DNA of 64,000 nt from Chamaelirium japonicum (taxonomy: Eukaryota; Streptophyta; Magnoliopsida; Liliales; Melanthiaceae). The stretch lies in NCBI GenBank assembly GCA_947650365.1, contig CANTAL010000004.1, positions 2,081,501-2,145,500 of the forward strand, read 5' to 3'. The position numbers and the translations under genes were made by a program. The notes under the pieces were generated by a model, which ran no database searches, had not been told where the DNA came from, and saw only the letters and a program-made list of their open reading frames with translations. Below, piece by piece: positions 1 to 64,000 of the stretch; the first letter of the stretch is position 1; the number at the start of each line of letters is the position of its first letter.

Positions 1-2488
1 CTTGGTGAGCCGATTCTTTAAGGATTCAAGTTCGTGACCTTGCGCCTCGTAACGGTTCGTCAACACCTTGCTCTCCTCTTTCTCTTTGCGAAGATCCTCG
101 ATCTTGGCCTTGAGAGAGTTTTTCTTTGAAGCCAAAAGCTCCCTCAGCTTATCCCTCTCCTCATGGGCAGCCTCCAGTTCAGCTTTCAAACGGGATACCT
201 CAGATGCAGCCTCCCGTTCTCCTGCCCTCCTGGAGAGTTTGCTCGCGATTCTCAAAACTGCTGAGCTCTGCAGATGGACAAAGAGTTAGAATTATTCTGA
301 AGATACAATTCAAATACTTGATCAAGCAGATGCACATACCACTACTTCAAGCCTATCGAAGGCTTCGTCAAAAGGAGCATCCGGAAGGTTGCAAAGCTTT
401 CGAATCACACCAGTGGGGTGGTTAATATCAACATCACCCAAACTCTTTATCTTCTGAGCCAGGCCAGCAGGTGTACCTACAATCCATGCAGCAGTTCAAA
501 GTGTTAGAATATTTTCAAGCTTCAAAGGCAAGACAATCAAGGCAAGTTAGCACAATTACCTGAGGCTTCAACCCTCGGCTCCTTACCCTTCCCGTGGTCG
601 ATGCTCTTACCCTTGGGGGTAGACTTCTCCTTGATGGGGGTGGGCTCCGATTGGGGATGGGGAGTCTCATCACCCACGCGACTTCCTCTTTCCAGGTGTG
701 CTGGAGAAGGAATGTCTTGGAGAGGCGAGATCTCCCCTTCACCTTGCGGTTGAGCCCAGCCACGAGGGCTGCCATCTCCTCAGCCAGCGAGTGCGAGGGA
801 GGAGGAGGTTGTTCAACCTCCACACCCCCACTTGTAGTCACCCCTTCGAGACGAGGAACCTCGGGAGGTATCTGATCGAGGGGTGTAGGGTTGCTTCCAA
901 CCCCACCACTCCCCGATAGCTTGATTTTGAAGCGCAGTGGGTTCTTCTTCAAATCCCCAAAGTTATAAGCAGGAACCACTTTAGGGCCATCGCCCGTTGC
1001 ATCCATAATCTTACGGGCTCTAGCCTCGTCTATGAGGATCGGCTGTGAGTCCTCATCAGCACCACCAGTGGGGGTGAGAGGAATTTCTTCCTCGCCACCC
1101 CCATGTCCTTTGCCCCCATCTTCTTCATCATCTTCATCATCCTCATCGTCTCCATTTTCTCCCCCGTCGCTACCAGTGCTGTCATCAGCATCTTCATCAC
1201 CATCATCATCTCCACCCTCATCCTCTTCCTCTTCGCCTCCACCTTCCTCCTCTCTCCCTTTTTCCTCTTCTCCATCTTCCTCCTCCTTTTTCTTCTCATC
1301 ATCCTCCTGCTTGATGGGGATTTTCCTTTTCTTCGCCGGGCCCTTCTGTATCACCAATTTCTCCTCCGTGGGCAAGCTGCGCCTAGCTCCGTAAGCCTTC
1401 TTCTCAAATCGAAGTTTTCTAACAATTTTGCCTGACTGAGGGTCCTCCTCATAATCCGAGTAGATGACCTCGTTATCTTCATAACGAAGCTTCGACCGGT
1501 GGAGGAGGTTGGCATTGCCATGTCGGACCGGGCAATTCGAGAATTGCTTCCAAGACTGAGTCCCGCATGTCAACTCCAGAAAAAGATTATCAACAGCCCC
1601 TACTCGCTCCGAAGGCCACGAGAGAGCTCCTCCTGTACTGTACATATCTACCTCTTCGTGCACCTTGTACAGGGGAACCTCAGGTACAGACAGAGGAGTC
1701 CATGCGCCAGACACCGATAGCGGCCAATCCGTGTAGAGCTTGTCCGAGCCGATGGTGTCAATGATCGGCCGAAGGGCAGAGACACCCGTCAGATTGTAGA
1801 ATGGGCTATCCTTCCTCCAGGCCCATCGGTAATGATAAAAGAAATACCCCAGCTCGATCCGGGCTTCTTCACCTTCAGGGAGGCTGGAATAACATTCCCT
1901 GAGTTCCTTCTGGAAGTCCGACTCTACGCGGCAGAAGACCTAGATAATCCTCTAGGCGTTCCCCGAAACCTGCCCAGGGCAGAGACCGGAGGTGTTCAGC
2001 AACCTCGCGGCGAAAGAAGGCAATGAAAGGCGCAGTCCACAGTTGAGCTGGCCAATGGTGACGATGGTTCCCATCACTTGCTCCTTGCTCGCGTACGAGA
2101 CAAAGATTGTCCGCCTATCGATACCGAAAGCTGATAAAACTCCCGGAAGCGCTGGGCGAGCCTTTCCCTCTGTGAAGCATGCTAGCAGCTTCTGCAGTTT
2201 CTCCCTCTTCACGTCTGTAAGTTTGCCACCAATGTTATACCCAAATTCCGGTTCCGCCGACAGAGGCAGCTGCGGGCAGAGAACAAACTTTGCCTTGGGG
2301 ATCTGCTCTGGCCTTGATGGTGCTGAAGCAAATCCAACCCCCTGGTGCCTCTTTCCCAATTGACCCAGCTCAATAAGCTCTGCCTTGCCTTTGCCTCGGC
2401 CTTTCGGAGTAGAAGAAACTTCGACAATCTCCTTGCCCTTCCTCTTGGAAGGAACTGCACTCTTCTTCGAATTACCAGAAGATGCCAT
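1..2488 (-). pseudogene. Antisense extra gene (aORF) of element A, 3' end off-window
   Basis: This minus-strand gene lies between the expected end of pol and the 3' LTR, running against the element's own genes. Its start (methionine codon at 2486-2488, MASSGNSKKS...) matches that of the copy in B. The N-terminal part has a basic Lys/Arg stretch, then a conserved globular region (GTIVTIGQLNCGLRL, LNTSGLCPGQV) that recalls the plant 'putative gypsy type transposon' (Transposase_28-like) domain; that match is from memory. A long acidic Glu/Asp-rich run and a Pro-rich segment follow. Two GT...AG-bounded introns are visible on the minus strand (477-559 and 268-339), enclosing a 137-bp exon, and a coiled-coil exon runs to the window edge. 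Antisense extra ORFs downstream of pol are known in Tat-lineage elements; the function is unknown. The copy is broken, with about one break. Confidence 0.72.
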
Positions 2489-2589
2489 TTGACCTATCGA
2501 AAGGAAACAGAGAACAGGAGATGGGAAGCAAAAGCTCTGGACTTCGAAAATTTTCTGAAAACGTGAGGAGAAAATGACAGCGAGAAAAA

Positions 2590-2597
2590 CTTATATA
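2590..2597 (-). promoter_or_regulatory. TATA box of the element A antisense gene
   Basis: The minus strand reads TATATAAG about 100 bp upstream of the start codon at 2488, the usual distance for a plant core promoter plus a short 5' UTR. It lies between the tandem palindrome array (further upstream in this direction) and the gene. This supports the antisense gene having its own promoter. Transcription is not shown. Confidence 0.6.
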
Positions 2598-2599
2598 CC

Positions 2600-2929
2600 C
2601 AGGGTAAACCGGCGCACAGATCGAAAAGACACGTGTCTTCACCATATCAAATTGCGTGTTTTTGTAGGTACACGTGGCATCTATCCATAGCAAGCGCAAA
2701 ATCAGGCAAACCGTCGGACCAGACGAAGCGTCAGACCTACCGGTCCATGTAAACCAACTGTCCAAGTAAACCACCGGTCTGAGTGAACCGGACCGCCGAT
2801 TCAATGCCACATTCAGGCAAACCGAAGATTCAAAGCAGAAAAAATCAAACTCCATCGATATTCAAGACTGTCAAAGATCAAAGGAGGAGAACAAGCTATA
2901 CCACTTCCTCAAAAGTACAGGTTCAAGAC
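2600..2929. other. Spacer between the antisense gene promoter and the palindrome array (A)
   Basis: This is non-coding sequence upstream of the antisense gene. It contains short degenerate repeats built on ACCGGTC and GTAAACC (about 2735-2800), which recur at the same place in element B (about 15540-15610). No gene is seen. It is probably the distal promoter of the antisense gene. Confidence 0.5.
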
Positions 2930-4085
2930 TTTGACCTGACCGTCTGATTTTAACCGATTGGTCAAACTTGACCGATCGGTCAGAATCAACCGATCGGTCA
3001 ATTTTTTACTAGATCTGGCAAAAAACTTGTGTTTTTTGCCGATCACCCAATCCTTGACCGGTTGATTTTAACCGATCGGTCAAACTTGATCGATCGGTCA
3101 AAATCAACCGATCGGTCGATTTTCTACTGGATCTGGCAAAAAACTTGTGTTTTTTTGCCGATCACCCAATCCTTGACCGGTTGATTTTAACCGATCGGTC
3201 AAACTTGACCGATCGGTCAAATTCAACTGATCGGTCGATTTTCTACTGGATATGGCAAAAAACTTAGGTTTTTTGCCGATCACCCGAACCTTGACCGGCT
3301 GATTTTAGCCGATCGGTCAAACTTGACCGATCGATCAAAATCAACCGATCGGTCGATTTTCTACTGGATCTGGCAAAAAACTTAGGTTTTTTGCCGATCA
3401 CCCGAACCTTGATTGGCTGATTTTAGCCGATCGGTCAAACTTGACCGATCGGTCAAAATCAACCGATCGGTCGATTTTCTACTGGATCTGGCAAAAAACT
3501 TAGGTTTCTTGCCGATCACCCGAACCTTGACCGGCTGATTTTAGCCGATCGGTCAAACTTGACCGATCGGTCAAAATCAACCGATCGGTCGATTTTCTAC
3601 TGGATCTGGCAAAAAACTTAGGTTTTTTGCCGATCACCCGAACCTTGACCGGCTGATTTTAGCCGATCGGTCAAACTTGACCGATCGGTCAAAATCAACC
3701 GATCGGTCGATTTTCTACTGGATCTGGCAAAAAACTTAGGTTTTTTGCCGATCACCCGAACCTTGACCGGCTGATTTTAGCCGATCGGTCAAACTAGACT
3801 GATCGATCAAAATCAACCGACCGGTCGATTTTCTACTGGATCTGGCAAAAAACTTAGGTTTTTGGCCGATCACCCGAACCTTGATCGGTTGATTTTAGCA
3901 GATCGGTTAAACTTGATCGATCGGTCAAAATCAACCGATCAGTCAATTTTCTACTGGATCGGTCAAAAAACCATGTTTTTTGACCGATCACCCAATCCTT
4001 GATCGGTTGAATTTGACCGATCGGTCAAACTTGACCGATCGGTCAAAATTGACTGATCGGTCAAAATTGACCGATCAGTCTTTTT
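2930..4085. repeat. 118-bp tandem array of GACCGATCGGTC palindromes (element A)
   Basis: About ten head-to-tail units. Successive units start at 3291, 3409, 3527 and 3645, exactly 118 bp apart. Each unit carries about three copies of the GATCGGTCA motif, including the perfect 16-bp palindrome TTGACCGATCGGTCAA, plus a short inverted-repeat-like stretch (GGCAAAAAACTTAGG...TTTTTTGCCGATC). Its position just before the 3' LTR fits the hypervariable tandem repeats known in Tat/Ogre elements, which can seed satellite DNA. Each palindrome is also a back-to-back pair of W-box cores (TTGACC), the binding motif of WRKY factors; any regulatory use is inference. Confidence 0.93.
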
Positions 4086-4179
4086 TATGCTAACATTCGA
4101 CAAGCTTCTTCGTGCCTTTTTGCGACAGGGGGTTGCTGTTTTTTGCACCAAATCCAAGCCAGCCAGAACGAACTCTAGC

Positions 4180-4197
4180 TAACTTGGAGGGGGTAAC
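4180..4197 (+). other. Polypurine tract of element A
   Basis: The stretch AACTTGGAGGGGGTAAC sits directly before the 3' LTR start at 4198 and is identical to the stretch before B's 3' LTR. A purine run here is the standard plus-strand priming site of LTR elements. Confidence 0.75.
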
Positions 4198-4949
4198 TGT
4201 GGGTGCAAATTTTGGTAGAAGTTTACCAACTACCACTGGACCCACCGGCCCTGCCTGGTGAGCCCACAACGACTACCACTGGACCCACCGGCCCTGCCTG
4301 GTGGGCCCACAACGACTACCACGGGACCCACCGGCCCTGCCTGGTGGGCCCACGAGGACCACCGTGGGACCCACCGGCCCTGCCTGGTGGGCCCACGAGG
4401 ACTATCGTGGGACCCACCGGCCCTGCCTGGTGGGACCAAGAGCCTGTGGAATCCCCCAGAAGACGGTAGCGGGGCCCGCCAGCTTTACCTGGAGGATCCC
4501 CAGATGCTGCAGCAGAAACCGCCATTTACCACCAGAGAATCCTATAAATAGCAGAGCCTTCGAGTATAAAAAGATCCGAAATCCATTTTCCACTTCCGAG
4601 ATCTGATTTTCAGAATCCAGAGCTCTGGAATCTCTCAGCTCCCCATCTATCGTCTCTCTTTGATCTTCTTCTCTCCTTCGAAGAGATCAGAGTGTTCCTA
4701 GTGATACTCGGCCTGTCGAGATCACTTCAACATAAGTGTTAGTGAATTCGGGTTGCTCCCTATAGCACGGAGACGTAGTCTTCGGCTGAACTCCGAGATC
4801 ACCTCTTGTGTCTACTCTCTGAATGCATTTCTCTGTTTAAGTATTGAGAACGACAACCTCAACAACAGATCAAACAACGATCTTCCATTTCAACTCCAAT
4901 TGACTAGTGAGGCGAGGTCTTCGGGTCGGCACGAAGATTTTCCCCCACA
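4198..4949 (+). repeat. 3' LTR of element A
   Basis: A 752-bp LTR starting TGTGGGTGC and ending CCCCCACA, the same ends as B's LTRs. It holds five copies of a 43-bp GC-rich repeat (about 4238-4436), a TATA box (TATAAATA at 4543-4550) and a pyrimidine-rich stretch. The sequence differs from B's LTRs at many places, so A is a separate insertion. Its pair partner is off-window, so its age cannot be estimated here. Confidence 0.9.
4238..4436 (+). repeat. 43-bp tandem repeats in the LTR of element A
   Basis: Five units of GGGACCCACCGGCCCTGCC-type sequence, each an imperfect inverted repeat (GGGACCCACC against GGTGGGCCC) able to form a hairpin. They lie about 100-300 bp upstream of the LTR TATA box, where U3 enhancer repeats are expected. 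Confidence 0.85.
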
Positions 4950-4988
4950 ATGATCTTAGCATATGTGCGGACACCCTAGAGGCATACT
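4950..4988 (-). repeat. 39-bp scrap of copia element C's LTR between A and B
   Basis: All 39 bases match C's other LTR at 43613-43651. It shows that A and B both inserted into the same LTR of C, only 39 bp apart. The part of this LTR corresponding to 43498-43612 must lie left of element A, outside the window. Confidence 0.9.
4984..4988. repeat. Target-site duplication of element B, left copy (ATACT)
   Basis: ATACT before the left LTR matches ATACT at 18316-18320 after the right LTR. The uninterrupted site in C's other LTR reads GGCATACTACG (about 43645-43655). The one-base offset on the right makes the match slightly imperfect. Confidence 0.7.
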
Positions 4989-5788
4989 TGTGGGTGCAAA
5001 TTTTGGCAAAGAAGTTTGCAAGCAGCGGGACCCACCGGCCCTGCTTGGTGGGCCCATGAAGACTACAGCAGGACCCACCAGCCCTGCTTGGTGGGCCCAC
5101 GCAGACTACAGCGGGACCCACCGGCCCTGCCTGGTGGGCCCACGAAGACTACAGCGGGACCCACCGGCCCTGCCTGGTGGGCCCATGAAGACTACAGCGG
5201 GACCCACCGGCCCTACCTGGTGGGCCCACGAAGACTATCGCGGGACCCACCGGCCCTGCCTGGTGGGCCCAATAGCCTGTGAAATCCCCCAGAAGACGGT
5301 AGCGGGGCCCGCCAGCTTTACCTGGAGGATCCCCAGATACTGCAGCAGAAACCACCATTTACCACTAGAGAATTCTATAAGTAGCAGAGCCTTCGAATGT
5401 AAAAGGATCCGATTTCAAATCCAGAGAGAAAATCCAGTGCCATCATCATCTGATATCTGATTTCAGAAATCAGAGCCCTGGAAGTTCCAACCCTCTCAAT
5501 CTCTAATTCTTCTTGATCTTCTTCTTATCCTCGAAGAGATTAGAGAGACCTCAGTGACACTCGGCCTGTCGAGGTCACTTTGATCAAAGTGTTAGTGAAT
5601 TCGAGTTGCTCCCTATAGCACGGAGACGTAGGCTTCGGCTGAACTCCGAGATCACATCTCTTGTATCTAATTTTCTCTGCTTGCATATTGAGAGTCCCAA
5701 CTTCCATCGACAGATCAAACAACAATCTTCAACTTCAATTGACTGGTGAGGTGAGGTCTTCGGGTCGGCACGAAGATTTTCCCCCACA
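4989..5788 (+). repeat. 5' LTR of element B
   Basis: An 800-bp LTR, TGTGGG...CCCACA. It has six copies of the 43-bp repeat (5027-5272), a TATA-like box (TATAAGTAG at 5376-5384) and a U5 end identical to that of A and of B's 3' LTR. It is exactly 43 bp longer than the 3' LTR, that is, one repeat unit. Confidence 0.93.
5027..5272 (+). repeat. 43-bp tandem repeats in the 5' LTR of element B
   Basis: Six units of the GGGACCCACCGGCCCTGCC repeat with inverted-repeat character. The 3' LTR has five units. The one-unit difference accounts for the whole length difference between the two LTRs. Confidence 0.88.
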
Positions 5789-5791
5789 GTT

Positions 5792-5808
5792 TGGCACCGT
5801 CTGTGGGA
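5792..5808 (+). other. Primer-binding site of element B
   Basis: TGGCACCGTCTGTGGGA begins three bases after the 5' LTR. It resembles the TGGCGCC-type sites of Tat/Athila-lineage elements. I do not assign the tRNA. Confidence 0.75.
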
Positions 5809-5952
5809 TCAGAACGAAAAGTCAAGCTCTCTCCACTACTATCAGATCGGTTGAGCATACAACTGATCTTCATAGCCAAACTTCCTTGCCTCCTCGGTTA
5901 AGCAAACAACCGCTCGGACATCGGCACTCTTGTTGCACCCTTCGCTCTCTGA

Positions 5953-7930
5953 ATGGCGAGAACGAAGCACCAGGGTCAACCAGAAGGAAGTAACACTCAA
6001 CAACAAGCTCGTCCTGAGACTCGATCAATGAGTCAAAGGCTCAACTTCGGACAGCCCCTTGCTGTTCCTGAGATAGGGGTTTGCTCAGGGAGTGGGAGAT
6101 CTGTCGATCGACCTATCACCCAACCCGCACGACAATCGATTGGGCAAACTACCCCCGCTCCTACTGAAGACCCTCCATCGACCTATCAAATCTCGGCGGT
6201 CGATTTCCAACTACTTCAACTGGCAAAGCAGAATGCCACCCTCACTGCTGAGAGGGATGCACTCAAGAAGGCAGCCTCCGAGGCTGGAATTGCTCTTCCC
6301 ATCCCCTCGACTAATGAGAGGGTCGATCGGCCACGACCATCAATCCACTCCGAGCAAAGGAGATCAATAGGCACTGTTGCCCCCGGGAGGATTCATCGCG
6401 ACCCAACTCCCTCTGCTGCCCCGTGGAAACAGAGTGTTTGGGATCGACTCGACGATGAGTCCTCCCAATCTTCTTCTGGTCGCAACTGCGATAGGAAGAC
6501 ACCTTCAAAGCTCGATATACCAAGGAGGCACCAAATGAGAGGCGCTCCTTCGAAGAGTAGAGTCTCCCCTTCCATTCCACCTCAATATGGACTTGGATCG
6601 GACCTTCGACACTGACTTCAGCCAGTAAATACTTCAATGCCTGAGCAAGACCTTGCGATCTTGCCTCTTGACCCACACCTAGGTCGAGGACATGGTCGTA
6701 GGGACAGGTATTCCTCTGCCGGACCTCTCCATCGAAGCCTCTTCGAATCAACATTTCCAAGGGGATAGAGAACTCCTATCCTCCCCAAATTCAACTGCGT
6801 CAAAGGAGATCCGACTCTCCATATACTTGCCTTCAAGCAAGCCTTGACACCGCACGAAGAAGAGAACAACGTGCTTTGTCGCACTTTCGCCGGGAGTCTC
6901 GATGAGCCCTCACTTGATTGGTATCATAATCTCCGAGCTGGGTCCATCACCCAGTTTGGTGTTTTGGCTAACCTTTTCGTGCAGCATTATCAACTCAATC
7001 TGAAGCCAGAAAAGAAGCTCGACTCCCTCTATCGGCTGAGGATGGGTGCTGATGAGACTCTCCACAATTTCACTAGGAGATTTCGCAACGAGCATGCTGC
7101 TCTCTCTGGAAGACATCTGGATGATGAAGCCATCATGTTGGCTTTTCAGAACGCCCTCCGATTCGATCTACACATCTACAACGACTTCATTCGCAATCCC
7201 CCTTCTTCTCTGGGTTCTATGTTTGATCGGATCCAGAGAGAGATTGAGGTCGAAGATGATCAAGTCGCTCGAAAAGGGCGAGAAACGAAACGAAGACCGG
7301 CGGAAAGAGATGCTCCAAAGTATGCTGCCAAAGCTCACAACGCTGAGGCAGCAGCTCCCCCAGTCAACAAACGGCCAAAGAATGATGGACGTCGATCTCC
7401 TACGAAGACCACTTTCACCGAGTGGAATCTGCCGGTCGAACAGATCCTCGATCGCATTCAACACGAAGAATTCCTTCGAAGGCCCAATCCGCTTCAGCCA
7501 AACTCAAAATTCACGGCTGACAAAACGGTTTACTGCGACTTCCATCGAAGTCATGGCCATTCCACCGATCGGTGCTATCGACTGAAATTCCATCTTGAAG
7601 ATTTATTGCGAGAAGGCCACCTTCAAGAGTTCGTCAAAGGCGGACAAGATCAATGTCGAGCCTCTGCAAAGGGGAAAGAAGCATGTTGGATCCATCAAAT
7701 CTCCTCCAACCGGCAACCTATCTCTGTGAATGCCAACGTCTTTGGTATTCATGGAACATTGCACAATCAAACCTTGACCGGGAAGGAAGTGGATCGGCAG
7801 GTTCGACGCATCTTCCACGTTCGTTCTGCTACGAACAAGGAGGATACCTGGATCGAGAAGCCTATCGAAGGTTTGCCTTGGCCATCCATTGTTTTCAACG
7901 ACTCCGATCTTCAAGGAGTCCACACTCCCC
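5953..7930 (+). pseudogene. gag region of element B
   Basis: Starts MARTKHQGQPEG with a Gln/Pro-rich leader and a short coiled-coil-like stretch (LAKQNATLTAERDALKKA). The capsid core follows (LDWYHNLRAGSITQFGVLA, LYRLRMGADETLHNF), typical of the Retrotrans_gag family. A zinc-knuckle-like motif of Tat type (YCDFHRSHGHSTDRCYRLK) lies at about 7530-7590. The role is particle assembly and RNA packaging. This region shares the element's breaks. Confidence 0.85.
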
Positions 7931-7939
7931 ATCGAGACC

Positions 7940-8420
7940 CCCTGGTCTTGAAACTCCTCATTGACGGAAGCACCGTCAATCGAATCCTCATCGACACCGG
8001 GAGTTCCATCGATATTATATTCTCAGATTGTTTCAAACGTCTGGGACATAGATACTCAAGCCTCGACGTCGTCCCGACCGTAATCACTGGCTTCAACGGC
8101 GAATAAAGCATCACGGTGGGCGAATCGAGATTCACTCTCGACCTTAGTCGAGAGACTGGAGTCTCGATGAGGTTTGCAATTGTCGAAGGAGTATCCAGCT
8201 ACAACGCCATTCTCGGGCGACTATTCCTTTACCAGATCAATGCCATCTTTTCTTCTTACCACCAACTACTCAAGTTTGCAACGGGAGAAGGCATTGTCTG
8301 CATACGAGGTGATCAGCAAGCTGGGAGGTCTTGTGAGGCTGCTGTAGCTAAAATAGATCATAAGATCAATATTGCTCCTTTGAAGCGGCCGCGAGACAAA
8401 ACTGGTCCCTCCAAATAGCA
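7940..8420 (+). pseudogene. Aspartic protease region of element B
   Basis: Contains the active-site motif LIDTGSSIDIIF and the downstream ILGR motif (YNAILGRLFLYQ) of retropepsins. It lies between gag and RT, as in all Ty3/gypsy elements. It would have processed the polyprotein. Confidence 0.85.
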
Positions 8421-8569
8421 ATTAAAGGAGATTCCACTAGCCGATCCTCCACCAATCGAATGGGAAGCCTCACCTTCAATTGAAGAAATCATCCCTATCA
8501 ATATCGGCAGAGGAGATCTCCACCGACAAACTTTCATTGGTACCGGTCTTAGCGATGCAGAAGCGCAAC

Positions 8570-9560
8570 ACATGGTATTCTTCCTCCAGTCCAATATCGA
8601 TGTATTTGCTTGGTGCTTTGAAGACATGCCTGGGATCAATCCAGATGATGCTTGTCACAGGCTCGCTATCAAAGAAGAAGTGAAGCCAATCAAGCAAAAG
8701 CCACGCACAATCCGACCAGAATTACAAATTGCTGTTCAAGAAGAGATCAGCAAACTACTCGCAGCAGGCTTCATCCGTGAAGTAGAGTATCCTACTTGGA
8801 TCTCTAATATTGTTGTTGTCCCAAAGAAGAACGAAAAGGTCAGAGTGTGCATCGACTTCACCAACCTCAACAAGGCTTGTCCCAAAGATCCATTCCCCAT
8901 GCCAAGGATAGATAGACTCGTCGATGCCACTGCTGGCCACGAGCTATAGTCTTTTATGGATGGATACTCTAGGTACAACCAAATTCCACTTCACGCTGAT
9001 GATCAAGAGAAAACATGCTTTGTGACCAGCAGAGGTCTCTATTGTTACAATGTAATGCCATTCGGCCTCAAAAATACTGGTTCCACTTATCAAAGGCTAG
9101 TCACAAAGATGTTTGAAGGTCAAATCGGTCGCAACGTCGAAGTCTACATCGACGATCTCCTCACAAAGAGCTCCATTCGAGACAAGCATTTATCCGATCT
9201 GGTGGAAACCTTTCAAGTCCTTCGAAAGTATCGCATGAAGCTTAATCCAGCCAAGTATGCTTTCGGAGTTCAATCGGGCAAATTCCTGGGTCATCTTGTG
9301 ACCAGGAGAGGCATTGAAGCCAATCCCGACCAAATTCGAGCCATTCTCGACATGCCATCACCTACCAATCGAAAGGAAGTACAATGCCTTACTGGAAGAC
9401 TTGCTGCCCTCAATAGATTCATCTCAAAGTCTTCCGACAAATGTAAGCCTCTCTTCGACAAACTACGAAAGGCGGATACTTCAGGGTGGAGTTCAACTTG
9501 CGAAGAAGCTTTTCAGAGCATCAAGAAATATCTGGTGCAAACTCCCATCCTGACGGCTCC
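8570..9560 (+). pseudogene. Reverse transcriptase region of element B
   Basis: Shows the gypsy RT landmarks in order: NIVVVPKKNEKVRVCIDF, NKACPKDPFPMPRID, YNVMPFGLKNTGSTYQR, the catalytic YIDD (VEVYIDDLLTKS) and the FLGHLVTRRGI connection motif. It would have made the DNA copy of the element RNA. Part of a broken polyprotein. Confidence 0.9.
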
Positions 9561-10480
9561 TCTTCCCAAAGAAGACTTGTGGCTCTATCTCGCCGTAACC
9601 GATCAAGCAATCAGTGTGGTCCTAGTTAGTAGAAGAGAAGGCATCGAACATCCAGTTTATTACATCAGTCATACTCTTCTTCCGACTGAGACTCGCTACT
9701 CAAAAACTGAGAAGGTCATCCTGGCCTTGCTCACTGCATCACATCGTCTCCAACCCTACTTTGTCTCTCATCAGATCACTGTCATTTCAGAACACCCACT
9801 CAAAGATATTGTTGACAAAGCTGGTCGAGCTGGTCGTATGACCAAATGGGTGATCAAAATGAGCTCTCTAGGAATTCTATTTGAATCTCGCACTTCCATC
9901 AAAGGTCAAGCCATTGTTGATTTTCTAGCTGACTTTCCAGTTGAAGACCCCATCTCTTGGGAAGTAGACGTCGATATGCGCCTAGAAGATGAAGCTGATC
10001 CTCCGTTCAGTCTTGCAATGAAAACCGATCCAAGCCTCGAAGCAATCACCACAACTCCTCCATGGAAGCTTTACACTGATGGAGCTTCAAGTGCGATCGG
10101 TTCGGGAACTGGGATAGTCTTGGTATCCCCCGAACTTGATCATCTACAGAAGGCCACTCTTCTCGGGTTCAATGCCACCAACAACGAAGCCGAATACGAA
10201 GCACTCATTTACGGACTCGAAATGGCGGAATCCCTGGGGGTAGATCGAATCATCGTCTACAGCGACTCCCAGTTGATCATAAGGCAAATCAATGGAGAGT
10301 ATACAGCTCGAGAAGAAAGAATGCAACTCTATTTGGCCTTAGTACGACGTCTTCAATAATGTTTCACTAATGCTGAATTCATTCAAATCCCAAGAGCAGA
10401 GAACCGAGAAGCAGATGCCTTAGCCAATGCTGCCTCAGTTCTTGGAGACTCACTCGGAGGAAGGCAAATACAGATCGATT
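9560..10480 (+). pseudogene. Dual RNase H region of element B (gypsy-type plus archaeal-type)
   Basis: The first domain follows RT directly (LYLAVTDQAISVVLV, YYISHTLLPTETRYSK), the usual gypsy RNase H. A second, complete-looking RNase H follows (LYTDGASSAIGSG, NNEAEYEALIYGLE, VYSDSQLIIRQI) with the D-E-D residues of the archaeal/plant type. A second RNase H between the first one and integrase is a known mark of Tat-lineage elements and is the main basis for the lineage call. Confidence 0.87.
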
Positions 10481-11830
10481 ATCAAGAAGTGCCCAAGACC
10501 ATCCCCGATCAACAGATCCTTGCTACTACAAAGAGATCTGGGGGTGGAGACCAATTGATGTTGAACCTTACTACTGCAAATGAATTTGAAGATTGGAGAC
10601 AGTCAATTTTTGACTTCTTCAAATGTGGCAAAGTACCAGAAGATCCCAATCAAGCCCGAAAACTTCAAAGGAAGCTCCCATGCTTTACCATTCAAGGAGA
10701 AGATCTATACTTCAAATCTCACAACGGGGTGATGCTTAAGTGTATTGGTCCCGAACAAGCAAAGGCAATCCTGATTAATATCCACTCTGGAGCTTGTGGA
10801 AATCATTCGGGAGGAAGATCTCTTGAAGCCAAGACGAAGCTACAAGGTTACTACTGGCCAACAATGGCAAGGGATGCTCAGCAAGTTATTCAAAGATGCG
10901 AGCCATGCCAACGACACGTTCGAGCTATCCATCTCCCTGCAGACGAGCTTCACCAACTATCAAGTCCATGGCCTTTCCATTAGTGGGGGTTGGACTTCTT
11001 GGGTCCTTTCCCACCAACTCCAAGCAAGAAGAAGTATCTACTGCTGGCCACAGATTACTTCACCAAATGGGTTGAAGCCGTGCCACTCTTTCGAGAGACT
11101 GATGATGAAGTGATCAAATTTATTAGGCACAACATCTTCTCAAGATTTGGTACAACTCAAGTTCTTGTTGCTGACAATGGAGCTCAATTCGACTCTGACA
11201 AGTTCCATGAGTTCTGTCTGAACAACGGAATCAAGCTTTTCTATTCAACTCCAAGATACCCTCAATGCAATGGTCAAGCTGAAGCCTCCAATAGAGTTAT
11301 TCTTGGTATACTCAAGAAGAAGCTCAACGACAAGAAAAGATTGTGGGAACAAGTCCTACCTGAAGTTCTTTGGGGGTATCGCACAACCCCAAGAAGATCA
11401 ACAGGGTTCTCACCCTTTCATCTGACATATGGATCGGAAGCAGTACTCCCAACAGAAAACATATCAAATACTCTCAAGACCAGGGCAGTTGAAGAAGGAA
11501 TCAATGCAGAGCTTCGAGTCAATGATCTGGACTTCTCTGAAGAACTACGAGACCAAGCCTCCCTTCGTGTGGCCAAGTATCAGCAGAAGATCAAACGAGC
11601 CTACGATGAGAAAGTCTACAAAAGGTAATTCCCAATTGGCAGTCTGGTCCTCAGAGCAGTTTTCTACAACACAAAGGAACACAGCAGTGGGAACCTTGCT
11701 CCCAACTGGGAAGGTCCATACATCGTCGAATCAGTGGGAGGCAAAGGCTCTTATCGATTGATCTCACCAGAAGGAAATAGATTGCCACGAGCCTGGAATT
11801 CTAGACACCTCAAATTGTTCTATCCATGAT
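10480..11830 (+). pseudogene. Integrase region of element B
   Basis: Shows the H2C2 zinc finger (HSGACGNHSGGRS...CEPCQRH), the DDE core (LLLATDYFTKWVEAV, VADNGAQFDSDKF, YPQCNGQAEASNR) and a C-terminal part ending SRHLKLFYP (GPYIVES, SYRLISPEGNRLPRAW). No chromodomain is seen, consistent with Tat rather than chromovirus. The region ends near 11828, about 630 bp before the convergent antisense gene. Confidence 0.88.
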
Positions 11831-11879
11831 GTAAATTCTATGATGAATAAAGTTCTCTTTTAAATGTTCAAATGTGCAA

Positions 11880-12300
11880 GTGTTCAGCTTTTCAATTCAA
11901 GTTCTGAAGCAGTTTCAAATTATCCATATTCAAGTTACCAGATCTTTTAACAAGTTTGGGTGTTAGAGTTGCGACTCAACCCCTTACTGGCAAATGTTAA
12001 AACTATTTCAGGTTGTCATTCAAAGCAACCATCAAGTCACTGGTCGGTTTAACAAGTTGGGGAGTTTGTGTTGCGACACTACCCCTTACTTACAAATGTT
12101 AAACTGACCTTCAATTTCAATATTCAATTTCAATCAATTTCGATATCGTCTAACAGGTTTGGGTGCTTGAGTTGCGACTCAGCCCCTCACATACGAGTGT
12201 TACACGAATTCAAATTCAATTTTCAAAGTTACAACAAGTTTGGGTAATCGAGTTGCGACTCGACCCCTTACATTCAAAAGATTGTATCTATTCTAATGCT
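11880..12300. repeat. Four degenerate ~100-bp-spaced repeats after pol (element B)
   Basis: Four copies of a block built around AAGTTTGGGTG...GAGTTGCGACTC...CCCCTTAC recur near 11950, 12050, 12155 and 12235. The core GAGTTGCGACTC has matching arms (GAGT and ACTC). The region lies between the two convergent genes, where both transcripts would end. No coding potential is seen. Confidence 0.7.
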
Positions 12301-12457
12301 ATCCAGAACATGATATTCGAAGACATTCAACTCAAGAGACATCCAACTTTCAAACACCAAAAAGATTTCTATTATCAAAAATTTGCCAAGTACAGAAGTG
12401 AGCTGTTATATATCAAGAGTTTACAAGTACAATAACAAAAAAGAAAGAAGAAGAGCA

Positions 12458-15295
12458 TCAGGGTTTAGCCATACTGGGAGCGTGCGACTTCTCTCTTTCG
12501 GATCCACCGCGATCTTTGCTCGTAACCGATGCCTTGGAAGATCGGACGCTGCTGGCATGGACCCTGAGTGCCTCCACCGCCTTCTCGGCTGTTTCCTTGT
12601 AGCTCTTGCACTCGGTCTGCGCATGCTCCAACTCCTTCTTGAGGGTTTCCTCCTTAGCTGCTGAAGCGGCATCCTTCGCAGCAAGTTGAGCCTCTAGCTC
12701 CTTTATTCGAGCCACACGATCGAAGCCCAAGTTCTCGATCTTGAAGAATCGATTCTTCAATTCTTCAAGCTCGTGACCCCGAGCTTCATAACCATTTTTC
12801 CACCCCTGGCTCTCCAATTTCTCCTTGCGAAGGGCCTCAATCTTAGCCTTCAAGGCCTCCTTCTTGGAGGATAGAAGCTCCCTCAGCTTATCCTTTTCCT
12901 CGTGGGCAGCTTCCAATTCAGCCGTTAGGCGAGAAACTTCAGATGAAGCCTCTTGCTCTCCGTACTTCTTGAAGAGCTTCGTGCCGAATTTCAGAACCGC
13001 TGAGTTCTGCGAACAAACAAAAAGTGATAGAAGTATATCGAAAGATTCAATGCGAAAGACAATTCAAGCTGGTGCACTTACCACCACTTCAAGCCTATGA
13101 AAGGCTTCCTCGATCAGGGCCCCCGGAAGGTTGCAGAGCTTCCGGATCACGGGAGTTGGGTGGTTGATGTCAACCTCACCCAAGTCTTTCAAAATTGAAG
13201 CCATGCCTGCAGGAGTCCCTGCAAATCAAACAGAAGTTCAAAAGAGTTAGAATATTTTCAAACTTCAAAGGCAAGATAATCAAGGCAAGTTACTACAGAT
13301 ACCTGAGACATTGACTCGAGGAGCCTTTCCCTTCCCACGATCGGAGCTCTTACCCCGAGGGGTCGACTTCTCCTTGGTGGGAGTTGGCTCTGGTTGGGGT
13401 TGAGGAGCCCCATCACCCACACGGCTCTCCCTCTCCAAGTGAGTAGGAGAGGGAGCACCCTGAGGAGGTGAGACTCCCCCTTCCTCTTGTGGCCCGCTTG
13501 GCTGAGCGAGCCCCGCCACGATAGCAGCTACCTCCTCAGCCAGAGAGTGTGAGGGGGGTGGAGGTTGCTCAACTTCCAAACCCCCACTCGTAGTCGCTCC
13601 TTCGAGACGAGGAACTTCAGGAGGGATTTGATCAAGGGGCGTGGGGTTGCTTCCAACCCCACCACTCCCTGAGAATTTTATCTTCAAGCGCATCGGGCGC
13701 TTCTTCAACTCATCGAAATGAAAGGCGGGAACCACCTTGTGGCCGTCGCCTTCTACATCCATCACCCCTTCCATACGACGGGCCTTTGCCTCATCGATTG
13801 GGATAGTCTGGGAATCTTCTTCTTCCAAGCCACCAGTGGGGGTGGGAGGAAGATCATCCCCACCACCCCCCTGCCTTTGGTCACCACCAGTGGGGGTGGG
13901 AGGAATTTCTTCCTCACCACCCCCGTTTCCACCATCTCCATCAGTGGGGGTGGGAGGAAGATCATCCTCGCCACCCCTATCTTCGTCATTATCATCATTG
14001 CCATCCTCTCATGCATCTTCTTCTTCTTCATCATCATCTTCTTCCCCTTTCTTTTCTTCTTCCTCTCTATCTTCTTCTTTCTTCTTTCCTTCTTCGTCCT
14101 GTTGAGGCTCGATGAGGATTTTTCTCTTCTTCTTCGCTGGGCCTCGTTGTATCACCAGCTTCTCCTCTGCGGTAGGCAATCGACGCCTCGCACTGTAAGC
14201 CTTCTTCTCGACGCGAATCTTCCTGACAATCTTGCCCGACTGAGGATCCTCCTCATAGTCGGAGTACAAGACCTCATTGTCTTCATATCTGGCCTGCGAT
14301 CGGTGAAGGAGATTGGCTTTACCATACCTCACTGGGCAGTTTGAAAACTGCTTCCATGACCTGGTACCGCAGGTCAACTCGAGGAACAGGTTGTCAATGG
14401 CTCCAACCCTCTCCGAAGTCCAAGCAAAGACGCCCCCCTCGCAGTACATCTTCACTTCATCGTGCACTTCGTTCCGGGGGGTCTCGGGTACGGAGAGAGG
14501 AGTCCATGCATCGGAAACAGATATGGGCCAATCGGTGTATAGTTTGTCCGAGGGGACTGTGTCAGCAAGTGGACGCAGTGCAGATACGCCAGTCAGGTTG
14601 AAGAACGGGCTGTCTTTCCTCCAAGCCCATCGATAATGATAGAAAAAATATCCAAGCTCGATCCGGGCAACTTCATCCTCTGGAATGCTGGAGTAACATG
14701 CCTTCAGATCCTCCTGGAAGTCCGATTCTACGCGGCAGAAAGCGTAGATAATCCTCCAGGCATTCCCAGTGACCTGCCCGGGGCAAAGGCCGGAGGTGTT
14801 CAGTAACCTCGCGGCGAAGGGTGGCAACGGAAGGCGCAGACCACAGTTGAGTTGGCCGATAGTCACGATGGTTCCCATGACCTGCTCCTTACTGGCAAAT
14901 TTGGTGAAGATCGTCTTCTTGTCAATGCCAAACGCAGACTGGATCCCCGGGAGTGAAGGCTGAACTTTCCCTTCTGTGAAGCAGGCGAGCAGTGTCTGCC
15001 ACTTCTTTCTCTTCGCATCTGTGAATTGGCCACCGGTATTGTATACATACTCCGGTTTCTCTGTCAGAGACATGAGCGGGCCCAAAACGAATTTTGCCTT
15101 GGGGATATGCTCTGGCCTCGATGGCGCTGAAGCAAACCCTACTCCTTGGTGCCTTTTTCCCAGTTGTCCAAGTTCGGCAAGCACCGCCTTGCCTTTGCCA
15201 CGTCCTTTCGGAGGAGATAGAACCTCAGCGATCTCCTTCCCCTTCCTCTTCAAGGAAACCGCACCCGACTTCTTCGAACTACCGGAGGAAGCCAT
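12458..15295 (-). pseudogene. Antisense extra gene (aORF) of element B, three exon-like blocks
   Basis: A minus-strand gene convergent with pol. Block 1 (15295 down to 13303) starts MASSGSSKKSG, then a basic segment (KGRGKGKAVLAEL), a conserved globular region (FASKEQVMGTIVTIGQLN, PPFAARLLNTSGLCPGQV, AIDNLFLELTCGTRSWK), a long Glu/Asp-rich run and a Pro-rich segment. Block 2 is 13218-13082 (137 bp; RKLCNLPGALIEEAFHRLEV). Block 3 (13006 to 12458) is a coiled coil (MEAAHEEKDKLRELLSSKK). The gaps (84 and 75 bp) begin GT and end AG on the minus strand, and block 2 has exactly the same length as in element A. Block 1 recalls the plant 'putative gypsy type transposon' domain, from memory. Function unknown. 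About one break. Confidence 0.75.
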
Positions 15296-15754
15296 TTGAT
15301 CGATCAAGCGAGAGCAGAGAACAAGAAATCGGGAGCAAAAGAGTCTGGACTTTGAAAAATTTTTGAAAGCGTGAAGCGAAAAATGACAGCCAGAGAAGCT
15401 TAAGTATCCTGAGGGAATTAGGCGCGTAAATCGAAAGGACATGTGTCATCACCATATCAAATCGCGTGTTTTTGCAGGTACACGTGGCATCTATCCGTAG
15501 CAAGCGCAAAACCAGGCGAACAGTCGGGACCAGACGAAGCGTTAGACCACCGATCCAGACAAGCCACCGGTCCAAGCAAACCACCGGTCCGAGTGAACCG
15601 GACCACCGGTTCACAACCTCATTCATACAAACCGAAGACTCAAAAAGCAGAAAGAATCAAACTCCATCAATGTACAAAACTCTGCCCGAAGATCAAAGAA
15701 GAAAAACAAGCTATACTACTTCCTCGCAAGGGCAGGTTCGAAACTTAAACCTGA
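15296..15754. promoter_or_regulatory. Upstream region of the element B antisense gene
   Basis: Non-coding sequence between the antisense gene start and the palindrome array, collinear with 2489-2929 in element A. It carries degenerate ACCGGTCC/CAAACCACCG repeats (about 15545-15615). It is probably a promoter region by position; I see no other gene in it. Confidence 0.5.
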
Positions 15755-17430
15755 CCGGCTGAATTTAACCGATTGGTCAAACATGACCGATCGGTCAAAT
15801 TCATCCGATCGGTCGATTTTCTACTAGATCAGGCAAAAAATGTAGTTTTTTGCCTGATCACTCATTCCTTGACCGGCTGATTTTAACCGATCGGTCAAAC
15901 ATGACCGATCAGTCAAAATTAACCAATCGGTCGATTTTCTACTGGATCAGACGAAAAACGTAGTTTTTTGCCCGATCACTCAATCCTTGACCGGCTGATT
16001 TTAACCGATCGGTCAAACATGACCGATCGGTCAAAATTAACCGATCGGTCGATTTTCTACTGGATCAGGCGAAAAACGTAGTTTTTTGCCCGATCACTCA
16101 ATCCTTGACCGGCTGATTTTAACCGATCGGTCAAACATGACCGATCGGTCAAAATTAACCGATCGGTCGATTTTCTACTAGATCAGGCGAAAAATATAGT
16201 TTTTTGCCCGATCACTCAATCCTTGACCGGCTGATTTTAACCGATCGGTCAAACATGACCGATCGGTCAAAATTAACCGATCGGTCGATTTTCTACTGGA
16301 TCAGGCAAAAAACGTAGTTTTTTACCCGATCACTCAATCCTTGACTGGCTGATTTTAACCGATCGGTCAAACATGACCGATCGGTCGATTTTCTACTGGA
16401 TCAGGTAAAAAACGTAGTTTTTTGCCCGATCACTCAATCCTTGACCGGCTGATTTTAACCGATCGGTCAAACATGACCGATCGGTCGATTTTCTACTGGA
16501 TCAGGCGAAAAACATAGTTTTTTGCCCGATCACTCAATCCTTGACCGGTTGATTTTAACCGATCGGTCAAACATGACCAATCGGTCAAAATTAACCGATC
16601 GGTCGATTTTCTACAGGATCAGGCGAAAAACGTAGTTTTTTGCCCGATCACTCAATCCTTGACTGGCTGAATTTAACCGATCGGTCAAATTCATCCGATC
16701 AGTCGATTTTCTACTAGATCAGGCAAATAACTTTACTTTTTTCCCGATCACTCCAACCTTGACCGGCTGAATTTAACCGATCGGTCAAACTTGACCGATC
16801 GATCAAATTCATCTGATCGGTCGAATTTCTACTGGATCAGGCAAAAAACTTGGTTTTTTGCCCGATCCAACAATCTTTGACCGGCTAATTTTAACCGATC
16901 GGTCAAATTCAACCGATTGGTCGAATTTCTACTAGATCAGTCAGAAAACTATGTTTTCTGACCGATCACTCCAACCTTGATCAGTTGAATTTAACCGATC
17001 GGTCAAACATGACCGATCGGTCAAATTCAACCGATCGGTCAAATTTCTACTAGACCAGTCAGAAAATTCTGTTTTCTGACCGATCACTCCAACCTTGATC
17101 GGTTGAATTTAACCGATCGGTCAAACATGACCGATCGGTCAAATTCAACCGATCGGTCGAATTTCTACTAGATCAGTCAGAAAACTGTGTTTTCTGACCG
17201 ATCACTCCAACCTTGATCGGTTGAATTTAACCGATCGGTCAAACTTGACCGATCGACCAAATTCAACCGATCGGTCGAATTTCTACTGGATCGGTCAGAA
17301 AACTGTGTTTTCTGAGCGATCACTCCAATCTTGACCCGTTGAATTTAACCGATCGGTCAAATTCGACCGATCGGTCAAAATTGACCGATCGGTCAATTTT
17401 GACCGATCAGTCAGAAATTGACCGATGGAA
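15755..17430. repeat. 118-bp tandem array of GACCGATCGGTC palindromes (element B)
   Basis: About fourteen units. Full units start at 15987, 16105 and 16223 (118 bp apart), and some shorter units lack one motif copy. The motif TGACCGATCGGTCA is a perfect palindrome repeated up to three times per unit. The array is longer than in A and has diverged toward a TTTTCTGACCGATC variant at its 3' end. Its location upstream of the antisense gene and just before the 3' LTR is the same in both copies. Confidence 0.93.
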
Positions 17431-17540
17431 GTTTTATTTTTGAAAAACGCTGACACACGGCAAAAGCTCCTCTGTATATGTGACAGGGGGTCGTTAGCTT
17501 TGCACCACGAGTCCAAGTCAGCCAAGGAGGCCTCTTAGCT

Positions 17541-17557
17541 AACTTGGAGGGGGTAAC
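17541..17557 (+). other. Polypurine tract of element B
   Basis: AACTTGGAGGGGGTAAC immediately precedes the 3' LTR, as in element A. It is the expected plus-strand priming site. Confidence 0.75.
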
Positions 17558-18314
17558 TGTGGGTGCAAATTTTGGCAAAGAAGTTTGCAAGCAGCGGGAC
17601 CCACCGGCCCTGCTTGGTGGGCCCACGAAGACTACAGCAGGACCCACCGGCCCTGCTTGGTGGGCCCACGCAGACTACAGCGGGACCCACCGGCCCTGCC
17701 TGGTGGGCCCACGAAGACTACAGCGGGACCCACCGGCCCTGCCTGGTGGGCCCACGAAGACTATCGCGGGACCCACCGGCCCTGCCTGGTGGGCCCAATA
17801 GCCTGTGAAATCCCCCAGAAGATGGTAGCGGGGCCTGCCAGCTTTACCTGGAGGATTCCCAGATACTGCAGCAGAAACCGCCATTTACCACCAGAGAAAC
17901 CTATAAATAGCAGAGCCTTCGAATGTAAAAGGATCCGATTTCAAATCCAGAGAGAAAATCCAGTGCCATCATCATCTGATATCTGATTTCAGAAATCAGA
18001 GCCCTGGAAGTTCCAACCCTCTTAATCTCCAATTCTTCTTGATCTTCTTCTTATCCTCGAAGAGATTAGAGAGACCTCAGTGACACTCGGCCTGTCGAGG
18101 TCACTTTGATCAAAGTGTTAGTGAATTCGGGTTGCTCCCTATAGCACGGAGACGTAGGTTTCGGCTGAACTCCGAGATCACATCTCTTATGTCCAATTTT
18201 CTCTGCTTGCATATTGAGAGTCCCAACTTCCATCGACAGATCAAACAACAATCTTCAACTTCAATTGACTGGTGAGGTGAGGTCTTCGGGTCGGCACGAA
18301 GATTTTCCCCCACA
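17558..18314 (+). repeat. 3' LTR of element B
   Basis: A 757-bp LTR with five 43-bp repeats (about 17596-17798), a TATA box (CTATAAATAG at 17901-17910) and the ending CCCCCACA. It pairs with 4989-5788 at about 98% identity by eye outside the repeat-number change. Confidence 0.93.
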
Positions 18315-20112
18315 AATACTGCGACTTACGGAAGGCATACATACATCTAGTTAGGTGTTTAGAACCATCATACCTTATGGATCTATGATCCGAAGAGAAC
18401 GGAACGATGATGAACCGTACGTGAATTGCAAAGAAAGCTGTCGGATAGCACCTTGTCCTTTGCGAAGGGAGGAATTCTCGAAGTCCTATCTCTGAGTGCA
18501 AGGACTACGAGCCGATGGAGGAATTCGTTATGAAGATGACAGTGAGCTGCGAGATCTCCTCCTTCTCTTTCACTCTTCTTCCTTCTCTTTTCTTCCTCCT
18601 TCTTCTTCCTCTTTCTTCCTTGGCCGAAACCATAAACAGGGAGAGAGGAGAGGGGGGTCAGGTTTTCTGAGAGGGGAGACTCTTAGGACCGGCCCCTCTC
18701 TCTCTAATCCTCATATAGGGCCGGCCCCCAAGTGCTCTACATAAGCTAGGGCCAGCCCAATAGAGATAGGGATGAGGGGGGGGGGACGGTTTTTAGGGTT
18801 CCTCCTTGTCTATCGTGAAGCCTGGACAAAAATGCCCTCACGAAAAGTGAAACACTGTAAGAGAGATTGAGTGAGGTGCGCTACTCGGAATTGAGTTCCG
18901 TCAACGCCTATGAGCTCCTAGACTTATTCCGTTCATTTTAAGATCCATATTCAATATGTTCTAAGCCCATATTTTAGTATTTATCAAAATACCCCTATGG
19001 CCTTTAACACATATGAATTAGGTTCTGAGGCTTCGGGCTTGCGTTCCATCGCGCTACTTCGTATCCAACGAGTCCAACCAGGTCGGGGAACAATTTTTTT
19101 TACACAACAACAGGGTGGAACCTTTAGGGTTCAGGATCTCTAGCTCCAATCGGATCCCTGATTAACTGTTCCGGTGACACAAAAAAAGTTCTGTTAATCA
19201 GCCCTAATCCGATTAACCCGCGTAGCCACCCAGAGTACGACGTGAGTTTAACTCTAGTTATCCTAAACATATATTACTCCCTCGTAACCCTGTTCTCTAC
19301 TATACTCTGATAATCCTTAGTCCCTCCTATTACTGGTGTCATGATTCGACTCGGGCGGTGGGGAGCACCATCAAATCCCGATTGATCATCTGACTAGGAT
19401 TTGATGGCTTGTCATTTAAAATATCACACACTTTTCGGTGCTATACCTAGCATCCGAAACGTCGTCAGTCATACTGACAACCACCAGGCCTGAGTTAATT
19501 ATGTGGACAGATTGACTCATCAAAATGCACCTATCCAATATTAGACATCGGATAACCTGTAGGGATTGCATACCACTCAAGCGCCAGCCGGGTAACCCAA
19601 TATACCGTGGTATTGGACTATGAAAAGTATGTACACGTTGGCATATCAAAGTACCACTCAACTAGTTGACTTAGTGTACATGGTCCCTCAGGGTTAAGAA
19701 TATATTATATATAGTAGTAAGATGATTTATGCACCAGTGTCTGAATCACTGAACTATGCATCGTCTTGGTTCCTATTCAACACGATCATCGTGCTTGGTC
19801 AGGTGCATGGGAATCCCATGTTCCCGTGGTGGAGACTTCACCACATCCTCTACCTGCCAATAGCTTATTCTCCGTGAAGCGACCGGCATCACCAAAGCAG
19901 TGAACTAGATCTAGGTTTACACAAACTGGTCCACGGGATCTCCCAAGCATGGATCCACCATGCACCTCAGTGTCCTACTATATTCCCTAGGGTCCTTTAT
20001 TATATATGAATTAACATACACCAAAGTAGTATTCTAATTAAAACAATAGCCAAAGTTATCTTTATTAATGTTAATACAAAAAATCCACGCTCAGGACATA
20101 CAAGGTACAATA
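18315..20112 (-). repeat. Left (3') LTR of element C, main part
   Basis: Matches the right LTR of C from about 43645 onward, and D's LTRs in reverse complement. It includes the purine/pyrimidine tract (about 18540-18620), a TATA-like site beside GGGCCGGCCCC (about 18715-18728) and the end ...GTACAATA at 20112. The first 39 bp and one further tip are separated from it by elements A and B. Confidence 0.87.
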
Positions 20113-20447
20113 ATCTTCCACTTGGCCTGGCAGGTAATAACAGTCTTAACTCCTATGGCATCCACATGCTTCTCAAAAGCCTTAGTTGGTAACGCCTTTG
20201 TGAAAGGGTCCACCATGTTATCTGCAAACGCCACCTGAGTCACTGTAACCTCCCCTCGCTTCTGCAAGTCCTGGATAATGTAGTATTTCCACTCAATATG
20301 CTTACTCTTCAGGTTATATCTTGACTCCTTGGATTGTGCTACTACTCCACTATTATCACAGTAAAGGACAATAGGATCTTGAGCTCCCGGTACACATCCT
20401 AAGTCTGTGAGAAACTTCTTGAGCCACATCGTCTCATTGGCTGCTTC
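20113..20447 (-). pseudogene. RNase H C-terminal region of element C
   Basis: The minus strand encodes the end of copia RNase H (MWLKKFLTDLGCVPG, IVLYCDNSGVVAQSKES, HIEWKYYIIQDL, DNMVDPFTKAL). The polypurine region (GCCAAGTGGAAGAT on the minus strand) follows before the LTR. The domain continues on the other side of element D at 38378. Confidence 0.85.
20443..20447. repeat. Target-site duplication of element D (GCTTC), left copy
   Basis: GCTTC just before the LTR start TGTTGTAGC matches GCTTC at 38373-38377 just after the LTR end CCAACA. It lies in the RNase H region of element C. Confidence 0.9.
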
Positions 20448-21082
20448 TGTTGTAGCTCGTGTATCCTGAGCGTGGATTTTCAATATTAATATTAATAAAG
20501 ATGACTTTGGTTATTACTTTAATTAGAATACTACTTTGGTAGATGTTAATACACAGATAATAAAGAACCCTAGGGAACACAGTAGGCCATTAAGGTGTAT
20601 GGTGGATCCATGCTTGGGAGACCCATTGGACCAGTTCTGTGTAGACCTAGAACCAGTTCACAGCTTTGGTGATGTCGGTCGCTTCACCGAGAATAAGCTA
20701 TTGGCAGGTAGAGGATATGTTGAAGTCTCCACCACAGGAACGTGGAATTTCCATTCACCTGACCAAGCACGATGATCATGTTGAACAGGAACCAAGACGG
20801 TGCACAATTAAATGATTCAGACACTGGTGCATAAATCGTCGTCTTACTACTATAGATAATATATCATTAACCCTGAGGAACCATGTACACCGGGCTAACC
20901 AGTTGTGTGGTGCTTTGATGTGCCAACGTGTGCGGACCTTCCATAGTCCAATACTATGGTACATTGGGTTACCCGGCTAGCACTTGAGTGGCATGCAATC
21001 CCTATAGGTTATCCGACGTCTAGTATTGGATGGGTGCATTTTGATGAGTCAATATGTCCACACAATTAATCCAGGCCTGGTG
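20448..21082 (+). repeat. 5' LTR of element D, first part
   Basis: Starts TGTTGTAGCTCG like D's 3' LTR at 36424, and is collinear with it until the insertion of element E. The last five bases (TGGTG) are the target duplicated by E. Confidence 0.9.
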
Positions 21083-21589
21083 TGTAACGCCCCGATATTT
21101 TACGGATTAATTCAACCCGTATAATACTGGGGTGTTAGGAATAAAAACTTGATATGAATAAATTCCATCAAATATGGAATTCAACTGAGCCACTTTATTT
21201 AAAACACAATTGTTTGATACATTTCTTGAAAACAAAAGCCTAAGGCTTAAATTTTTTCTTCATCATCGACACTTCATATTTCGGCTCCGGCATCATCGTA
21301 GTAAGGTGTGTAGAGTGGGTCTTCAACTCCATCTAGGTCATTCCCCGATCGCTCCTCATCTTCTCCGGGTACGGCAGGGTTTGTCTCTGTAGGGTGTACA
21401 TCATCTGTAGGGGGGTGAGTTCTATCCACTGACTCACCAATGACTCAGTTTTGTTCATGCTAAATAATATGTATTGAAAGCAGTAAACATGACTACGAAA
21501 AGTAAATAATTAAAACATTAATCACCCGATTCCCTTTTTGGCTCATCCGGCCAGGGTAGGAATCTCAATCCTTACCCGGGTACTTTTAG

Positions 21590-21785
21590 TCCGCAACAAG
21601 GCTAGCCCCACACCTAGGATTATCTTTTTGGCCCGCAGCCAGGGACAGCCCCACACCCAGGATTTATCTTTTTGGCCCGCAGCCAGGGACAGCCCCACAC
21701 CCAGGATTTATCTTTTAGGCTCGCAAGCCAGGGACAGCCCCACACCCAGGTACTTTTTGGCCTTCCGCCAGGGCAAGCCCCACAC
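21590..21785. repeat. 44-bp tandem repeats in the left LTR of E
   Basis: Four to five degenerate units of GGCCCGCAGCCAGGGACAGC plus CCCACACCCAGG, spaced 44-45 bp (AGGGAC at 21641, 21685, 21730). The same cluster occurs in the other LTR at about 27265-27460. The proline-rich reading frame through it is a by-product of the repeat. Confidence 0.85.
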
Positions 21786-22509
21786 CCAAATAAGTGATTA
21801 CGTATTTCAAAATTTACCGTTCCATATCAAATTACCGACATTCTATAGCATAAAATTAGCATGAATAAACTGAGTTTAAATCCCCTACCTGAATGGCTGA
21901 AAACTCTTACCCCTCCTACGGAAGCTTTAGTATGCTCAAAACCTGAAAATATATTACTAATAATTGGTCAGTTTTTATCCTAAATTTTTTTCAGGACTTT
22001 TCCAACATTTTTCGATGTGTACTAATGGGTTTTCTTCTTTGGGGGTGTTTTGGTCAATTCCAAAATATCTTTAAATTTATATTCATTTTGTAGATATTTT
22101 TATTAGGAATCCGTGGCCGTAAACGGAATTTGATTCCGAGTTAGAATGAAGATGTTATGACCATTTTACCCTAGGGGTAAAATGGTAAATATACTTTTTT
22201 ATTGTCGGTTGTGGAATTTTATAATCTAAGTAAGTGTATTTTGTCATTATGAGTCCAACGTCACTGACGGAACTCAATTCCGAGTCCGTATGGGTAAGAT
22301 AGGGTCAATATAGTTTGCATAGATAATCTATATATTTAATTTTAGGTGATTTATAAACATAAAAGGTAAATGGATCTATTGGTTAGCCTAAAGGGTTTTA
22401 GAATAAGTTAAGAAGAGGTTGTGGGTTCTAAATCTTGTATTGCCTTTTTGCATCACCAATTTATTAAAAATCCGAACGGGTTAACGGGTTTAAATTACGT
22501 ACCCGACCC

Positions 22510-22905
22510 AACAGTGGTCGGTGGTGGTGGTGGTGGTGGTGGCGGCCGGCGGCGGCCGGTGGTAGGTGGCGGCGGTGGTGGCCGACAGTGGCGGCGGCCG
22601 GTGGCGGGTGGCGGCCGACGGCGGCGGTGGTCGGAGGTCGGTGGCGGCGGCGGTGACCGGCGGTGGTGGCCGACGGTGGCGGCAGCCGGCGGTGGTGATC
22701 GGCGGCGACCGGTGGCGGCCGGCGACGGCGGCGGCGGCCGGCGGGGGTGGCCGGCGGCGGATGTGGCCAGCGGCGGGCGGCGGCGGCCGGCGGCGGTGAC
22801 CGGCGACGGGGGTGGCCGGCGGCGGGCGGCGGCCGACGGCGGCGGTCGTCGGCGGCCGGCAGGCGGCGGCGGCGGCGGAGGGTGGTCAGCGGTGGGTGGT
22901 GGGGC
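22510..22905. repeat. GGC/GGCCGG-rich low-complexity tract in the left LTR of E
   Basis: About 390 bp made almost only of GGN triplets (GGTGGTGGTGGCGGCCGGCGG). The plus strand is G-rich, with many closely spaced GG runs that could form G-quadruplexes. In the element's own sense it is C-rich and lies just downstream of the TATA box, in the presumed R/U5 region. The partner tract in the right LTR (28190-28550) differs in length. Confidence 0.9.
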
Positions 22906-22953
22906 CCTCTTGTCGCGAGGACTGCTGTGAAGAAGTTTGTGGGTGGGGGGGGG

Positions 22954-22961
22954 TTTATATA
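22954..22961 (-). promoter_or_regulatory. TATA box of element E, left LTR
   Basis: TATATAAA on the minus strand, flanked upstream by a strong hairpin (CCCCCGGGA and TCCCGGGGG arms, 22964-22992). The same arrangement is at 28615-28622 in the right LTR, which would drive transcription of the element. Confidence 0.75.
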
Positions 22962-23009
22962 GGCCCCCCGGGAATACAAAGAGTCCCGGGGGCTTTTTTG
23001 CAAATCTGC

Positions 23010-23185
23010 CGTTTCGTATTCTGGCCGTCCGATTTGGAAACGAACGGCACAGATGACGTTTGATATGCCCAGTGTCGTTTTGTATTCTGGCCGTTCGATT
23101 GCGATCGAACGGCCAGATGACGATTGATATTCCTTGTGTCGTTTTGTATTCTGGCCGTTCGATTGTGATCGAACGGTTGGATGAC
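23010..23185 (-). promoter_or_regulatory. Hairpin repeats upstream of the E promoter (left LTR)
   Basis: Three tandem units at about 64-bp spacing share GTATTCTGGCCGT...GATGACG. The second (23088-23115) is a perfect hairpin with 12-bp arms (TGGCCGTTCGAT) and a 4-base loop. The third (23152-23179) has 9-bp perfect arms. They lie 50-220 bp upstream of the TATA box on the minus strand, where an enhancer would be. The same set is in the right LTR (about 28670-28850). Confidence 0.8.
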
Positions 23186-23534
23186 GCTTGGTATTCCTAG
23201 TTATAGAATAATAATTAGGTCTACTATAATTAAACAGAAAAGACTTAATGGATTTTTGGTTAGCGAAAACTGTTTTAAAATTTTAATAAAAGGTCTTGAG
23301 TTCGAATCTTTCTATTGGCTATTTATGTTTACATATGTATATAGCCTTTTTCTTTTAATATTTTAATGCTTTAAATGAGTTCAAAACGAAAAAGTTTATA
23401 TATGGTTTTTAATCGTTTCGACGAGACGGACGCAATGGCGTCGTCCGATTTTTATTTTGAATTTTTTTATCATAAATTCTTATTATATAGTTTTAAATTA
23501 TATTAAATCATTAATATTTTTGGGGATGTTACAT

Positions 23535-23546
23535 TCTCTACCCCTA
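23535..23546 (-). other. Polypurine tract of element E
   Basis: The minus strand reads AGGGGTAGAGAA directly before the LTR start TGTAACATC, preceded by GACGAAATTTTTATT, the signature found before the 3' LTR in Del/Tekay-type chromoviruses. Confidence 0.8.
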
Positions 23547-24077
23547 ATAAAAATTTCGTCCTCGAAATTTAAAGTACGTACCTTAGTTATTGAACTAGTA
23601 TATTTCTGGATCTAATTCTTAAGTAACTTCTTCACAATTTCTTCCAATCATCAAGTGATAGATTTTTGCTTTTCTCTGTCCGAACTTTCTTTCGCAGAAT
23701 ATTATTTCCTTTCCTTCAGGTGTTTGAAAGGTAACATTCTTCCGATAACAATTCATCATCATCTATTTGGATAACCAGTACATTCCTAATGTAATATCAA
23801 ATTTTCTTCAATTTCAATTTGGGTCACCACTCCACATCTTCAATTCTTAGTATACAGTTTCTGCAGACTCTGTTTGTTTTGGCCTTATCACTAAGTGCAG
23901 TGGTGAGGGCAAGTATATATCCTAACGGTACTGTCTTCAATTGTAAGTTTCTAGCCAAGTGAATTGATATGAACAAATGGTTTAAACCCGGCCTAAAATT
24001 ACTCTAGCTAAATTTCCATAATGGTGCTTACAAAAATTCAAATTGTTTCACTTATTATTATTATTATTATTTTTTTT

Positions 24078-25169
24078 TTAATTGGAATAATATTCTAAAA
24101 GTGAATCGTTCATACCTTTAATGACGTCGAAAAGTGAATCGTTCATACCTTTAATGACGTCGTTTGATTCTTCCTCAGTAGATACTGCAAATGTTTTTCC
24201 AGGCACCTTTTGATTTTGAGCGGTGCGAGCTACCGGTACTTGCGGAGCATTTCGAAAAGGAGGACTGGTAGGAATGTTACCATTCAAGCGAGGACAGTAT
24301 CGTTGAAAATGATCCCGCGATCCGCATGTGAAGCAAGTCCGAGGTCCTATAGATTTTGGAGGACTACTCATCCTTGCTTGAAACTCTTGTATCTTTGGTC
24401 TTTTTAACTCTATCAATGGTGTACTTCTTTTCAGTCTATTCTTTTCAAATATTTTTCGAGTTTCCTCCCATTCTCGTTCTGCCACTAAAGCAGTTTGTAC
24501 TAGTTCTCCATATTTTCGAATACGGAGTACCGCCACTCTGGTTCGAATATGAGGATTCAAACCTTGTTCAAACCTTTTGGACTTCAGTTCTTCAGTGGCT
24601 ATAAGATACTGGGCAAAACGTGACAGTTCAGTAAACTTGGCTTCATACTGGGAAACACTAAGCTTTCCTTGATAAAGTTCTAGAAATTCCGTAATCATTC
24701 TGTCCCTGGTTGCGTCGGAGAAATATTTTTCTAAGAATACTTTCGTAAATTCTTCCCATGTGAAAATAACTTGAGTTCTCTTGACCGAGTCCCACCAGTA
24801 ATCTGCCTCTCCTTCTAACATATAAGTGCCCAAGATGACTTTCTGTTCATCATTTACTTTTAAAGTCTCCAAAATCTTTCCCACCTGTTTGAGCCATCTA
24901 TCGGCAATTAGGGGGTCCGGTTCTCCTTTAAAGGCAGGGGGTTTTAATTCTTTGAATTCTTTTATGATTACTCCCATCCTGGAACCATCCTTCGAAGAGT
25001 TCATCTTTTCTATTAGTTGGTGAAGAGCTCCTAACACCTTGGTTAGGTTTTCATTGGGAGCAGCATTATCGTGTGAATTCATAATGTCTAAAAAATTAAA
25101 GAACACATATTCAGATAAAATATATTTTTTTGTTACTAATACTTTTCTTGTCACTTTACATATAGCCAA
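24078..25169 (-). CDS. gag of element E (only gene of this element)
   Basis: A single open gag gene of up to 363 residues. The likely start is the methionine at 25082 (MNSHDNAAPNENL), since the upstream residues are hydrophobic and unlike gag. It has the Retrotrans_gag core (ADRWLKQVGKILETL, LEGEADYWWDSVKR, EFTKVFLEKYFSDATRDRM, FLELYQGKLSVSQYEAKF) and one zinc knuckle near the C terminus (CFTCGSRDHFQRYC). The C-terminal end carries an 11-residue duplication (VIKGMNDSL twice). The role is capsid formation and RNA packaging; copying and integration would depend on enzymes from a related full element. It looks whole. The core resembles chromovirus gag more than Tat gag. Confidence 0.88.
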   Translation of the reverse strand: MAICKVTRKVLVTKKYILSEYVFFNFLDIMNSHDNAAPNENLTKVLGALHQLIEKMNSSKDGSRMGVIIKEFKELKPPAFKGEPDPLIADRWLKQVGKILETLKVNDEQKVILGTYMLEGEADYWWDSVKRTQVIFTWEEFTKVFLEKYFSDATRDRMITEFLELYQGKLSVSQYEAKFTELSRFAQYLIATEELKSKRFEQGLNPHIRTRVAVLRIRKYGELVQTALVAEREWEETRKIFEKNRLKRSTPLIELKRPKIQEFQARMSSPPKSIGPRTCFTCGSRDHFQRYCPRLNGNIPTSPPFRNAPQVPVARTAQNQKVPGKTFAVSTEEESNDVIKGMNDSLFDVIKGMNDSLLEYYSN

Positions 25170-25480
25170 TAACTATTTTGAACAACATCGGGTGTTCGCA
25201 ATGATTTTCACCGCCCACTTTTCCACAGGTCCTTATTGGACAGGACGGAAATAAGTCCTAAATTGAGTGAATAGGAAATTTTTGACCCATGAGTTTCTGT
25301 TAATATATCTTTTCGTAACTAAGAAGTATCAGTAACTACTAATCTGTCCCGAAATCTTTGTCCAATATTGTCTGTGCCAAGACATCCGGTTTTCTATTGC
25401 TTTCCTTTTCTAACTTGTATCAAATTCCTTGAAGTTCTTAATTTCACATCTGTACCTCGATTACCTCTTCTTCTTCTTCT

Positions 25481-25516
<36 letters not shown>

Positions 25517-26742
25517 ACTTCAAACTATTTCACGCTGATCATTTAGGATGCAGAGGTAAACTATCATGATCTCGAAGTCAAAGTCCTAGGCGGCTCCACC
25601 TTAGGTGGCTCCACACTAGCAGTTGGCAGCCCTTTTTCCCATGGAACGGCTCCACCTAACTCCAGGCTGCCCTTTCCTAGGTAGCCCTTTCCATTGAACT
25701 CGAATTCGAGAAATGATGATTAACCTCAATCCTAATTATCACAGTACATGTTATAATTTTTAAGTCAATTATGTACTTGAAATATGTTCTTTATGCACTA
25801 ATGAGTCAACCCAGATCTCACCATATTTTTGTAACAATTAAATACTAGGATGTGACTAATATTCTACATTTAACTCGACTATATTTAAAACTTTATTTAT
25901 TTATTTATTTATTTTTTTTTTTGTCAATCATTTTTATATTGCTAACCGCTTAAAGTTGGAGTCCATTGGACTTCTCGACTGTAGCTTTCATCCAAGAAAT
26001 ATCTTAGTTTTTATAGGGCTATCATGGACTTTTTTTTTTTTTTTTTCGAGCAATTTGCGTACATAAATCTAATTTCTGATTTAACCTACTTTCACCAAGA
26101 TTGATGAACCTAGGTAAGGTTCTAATACTTTGGATAGATTTCAGGTTACACAGGAAAGAGGTCTTAGTCTTTGATACACGACTAAGTTTACACTAATAAA
26201 AGACTTAATAATAGTTTCTTTCGGATGATCATTATTTTTGCTAAGATACTGTCGTAACGTGTTTTCTAAAAGAGGTCTTAGGAAATAGGACCTTAAATTA
26301 AGTTACTCCTTAGGGATTTCTTACCCTAATTGAGTTATTACTAGGGTTTATAACACCTTCTTAGATTTTCATATTGTTACAAAGCGACATCCTATAATTC
26401 TAGTTAATTTTCAATTTTCTTTAGGTTATCATACGTTCAAATTTTTGATGTACCTATATTGTCTTCTTGGTTGACTAACTTTTCAGCGTCCAATGTTATT
26501 GTTTCAGGCCTACGTATCGAAAGCTATTATAACATAATTAAAAGAGAGATCCTAAATTTAAGTTCAGGTATCTATACTTTGTTCTAGCAATTAAGTGTCT
26601 TAGGTTATCAATGTCTTAATCATCTAGGACTAGGTGTACCTAGATTTAATTCACATGAACCTAACTTATGCTCTAGGTTAAGTGACTATCCTACTAATGT
26701 CCTTCTTGCTAATAATTCTTATTCCTAGGACCTATTACCTAG
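25170..26742 (-). other. Untranslated leader of element E (no pol)
   Basis: About 1.6 kb between the gag start and the primer-binding site, with no recognisable coding region on either strand. It is AT-rich, with homopolymer/microsatellite runs (TTC and T near 25460-25510, T near 26030-26047, TTTA near 25895). It may include the packaging signal. No pol fragment was recognised. Confidence 0.7.
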
Positions 26743-26754
26743 GCTCTGATACCA
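26743..26754 (-). other. Primer-binding site of element E
   Basis: The minus strand reads TGGTATCAGAGC, the plant initiator-Met tRNA-type site, three bases inside the right LTR. It fixes the element's direction. Confidence 0.9.
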
Positions 26755-26757
26755 AGT

Positions 26758-29194
26758 TGTAACGCCCCGATATTTTACGGATTAATTCAACCCGTATAAT
26801 ACTGGGGTGTTAGGAATAAAAACTTGATATGAATAAATTCCATCAAATATGGAATTCAACTGAGCCACTTTATTTAAAACACAATTGTTTGATACATTTC
26901 TTGAAAACAAAAGCCTAAGGCTTAAATTTTTTCTTCATCATCGACACTTCATATTTCGGCTCCGGCATCATCGTAGTAAGGTGTGTAGAGTGGGTCTTCA
27001 ACTCCATCTAGGTCATTCCCCGATCGCTCCTCATCTTCTCCGGGTACTGCAGGGTTTGTCTCTGTAGGGTGTACATCATCTGTAGGGGGGTGAGTTCTAT
27101 CCACTGACTCACCAATGACTCAGTTTTATTCATGCTAAATAATATGTATTGAAAGCAGTAAACATGACTACGAAAAGTAAATAATTAAAACATTAATCAC
27201 CCGATTCCCTTTTTGGCTCATCCGGCCAGGGTAGGAATCTCAATCCTTACCCGGGTACTTTTAGTCCGCAACAAGGCTAGCCCCACACCTAGGATTATCT
27301 TTTTGGCCCGCAGCCAGGGACAGCCCCACACCCAGGATTTATCTTTTTGGCCCGCAGCCAGGGACAGCCCCACACCCAGGATTTATCTTTTAGGCTCGCA
27401 AGCCAGGGACAGCCCCACACCCAGGTACTTTTTGGCCTTCCGCCAGGGCAAGCCCCACACCCAAATAAGTGATTACGTATTTCAAAATTTACCGTTCCAT
27501 ATCAAATTACCGACATTCTATAGCATAAAATTAGCATGAATAAACTGAGTTTAAATCCCCTACCTGAATGGCTGAAAACTCTTACCCCTCCTACGGAAGC
27601 TTTAGTATGCTCAAAACCTGAAAATATATTACTAATAATTGGTCAGTTTTTATCCTAAATTTTTTCAGGACTTTTCCAACATTTTTCGATGTGTACTAAT
27701 GGGTTTTCTTCTTTGGGGGTGTTTTGGTCAATTCCAAAATATCTTTAAATTTATATTCATTTTGTAGATATTTTTATTAGGAATCCGTGGCCGTAAACGG
27801 AATTTGATTCCGAGTTAGAATGAAGAGGTTATGACCATTTTACCCTAGGGGTAAAATGGTAAATATACTTTTTTATTGTCGGTTGTGGAATTTTATAATC
27901 TAAGTAAGTGTATTTTGTTATTATGAGTCCAACGTCACTGACGGAACTCAATTCCGAGTCCGTATGGGTAAGATAGGGTCAATATAGTTTGCATAGATAA
28001 TCTATATATTTAATTTTAGGTGATTTATAAACATAAAAGGTAAATGGATCTATTGGTTAGCCTAAAGGGTTTTAAAATAAGTTAAGAAGAGGTTGTGGGT
28101 TCTAAATCTTGTATTGCCTTTTTGCATCACCAATTTATTAAAAATCCGAACGGGTTAACGGGTTTAAATTACGTACCCGACCCAACAGTGGTCGGTGGTG
28201 GTGGTGGTGGTGGTGGCGGCCGGCGGCGGTGGTGGCCGACGGTGGCGGCGGCCGGTGGCGGTGGCCGGCGGCGGGTGGCGGCCGACGGCGGCGGTGGTCG
28301 GAGGTCGGTGGCGGCGGCGGTGACCGGCGGTGGTGGCCGACGGTGGCGGCAGCCGGCGGTGGTGACCGGCGGCGACCGGTGGCGGCCGGCGACGGCGGCG
28401 GCGGCCGGCGGGGGTGGCCGGCGGCGGATGTGGCCAGCGGCGGGCGGCGGCGGCCGGCGGCGGTGACCGGCGACGGGGGTGGCCGGCGGCGGGCGGCGGC
28501 CGACGGCGGCGGTCGTCGGCGGCCGGCAGGCGGCGGCGGAGGGTGGTCAGCGGTGGGTGGTGGGGCCCTCTTGTCGCGAGGACTGCTGTGAAGAAGTTTG
28601 TGGGTGGGGGGGGGTTTATATAGGCCCCCCGGGAATACAAAGAGTCCCGGGGGCTTTTTTGCAAATCTGCCGTTTCGTATTCTGGCCGTCCGATTTGGAA
28701 ACGAACGGCACAGATGACGTTTGATATGCCCAGTGTCGTTTTGTATTCTGGCCGTTCGATTGCGATCGAACGGTCAAATGACGATTGATATTCCTTGTGT
28801 CGTTTTGTATTCTGGCCGTTCGATTGTGATCGAACGGTTGGATGACGCTTGGTATTCCTAGTTATAGAATAATAATTAGTTCTACTATAATTAAACAGAA
28901 AAGACTTAATGGATTTTTGGTTAGCGAAAACTGTTTTAAAATTTTAATAAAAGGTCTTGAGTTCGAATCTTTCTATTGGCTATTTATGTTTACATATGTA
29001 TATAGCCTTTTTCTTTTAATATTTTAATGCTTTAAATGAGTTCAAAACGAAAAAGTTTATATATGGTTTTTAATCGTTTCGACGAGACGGACGCAATGGC
29101 GTTGTCCGATTTTTATTTTGAATTTTTTTATCATAAATTCTTATTATATAGTTTTAAATTATATTAAATCATTAATATTTTTGGGGATGTTACA
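26758..29194 (-). repeat. Right (5') LTR of element E
   Basis: 2437 bp, nearly identical to the left LTR. It holds the same 44-bp repeats (27265-27460), GC-rich tract (28190-28550), TATA box (28615-28622, minus) and hairpin repeats (28670-28850). Most of the difference from the left LTR lies in the repeat number of the GC-rich tract. Confidence 0.93.
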
Positions 29195-30510
29195 TGGTGG
29201 TTGTTAGCATGACTGATGACGTTCCAGATGCTAGGCATAGCACCAGAAGGTGTGTGGTGTTATAGATGACAAGTTATCAAATCCTAGTCAGATGATCGAT
29301 CAAGATCTAACAGTGCTCCCCACCGCTCGAGTCGTATCATGGCACCAATAATATGAGGGACTAAGGATTATCAGAGTATAGTAGAGAATATGGTTATGAG
29401 GAAGTAACATAAGTTTAGGATCACTAAAGTCCAACTCGCATCGTACTCTGGGTGGCTACGCAGGTTAGTCGGATTAGGGCAGATTAACGGAACTTTCGGT
29501 GTGTCACCGGAATAGTTAATCAGGGATCCAGTTGGAGCTAGAGATCCTGAACCCTGAAGGTTCCATCCTGGCGTTGCATATAGGAATTATTTCCCGACCT
29601 GGTTGGATATGTTGGATGCGAAGTAGCGCGATGGAGCGCAAGCTCGGAGCTTAAGAATCTAATTCACCTGTGTTAGGGGTCGTAGGGGTATTTTGGTAAA
29701 TACTAAAATATTGTTTAGAACATACTGAATATGGATCTTAAAATGAGCGGAATAATTCTAGGAGCTCATAGGCACTGACAGAACTCGATTCCGAGTAGCG
29801 CACTTCACTCAACCTCTCTTACAGTGTTTTCACTTTTCGTGAAGGGGGTTTTCGTCCAGGCTTCACGATAGCTAAGTGGAAACCCTACAAACTACCCCCT
29901 TTCATCCCTATCTCTAGGGGGTCGGCCCTAGCTTGCGTATGGGAGTTGGGGCCGGCCCTATAAAGGGATTGGAGGGAGATGAGGGCGGCCCTAAGGCTCT
30001 CCCTCTCCTAAAACCCGAACCCCCCTCTCTCTTCTCCCTCTTTGTGGTTTCGACCAAGGAAGAAAGAGGAAGAAGAAGGAGGAAGGAAGGAGAAGTAAGA
30101 AGAGAGAAATAGAAAGAGGAGATCTCATGGCTCGTCGTCGTCTTCGCAATGAATTCCTCCGCTGGCTCGTAGTCCTTGCACTCAAATATAGGACTTCGAG
30201 AATTCCTCCCTTCGCAAAGGATAAGGTGTCATCCGACAGCTTCCCTTGTGATTCACGTGCGGTTCATCATCATTCTGTTCTTTTTGGATTATAGATCCAC
30301 AAGGTATAATGATTCTAAATATCTAACTAGATGCATGCATATCTTCCGTAGATCATAATATGCCTCTAGGGTGTCCACACATATGCTAAGATCATAGATT
30401 TGTATGTAGATTATTTTATAGAATTAATTATAATGAGACATACATCATAAGATCTTCGGATTTATCTTTTGCTTCCCCTACGACTCTGATAATAGGATTT
30501 AATTCTAATA
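29195..30510 (+). repeat. 5' LTR of element D, second part
   Basis: Continues D's 5' LTR after E; it begins with the duplicated TGGTG and is collinear with 37050-38372. It contains GGGGCCGGCCC next to a TATA box (CTATAAAGG, about 29958-29966), a purine-rich tract (about 30055-30122) and ends just before the primer-binding site. Confidence 0.9.
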
Positions 30511-30512
30511 AT

Positions 30513-30524
30513 TGGTATTAGAGC
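30513..30524 (+). other. Primer-binding site of element D
   Basis: TGGTATTAGAGC, close to the plant initiator-Met-type site TGGTATCAGAGC, two bases after the 5' LTR. Confidence 0.85.
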
Positions 30525-32466
30525 ACGCTTCGATGTGTGGTTTATGTATGAATTCGTGAAAACATCATGTGAATATATAATGGCATATGTTTTCGTTGGG
30601 GTTTGGCATAGATTATGCATATGGATTGTGCTATATATCGTCTCTTTGTAGGTGTTGCGGTGAATAATAATATGTGATTACATGCCTCCGGGGGTCGGAC
30701 CCCGAATTAATTTTTTACATTAATTATTATTATGCTTATGGATTTTAAAGCTCTAGATGGGTGGGGATGGAGGTTGACCACCCTCGGTTCCCTGGCCATG
30801 TTTTTTAGGATTGGCTCTTTTCTTTTTAGCGAAATTGTACACGAATGAACACTTGCTTGGAGCGTGTTAGTTTTTCGATCACAGGAAGAAGAAGATGATG
30901 CTACATCCATGATTCGGGCAAGCGATACCATGGAGTGCAAAGACCCGGTGAAAGTGTGTACGTTGGCGATGATCGTGATCGTCATCGGAAGATCGTACAG
31001 AATGGAAGAACATGATATTTTGGCTGTGCTATTCAGGTTCAGGGGTCAGATCCTAGACTTGATACAGTTTGAATATTTTCCTGTTGTTCTCTTTACTTAG
31101 TATTTAGAGAACCTCGATGATAATTTAATTATCTATTTTGCTTGTAAGTTAGTTTCTAGATCAGGCTTAGGGTTAGTACTTAGCTTATGGATTCATCGGT
31201 GTCTCTATATGATTCTAACACGTGCAAATCTGGTGGCTAACTAAAATGAAAGGTGGTAACCGCCCTTGTGGTAGTTCAGGTAGCCAAGTACTGTGCACCG
31301 AGATAGACACAGTGTTAGATTTGTTTAGAGATAGCTAATATCCCCATAAGAAGTATGATAACCCTAGTGGGATGCCCTTTCCCTATATGGTTCTAGCGAC
31401 CAAGTTAGGTTAGGATTCCATTAAGTGATACCCGTTTCTAGTTGAAGTTTGATGGTAGTGTGAACTCATCACGATTTGGTTATGCCACTATTAGGTTGAG
31501 GTTCGGCGGAGGTTATCGGATGTCCCTATTTAGCCAGTATCAAAACCTATAATGAGATAAGATGTACTATGACATCAGGCATCAAATTATAAACGAGACA
31601 TCATTCTAGTGGAAGTCCTTTCCACATTGACCTTAGGCTAGGCTCTAGATCTTAGGATTATGGGCAAACTAGTGAAGTATCGGGATCCTTGGAATCTATA
31701 TAATGTGATCCTTGCAAGAAAAGCAAAAGCTGAGTATTCAAGGTAGGGACTATGATATTTTTCAAGGATACTAATGCTTTGTGGGAAGGTTTGTAATCCT
31801 AGTGGGAGCGCGGTAGACCCGTCTAGGTCTAGGACTTCGTGACCTTTCTAGATATGCATAAAACATTATAAAGAAGGGATGTATAAGAGGTTCCCTCCAT
31901 AGGAGAGCCCCTGGCCTCCATAATCAACTGACTGAGGGTCTGGGTTGGAGGTATGTAGTTCGATATTCCCACCGGGTGAGAGCTGTGTTTCCTTATATAC
32001 TAGTTCACCTAGTAGTTTCCTTCGGGACATGGAGGATGCCGGTGGCAGTGGGTGATAGTTTTTTCCTGCATCGCGGGAGCCTATGAACCCCCCTACCGAC
32101 ACCACCTAGATTTGTGGGAAGCATCCGAAAGTGTATGTGAAGCTGCCATTGCTGTGCATGGTGGGTCACATAAAGCTGGCCAAAAGAAGACTGGGAGGTC
32201 TTTCAGTTTACCATGGGTAATTCTGATAAAGACTGGGTCGTAAACACCCCGTTGGCAGAAGCGGTTGCATGCTCTCACTAAGATGCTGTCTCCAATCCAA
32301 GGCAGATAGTCTCAGTGCCCGGGCCCAGGAAATTTAGATTCCTGGATATCTCCACTTGAGATAGTGAAGACATAGCAGTTGGAGTAAACATTATCTATTT
32401 TTGAATTCCATAAAATAGATTGTAGTATACCATAATTTTTGCTTTAAACCATTGTTTATAGAAATT
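30525..32466 (+). other. Long leader of element D
   Basis: A 1.9-kb region between the primer-binding site and gag, conserved in sequence with the leaders of C, G and H. It holds two self-complementary motifs: GGGGTCGGACCCC at 30691-30703 and a weaker one at 31038-31057. No domain-bearing gene is seen; a short open frame at 30864-31100 is discussed under rejected items. It probably serves RNA dimerisation or packaging (inference). Confidence 0.7.
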
Positions 32467-33290
32467 ATGACCAAGCTCGACCCTTTGCTTTCATCCTTAA
32501 TGATAACAAACTTATGGGACCAAACTACAAGGACTGGAAGCGCAACCTAATGCTCGTCCTAAGGGTTGACAAATACTCCATTGCCCTAAGTACCCCTCAA
32601 TCGTCCATGCCGGGACCAAGTGCTACTGAGGCCCAGTTGAAAGAATGGAAAGACTGGCTAGATGCTGATAAGATGTACAAATGCTACATAGTGGCATCCT
32701 TGCAGATCGTCATTCAGAAGCAAGTCGAAGATATGACCTTCGCTTTAGACATGATGCTCTATATAAAAGAAATATTCGGGGGTCGTAGTCGGGTAACTCA
32801 TTGCCTGACCGTCAAGAATTTGGTATCCACGAAGATGGCAGAGGGGACTTTAGTTCGGGATCATATACTAAAATTATTTAGCTATATAAATAAACTTGGT
32901 TTCTTCGATGTCATCTTGGATGCAAAGATTCAGACCGATATTTTTTTTGCATATCTGTCAGGAATGTTTGAAGGCTTCGTTACCAACTTTAACCTTAATC
33001 GGTTAGAAATGACTAACACAGAGCTCCTAGCGGTGCTGCAGGCGGCAGAGGATGGGATGAAGGTAGGAGCCCAATCCGTGAACGTAGAGCGGAAGTCTTT
33101 TCTAAAAGCCAAAGGCAAGTTTCAGAAAAAAAAAAAAAAAGTCTAAGAAGCCCATGAAGATGGGTCAGGAGCAGTTGTAGGTTCCTAAGCAGGATGTTTC
33201 GACAAAGCCCAAAGGAAAGTATTTCTGATGCGGTAAGAAGGGGCACTGGAAGAGTGACTGCTGCGTGGCTCCCAAGAAGGCTGAGATAGA
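32467..33290 (+). pseudogene. gag region of element D
   Basis: Encodes a copia-type gag (UBN2-like): NLMGPNYKDWKRNLMLVL, LKEWKDWLDADKMYKCYIVA, HILKLFSYINKLGFF, followed by a Lys-rich stretch and a zinc-knuckle motif (CGKKGHWKSDC) at about 33225-33262. The sequence pattern fits the Tork/Angela group. It shares the element's breaks. Confidence 0.85.
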
Positions 33291-33339
33291 TATATCTCAA
33301 ATCCACATAGTGGAATCCCTTATAGCATCTAGTTGTTCT

Positions 33340-33720
33340 CCAGTCTCATAGATTATGGATTCTGGTTCCACTAACCATGCTTGCAATAATTTGCAGGGGT
33401 TCAAGGAGACAAGAAAACTGGGTGATGGGAAGATCATCCTGAGTATGGGAACTGAGACCGTGGCAGAGGCTGAAACAGTTAGAGATATCATCTTGCAGTT
33501 TCTTGATGAAAGAAGTTTATTACTTAGAGACATACTTTATGTACCGTCCTTGAGACGAAACTTAATTTCTGTTTCCTTATTGAATAATAAGGATTTTTTA
33601 GTTTTATTTGATACGTTTGGTGCATCAATTAAATTGAATGGTTCCTTTGTTTGTAAGGGAAAGACACAGAATAGTCTTTATGTAATTAACTCTAATCATA
33701 AGTAGGGTAACATAACTGAA
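33340..33720 (+). pseudogene. Protease region of element D
   Basis: Contains the copia protease motif IMDSGSTNHACN and the following RDILYVPSLRRNLISVS block typical of Ty1/copia elements, where protease precedes integrase. Confidence 0.82.
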
Positions 33721-34560
33721 GCCTGTGTGGTTAATTCATCTAAAAGAAAAAATCTCTCAGATAATCCAACACTCCTTTGGCATCTAAGACTTGGACACAT
33801 AGTCTCAGACAGGATTCATAGGTTGGTTAAGGTAGGACTTTTAAGTCCAGATGTTTCAGAAAGCCTACCAATGTGTGAGTCTTGCCTGAAAGGCAAGATG
33901 ACTAAAAGAACTTTCCGATCCAAAGGTAGCAGATCTTAGGAGGTATTGGAGTTGGTACACACTGATGTATGTGGACCCATAAGTGTCTGTATCATAGGAG
34001 GCTTTGAGTATTTCATCACCTTCACGGATGATCACTCGAGGTTTGGATATATATACCTAATATGATGGAAGTATGAATCCTTTGATAAGTTTAAGGAGTT
34101 CAAAACTGAAGCAAAAAAGTAGACGGGTAAGAGTATCAAGTCTTTTCGATCGGATCGAGGAGGCAAATACCTATCGGATGAATTTATTGGGTACCTACAT
34201 GAGCATGGGATCGTATCCCAGTTGACTGCACCAAGGACACAACAACAAAATGGTGTATCTGAGAGGAGAAACTGAACTTTGTTAGACATGGTTCAGACTA
34301 TGATGAGTTATGCAATATTGCCACCTAGTTTTTAGGGATATGCCCTAGAGTCGACAGCATATATATTGAACTTTGTTCCATTAAAATCAATAACTATAAC
34401 TCCTTGGGAGCTGTGGTTGAAGCAAAAGTCAAGCCTGCAGTACTTTAGGATTTGGGGTTGTTCAGCACATGTGCAGAAGGACAAGCGAGATATGATGGAG
34501 TCAAAGACTAAGGTATGTATATTCGTTGGGTATTCAAAATAGACAAAAGGTGATTTATTT
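33721..34560 (+). pseudogene. Integrase region of element D
   Basis: Starts with the GAG-pre-integrase zinc motif (LWHLRLGHIVSDRIHRL ... CESCLKGKMTKRTF). The catalytic core then shows ELVHTDVCGPISV, GGFEYFITFTDDHSRFGYIY and the later PQQNGVSERRN-type region. It belongs to the broken polyprotein. Confidence 0.82.
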
Positions 34561-34839
34561 TATGATCATAAGGATAGAAAGTTCATTGTTCGTATTCCTG
34601 GATCAGGATTATGTAATAGACCATAAGCCCACTAGTAAAGTAGTTCTTGGAAAATTCCTTGGTACTGATAGGAGTACGCAGACAGAACACATAGTAGGAG
34701 CTGATACCACTAAGATAAATAATACTATAGAATCGACTCCTACGGAACCACCGTAGGTTCATCGCAGAGGGATGGCCACAAAAGCTCCTGATAGATATAT
34801 TGGAGAAGCCTTCTTGGTAGATCAAGAGTTTCAGGAGGA

Positions 34840-35700
34840 TGATCCTCTGAACTATGACAAAGCGATGGTATCCTCTGACCATGCAGTATGGCAGAAAGCC
34901 ATGGAAGCAGAACTAACATTGATGTCCCAAAACTTGGTCTGGACACTTGTAACATCGCCTCATAACATTAAACCTGTTGGGTGTAAGTGGGTGTACAAAA
35001 AAAAAAGAGGTTCAGATGGTACTGTTGAGACTTACAAAGCTAGACTAGTCGCTAAGGGTTATACCCAGCGAGAAGGGATCGACTATAATGAAATTTTTTC
35101 GCCAGTGGCTATGCTTAAGTCTATTCGGATCCTCTTATCCATTGTAGCCCATTATGATTGAGAGATCTGTCAAATGGACGTCAAGACCGCATTCCTCAAC
35201 GGGGATTTGGAAAAAGACATCTATATGTCTCAGCCTCCAGGCTTTGTCACAAAAGGTCATGAAAGTCTGGTGTGCAAGTTGCAGAGGTCCATTTATAGAC
35301 TGAAGCAAGCATCCAGAAGTTGGAACATGCATTTTGATCAGGCTATCCAGTCTTATGGATTTGAACAAAATATGGATGAACCATGTGTTTTTAAGAGGAG
35401 CGATAAGACTGCAGTAGGTTTTCTAATACTTTATGTAGACGATACTTATTGGAAATGATGTTGAAATATTGTCTACAGTGAAGGTGTGGTTATCCTCTCA
35501 ATTTGACATGAAAGACTTGGGTGAAGCGAGTTATGTTCTGGGGATCAAGGTAACTCGAGATCGCCAGAACAAGAATCTTTTGCTATCACAGTCAGCCTAC
35601 ATAGATACTATCTTGGTCATATTCAGTATACATACTCCAAGAAGGGACTGGTTCTATTCAGACATGGAATAAAATTGTCCAAGTATCAGGGTTCTAAGAC
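34840..35700 (+). pseudogene. Reverse transcriptase region of element D
   Basis: Shows copia RT landmarks: [73 protein letters not shown], the catalytic YVDD and DMKDLGEASYVLGIKV. Part of the broken polyprotein. Confidence 0.87.
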
Positions 35701-36409
35701 TCCTGAGGAGAGGGTAGAGATGTAGAAGATAACTTATGCTTCGGCTGTAGAGAGTCTGATGTATGCTATGCAGTGCACGAAACCAGATATATGCTATGCA
35801 GTAGGCATGACAGGTAGGTATCAGTCAAATCTAGGTCCAGGGCACTGGACTGCTGTGAAAAGTATACTCAAGTATCTCCATAGGATGAGAGATTATGAGT
35901 TAGTTTACTCTTCACAGGAACTGATACCGATTAGATACACGGATTCTGACTTTGCAGCAGATCCGGAATCCAGGAGATCGACGTCAGGGTTTATATTTTT
36001 ATTGGGAAGAGAAGCTGTCAGTTGGAGGAGCGTGAAGTAGGGATGCATCACGGATTCGACGACAGAGGCTGAGTACGTTGCGGCATGCAAAGCAGCTAAG
36101 AAGGTGGTGTGGCTCAAGAAGTTTCTCATGGACTTAGGATGTGTACCGGGAGCTCAAGATCCTATTGTTCTTTACTGTGACAATAGTGGAGTAGTTACAC
36201 AATCCAAGGAGCCAAGATATCACCAGAAGAGTAAGCATATCAAGCAAAAAGACTATATTATCCGAGACTTGCAGAAGCGAGGGGAGGTTGTAGTGACTCA
36301 GGTGGCGTCTGCAGATAACATGGCGGACCCTTTCCCAAAGGCGTTACTGACCAAGGCTTTTAAGAAGCACGTGGATGCCATGGGAGTTAAGACTGTTATT
36401 CCCCGCTAG
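35700..36409 (+). pseudogene. RNase H region of element D
   Basis: Shows YTDSDFAADPESRRSTSGF, the TEAEYVAA motif, IVLYCDNSGVV and KHIKQKDYIIRDL, ending with NMADPFPKAL. This is the standard C-terminal domain of copia pol. The D-E-D residues are visible. Confidence 0.87.
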
Positions 36410-36423
36410 GCCAAGTGGGCGAT
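36410..36423 (+). other. Polypurine tract of element D
   Basis: GCCAAGTGGGCGAT directly before the 3' LTR corresponds to the AAGTGGGAGA-type tract seen before most plant copia 3' LTRs. Confidence 0.75.
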
Positions 36424-38372
36424 TGTTGTAGCTCGTCTGTTCTAAGCGTGGATTTTCTGTATTAACATTAATAAAGATGACTTTGGTTATTAGTTTAATT
36501 AGAATACTACTTTGGTATATGTTAATACATATATAATAACGGACCCTAGGGAACACAGTAGGCCACTGAGGCGTATAATGGATCCATGCTTGGGAGACCC
36601 AGTGGACCAGTTCTGTGTAGACCTAGAACTAGTTCACAGCTTTGGTGATGCCGGTCGGTTCACCGAGAATAAGCTGTTGGCAGGTAGAGGATATGGGGAA
36701 GTCTCCACCCCGGGAATGTGAGATTCCCATTCACCTGACCAAGCATGATGATCGTGTTGAACAGGAACCAAGACGGTGCACAGTTCAGTGATTAAGACAC
36801 TAGTGCATAAATTGTCTTACTACTATAGATAATATATCCTTAATCCTGAGGGACCATGTACACTGGGCCAACCAGTTGTGTGGTGCTTTGATGTGCCAAT
36901 GTGTGCGGACTTTCCATAGTCCAATAGCTCGGTACATTGGGTTACCCGGCTGGCGCTTGAGTGGCATGTAATCCCTACAGGTTATCCGAAGTCCAGTATT
37001 AGATGGGTACGTTTTGATGAGTCAATCTGTCGACATAATTAACCCAGGCCTGGTGGTTGTCAGTATGACTGATGACGTTCTGGATGCTAGGCATAGCACC
37101 GAAAGGTGTGTGGTGCTATAGATGATAAGTCATCAAATCCTAGTCAGATGATCGATCGAGATCTGATGGTGCTCCCCACTACCTGAGTCGTATCATGGCA
37201 CCAGTAATAGGAGGGACTAAGGATTATCAGAGTATAGTAGAGAACATGGTTACAAGGGAGTAACATAAGTTTAGGATCACTAGAGTTAAACTCGTGTCGC
37301 ACTCTGGGTGGCTACACGTGTTAATCGGATTAGGGCTGATTAACGGAACTTTCGGTGTGTCACCGGAACAGTTAATCAGGGATCCGATTGGAGCTAGAGA
37401 TCCTGAACCCTGAAGGTTCCACCCTGTTATTACGTATAGGAATTGTTCCCCTATCTGGTTGGATACGTTGGATGCGAAGTAGCGCGATGGAGCGCACGCC
37501 CTGAGCCTAAGAACCTAATTCACATATGTTAGGAGCCATAGGGATATTTTGGTAAATACTGAAATATGGCTCAGAACATACTGAATATGGATCTTAAAAT
37601 GAGCGAAATAATTTCAGGAGCTCATAGGCGCCGACAGAACTCGATTTCGAGTAGTGCACCTTACTCAATCTCTCTTACAGTGTTTCAATTTTCATAAAGG
37701 GCGTTTTCGTCCAGGCTTCACGACAGCTAAGTGGAAACCCTTAAAAATGCCCCCCCTCATCCCTATCTCTAGGGGGCCGGCCCCTAGCTTGCGTATGGGT
37801 GTTGGGGCCGACCCTATAAAGGGATTTGAGGGAGAGGGGGCCGTCCCTAAGGCTCTCCCTCTCCTAAAACCAAAACCCCCCTCTTTTCACTCCCTCTTTG
37901 TTGTTTCGGCCAAGGAAAAAAGAGAAAAAAGAAGGAAGAAGAAAGAGGAATGAAGGAGAAGGAATAAAAGAGAAAAAGAAGGAGGAGATCTCGCGGCTCG
38001 CCGTCATCTTCGCAATAAATTCCTCTGTCGGCTCGTAGTACTTGCACTCAGAGATAGGACTTCGAGGATTCGTCCCTTCGCAAAGGTAAGGTGTCATCCG
38101 ACAGCTTCCCTTGCGATTCTCCTGTGGTTTATCATCGTTCCATTCTCTTCAGATCTTAGATTCACGAGGTATGATGATTCTAAATACCTAACTAGATGCA
38201 TATATATCTTCCGTAGATCGTATGCCTCTAGGGTGTCCGCACATATGCTAAGATCATAGATTGGTATATAGATTGTTTTGTAGAATTAATTATAATGAAA
38301 TATACATCGTAAGATCTTCAAAACTATCTTTTGCTTCCACTGCAACTCTGATAATAGGATTTAATTCCAACA
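36424..38372 (+). repeat. 3' LTR of element D
   Basis: A 1949-bp uninterrupted LTR, TGTTGTAGC...CCAACA. It has CTATAAAGG at about 37814-37822 beside GGGGCCGACC and a purine-rich tract (about 37912-37990). It serves as the reference for the interrupted 5' LTR. Confidence 0.92.
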
Positions 38373-39560
38373 GCTTCATATGCCATAACATACTTAATCT
38401 CTGTCGTCGAATTTGTGATGCATCCCTACTTTACACTCCTCCAACTGACAGCTCATCCTCCTAATGAAAACACAAACCCTGATATCGATCTCCTAGATTC
38501 TGGATTTGCTGTAAATTCAGAATCCGTGTATTCAATCGGCATCAGTTCCTGTGAAGAGTAAACTAACTCATAATTTCTCGTCCTACAGAGATACTTGAGT
38601 ATACTTTTCACAGCAGTCTAGTGCCCTGTACCCGGATTTGACTGATATCTGCCCATCATACCTATTGCATAGCATATATCTGGTCTCGTACACTATATAG
38701 TATATATTAGACTCTCTATAATCAAAGCATAAGGTATCTTCTGCATCTCTGCCCTCTCTTTAGGAGTCTTAGGACCCTAATCCTTTGATAATTTTATTCC
38801 ATGTTTGAATGGAACTAGTCCCTTCTTGGAGTTGTGTATACTGAATTTGACCAAAATAGTATCTATGTAGTCTGACTGTGACAGCGAGAGAATCTTGTTC
38901 TGGCGATCTTGAGTTACCTTGATCCCCAGAACATAACTTACTTTACCCAGATCTTTCATGTCAAATTTAGAGGACAACCACACCTTCACTGTAGACAATG
39001 TTCAAACATCGTTTCCAATGAGCAGGATATCATCTACGTAAAGCACTAGAAAAACTACTATAGTCTTATCGCTCCTTTTACAAACACATGATTCATCTAT
39101 ATTCTATTCAAATTCATAAAACTGGATAGCCTAATCAAAACGTATGTTCCAACTTCTGGATGCTTGCTTTAGTCCACAAATGGACCTTTGCAATTTGCAC
39201 ACTAGACTTTCCTGACCTTTTGCGACAAAGCCTGGAGGCTGAGACATATAGATATCTTCTTCCAAATCCAATTTGAGGAATGCGGTCTTGACGTCCATTT
39301 GCCAGATCTCCCAATCATAATGGGCTGCAATGAATAAGAGAATCCAAATAGACTTAAGCATAGCCACTGGCGAAAAGGTTTCGACATAGCTGATCCCTTC
39401 TCACTGGGTATAACCCTTAGCGACTAGTCTAGCTTTGTAAGTCTCAATGGTACCATCCGGACCACTTTTTCTTTTATACACCCACTTACACCCAACATGT
39501 TTAATATTGCGAGGCAGTGTTATAAGTGTCCAAACCGAGTTTTGGGATCGATGTCAGTTC
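38373..39560 (-). pseudogene. RNase H (rest) and RT region of element C
   Basis: On the minus strand: DLGKVSYVLGIKVTQDRQNK, QMDVKTAFLKLDLEEDIYM, LVCKLQRSICGLKQASRSWN. It is the same family as D and joins the RNase H end at 20113-20447 across the insertion of D. The first five bases are D's target duplication. Confidence 0.83.
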
Positions 39561-39569
39561 TGCCTCCAT

Positions 39570-40740
39570 GGCTTTCTGTCATGCTGCATGGTCAGAGGAT
39601 ATCATCGCTTCATCGGAGTTCAGAGGATCATCCTCCTGAAACTTTGGATCCACCAAGAAGGCTTCTCCAATGTATCTATCATAAGCTCTTGTGGTCCTCC
39701 TACTACGACGAGCCTGCGGTGGTTCCATAGGAGTCAATTCTACAGTGTCGTTAATCTTAGTGGTATCAGCTCCCACTATGTTTTCTGTCTGCGTACTCCC
39801 ATCAGTACCAAACAATTCTTCAAAAGCTACTTTACTGGTGGGCTTATGGTCTATTAAATAATCTTGCTCCAGGAATATGGCGTTCGTTGAGATGACAACC
39901 TTTCTATTTTTAGAATAATAAAATAAACCATCTTTTGTCCCTTTTAGATACCCAACGAATATACATACCTTAGTCTTTGACTATATCTTGTCTCGCTTGT
40001 CCTTCCGCACATGTGCTAGACAATCCCAAATCCTAAAGTGCTACATGCTTGGCTTTTGCTTCAACCACAGCTTCCAAGTAGTCAAAGGTACTGACTTTGA
40101 TAGAACAATATTTTAGGACATATCCCTAAAAACTAGATGGCAATATTGCATAACTCATCATTGTCCGAACCATGTCTAACAAAGTTCGGTTTCTCCTCTC
40201 AGTTACGTCGTTTTGTTGTGGTGTCTCTGGTGCAGTCAATTGTGATATAATCCCATGCTCATACAGGTACCCTATAAATTCATCCGATAGGTATTCGCAT
40301 CTTCAATCTAATCGAAGAGACTTGATACTCTTACCCGTCTATTTTTTTGCTTCAACTCTGAACTCCTTGAACTTATCAAAGGATTCAGACTTCCGCCAAA
40401 TTAGGTATATGTATCCAAACCTTGAGTGTTCATCCATGAAGGTGATGAAATACTCGAAGCCTCCTATAGTACGGACACTTATGGACCCATATACATCAGT
40501 GTGTACTAATTCCAATACCTCCTGAGATCTGCTACCTTTGGCTCGGAAAGTTTTTTTGGTCATTTTGCCTTCCAGGAAAGACTCACACGTTGGTAGGCTT
40601 TCTGAAACATCTGGATTTAAAAGTCCTGCCTTAATTAACCAATCTGTGAATTTTGTCTGAGACTATGTGTCCAAGCCTTAGATATCAAAGGAGTATTGGA
40701 TTATCTGAGAGATTTTTCCTTTTAGATGAATTAATCATAC
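39570..40740 (-). pseudogene. Integrase region of element C
   Basis: Minus-strand fragments include FRAKGSRSQEVLELVHTDVY, GGFEYFITFMDEHSRFGYIY and the linker TPMEPPQARRSRRTTRAYD toward RT. Old and broken. Confidence 0.8.
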
Positions 40741-40744
40741 AGGC

Positions 40745-41570
40745 TTCAGTTATGTTATCCTACTGATGAGTGGAGTTAATTATATAGAGATCATTCTGTG
40801 TCTTTCCCTCATAAACAAACGAACCATTCAATTTAATTGACATACTAGAAGCATCAAATAAAACTGAAAAATCTTTATTATTCAATAAGGAAACAGAAAT
40901 TAAGTTTTGTCTCACAGATGGTACATAAAGCATGTCTCTAAGTTTTGCGTTAGTCACTTTCAACCGGTTATCACAGAAGTATCACTATAAACTTTGTTTT
41001 AGTACCTTCAACCAGTTAAGGTTGAAGTTGGTAACGAAGCCCTTAAACGTTCCTGACAGAGACACAAAAAAAATATCGGTCTGGATCTCTGCATCCAAGA
41101 TGACATCAAAAGAACTAAGTTTATTCACATATCCAAACAATTTTAGCTTATGATCCCAAACTAAAGTCCTCTCTGCCATCTTCATGGATACTAATTTTTT
41201 GATGGTCAGGTAACAAGTTACCCGACTATGACCCTCGAACATTTCCTTTAAATAGAGCATCATGTCTGAAGCAAAAGCCATGTCTTCGACTTGCTTCTGA
41301 AGGACGGTCTGCAAGGATGTCATAATGTAGTACTTGCATATCTCATCAGCATCTAGCCAGTCTTTCCATTCCTTCAACTGGGCCTCAGTAGCACTTAGTC
41401 CGACATGGTCGGTTGAGGGGTACTTAGGACAATGGAGTGTTTGCCAAACCTTAGGATGAGCATTAGGTTACGTTTCCAGTCATCGTAGTTTGGTCCCGTA
41501 AGTTTGTTATCATTAAGGATGGAGGCTAGGGGGTCGAGCTTGGTCATATTTTCTATAAACAATGGTTCAA
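40745..41570 (-). pseudogene. Protease remnant and gag region of element C
   Basis: Minus strand: RDMLYVPSVRQNLISVSLL from the protease end, then gag with LKEWKDWLDADEICKYYIM, MMLYLKEMFEGHSRVTCYL and LFGYVNKLSSFDVIL. It is shorter than D's equivalent. Homologous to D's gag and broken. Confidence 0.8.
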
Positions 41571-43483
41571 AGCAAAAATTAGGGTCTACTACAATCTATT
41601 TTATGGAATTTAAAAATAGATACTGTTTACTCCAGCCGTATGTCTTCACCACCTCTAGTGGAGACATCTAGGAATCGAAATTCCTTAGGCTCGAGCACTG
41701 AGATTATTGGCCTTGAATTAGAGACAGCATCTCGGTAAGAATATGCAACCGCTTCTGCCAACAGGGTGTTTACGACCCAGTCTTTATCAAAATTACCCAC
41801 GACAAACTAAAAGACCTCCCAGTCTCCTTTTAGCTAGCTTTATGTGACCCGCCATGCGTAGCAACGTCGGCTTCACACAAGCTTCCGGATGTTTTTCCAC
41901 AAATCTAGGTGGTGTCAGCAGGGTGGTTTATAGGCTCCCGCGGTGCAGGAAAAAACCATCACCCAGTGCCACCGGCATCCTCCATGTCCCGAAGGAAATC
42001 ACTAGGCGAGCCAGCATGGAAGAAAACAAAGCTCTCACTCGGTGGGAATATCGAACTACATACCTCTCACACAGATCTTTAGCCAGTTGATAGTGGAGAC
42101 CAGAGGCTCCCCTTTGGAGGGAACCTCTTACACATCCCTTCTTTATGAGGTTTTATGCATGTCTAGAAAGGTTATGACCTCCTAGACCTACACCCTGGTC
42201 TACCGCGCAAAGCATTAGTAACCTTTTCGCAAAGTATTAGTACCCTTGGGAAATATCATAGTCCCTACCTTGACTACTCAGCTTTCTTCTTTCTCACAAG
42301 GATCGCATTATATAGATTCCAAAGGTCTCGATACTTTACTACTTTACTTATAATCCTAAGATCTGGAGCCTAACCTAAGGTCAACATGAAAAGGATTCCC
42401 ACTAGAATGATGCCTCATTCACAATTTGATGCCTGATGTCATAGTGGACCTTATCTTATTATAGGTTTCGATGCTGGCCAAATAGGGACATCCGACAACC
42501 TCCGTCTGATCTCAACCTAATGGTGGCATAACCAAATCATGAGGAATTCACACTACCATCAAACGTCAACAAGAAACGGGTATCACTTAGTGGAATCCTA
42601 ACCTAACTTGGTCGCTAGGACCATATGGGGAAAGGGCATCTCACTAGGGTTATCATACTTCTTATAGGATCATTAGTCATCTCTAAACAAATCTAACATT
42701 GCATTTATCTCGCCGCACAGTACTCGGCTACCTAAACTATTATAAGGGCGGTTGCCACCTTTCCTTTTAGTTAGCCACTGGATTCGTACGTGTTAGAAAC
42801 ATATAGAGACACCGATGAATTCATAAGCTAAGTACTAACTCTAAGCCTAATCTTGAGACTAACTCACAAGCAAGACTAATAATTAAATTATCATTGGGGT
42901 TTTCTAAACATTAAGCAGAGAGTGTTACAGAAAAACATCCAATTTGAATCAAGTTCAGGGTCCAACCCCTGAACCTGAATAGTACTGTCAAGATATCATG
43001 TTATTCTATTCTGCACGATCTCCCGATGATGATCTTGATCATCGTCAATATGCAAGCTTTCGTCGAGTCTTTGCACTCCATGATACCGCTTGCCCGAACA
43101 GTGGATGTAGCATCATCTTCTTCTTCCTGTGACTGAAACTAACACGTTCCGAGAAAGTGCTTGTTCATGTATAATTTTGCTAGAAAGAAAGAAACAATTC
43201 TAGAAACATGGCCAGGGAACCGAGGGTGGTCAACCTCCACCCTCGACAATCTAGAGCCTTAAAATCCACAAGCATAATAATAATCAATGTAAAAAAATAA
43301 ATCCAGGGTCCGACCCCCGGAGAATTGCAATCACATATTATTATTCAGCGTGACACCTGCAAAGAGACGATACATAGCACAATCCATATGCATGATCTAC
43401 ACCGAACCCCGATGAAAACATATGTCATCATATATTCACATGATATTTTCATGAATTCATGCATGAAACATACACCGAAACGT
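41571..43483 (-). other. Long leader of element C
   Basis: A 1.9-kb minus-strand leader collinear with D's leader. It contains the same two self-complementary motifs: 43306-43318 (GGGGGTCGGACCC on the minus strand) and 42954-42973 (TTCAGGGG...CCCTGAA). No gene is recognised. Confidence 0.72.
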
Positions 43484-43495
43484 GCTCTGATACCA
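43484..43495 (-). other. Primer-binding site of element C
   Basis: The minus strand reads TGGTATCAGAGC, next to the right LTR. It confirms that C runs right to left. Confidence 0.9.
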
Positions 43496-43497
43496 AT

Positions 43498-45424
43498 TAT
43501 TGGATTTAGATCATATTATCAGAGTTGTAGTAGAAGCAAAAGATAGATCCAAATATCTCATAGTGTATGTTTCATTACAATTAATTCTACAAAGCAATCT
43601 ATATGCAAATCTATGATCTTAGCATATGTGCGGACACCCTAGAGGCATACTACGATCTACAAAAGTTATGCATGTATCTAGTTAGGTATTTAGAACCATC
43701 ATACCTTATGGATCTATGATCCAAAGAGAACAGAACGATGATGAATCGCAAGGGAAGCTGTCGGATGGCATATTATCCTTTGCAAAGGGAGGAATCCTCG
43801 AAGTCCTATCTCTAAGTGCAAGGACTACAAGCCGACGGAGGAATTCATTGCAAAGACGACGACGAGCTACGAGATCTCCTCCTTCTCTTTCTCTCTTCTT
43901 CCTTCTCTTTCCTTCCTCTTTCTTCTTCCTTCTTCTTCCTCTTTCTTCCTCGGCCGAAACCACAAAGAGGAAGAGAGGAGAGGAGGGTCGGGTTTTCTGA
44001 TAGGGGAGACTCTTAGGGCCGACCCCTCTCTCTCTAATCCTTATATAGGGCTGGCCTCTAAGTGCTCTACGCAAGCTAGGGCCGGTCCCATAGAGATAGG
44101 GATGAGGAGGGGGGGCCGGTTTTTAGGGTTCCTCCTTGTTTCGTGAAGCTTGGATGAAAACGCCCTCACGAAAAGAGATTGAGTAAGGTGCGCTACTCGG
44201 AATCGAGTTTTGTCAGTACCTATGAGCTCCTAGAATTATTTCGCTTATTTTAAGATCTATATTCAATATGTTCTTAGCCATGTTTTAGTATTTACTAAAA
44301 TACCCCTATGACCCTTAATACATGTGAATTAAGTTTTGAGGCTTCAGGCTTGCGCTCTATCGCACTACTTCGCATCCAACATATCCAACCAGATCGGGGA
44401 ATAATTCCTTTTACGCAATGACAGGGTGGAACCTTCAGGGTTCAGGATCTCTAGCTCCAACCGGATCCCTGATTAACTATTCCGGTGACACACCGAAAGT
44501 TTCGTTAATAAGCCCTAATCCGATTAACCCGTGTAGCCACCCAGAGTGCGATACGAGTTGAACTCTTGTAATCCTAAACTTATGTTACTCCCTTGTAACC
44601 CTGTTCCCTACTATACTATGATAATCCTTAGTCCCTCTTATTACTGGTTCCATGATTCGACTCGGGCGGTGGAGAGCACCGTCAGATCCTGATCAATCAT
44701 CTGATTAGGATTTGATGACTTGTTATCTATAACACCACAAACCTTCCGGTGCTATATCTAGCATCCAGAACGTTATCAGTCATATTGACAACCACCAGGT
44801 CTGGGTTAATTGTGTGGATAGATTGACTCATCAAAATGTACCTATCCAACACTGGACGTTGGATAACCTGTAGGGATTGCATGCCCACTCAAGCGTCAGT
44901 CTGGTAACCCAACGTACTGTGGTATTAGACTATGGAAGGTCCGCACACATTGACACATCAAAGTACCACTCAACTAGTTGGCTTAGTGTATATGGTCCCT
45001 CAGGGTTAAGGACAGATTATCTATAGTAATAAGACGGTTTATGCACCAGTGTCTGAATCACTGAACTGTGCACCATCTTGGTTCCTGTTCAACACAATCA
45101 TTGTGCTTGGTCAGGTGAATAGGAATCACATATTCTTGTGGTGGAGAGTTCACCACATCCTCTACCTGCCAACAGTTTATTCTCGGTGAAGCGACCAGCA
45201 TCACCAAAGCCGTGAACTAGATCTAGGTTTACGCAGAACTGATCCACTGGGTCTCCCAACCATAGATCCACAATGCGACTCAGTAGCCTATTGTGTTCCC
45301 TAGGGACCTTTATTATATATGAATTAACATACACCAAAGTAGTATTCTAATTAAAGCAATAACCAAATCATCTTTATCAATGTTAATACAAAAAATCCAT
45401 GCTCAGGACACACGAGCTACAATA
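43498..45424 (-). repeat. Right (5') LTR of element C
   Basis: A 1927-bp LTR matching D's LTRs in reverse complement. It has a TATA box (CTATATAAGG on the minus strand, about 44038-44047) beside a GGCC-rich stretch and a pyrimidine-rich tract (about 43878-43950, plus strand). It ends ...GAGCTACAATA at 45424, where element F begins. Confidence 0.88.
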
Positions 45425-45529
45425 CTTGAGCTTGTAGAGTGCCAAGATATTGATCATATTGGGCTTTGTCTTCAAGTGCCAAGGGTAGGGGCTTGGGCTT
45501 ATTCTCATCGCCTTGGATGATTATAGTTG

Positions 45530-47010
45530 ATAGCTTAGATTGATTTGGATTGCCAAGAGCCTTTTTATCAGACTTTAACCTCGAGAGGCCGTAGCCAATT
45601 TTGCTCAAATCATCCAACTTGAATGGGAGAAATCGAAGTCTTTGGTTGACCTAGGTTGTTAGGAACCTTTTTATAAGACTTTAGTCTTGAAAGGGCATAG
45701 TCGAATTGCCTTCAAGCTTCCGACTTGAACGAGCAGAATCGAAGGTCTCTGGTTGACCTGGGTTACCAGGAGCCTTTTCATCGGACTTTAGCCTTGAGAG
45801 GGCGTAGCCGAATTACCTTCGAGCTTTCGACTTGAACGGGCAAAATCGAAGATCTTTGGTTGACCTGGGTTGCTAGGAGCCTTTTTCATCGGACTTTAGC
45901 CTCGAAAGGGTGTAGCTGAATTGCCTTCAAGATTTCGACTTGAAAAGGTGGAATCGAAGGTCTTTGGTTGACCTGGGTTGCTAGGAGCCTTTTCATCGGA
46001 CTTTAGCCTTGAAAAGGCATAGCTGATGTTGCTTCAAGCTACCGGCTTGAACTGATGGAATCGAAGGCTTAGTTAGACCTGGGTTGTCAGGAGCCTTTTT
46101 ATTAGACTTTAGACTCGAGAGGGCGTAGCCGATGTTGCTTCGAGCTTCCGACTTGAACTAGCAGAATCGAAAGTTTTGGTTGACCTGGGTTGTCATGATC
46201 CTTTTTATCGGATTTTAGCCTTGAGAGAGTATAGCCAATATTGCTTCGAGCTTTCGACTTAAAATGGCAGAATCAAATGCTTAGTTTGACCTGGGTTGCC
46301 AGGAGCCTTTTTATCGGTCTTTAGCCTTGAAAAGGCATAGCCGATTTTTGTTCGAGCTTTCGACTTGAATGAGAGGAATCGAATTTCGAGAGACTTAGAC
46401 TTTGATGATCAGCTTCTAAGATCCTTCACTATCTCTGTACTCTATGACGTATGGCCCCTCCCAAGATGGAGCAAATTTGTCGCTGGTGACTTTCTTCGTG
46501 TTTGGGAAAACGACTCTGAGTACCAGGTCACTTTTGTTAAATTCTCTGCTTCTGTCCCTTCTGTCATATTGCATCTTGATTTTTGTTTGTAATTGGTCAC
46601 ATATGCTGTAGCCCTTGAAAGGGCAAAACCGCTTTTACTTCAAGCTTCTGACTTAAATAGACGGAATCGAAATCTTTGGTTGACCTGGGTTACCAGGAGC
46701 CTTTAGGTGCCCGATAGTAAGTTAAGCTTCTGACTTGAACGGGCGGAATCGAAGGTCTTTGGTTGACCTGGGTTGCCAGGAGCCTTTTTATCAGACTTTA
46801 GCCTCGAGGGGGCGTAGCCAAATTGCCTTCGAGCTTCCAACTTGAACGGGCGGAATCGAAGGTCATTGGTTGACCTGGGTTGCCAGGAGCCTTTTTATCG
46901 AACTTTTGCCTCGAGAGGGCGCAGCTGAATTGCATTCAAGCTTCCGACTTGAATGGGTGGAATCAAAGGCTTAGTTTGATCTGGGTTGCCAGGAGCCTTT
47001 TTAGTGCCTT
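45530..47010. repeat. 107-bp tandem array downstream of pol in element F
   Basis: About ten to twelve degenerate units with GGTTGACCTGGGTTGCCAGG as anchor (TTGAC at 45646, 45753, 45860, 45968, 46180 and 46286; spacing 105-108). Other conserved parts are TTTAGCCTCGAGAGGGCGTAG and CTTCCGACTTGAACGGGC. The array is interrupted at about 46439-46600 by a second copy of the integrase end. It is comparable in position, but not in sequence, to the 118-bp arrays of A and B. Confidence 0.88.
46439..46600 (-). repeat. Second copy of the integrase end inside F's tandem array
   Basis: About 150 bp (GACGTATGGCCCCTCCCAAG...) match 47214-47345, the integrase C-terminal coding part. The copy lies among the 107-bp units, so the array seems to have grown together with the flanking end of pol or by unequal exchange. 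Confidence 0.75.
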
Positions 47011-47105
47011 GCACGGGCTGAATAAAATTTCAAAAGACTTCAACTTGGAGAAAAAGATGCATTTATTGAAAAACCAAATTCGTGGTTACAAATTTTATGG
47101 TTTGA

Positions 47106-48470
47106 TTAAGGATAGAATATTTTCAAATGGGTTATATTCCAGGATCGGGGTAGTCGCCTTCCATCCTGGTCGATCAGCCTATAAGAGCCTTTGCTGCCAC
47201 TGGACTCTATGACGTATGGCCCCTCCCAAGACGGAGCGAATTTGCCACTGACGACTTCCTTCATGTTTGGGAAAATGGCTCTGAGTACTAGATCTCCTGT
47301 GCTGAACTCCCTTTTCTTGACTCTTCTATCATACACCCTCTTGATCTTCTGCTAGGGCTGGCAATTTCGGACCCAACACGAAGTTAGCTGGTCTGGGTCA
47401 GGGCTAAACGGGTTCGGGTCGTAAACGGGTCGACACGATAGACTCGTTTAATAAATGGGTCGGGTCCGGATTTAGGGACTGGACACGGTAGACCCGGGAA
47501 GACCCGTTTAGTATTCAACGAGTTGTGTTGGGTCGGGTCTACCCGCAATCCGATACTGTAATATATAATACAAGCGGGTCTTTCGAGTCAGGTCGGGTCG
47601 AGTCAGATTGGGTCGGATCGGGTCAACTGAATAGACCCGGGTGGTAAACGGGTCTTATCGGGTCTACCTGTTTATTAGCAGTTCAGGTACGGGTTTAGGA
47701 TCTAGACACGATTAGTTAAACGAGTCGGGTCCAGGTCTAGGGGTTTTGGACACGACACAAAACTAGACATGACATGAACCCGACACGACACGACCCATTG
47801 CCACCCCTATCTTCTGCTGGTAGTCGGCGATGTGAGCAGCCTCCGAGTCCCTCAGTTCCTCTGCGAAGTCTAGGTCATTGATTCTGAGCTCATCGTTCAT
47901 TCCTGACTAACAACTTTGGTCAAGACTGTGGAATAGAGCGCTTCTATAGGTAGGATGACTTTGGAGCCATATGTGAGGCGGAATAGAGAGAATTCGGTCG
48001 ACCGTCGCGGGGTGGTTTGGTATGCCCATAATACTTCCGTAAGCATTTTCTCCCAAAGACCTTTCCGAGGTCCCAGCTTCTTCTTCAGAGTATCCATGAT
48101 CGCCTTGTTTGATTCCTCGGCTTGCCCGTTTCATTGTGGGTATCGAGATATCGAGTAGAATAGTTTGATCCCATAGCCTTGGTAGAATTCTCTGAAGTTA
48201 TCTGAATCAAACTGTGCTCCATTGTCGGCTATCAGCACCTTCGGGGATCCAAACCTTGAAAAGATGTTGCCTCTGACAAACTTGATGACTTCAGCATCTG
48301 TAATTCTTGCCAGTGGCACTACTTTGACCCATTTGGTGAAGTAGTCTGTTGAAACGAGGAGATACTTTTTCTGGATTGGTGACGGCGGGAAGGGCCCTAG
48401 AAAATCTAACCCCCACTGATGAGAAGGCCTTAGACTTGTTAGGGGGTTTAGATCTCCTGCAAGGACATGA
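47106..48470 (-). pseudogene. Integrase region of element F (interrupted by a MITE)
   Basis: Minus strand: core motifs VLIADNGAQFDSDNF, ISRYPQ and LWAYQTTPRRSTEFSLF, then the C-terminal part REFSTGDLVLRAIFPN, WEGPYVIESSGSKGSYRL and SWNITHLKIFYP. The hAT MITE at 47353-47809 sits within it. Close in type to B's integrase. Confidence 0.83.
47353..47809. mobile_element. hAT-type MITE in element F
   Basis: 457 bp with terminal inverted repeats TAGGGCTGGCAAT (left) and TAGGGGTGGCAAT (right, read inward), one mismatch. It is flanked by a perfect 8-bp duplication TCTTCTGC (47345-47352 and 47810-47817). The 8-bp duplication and the TAGGGGTGGCAA ends are typical of plant hAT MITEs. The interior is rich in CGGGTC/GACCCG motifs, as is usual for subterminal transposase-binding repeats, and has no open frame. 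It is non-autonomous. It inserted after F, since it splits F's integrase. Confidence 0.93.
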
Positions 48471-49000
48471 ATCTACTTTGCATGTCGCTGGCACTGCTCG
48501 CATCTTTTGACGAATTCCCGCACGTCTTTAACCATGGTCAGCCAGTTGTATTCTTGTAACTTGACTTTGCCTTCCAGCGATCTATCCCCAGAGTGGTTGC
48601 CGAATGCCCCTGCATGTATCTCTGTAAGGATTCTTTGTGACTGATCCTTGGATAGGTACCGAAGGTATATACCTCCATATGCCAGTAGAGGTCTTCTCTG
48701 TCGAGACAGAAGCGATGAATTTTCCTTAGAAATTTCTTTGCTTGAATGGGTCCTCAGGTAGGACTTTTTTGCTGAAGATAGCTGATTATAGGTACCAACC
48801 ATCCCGTGGGTGCTTCAACCGTTATGTCGGCAATCGGGCTAGTATGATGATGAAGGTTTACCCTTGGATGCATTTGGAAATTGATCTTGACTTCTTTGAC
48901 CTTATGCTCGTCCCCGAGAATCGAAGCTACATTTACGAGGGCGTTAGTGATTCGGTTATTGGATCAAGGGATCTCCTTGAATTTGACCTCCTAGAAGCAT
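48471..49000 (-). pseudogene. Integrase zinc-finger region of element F
   Basis: Minus strand: ILTEIHAGAFGNHSGDRSLE, LQEYNWLTMVKDV, FVKRCEQCQRHAK, the H2C2 finger at the integrase start. The region upstream links it to the second RNase H. Confidence 0.8.
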
Positions 49001-49440
49001 TCAGATAGCTCCCGCGCCATGGTCAGGTACTGCTGCATCCTGCTGTCCTTGACTTCATACTCCCCCCCGATCTGCCTAACGGTGAACTAAGAGTTGCTAT
49101 GAATTGTTATCTACTTAATCAATAAGCTCAAGACTACCTCCATACCAGTAAGGATTACTTCGTACTCGGCCTTATTGTTTGTGCTTGCAAAACCAGGCAT
49201 GATGGATCGTTGAATCTTGTGCAGGTCGAGGGAGAGGAGTGATATTCTGATTCCACAACCTGTTGAGCTTGAGGCCCCGTCGGAGTAAAGGTTCCATCCG
49301 ACCAACGGGTGGCTAGGAAGTGTGTGAAGCTTTGCGTGGTCACCACTCGGGTCATCCTCTAGCTCGAGGTCAGGATCTTGAAGTATGCCCACCGGGTCTT
49401 CAACTGGGAAGTCGGCGAGGAAGTCTGCTAGCACCTGCCC
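49001..49440 (-). pseudogene. Second (archaeal-type) RNase H region of element F
   Basis: Minus strand: MLADFLADFPVEDP (tether), then LYSDGASSSTGCGIR and TNNKAEYEVILTGMEV. The presence of this domain between RT-RNase H and integrase places F in the Tat lineage. Confidence 0.82.
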
Positions 49441-50900
49441 CTTGATCGAGACTCAGGACTCAAAAAGCACTCCCAATGAGCTTATCTTTGTTACCCACTT
49501 GGCCATCCTCCCGGCACGATCGGACCGGTCGAGGATGTCCTTGAGGGGATGGTCTGTGGTGACTGTGACTTGATGAGCGATTAAGTATGGCCTTAGTCTT
49601 TGTGTTGCCATAAGCAGAGCCAAAACTACCTTCTTGACCCTTGAGTATCTCATCTCTACTGGAAGCAGAACATGGCTGGTGTAGTATATTGGGCGCTCGA
49701 GCCCGTCTCTTCGGCTTACGAGCACCGCACCGATGGCTTGCTCGGTGACCGACCCATAGGGGTTCCCCTAACATGGGAGCTACCAGTACCGGCGGCTGGA
49801 CAAGGTAAGCCTTAATGTTTTGGAAAGCTTCTTCGCAGGAGCTATCCCATTTGGAGTTGCTACCCTTCCGGAGCCTCTTGAGGAAATGCTTGCATCTATT
49901 AGAGTGCTTGGATATGAAGCGATTCAGCACTGCTAGACGACCGATGAGTCCTCTGACTTCCTATTCATTGGTTGGTGACGATATCTCCTAGATGGCTCTA
50001 ATCTGGTCCGGATTGGTCTCGATCCCTCTTTGCATGATGAGGAATCAGAGGAACTTTCTGTATTTCACACCGAAGGTGCACTTTGTAGGGTTAAGCTTTA
50101 TCCGATAGTGTCGCAGGATGTTGAATATTTTCTCCAGGTCCTTGAGGTGATCTTCTCTTTTTTGACTTTTGGTGAGCAAGTCATCTATGTAGACTTCCAT
50201 ATTCTGGTCAATTTGCTTCTCGAACATCTTCGTGATGAGTCGTTGATATATTACGCCAGTATTCTTGAGGCCGAAAGGCATCGCCTTGTAGCAAAAGAGC
50301 TCACGACCCGTCACAAAGCACGTTTTCTCTCGATCATCCTTGTGTAGTGAAGTTAATACAGACCTTGGCAATAGCTCATGCCCTGATGTGGAGTTGACAA
50401 GTCGATCGATCCTTGGCAATGGGAAGGGATCTTTCGGGCAGGCCTTGTTGAGATTAGTGAAGTTAATACAGACCCTGATCTTCCCATTCTTCTTTGGCAC
50501 AGCGACAACATTGGAGATCCAAGTCGGGTACTTGACCTCTCGAATAAAGTTGGCCTAAAGGAGCTTGGCCACTTCTTCCCAGACTGCAACAACTCGTTCC
50601 GGCTTCATGGTTCTTGGCTTTTGCTGGACGGCGACGGCTTCTTCTTTGACATTTAACTGGTGGCAAGCGATCTCACGATTGATACCTAGCATATCTTCAA
50701 AGCTCCAAGCAAATATGTCAATAATGGCTCCGAAAAAGGTTGCCATCTGCTCCACCTCTTCCTTAGACAAGTTAGCCTCGATGTATGTTTCGCGCGGCTG
50801 CCCACCTCCCCCGATCTCCACCCTGACGATGGGCTCGATCGAGGGTGAGTCATCCCACTCTCCCAGTAGTGGAACTGGAAGAGTTGGGTCTTTCAATAAT
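49441..50900 (-). pseudogene. RT and first RNase H region of element F
   Basis: Minus strand: IVAVPKKN-like start, IRVCINFTNLNKACPKDPF, AMPFGLKNTGVIYQRLITKM, the catalytic YIDD (MEVYIDDLLTKS), then RNase H IYYTSHVLLPVEMRYSRVKK. Closely parallels B's RT. Broken. Confidence 0.86.
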
Positions 50901-50926
50901 TGCTATTGCTTCGAGGTGCCGGCCTC

Positions 50927-51337
50927 TTAGGCCAACCTCTTGGAAGGAATGATGGATCGTGCTTTTTGCTTGATGGTGACAGCTTCACAGGATTTGCTGG
51001 CCGCCTGATTCCCTCTGATGCATTTGATGCCTTCGTTGGTAGGGAATTTAAGGAGCTGGTGGTTGGAGGAGGATGCTCCCCCAAGCCGATACAGGAACTG
51101 CCTTCCTAGGATGATATTGTAGCTCGATGTACCGTCACATACGGCGAATCGAGTGGAGACTCGAGTCTTCTCCGTCAATTCAATAGTGAATTTGGCCTCG
51201 CCAAGGACCTTGCCTTCACCCCCATCGAAGTCGGTGATGATCAGAGGCAAATGCTCGAGACACTCGGCTCCGTGGCCAAGGCTTGAGAAACAGTTGCTGA
51301 ACATAATATCCACGGAGCAACCAGTATCGATCAGCAT
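50927..51337 (-). pseudogene. Protease region of element F
   Basis: Minus strand: MLIDTGCSVDIMFSNCF (active site), then TRFAVCDGTSSYNIILGRQF. Homologous to B's protease. Copia G inserted about 60 bp upstream of the active site (in F's direction). Confidence 0.83.
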
Positions 51338-51399
51338 TCAACTAACTGACACTTGTCGACTTTGAGCTGCAAGACGAGCGGGTCCTAGTGTGGTAGGAG

Positions 51400-53766
51400 T
51401 GTTAGGTTTGATGTGGTCTACAGCTCGTAAAACCCTAGGTTTGGCTGTATATGGTTGATAGTTTATTTGTTATTATATAAAGGTACGCATTATTATACGT
51501 GTTCTGTTTACAAAACTTAAAGAGCCATGGCTATATAGTAGTCCATCTGAGTGGGAGACTCAGTGGATCGGTCATATAGCCTAAATCGTTCACAGCTCTG
51601 ATTTGGGTTGGTCGCCCTATCAGGATAAACTGTTGGAATGACAGAGCATGAGAATCTCCATAATGGTCATTACCAGGCACAGTGTCTGTGGCCGAATGGA
51701 ACCAACATGGTGCACAGATCGGTGAGCAGACACCGGTACACATAGCCGTGTTTCTGCTTAGGGTAATCGGTCATAAACCCTGAGGAACCGTGGCCGGTGG
51801 ACTAACCAGTTGCGTGTAACTTTGGTTCACCAACGTGTGAGGGATCAAACCACAGCCCAATACCACGGTGCGCTGGGTTACCGGGCTGGCGTTGCATCGG
51901 CACGCCGCTCTTGTAGGCCATCCACATCCTTATCGGGAGGTACGTTCCTTGGTATGACATACACCGTACTAAACCCAGGCCTGGTAGTCAGCAGTTGAGC
52001 TGTTGATCGGATTCGGTTGCTTGGCCAAAGTGATCAGAGGTGCGATGTGATAGTCAACCTGGAAGGAACCTAGTCATATGGTCACTCGAGTCTGACGATG
52101 ATCTCCACCGCTCGAGTTGACTCATGGCACCAAGTAGAGGGATATCGTATTACCAATACTAAGCGGAGAGCAGGGGTATGCAAGAGAGCTTAATAAGTCT
52201 GGGAGAATTGGAGTGCAGCCTGCGTCGCACTCTGGGTGGCCACGCAGGTTAACCGGGACCCAGAGGATTGACAGGAACACTTGGGTAGTGTGTCGATCGG
52301 GTTCAGTTGGAAGCCATGAATCCTAGTCCCTGAAGGTTCCACCCTATCCACGATCGTTACGGATTATTACTTTCTCCTTGTCTCACATCATATTATGAGT
52401 TGAAGAAATAATGCCTAATCGTCCTGTGTTCCGTGAGTGCATCGCACTGGAGCATGGTGGTTGCACAGGACTAAGTGTGTTCACTAGGGGGCAACCTCAG
52501 AGTAGTGTAGAGACATACGGTGTTTCCATTATACCATTAGGAGTCCATTCCGTGTGTGCGTGTTGCACTAGAACACAGAATGCGAGTTTAGTAATTTTTA
52601 CTATAGGGCACCCCACCTTTTACTAAGGGTACCCCAGTAAATAGTAAAAATACTATTCATCATCCCATGGTGTATTGACTTGTTACTGATGCCGATGAGG
52701 TGCCCTAAGTGTTAGGGTGCATTATCATGCACGAAGATGGGCCATACATAGTCCCGCATGAGGTGAACGGCCACTAGATGCATAGGGGCATTTTGATCAT
52801 TTCAAAATTCCTCGCATGCCCTAATGGACGCCATCCTCACTAGGGCTAGCTTGCATGGCCATCAAAATTATATTTAAGGGATTAATTCAGATTTAAAAGA
52901 TTTTGAATCATCTCCTTAATTACAACAATTTTAATATGGCAACTAGTAATAAAAAGGGGCATTGAATTTGAGAGTAATGAGATGGAGAGAGAGAGGAACG
53001 ATTTCAAATAGCAAGGGAGAGTGAGGGGCATGAATTTCAGATCTGAAATGGTGCATCCTTCTCATATTTCAAATGAAGAATCATCCCCCCTTCTCTTATG
53101 GTTCGGATTTTTGCCATCTTTCTCTCTCGGGTTCATCTCTCTCTTATTCCTTCATCTTCTTCTCCAAGTGTGTGTGTGTGAGAATGATAGAGATCGCTTG
53201 CACTCTGAGGCACTCAGAGATTAGAGTGCAAGGATCCGGGATGATATGTGAGATCGGGTGAATCCGATGATATTCATTTCTCTCTTGCGCGAGGATCCCG
53301 CTCGTGATTGCTGCCCAGATTTTACAAGCAAATTTGTACTGTTTTGATCACTGCAGGATCTATAGAAGTCCAAATGACTTCAAACCGATTGTAAATTCTT
53401 GGTTTTCAAGTCTTCTTTCCGGTAAATCAAGTTTCGCTCTGTTTCGATGTCGGGAAAGAAAGTTACGGCCTTTGCACTGAAGGGTGTTCGTGCAGATCCG
53501 AATTTGTCTTCATCAACATTGAAGCAATTCTTCGCGGTGTTAAATCCCGCATGAAGGTATAACTTACTAACCCCTTGATCTATCATAATGCATACATATG
53601 AAATATGTTAATCATTTCGATAGATGACTATAGGGGTTCGATTCGTATTTGTTTTATCATTTGCACATATGATTAATATGAATGAAAATTTTAAAATGCA
53701 CCGCACACCGAAACGATCCTTGCGATCAAGTCCACCTTCCGTTGCGACTCCGATATCATTCCAACA
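51400..53766 (+). repeat. 5' LTR of element G
   Basis: Starts TGTTAGGTTTGATG and ends ATTCCAACA, two bases before the primer-binding site. Shared blocks with C/D LTRs include the TACAGCTCGTAAAAC start region and the CTCTGGGTGGCCACGCAGG block (about 52225). Its true partner LTR is not certain: the LTR starting at 63875 is clearly diverged from it. Confidence 0.83.
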
Positions 53767-53768
53767 AA

Positions 53769-53780
53769 TGGTATCAGAGC
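53769..53780 (+). other. Primer-binding site of element G
   Basis: TGGTATCAGAGC, exact initiator-Met type, just after the LTR. Confidence 0.92.
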
Positions 53781-55590
53781 CATTTTGGTGTACGATTCAT
53801 GAGAAAATTTTTCATGGAATGAATCGTATGTGCATTAGATGAACGAATACGTCACAGGGGTTTGCGTAGATCATATATTCATATATGTCGCATTTTATGC
53901 ATAGTGTGTTTTGCAGGGCACCGCTATAGTGTGATTATTTGCTTTCGGGGGTTGGACCCCGGAATATAATTGCATGGTATTTCGATTGTATTTGTGATGG
54001 ATGAATGTAAGGCCTAATGGGACAAGCGCATGGAGGTTGACCACGACTTGGTTTTTCCCGGCCCTTATTTCTATTCTTGTATTTATTCTTTTACCTAGGA
54101 AAATGTGTATGAACGAGCAAGTGCTCGGAGCATACTAGTATTTTCAGTTACAGGTTGAAGTCTTGGAGGACAAGGATAGATCGGAGATTTATTACTGGAG
54201 GACCGAGCGCGGTGACCCAAAGTAAGGAATATCTGGAAGATGCCATTGAAGAAATGTCAGAGCATTGCTAGTCAGGTTCAGGGGTCGGACCCTGAACTTG
54301 ATATCAATGGATGTTTGTTTTCTTTGGTTGGATATTTCTTTAAACCCCGGTGAAAGAATATAATCTGATGCAGTATGTGTTAGATTGAGAGATGCCCTTT
54401 CCCCACTATTTGTGGGATACTTTTTCCCCACATGGTCCATGCGACCATTAGGTTAGATTTCCATTTATTGACACCCGTAGTCTAATTGGTGTTTGATGGT
54501 AGTTGGATCCCATAACACTCGGTTATGCCACCGTTAGGTAGAGATCCGACGGAGGTTGTCGGATGTCCCTAATTGGTTTGACATCGAAACCAATAGTGAT
54601 ATGGTGATCATCTACGACATCAGACATCAAATTACATATGAGGAGTCATACTAATGGGAGACATTTCCTTGTATGTCTAGACCATAGGCTAGGCTCTAGA
54701 GCACAAAGGGTAATAATCATTTTATCTAGTATCGAAGGCTTGGAGAGTACGTAATGTGATTCTCGAGAGAAAGGTGATAACTGAGTATCCACGGGATAGG
54801 GACTATGGTCCTTTTCAAGTCTATCTATACTTTATAAGAGGTCTTAACTCTAGTGGAAGCGTGGTATGACCAAGGTCTAGGTCTAGGTTGTCACAACCTA
54901 GGAACTAAAATACTTGCATTAAAATAACCCTCACCATAATTAAGGGATGTGTAAGAAGACTCAGTGTGAGTGCCTCTGGCCTCCACGGCCAATTGCTGAA
55001 TTTCTGGGTGATAGGGTTGGCTCAACATCCCCCTCGGGTGAGAGTTATGTTCTGTCATGCCAGAGGCTTAGCAGTCTCCTTCGGGATATGGTGGTCACGA
55101 TACCAGGAGAGAAGGGCTTTTCCCGCCCTCGCGGGGGCCGCATGAACTCCCGTGTCGTGATTGCCTAGGCTCATGGGTAAGCATCTGAAGCACCCGTGAG
55201 GCTACCCGTTGCGTCGCATGGAGATCACGGGGGGCTGGCCAAAAGGTACCATGGTCCATCATAGCTCGATGTGGCAGATTTGGATTGGGTCAGAAAGATT
55301 CGATGTGAGCGGAGGACAATACACACTGCCCCCTCGGGCGGGTGTATTCGAATCCGAGATCTCGCATACATGGTAAATTACTCCATGGAGATGTCTTCGC
55401 CTTGAGGGTAGCGTTGGCATATGGATGTAATTAGCTTGTTTTAAAACTATCCTTAAAATAAGTTTTAATACAATCTATATTCAACCATAGATCCCCTGTT
55501 CGCTATCCCATTAGACAACTAGATAACGGGTACCGACTTCGTAGACCGGTAATGCCATCATGACCTTATATTTAGGGTTGGTAAACTACA
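53781..55590 (+). other. Long leader of element G
   Basis: Collinear with the leaders of C, D and H. It carries the two self-complementary motifs at 53948-53960 (GGGGTTGGACCCC) and 54278-54297 (TTCAGGGG...CCCTGAA). Non-coding as far as I can see. Confidence 0.72.
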
Positions 55591-56290
55591 ATGGCTATAA
55601 ATCTTAATGTCCCTAAACCAGACCTATCGAGTATAGATGCCACTGTAGTACATGCTAGGGCATATAACGACTAACGAGAGTCTGTAGAGGTATACAAGTG
55701 CTATGTCATAGCATACTTGCGGACAACTCTTTAGAAGTAAGTCAGACATATGCCAGGTCCTCTGATGTAATGTTCTGTTACAGCATTAGATGTTTGAGGG
55801 GCGCAGTCAAATGACTCGCTATCTTACCATCAAAAAACTCGTCAGTACTAAGATGTTTGATAGAAAACTGGTTTGGAAACACATTCTTGGGTTCCAGAGC
55901 GAACTGGTTTTCTTTGACATAGTGCTAGATGTCGAGGTGATAGAGAACATCTGTTTTGCATCCTTATATGGAACCTTTGAAAGCTTTGTCAGAGACTTCA
56001 GCCTTTACAAGCTGGAGATGGCAAATGCGGAACTTCTGGGAGCTATCCAGGTCACTAAGGATGGGATCAAGATTAAAGGTGATTCCTTTAGTGCGTAACT
56101 TAGGCCTTTTATGAAGCGCCTAAAAGTAAGAACTGATCAGAAACTAAAAACATTGCCTGTATAGAATCAAGAGTGGACTCTTAAGTCTGGTGAAGCCTAG
56201 TACGAAAGTTCTTCCGATATGGCAACAAAAGGGGTATTGGAAGATTGAATATAGTCTCAGGGTGCTAGGATAAGTAAATATCAACTCTTG
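55591..56290 (+). pseudogene. gag remnant of element G
   Basis: Encodes FEGRSQMTRYLTIKKLVSTK, LVFFDIVLDVEVIENICFA and FVRDFSLYKLEMANAELLG, homologous to D's gag. Broken. Confidence 0.78.
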
Positions 56291-56299
56291 GCAGAGTCG

Positions 56300-58145
56300 A
56301 ATTGCCATCTAGTAGCAGTGCTTCTGCTTCTTGAAATATGGACTTTGTGTCTATAGAGATTCAAGAAAAGTAGAAGGCTACTTATTGGTAAGGTGGTCCT
56401 AATATAGATACGTATACCATAACAACTGCGGAAGTTGTTAATATGTTATCTTAGATTTTTCGATAGAAGGATTTTGATCCTTAGAGATTTAGGTATATTT
56501 CCTCCAAGCTAAATAAAGGTTTTCAGTTCTAATCGATGGCTTTAGTGCATCTCTTAAACTGAATAGGTACTTTCATTGCTAAAGGAATAGCTCATAATAA
56601 AATCTTTGTATTAAAATTCAGTTCAAAAATAGATTACATAACATCTGTAGCACCTAATTCATATTCATCTTAATTCTTAGGATAACCTAACCCAATTGTG
56701 GCTCCTATGACTTAGATATATTGTCTCAGACATAATTCAAAGGTTAGTGAAGGCCGAGTTTCTAGATACAGATTCCTCGAAGATCCTTCCAACCTGTGAG
56801 TCTTGTTTAGAAGGCAAAATGACTAAAAGGGCCACTGAGGTATTGGAGTTAATCTATTCTGACGTATGTGGTTCCAAGAGCATCCAGATGAATAATATCC
56901 ATTGGATGAGTTCCATAGGTACCTGATGGGGCATGGGATGATATCCCAGTTAATTGCTCCAGGGACACCATGCCAGAATGGAATATCCAAGAGAAGAAAA
57001 CAAACCCTGTTGGACATGGTCTAAAGAATGATGACTTTTACCAAGTTTACTACCCACCTTCTATGGGTTACACCTTGAGAAACAGTAGAGTATATCTTGA
57101 ATAATGTCTCATCTAATCAATGCCTCATACCCCTGAAAAGCTGTGGTCTAAGCGAAAGTCGATACTACGACATTTTAGTATATGGGGATGTCTTGCATAT
57201 GTGCAGAAGGACATGAGGGATAAGATGGAGACTAAGTTCAAGGTGTATCTATTTATAGGTTATCCTAGAAAAATATAAGGTGGACTATCCATGATCCTAA
57301 GGTATAGAAGGTGATCGTTTTTACGAATGCCATCTACCTAGAGCGGGATTCTATTATAGACCATATGTCCACTAGTAAGGTAGTTCTGGGTGAATTACTG
57401 GATACTAGTGGAGAGCGCATGATCGGAAATATAGTGGTAGTAGATGATACAGACACTAGTATACCAGAAACTGTAGAAATAATTTGCTCTGTACCACAAC
57501 CATCTTGTCACAGTGGAAGCACCATTAGAGCTCTTAAAAGATTTTATGGACAAACTTTGTAAATTAGTCCATAAATTCAAGATGATGGCCCCTTGAGCTA
57601 CGACGAAGTAGTGAAATTTTTTGATAGAACTGTCTGACAGAAAGTCATGGAGACAAAGCTTGCATCAGTGTCCAGTGATACTTTTTTGTACCAGGGTTCA
57701 TCAAAGCTTTATTAAAGCATATTTGGATTGGGTCAAAGTTAAAGACCCGTGTAAGCGGATCACTGTGCGCACCCTCCCTCGAGTGGGCGTATACTGAATC
57801 TAAGGCTTGCGCACTTGGCAACTTAGCCCATTGGGTAGAAGTTGGCAGAAGAGAGGATATATGATGCAGTTTCCAGGCTTAGGAGTTAGCAGGTCAGGAA
57901 TACCTGGCTTACAGAATTGCAAAGGTTCATTTATGGACTGAAGCAAGTATCCAGGAGAAGCAATATCTATCTTGATCAAGTATGATCTATTCATATAGAT
58001 TTGATCAAAATAAGCCAAGTGTGTACAAGAGGAGCGATGAAACTATAGGGGTATACTTAGTACTTTACATAGACGATGTTCTACTGATTGAAAATGAAGT
58101 AGGAACATTGCCTAAGTTAAATGTCTGGTTATTATCTTAATACGA
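56300..58145 (+). pseudogene. Protease/integrase/RT remnants of element G
   Basis: Recognisable pieces include an integrase start (CESCLEGKMTKRAT-like, about 56796-56840), the linker before RT (about 57300-57560), YGLKQASRRSN (about 57930) and LYIDDVLL with the catalytic YIDD (about 58060). A short stretch near 57695-57800 resembles the element's own leader (about 55280-55340). Very broken. Confidence 0.72.
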
Positions 58146-59705
58146 CTGAAAGATACGCGTTCGAGTTTTTGACTTTGCTTGTGTGGTAACAATCTAGCAA
58201 GATACGCAACTACATCAGATGACCGATGACATGCGAAAAAGAAGAGGGTTACAAGTTAAGAAAGTGGGGCTCAAGAAGGCCTCGTAGCAACAAGCGGAGC
58301 CGAAGCATGTGTAGTCTTGATTGCTTTGAGGGCATCCAACGACTCAAGCCATCCGGTGTAATACTCTCCGTAGTCTTTCTCAAGCTCTGTAACACACCCG
58401 CGAAGATCGGCAACCTCTTGCTCCTTAGCAACGGGAGATGACTAACTACTCGCCCGCAGGTCCTCAATCTGCTTTCGAAGCTCGGACTCACGCTCGTGCA
58501 GGCTAGCGACCTCCGTTTCCCTTGCTTCAAGATGAATAGCTTGGGTCATGTCTTTTTCCTCAAGCTTAGCTATTTGTGTCCTTAGAACAGTTACCAACTC
58601 CTCTAGCTGCTCGTGCACGGCAATATAACATTGCAAAATGGCAATGGTGACCGCCTAGCCCTCAAGCTTCTTCACATCAATGGCTTTGTCCTTCTTGAAA
58701 CCTTCCGCTCGGGTACGCCACATCACCACTGAATGCTTGTCCTTCTTAGACCCTAGTGGAAAACTTCTTCGCCGCCTTCTCAGCAGAGTTAGCTCGACCC
58801 ATGACCGCTTCAAGTTCTTCCTCGAGGCTCTTGACTTTTCTATAAAGGTCTGTGCGCCCGCTACGAATCCCGATATCTAGAAGGGTTGACATCTGGCTCC
58901 AAGGATCAATAAATTAGTATAATCAAATAAAAAGAAAAGGAGGAAGAAATCATGAGAAGACTCATCACATCCTCAATACCATTCACAACTTTCGGGTGAC
59001 AAGCCTGAGGTAGTCCCAGATATTTTCTGTAAAAAGTGGTAAGCTCTGATGGCAAAGCAGAGGGACGAGCCATTATCTCTGGTGCAGACCCTGACGCCAC
59101 AACTTTTCCTTTCGCCCTCTGAGGAACTGAAGTAGACTTCTCCTTGCCTCGTGTAACATCCATCGGGATGGGAGGTTCACCAATGATGCCACCAACCACA
59201 ACCTTGTCTGGCCAAGGTACCGGTGCATCCTGAACCAAAGGAGCTACATCCCACTCCTGAGTATCCCCAACAGACACTGCAAATAAGTGGCACAATCAAA
59301 ACAAAAAATCCAGAACTACCCAATGAGAAAAGAAAGGGCAAAGAAATATATCGTCAAATGCAATCGGATGCGAAACGTTAGCACCTTCAGTCTCAACAGG
59401 GTCGATGGTCGCCGGCCCGGACAAGTGACATTCACCCCTCGGTGCATCAAGCTCTGCCATCATCGCTCTCATCTGATCCGGGCAAAGAATCCTTCCTGAC
59501 GTGGGTCCAGGACCCCCTACAACAACCATCCTTGTTGGAGCAGTCGGGGGTGTATGCACTGTTAAGGCATCTACCTCAGTCAATGAGTCATTACTTCCCT
59601 TCGTTTTTCTAATTTTGATCCTGCACACCAGGCACCCAGGTTTGTAGCTTAATGTAGCAAGCTGGTGAATCAAAGAAAGAGAAGGTTCGGCATATGGAGG
59701 CACTC
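58146..59705 (-). pseudogene. Unidentified minus-strand gene fragment with exon-like blocks and a coiled coil
   Basis: Three open blocks on the minus strand. The first (about 59703-59385) encodes PTAPTRMVVVGGPGPTSGRI, MRAMMAELDAPRGECHL. The second (59276-58969) encodes DTQEWDVAPLVQDAPVPWPD, RKYLGLPQACHPKVVNGIED. The third (from 58892) encodes coiled-coil runs (YRKVKSLEEELEAVMGRANS, LRTQIAKLEEKDMTQ, ESELRKQIEDLRASS). The gaps (108 and 76 bp) begin GT and end AG on the minus strand, so they look like introns. The layout (Pro/charged part, shorter exon, coiled coil) recalls the antisense gene of A and B, but sequence similarity is weak. It may be a piece of another element's extra gene or a captured host gene. 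Flanked on both sides by copia sequence. Confidence 0.55.
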
Positions 59706-59709
59706 ATAG

Positions 59710-60254
59710 ATCCATTACCAAGGTGTTGTGCATCGTTTGAGATCGGGTGAACTAGAAGGAGTTTCCCGCAACCTTTTACTGTCTAGATTTTATGCAGAAT
59801 ATCAGTAATGTTTCTATGGTTTCGGGAGCTATAGAACTCTAAACGATGTAAAATCACTTGGAAAAGTTGTGTCTCAAAGTCCTCTACCTGCGGTCCAAAT
59901 TTTAGCCCAATTGGAGTTCGAAACAAAAAGTTATGGCCGTTGCACCAAAGCTATATCGAGCAGATCTAATGTCGTCTCCATTGACAAAGAAGAAATTTGT
60001 CACGGTGAAAAAATCCGCACAGAGGTATGACTTCTATTATGTAGATCTAATGTAAAGATAGAATTTGCATGCATGGTAGATTATTCTTCTCACTAGATCG
60101 ACGTTAGGGGTTCGCGTTATTGCCGTGCTAGGTTTATACACACACATGTAGTTTGTTTTGATGAAAATTTTGATATGTAACGCACATCACCTACAGTCTT
60201 CGGACTTTCCCTTTGCTTCCGCTGCGAGCCTCTGCCATGGAATTATTTTCAACA
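59710..60254 (+). repeat. 3' end of an LTR of element H
   Basis: Collinear with the last 500 bp of G's LTR (about 53230-53766), sharing GAGATCGGGTGAA, CCAGATTTT-like and the ending ...TTTCAACA. The rest of this LTR is missing to the left, where the unidentified gene fragment lies. Confidence 0.72.
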
Positions 60255-62095
60255 ATTGATATCAGATCACGCTAGTGGTGTGCGTTTCATATTTTTTATG
60301 AAACCAACATATGGGCGTATGATTAGTATGTGCCGCCATCAAGGTTCTACGAGTAGATCATGAATATTGTCAATATGGTGTGTTATATGAATTGTTTTAG
60401 CAGGGCACCACTTTTAAAATAATATGGATGTGTCATTACTTGCTATCGGGGGTCGGACTCTATGCTAGCATATGTCTGGATATGTTTGCTTTTCTATATA
60501 TGGATAGTTTTAGAGTCGTAGTCGAGCAAGAGGTGGCGGTACACCACCTTTGATTCCTAGGCTTATTTTTTTTTTCTATCTAGAAAATTATGTACGAGTG
60601 AGCACTTATTCAAAGCGTACTAGATCTTTTTCGGTTACAAATTGAAGAGGATGACTTACCGTAGAGATCCACTACCAGAGGATGAGCGGAACCTTGAAGG
60701 ATGATAGCGATCCGGCGAAGTGTACACGATGATGGCAAAGGGCAAGAGTATCAGAAGATCGTATATAGAGGCTTGTACCGGATCGAGGAACCCAGTGAAG
60801 GAGACAAAAAAGCCTGTGTTGTACTAGTCAAGTTTAAGGGTTGGATCCTAAACTTGATTCAGTTGTGTGGTTATTTCTTTCTATAGCTCTTTATATTTCT
60901 GTAGACCCCCCCGATCCGATAATTAGATTATCAGTGTTTTAGAGGGATACCCTTTCCCCTTGAGTCCTAGGGACCTTATTAGGATAGGATTCCACTAGTG
61001 ATGTCTATTATTTAATTGACCCTTGATGATAGCATGAATTCCTCATATTTGGTTATACCACAATTAGGTCAATATTCGATTAGTCGTGTATGCCTATTTG
61101 GCCAGCATCGAAACCTAGAATGAGTCAGAAGTCTACTATAACATCAATCATCAAATTTATAAGCGAGGTACCATAGTAGTGGGTGACCTTTCCTGTCTGT
61201 CTGACCTTAGGCTAGGCTCGAGGGCATTAGCGTAATAGCTAGGTTTGCGGAGCATCGATGCTTTTGGGATATATAATGTGACCCTTGAGTGGATAAATCC
61301 ACTTGAAACAGGGACTAAGATATTCCAAGATCAATTAATGCTAGGCGAAAGGCTTGAAATGCTAGTTGGAGCACGGTTTGACCAGGGTCTAGTATATAGG
61401 TTGTCGTGACCTTAGTGTACACTCATACTTGCATAAAATAACCCTCAACTCTAATAAGGGATGTGTAAGAGGACTCGTTGAGATTCTCTGGCCTCCACAG
61501 CCAACTGCTTTGTGTTTGGGTGGGAAGACGTAGCTAAATATCCCCCTCGGATGAGAGTTATGTTTTTCCATGCCATATGACTTTGCGGTCTCCTTCAGGA
61601 TATGGCGGTTACGAGGCTAGGAGAGAAAGGGCTTTCCTACCCTCATGGGGGCCGCATGAACTCCTATATCGTAATTGCCTAGGCTTGTTGATAATTATCC
61701 AAAGTGGATGTGAGGCTTTCGTTGTTTCGTATGGGGATCATGTTGCGCTGGCCAAAAGGACAACCATGGTCCATCAAAGCCCTTAGTTGGCAGATTTGGA
61801 TTAGGTCAAGGAAAGATCCGTGTGAGCAGATGACACTGCATACTGCCCCCTCGGGTGGGTGTATCCGATTCTGAGATCTCACATACATGGTTAATTAATC
61901 TATAGAGGTGTCTTCGCTGTGAGGGTAGGGTTGGCATTTGGATATAATTAGCTTATTTTCAAAATCAATAAAATAAGTTTTTCTATATTCTTTCATTCAA
62001 CCATATAGTTTTTCTATCCGGTATCCCATAAGAGAATTAGTTATCGGGTCTCTAACTACGTATAGCGGAAGCGTTATCTTTAGTTTTATGCTTAG
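60255..62095 (+). other. Leader of element H
   Basis: Collinear with G's leader (for example CCCCCTCGGGTGGGTGTAT near 61847). The two hairpin motifs are present in weakened form near 60446-60460 and 60833-60852. No gene is recognised. Confidence 0.68.
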
Positions 62096-63860
62096 GGTTG
62101 TAAACGTATATTGACTTTCAATATCAATATCCCTGTACCAGACCTAACGGGTCCAGATGTTACTAGGGCACTAACTAGGGTATATGACGACTAGCGAGAG
62201 TCTGAGGAGATGTGCAAGTATTGTATCACAACAAACTTACGGACAACTCCTTAGAAGAGCAAGTCAAATATATGCTAGGTTTTCTGAAATAAAGTTTTAC
62301 TTGCATTAGATGTCAGGGAGGTGGGGTTAAGATACTCATCTCTTTTCTATCAAAATATTTGTCAGTATCGAGATGTCTGAGGATATACTTATTCAGAAAT
62401 ATATACTTGGGTTCTAGATCGAACTAAATTCCAAAGACATGGTGCCATATGACGAGGTAGTGGAAGACATCTGTTTTGCATCCTTGTTTGGGACCTTTGA
62501 AGGCATTGTCAGAGACTTTAGCTTTAATAAGCTCGAGATGACAAATACAGAACTTCTAAGGAGCTTTCCAAAAAACAAAAGATAAGATCAAGATTAAAGG
62601 CAAAGCCTTTACTGCTTAACCTAGGTCTTCTTTAGAAGAACCTAAGGGAGTAACTTATCAGAAACAAAAACTATATATGTATAGAAACTGGTATGAACTC
62701 CTAAGTCTGGTGACGCCAAGGACGGAAGTGTTTCCGCTGAGGCAAGTAGAGGGGGTATTGGAAGATTGAGTATGGCCTCAAGGTGTTAGGGGTTGAGTCA
62801 CTATCTAGTAGTAGTTCTTCTATTTGTTCGAATGCAGACTTCGAGTCTACAGTGATTCAAGGAAAACAGAATGCCACTTTATAGTGAAGTAATCCTAACA
62901 TAGATACTGATGCCATAAACCACTGCAGAAACTATTAGATATGATTATCTTAGTTTTTCTGAAACAAAGATCTTGATCTTTAGAGGTTTAGTTATGTTTC
63001 CTCTTTACTGAATGAAGTTTTTAGTTTTAGACGATACCGTTATTGTGTCTCTCAAACTGAATAGATATCTTCATTGCTAGAGAAATTGTTCAGAATGATC
63101 TCTTTGTGTTTAATTCTAATTCGAAAATAGATCTCTTTACCGCTATAGCGTTTGTTTTATATTCATCTCAATCCTTCGGAGAAACTAACCCATTTGTGTC
63201 CCTTTTGGTTTAGATACTTTATATCAGATAAATTCAAAGGTTAAAGAAGGACGAGTTTCTGTTCACATATTTCTCGAAGATCCTTTTTGACTAGTGAGTG
63301 TTATTAGGAAGGCAGAGTAACTAAAAGGGATCACTAAAGCATTGGTGTTAGTTAATTTTGACGTATATGGTTCCAATAGCGTCTAGAAGGTAGGAGACTC
63401 TTCTAATCGATGGAATGAGTACTTATCGGACGGGTTCAGGATAACCGACTTCAGGAATTGTTTTTACCTTGGGATTAGAAGCGGTGGTTGGTAGAGTGTG
63501 AAACAAGAGTGCATCACAGACTCTATTACAAAGACTAAGCACGTTGTTACGTGCGAGTTAGTATTATATATGGTATCGCTCATGATGTTCTTAGAGAACA
63601 TGAGATGCATGCCAGAGGATCAGTTGTCTGTTGTTGTAACAAAAGAGCGATAAGCAAGGTCCAAGGAGCCTAGGGACCACCATAAATGGAAACTCATCAA
63701 GTACAAACTCCACTTGATCTGACAGTTTATGAGGAAATACAAGTAGTGGTACTAAGGTAGTATATACAGATAATGTTACCAATTCCTTTAAGGAATTCCT
63801 GCAAAGGCTTTTGGGTAGCATGTAGAAGTTATAGAGCTCAACACCATTTTTCCTCGTTAG
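62096..63860 (+). pseudogene. gag and pol remnants of element H
   Basis: A gag piece (about 62340-62630, FGTFEGIVRDFSFNKLEM-like), an integrase-start remnant (about 63295-63400) and an RNase H remnant (about 63470-63840). Highly decayed. Confidence 0.65.
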
Positions 63861-63874
63861 ACCTAGTGTGAGAT

Positions 63875-64000
63875 TGTTGGAATTGGTGAGGTCTACAGCT
63901 CGTAAAAACTTATTGTTTAGTTATATATGGTTAATAGCTTAAGATTGTATCTTGGTACGCACCTTAGTACGTATTTTGATTATAGAGCAGAGAGCCATGG
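63875..64000 (+). repeat. Start of the 3' LTR of element H (runs off the window)
   Basis: TGTTGGAATTGGTGAGG follows a purine-rich stretch (TAGTGTGAGAT), and TCTACAGCTCGTAAAA matches the LTR start of G at 51417-51432. Divergence from G's LTR is high in the visible part. Confidence 0.75.

Follow-up and report, generated by a model that had tools for sequence, protein, structure and literature searches.

A predicted three-exon structure of the antisense Transposase_28 gene in Retand-lineage Ty3/gypsy retrotransposons of Chamaelirium japonicum

The locus described here raises the question of whether an LTR retrotransposon of Chamaelirium japonicum carries, on the strand opposite to gag-pol, a protein-coding gene interrupted by introns and, if so, to which kind of gene it belongs. 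The window, i.e. the whole stretch of DNA that was analysed, comprises 64,000 nucleotides (contig CANTAL010000004.1, positions 2,081,501 to 2,145,500) of a 1.52 Gb genome. It is virtually certain, in our view, that the gene represents the antisense accessory gene with Transposase_28 (TRP28) of a Ty3/gypsy element of the Retand lineage, and very likely, judging from sequence comparison, that removal of two short introns joins its exons; that both statements hold, giving a TRP28 gene of three-exon form, is quite likely.

Domain content and LTR coordinates identified element B as a plus-strand Ty3/gypsy retrotransposon, with a 5' LTR of 800 bp (4989..5788, plus) and a 3' LTR of 757 bp (17558..18314, plus). 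The two LTRs are separated by a K2P distance of 0.024; their differences comprise 17 transitions and 1 transversion, the pattern expected from decay of methylated cytosines. ATACT flanks B on either side, with one additional A on the 3' side, and a target duplication around the element is therefore probable, if not perfect. Downstream of the 5' LTR, TTTGGCACCGTC was seen, and the broken pieces of gag-pol (5953..11628, plus) contain gag, RT, RNase H, a second RNase H and integrase, the order of the pol domains being RVT_1, RT_RNaseH, RVT_3/RNase_H, Integrase_H2C2 and rve. This order agrees with the Tat-type affiliation proposed in an earlier note on this DNA. A second RNase H of archaeal type, placed between the first one and integrase, is a criterion common to Retand and Ogre (PMC6317226), and B shows this arrangement as well as an antisense Transposase_28 ORF between pol and the 3' LTR, the domain match of B itself scoring under the Pfam cut-off. 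Both the LTRs and the internal region (11,769 bp as calculated from the coordinates) have lengths inside the ranges published for Retand (LTR 315-1,194 bp, internal 7,380-12,869 bp; PMC11963269).

Element A lies only in part within the window. Its 3' LTR (4198..4949, no strand assigned) is separated from the 5' LTR of B by 39 bp, and two related Retand elements are thus placed head to tail (4198-5788). The LTRs of both elements contain a 43-bp tandem repeat (4229-4438, 5023-5271 and 17592-17797). A tblastn search of the window with the pieces of B revealed no third antisense gene. Further along, two stretches 5.67 kb apart (21083-23167 and 26758-28828), 99-100% identical in the listed blocks, flank a gag ORF (24078-25172, minus) and probably form the LTR pair of a young element.

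The antisense gene of B extends on the minus strand from an ATG at 15295 to position 12458 and is composed of (i) exon 1 (13303..15295, 1993 nt), which ends in phase 1, (ii) exon 2 (13082..13218, 137 nt), which brings the phase back to 0, and (iii) exon 3 (12458..13006, 549 nt including the stop), which holds a long-helix, coiled-coil-like part. These are separated by intron 1 (13219..13302, 84 nt, GTATCTG..TTTGCAG) and intron 2 (13007..13081, 75 nt, GTAAGTG..TTCGCAG). The same arrangement was read on the minus strand of A: exon 1 (560..2488, with the ATG at 2488), intron 1 (477-559, 83 nt), exon 2 (340..476, 137 nt), intron 2 (268-339, 72 nt) and the first 89 codons of exon 3 (1..267), which continues beyond the window start. 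Introns of GT-AG type, frame-preserving phases and coding constraint on both sides, as required of a spliced plant gene, were all found.

The earlier note had described an antisense gene of three blocks in both elements, with a middle exon of 137 bp and intervening stretches of 72-84 bp bounded by GT and AG. Direct reading of the minus strand showed this exon and these stretches to be real in A and B, and the three-block layout stood; what the note did not mention is that the frame is broken in both copies, once in B (an in-frame TGA at 14011-14009, within the acidic run) and several times in exon 1 of A (stops at codons 179 and 183, plus a 13-nt deletion near codon 596). It had also placed the gene opposite to pol, which is correct as to orientation, the gene being antisense to gag-pol, but not as to position: it is found in the stretch from pol to the 3' LTR, 3' of the last recognised pol piece (which ends at 11628), and not across pol.

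Copies of the gene were searched for with codons 1-365 of B as a protein query, which gave 9983 first-look candidates and 112 scored matches of 87-100% identity; 30 loci were fetched, one of them B itself (L009). Exon 2 was exactly 137 nt long in 29 of these 30 loci, B among them, and was represented by 25 distinct sequences. The exception (L030), a copy interrupted by an LTR, was left out of the intron, exon 2 and exon 3 counts; there (~3383-4095, oriented strand) the interruption falls near codon 628, and the LTR is followed by a PBS-like stretch of a related element. Intron 1 (81-88 nt) had a GT donor and an AG acceptor in all 29 remaining loci, and intron 2 (73-77 nt) a GT donor in 29 and an AG acceptor in 28. 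The motif CTAAC was located 31-33 nt ahead of the end of intron 1 in 28/29 loci, and retention of intron 1 would bring in a stop in every one of the 29. In seven of them every examined part was open and in phase.

Two observations concern the non-coding parts. Among copies with similar exons, the 5' half of intron 1 (13219-13302 and relatives) occurs in at least two versions. When A and B were compared, intron 1 (84%), the LTRs (84-85%) and the upstream regions (75-89%) were found to be closer than the synonymous sites. Both observations may reflect either module exchange by recombination or constraint.

More divergent families were reached with the PF04195 model, 137 of the 150 loci scored (from 5979 candidates) exceeding the cut-off. 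Thirty of these TRP28 loci were fetched, most of them 74-81% identical to B, with three at 61-67%, two at 43-48% and one at 93%, the last being a copy already in the first set. Since L009 is B and L034 and L040 are one copy, the 60 loci of the two sets amount to 59 distinct copies. Exons 2 and 3 with short introns were present in five of the seven loci read downstream (L071-L075), and were not found in the other two (L069 and L070, relatives of 43-48% identity). In A and L071-L075, 23 of the 24 splice dinucleotides were intact at intron identities of 0.41-0.84; the sole exception was the GC donor of L072, a locus in which the acceptor of intron 1 is also shifted to one base later. The corresponding log10 chance, -9.6, is indicative only, because the intron 1 donors of L071-L073 were set by eye and the sequences are related. 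The predicted splice sites are thus kept in families whose introns have strongly diverged.

The coding frame was analysed in the pair A-B, which was fixed by the window and not chosen by similarity. For codons 1-395 we obtained dN 0.119, dS 1.67 and dN/dS 0.07, and dN/dS values of 0.18, 0.19 and 0.12 for the linker, exon 2 and exon 3 (89 shared codons), respectively; these ratios are rough, because dS is near saturation (it was not computable for codons 301-395). Shifted frames of the same pair gave 1.12 to 3.26. Nine indels separate the two copies in exon 1, and in eight of them the length is divisible by 3; the three indels in the introns measure 1, 1 and 2 nt. In the 30-locus set, dN/dS was 0.12 for exon 1, 0.23 for exon 2 and 0.16 for the first part of exon 3. 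Comparison of the divergent loci with B gave 0.21-0.47 for exon 2 in four of L071-L075 (L071 being saturated) and 0.12-0.25 for exon 3 in the four computed. The possibility that other frames are the coding ones was rejected, shifted frames ranging from 0.94 to 3.26 and a single reverse frame with 0.20 being the mirror of the coding frame's third positions.

Low dN/dS values could in principle be an artefact of picking copies by their protein similarity. The exon 1 value of the 30-locus set is indeed biased in this way, as a protein query favours copies with few amino-acid changes. A and B, however, were not picked by similarity and still differ by a dN of 0.12 at a dS of 1.67, exons 2 and 3 lie outside the query, and the globular part outside TRP28 gave 0.14 in 20 sequences (B plus 19 of the 30 TRP28 loci, 11 being left out) and 0.06 when B was compared with the 19 others. 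We consider such an artefact scarcely credible; the substitution pattern is that of purifying selection on all three exons in one joined frame.

The same data bear on the proposal that no splicing takes place and that the TRP28 ORF and the coiled-coil ORF are separate antisense genes, exon 2 being a third short ORF. Antisense TRP28 and Smc ORFs are listed apart in the published survey (PMC11963269), and neither spliced exon 1-2 and exon 2-3 junctions nor processed copies, which were considered as a proof of splicing, were found in the genome (0 occurrences, with patterns that fit the subfamily of B only). Separate genes nevertheless seem most improbable to us: exon 2 is merely 137 nt long, its length is fixed in all but one of the 30 loci, it is constrained in the frame that continues exon 1, GT and AG stand at its two edges, and intron 1 always bears a stop. 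The unspliced exon 2-intron 2 junction, in contrast to the spliced ones, occurs 1744 times (901 + 843) when up to 3 mismatches are allowed, against 0 in the reversed control, which suggests that the copies come from sense RNA. Antisense introns could not be removed from such RNA and would therefore persist in new copies. Copying of sense RNA thus fits the persistence of the introns; it is not a proof of splicing.

The product predicted from B consists of a basic N-terminus, a globular part, a nuclear-signal-like KKKRK cluster (codons 388-392), an acidic run and a Pro/Gly-rich linker, followed by the parts encoded by exons 2 and 3. The globular part, far from being an orphan, turned out to carry Transposase_28: the match at codons 144-189 of B reached 22.9 bits, i.e. 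under the Pfam cut-off of 26.2, but the domain was matched in 11/11 aligned family members (E up to 0.1), and the 137 scored loci of this genome mentioned above exceed the PF04195 cut-off. No Pfam match was obtained for the two pieces of A, which are split by stops. A structure model of the globular part was uninformative (pLDDT 31.5). For exon 3 of B, AlphaFold2 predicted a single helix (residues 17-161, mean pLDDT 87.1), which supports the coiled coil of the earlier note as far as a long helix is concerned; a crude test of heptad periodicity did not, as 207 of 1000 shuffles were equally good.

Two further readings of the protein were tried and rejected. There is a weak, non-significant likeness to the TetR helix-turn-helix around codons 100-143 of B (14996-14867, minus), unseen in the relatives tried: TetR_N was matched in B only (E 0.077; 13.2 bits, cut-off 24) and was absent in five other pieces, phmmer against PDB gave a non-significant E of 0.042, and in the profile search TetR (E at least 0.81) ranked beneath two antibody chains at E 0.014. 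An origin from a host gene was suggested by short TRP28 frames (75-92 codons) resembling host exons; of the fetched ones, two (L043 and L067) were element copies with frameshifts, and L047 was a relative of 43-48% identity.

The promoter-like region proposed in the earlier note (15296..15720, minus in B) gained substance from an alignment of 28 upstream regions, namely those of A, of B and of the 26 TRP28 loci (out of 30) that have an ATG at the expected place, the other four being left out. Two G-boxes, at about -191 (the position in B) and about -150 before the ATG, are exact in 25/28 and 22/28 regions, and they fall, respectively, in the top 4.5% and 1.3% of six-column windows ranked by conservation. 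At about -112, a TATA-like position, TATATAAG is exact in 13/28 regions, and B reads ATACTTAAG where its relatives have this position.

The stretch that separates the antisense gene from the 3' LTR contains a tandem array of 118-bp units with GACCGATCGGTC palindromes (15752..17426 in B, 2937..4080 in A, no strand assigned). The palindrome is present in 7 copies in A and 10 in B, with 0.38 and 0.54 palindromic 12-mers, respectively, expected from shuffles, which ignore tandem repetition. A distance of 18 bp is its most common spacing (39 cases). Three or more upstream occurrences of ACCGATCGGT were counted in 52 of the 60 loci (59 distinct copies), and CCGATCGG is kept 3, 3 and 6 times in the three families of 61-67% identity. 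In a survey of 4707 distinct 10-mers in 28 regions (the 30 less L047 and L065), GACCGATCGG was found in 25 and ACCGATCGGT in 24 regions, but two further 10-mers also reached 24/28 and many 23/28, so the whole 118-bp unit is conserved, the palindrome only slightly more. Every unit also has an interrupted palindrome of the type GATCGGGCAAAAAAC-n-GTTTTTTGCCCGATC, found in the 61-67% families as well. Against a general rule stands an array of 106/107-bp units in the window (45546-47003) without 10-bp palindromes; a third gypsy-type pol (RVT_1 at 50554-50048) lies nearby, and the two are assumed to belong together.

The kind of gene is already known, since antisense TRP28 has been published as a hallmark of Retand elements. 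Such ORFs are reported from 97% of recently active Retand clusters, their function being given as unknown; TRP28 is encoded by 57 of 104 antisense ORFs, 11 Smc domains are listed, and DNA binding is predicted (PMC11963269). Element type, location between pol and the 3' LTR, orientation, Transposase_28 and tandem arrays are the same here. The difference is that the survey describes ORFs, while the gene studied here would have two introns and a TRP28 part joined to a coiled-coil exon. The word "intron" has 0 occurrences in the main text of PMC11963269, and a literature search, whose reach ended short of Gomez-Orte 2013 (Grande gene23), gave no recognisable account of introns in this gene. What we provisionally regard as new is the conserved exon-intron structure of the antisense TRP28 gene, and both this structure and the palindromes repeated ahead of the gene seem to be little described.

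In the mechanism we propose, RNA polymerase II would transcribe the minus strand from the gene's own promoter, and splicing would join exon 2 (45 codons) to the TRP28 part with its acidic and Pro-rich linker on one side and to the helical exon 3 on the other. Retrotransposition would copy the sense RNA, in which the antisense introns read backwards and would escape removal, and the antisense position might in this way guard introns and gene against loss. The product may be a nuclear DNA-binding protein with a coiled coil and may serve to regulate the element, a tentative reading to which we give somewhat less than an even chance. That its target is the palindromic array just upstream is doubtful, and equally speculative is the complete arrangement of a self-contained antisense circuit, with a G-box promoter, a two-intron gene and a coiled-coil TRP28 protein binding GACCGATCGGTC palindromes at 18-bp spacing; bound to this array, which lies between the gene's promoter and the 3' LTR, the protein would counter host silencing or autoregulate the element, in the manner of VANC in VANDAL transposons.

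Instead of regulating the element, the protein might help to bring the preintegration complex into the nucleus or take part in integration-site choice. Such a role would be in keeping with the KKKRK cluster and with the accessory-factor idea (PMC7264820), but the gene's own promoter and the adjoining conserved array fit regulation better, and we regard this role as unlikely. The antisense transcript might also work as RNA, pairing with the sense genomic RNA and feeding or dampening silencing, with the protein of minor importance, as has been put forward for antisense ORFs generally (PMC7264820). Codon selection in a single frame of all three exons is not predicted by an RNA role, and we find it hard to believe that the RNA is the main agent, although both roles may coexist.

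A regulatory protein has parallels in known systems. Gene23 of maize Grande, as described in PMC7264820, is transcribed antisense from its own promoter and has a nuclear product; judged by description only (PMC7264820, PMC11963269), it resembles our gene, for which a promoter of its own and a nuclear product are predicted, as an antisense accessory gene. HBZ of HTLV-1 is a spliced antisense retroelement gene encoding a leucine-zipper nuclear factor, an analogy only, as HBZ starts in the 3' LTR whereas the predicted promoter here is internal (PMC1459196). VANC of the Arabidopsis VANDAL elements is an anti-silencing transposon protein whose targets are often tandem repeats in the element's own non-coding DNA; this too is only an analogy, since VANC belongs to a DNA transposon, has other domains and its binding has been demonstrated, the corresponding feature here being a conserved palindromic array (PMC5735166).

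The conserved exon structure would redefine the protein, with TRP28, linker, exon 2 and coiled coil forming one product, and it predicts that many of the antisense ORFs surveyed as "Smc" are the last exon of a TRP28 gene. Work on antisense and spliced transcripts has been called for (PMC7264820); exact junctions are now available for a search of RNA data, and the palindromic array provides a concrete candidate binding site. On a broader view, antisense placement would allow a retroelement to retain introns.
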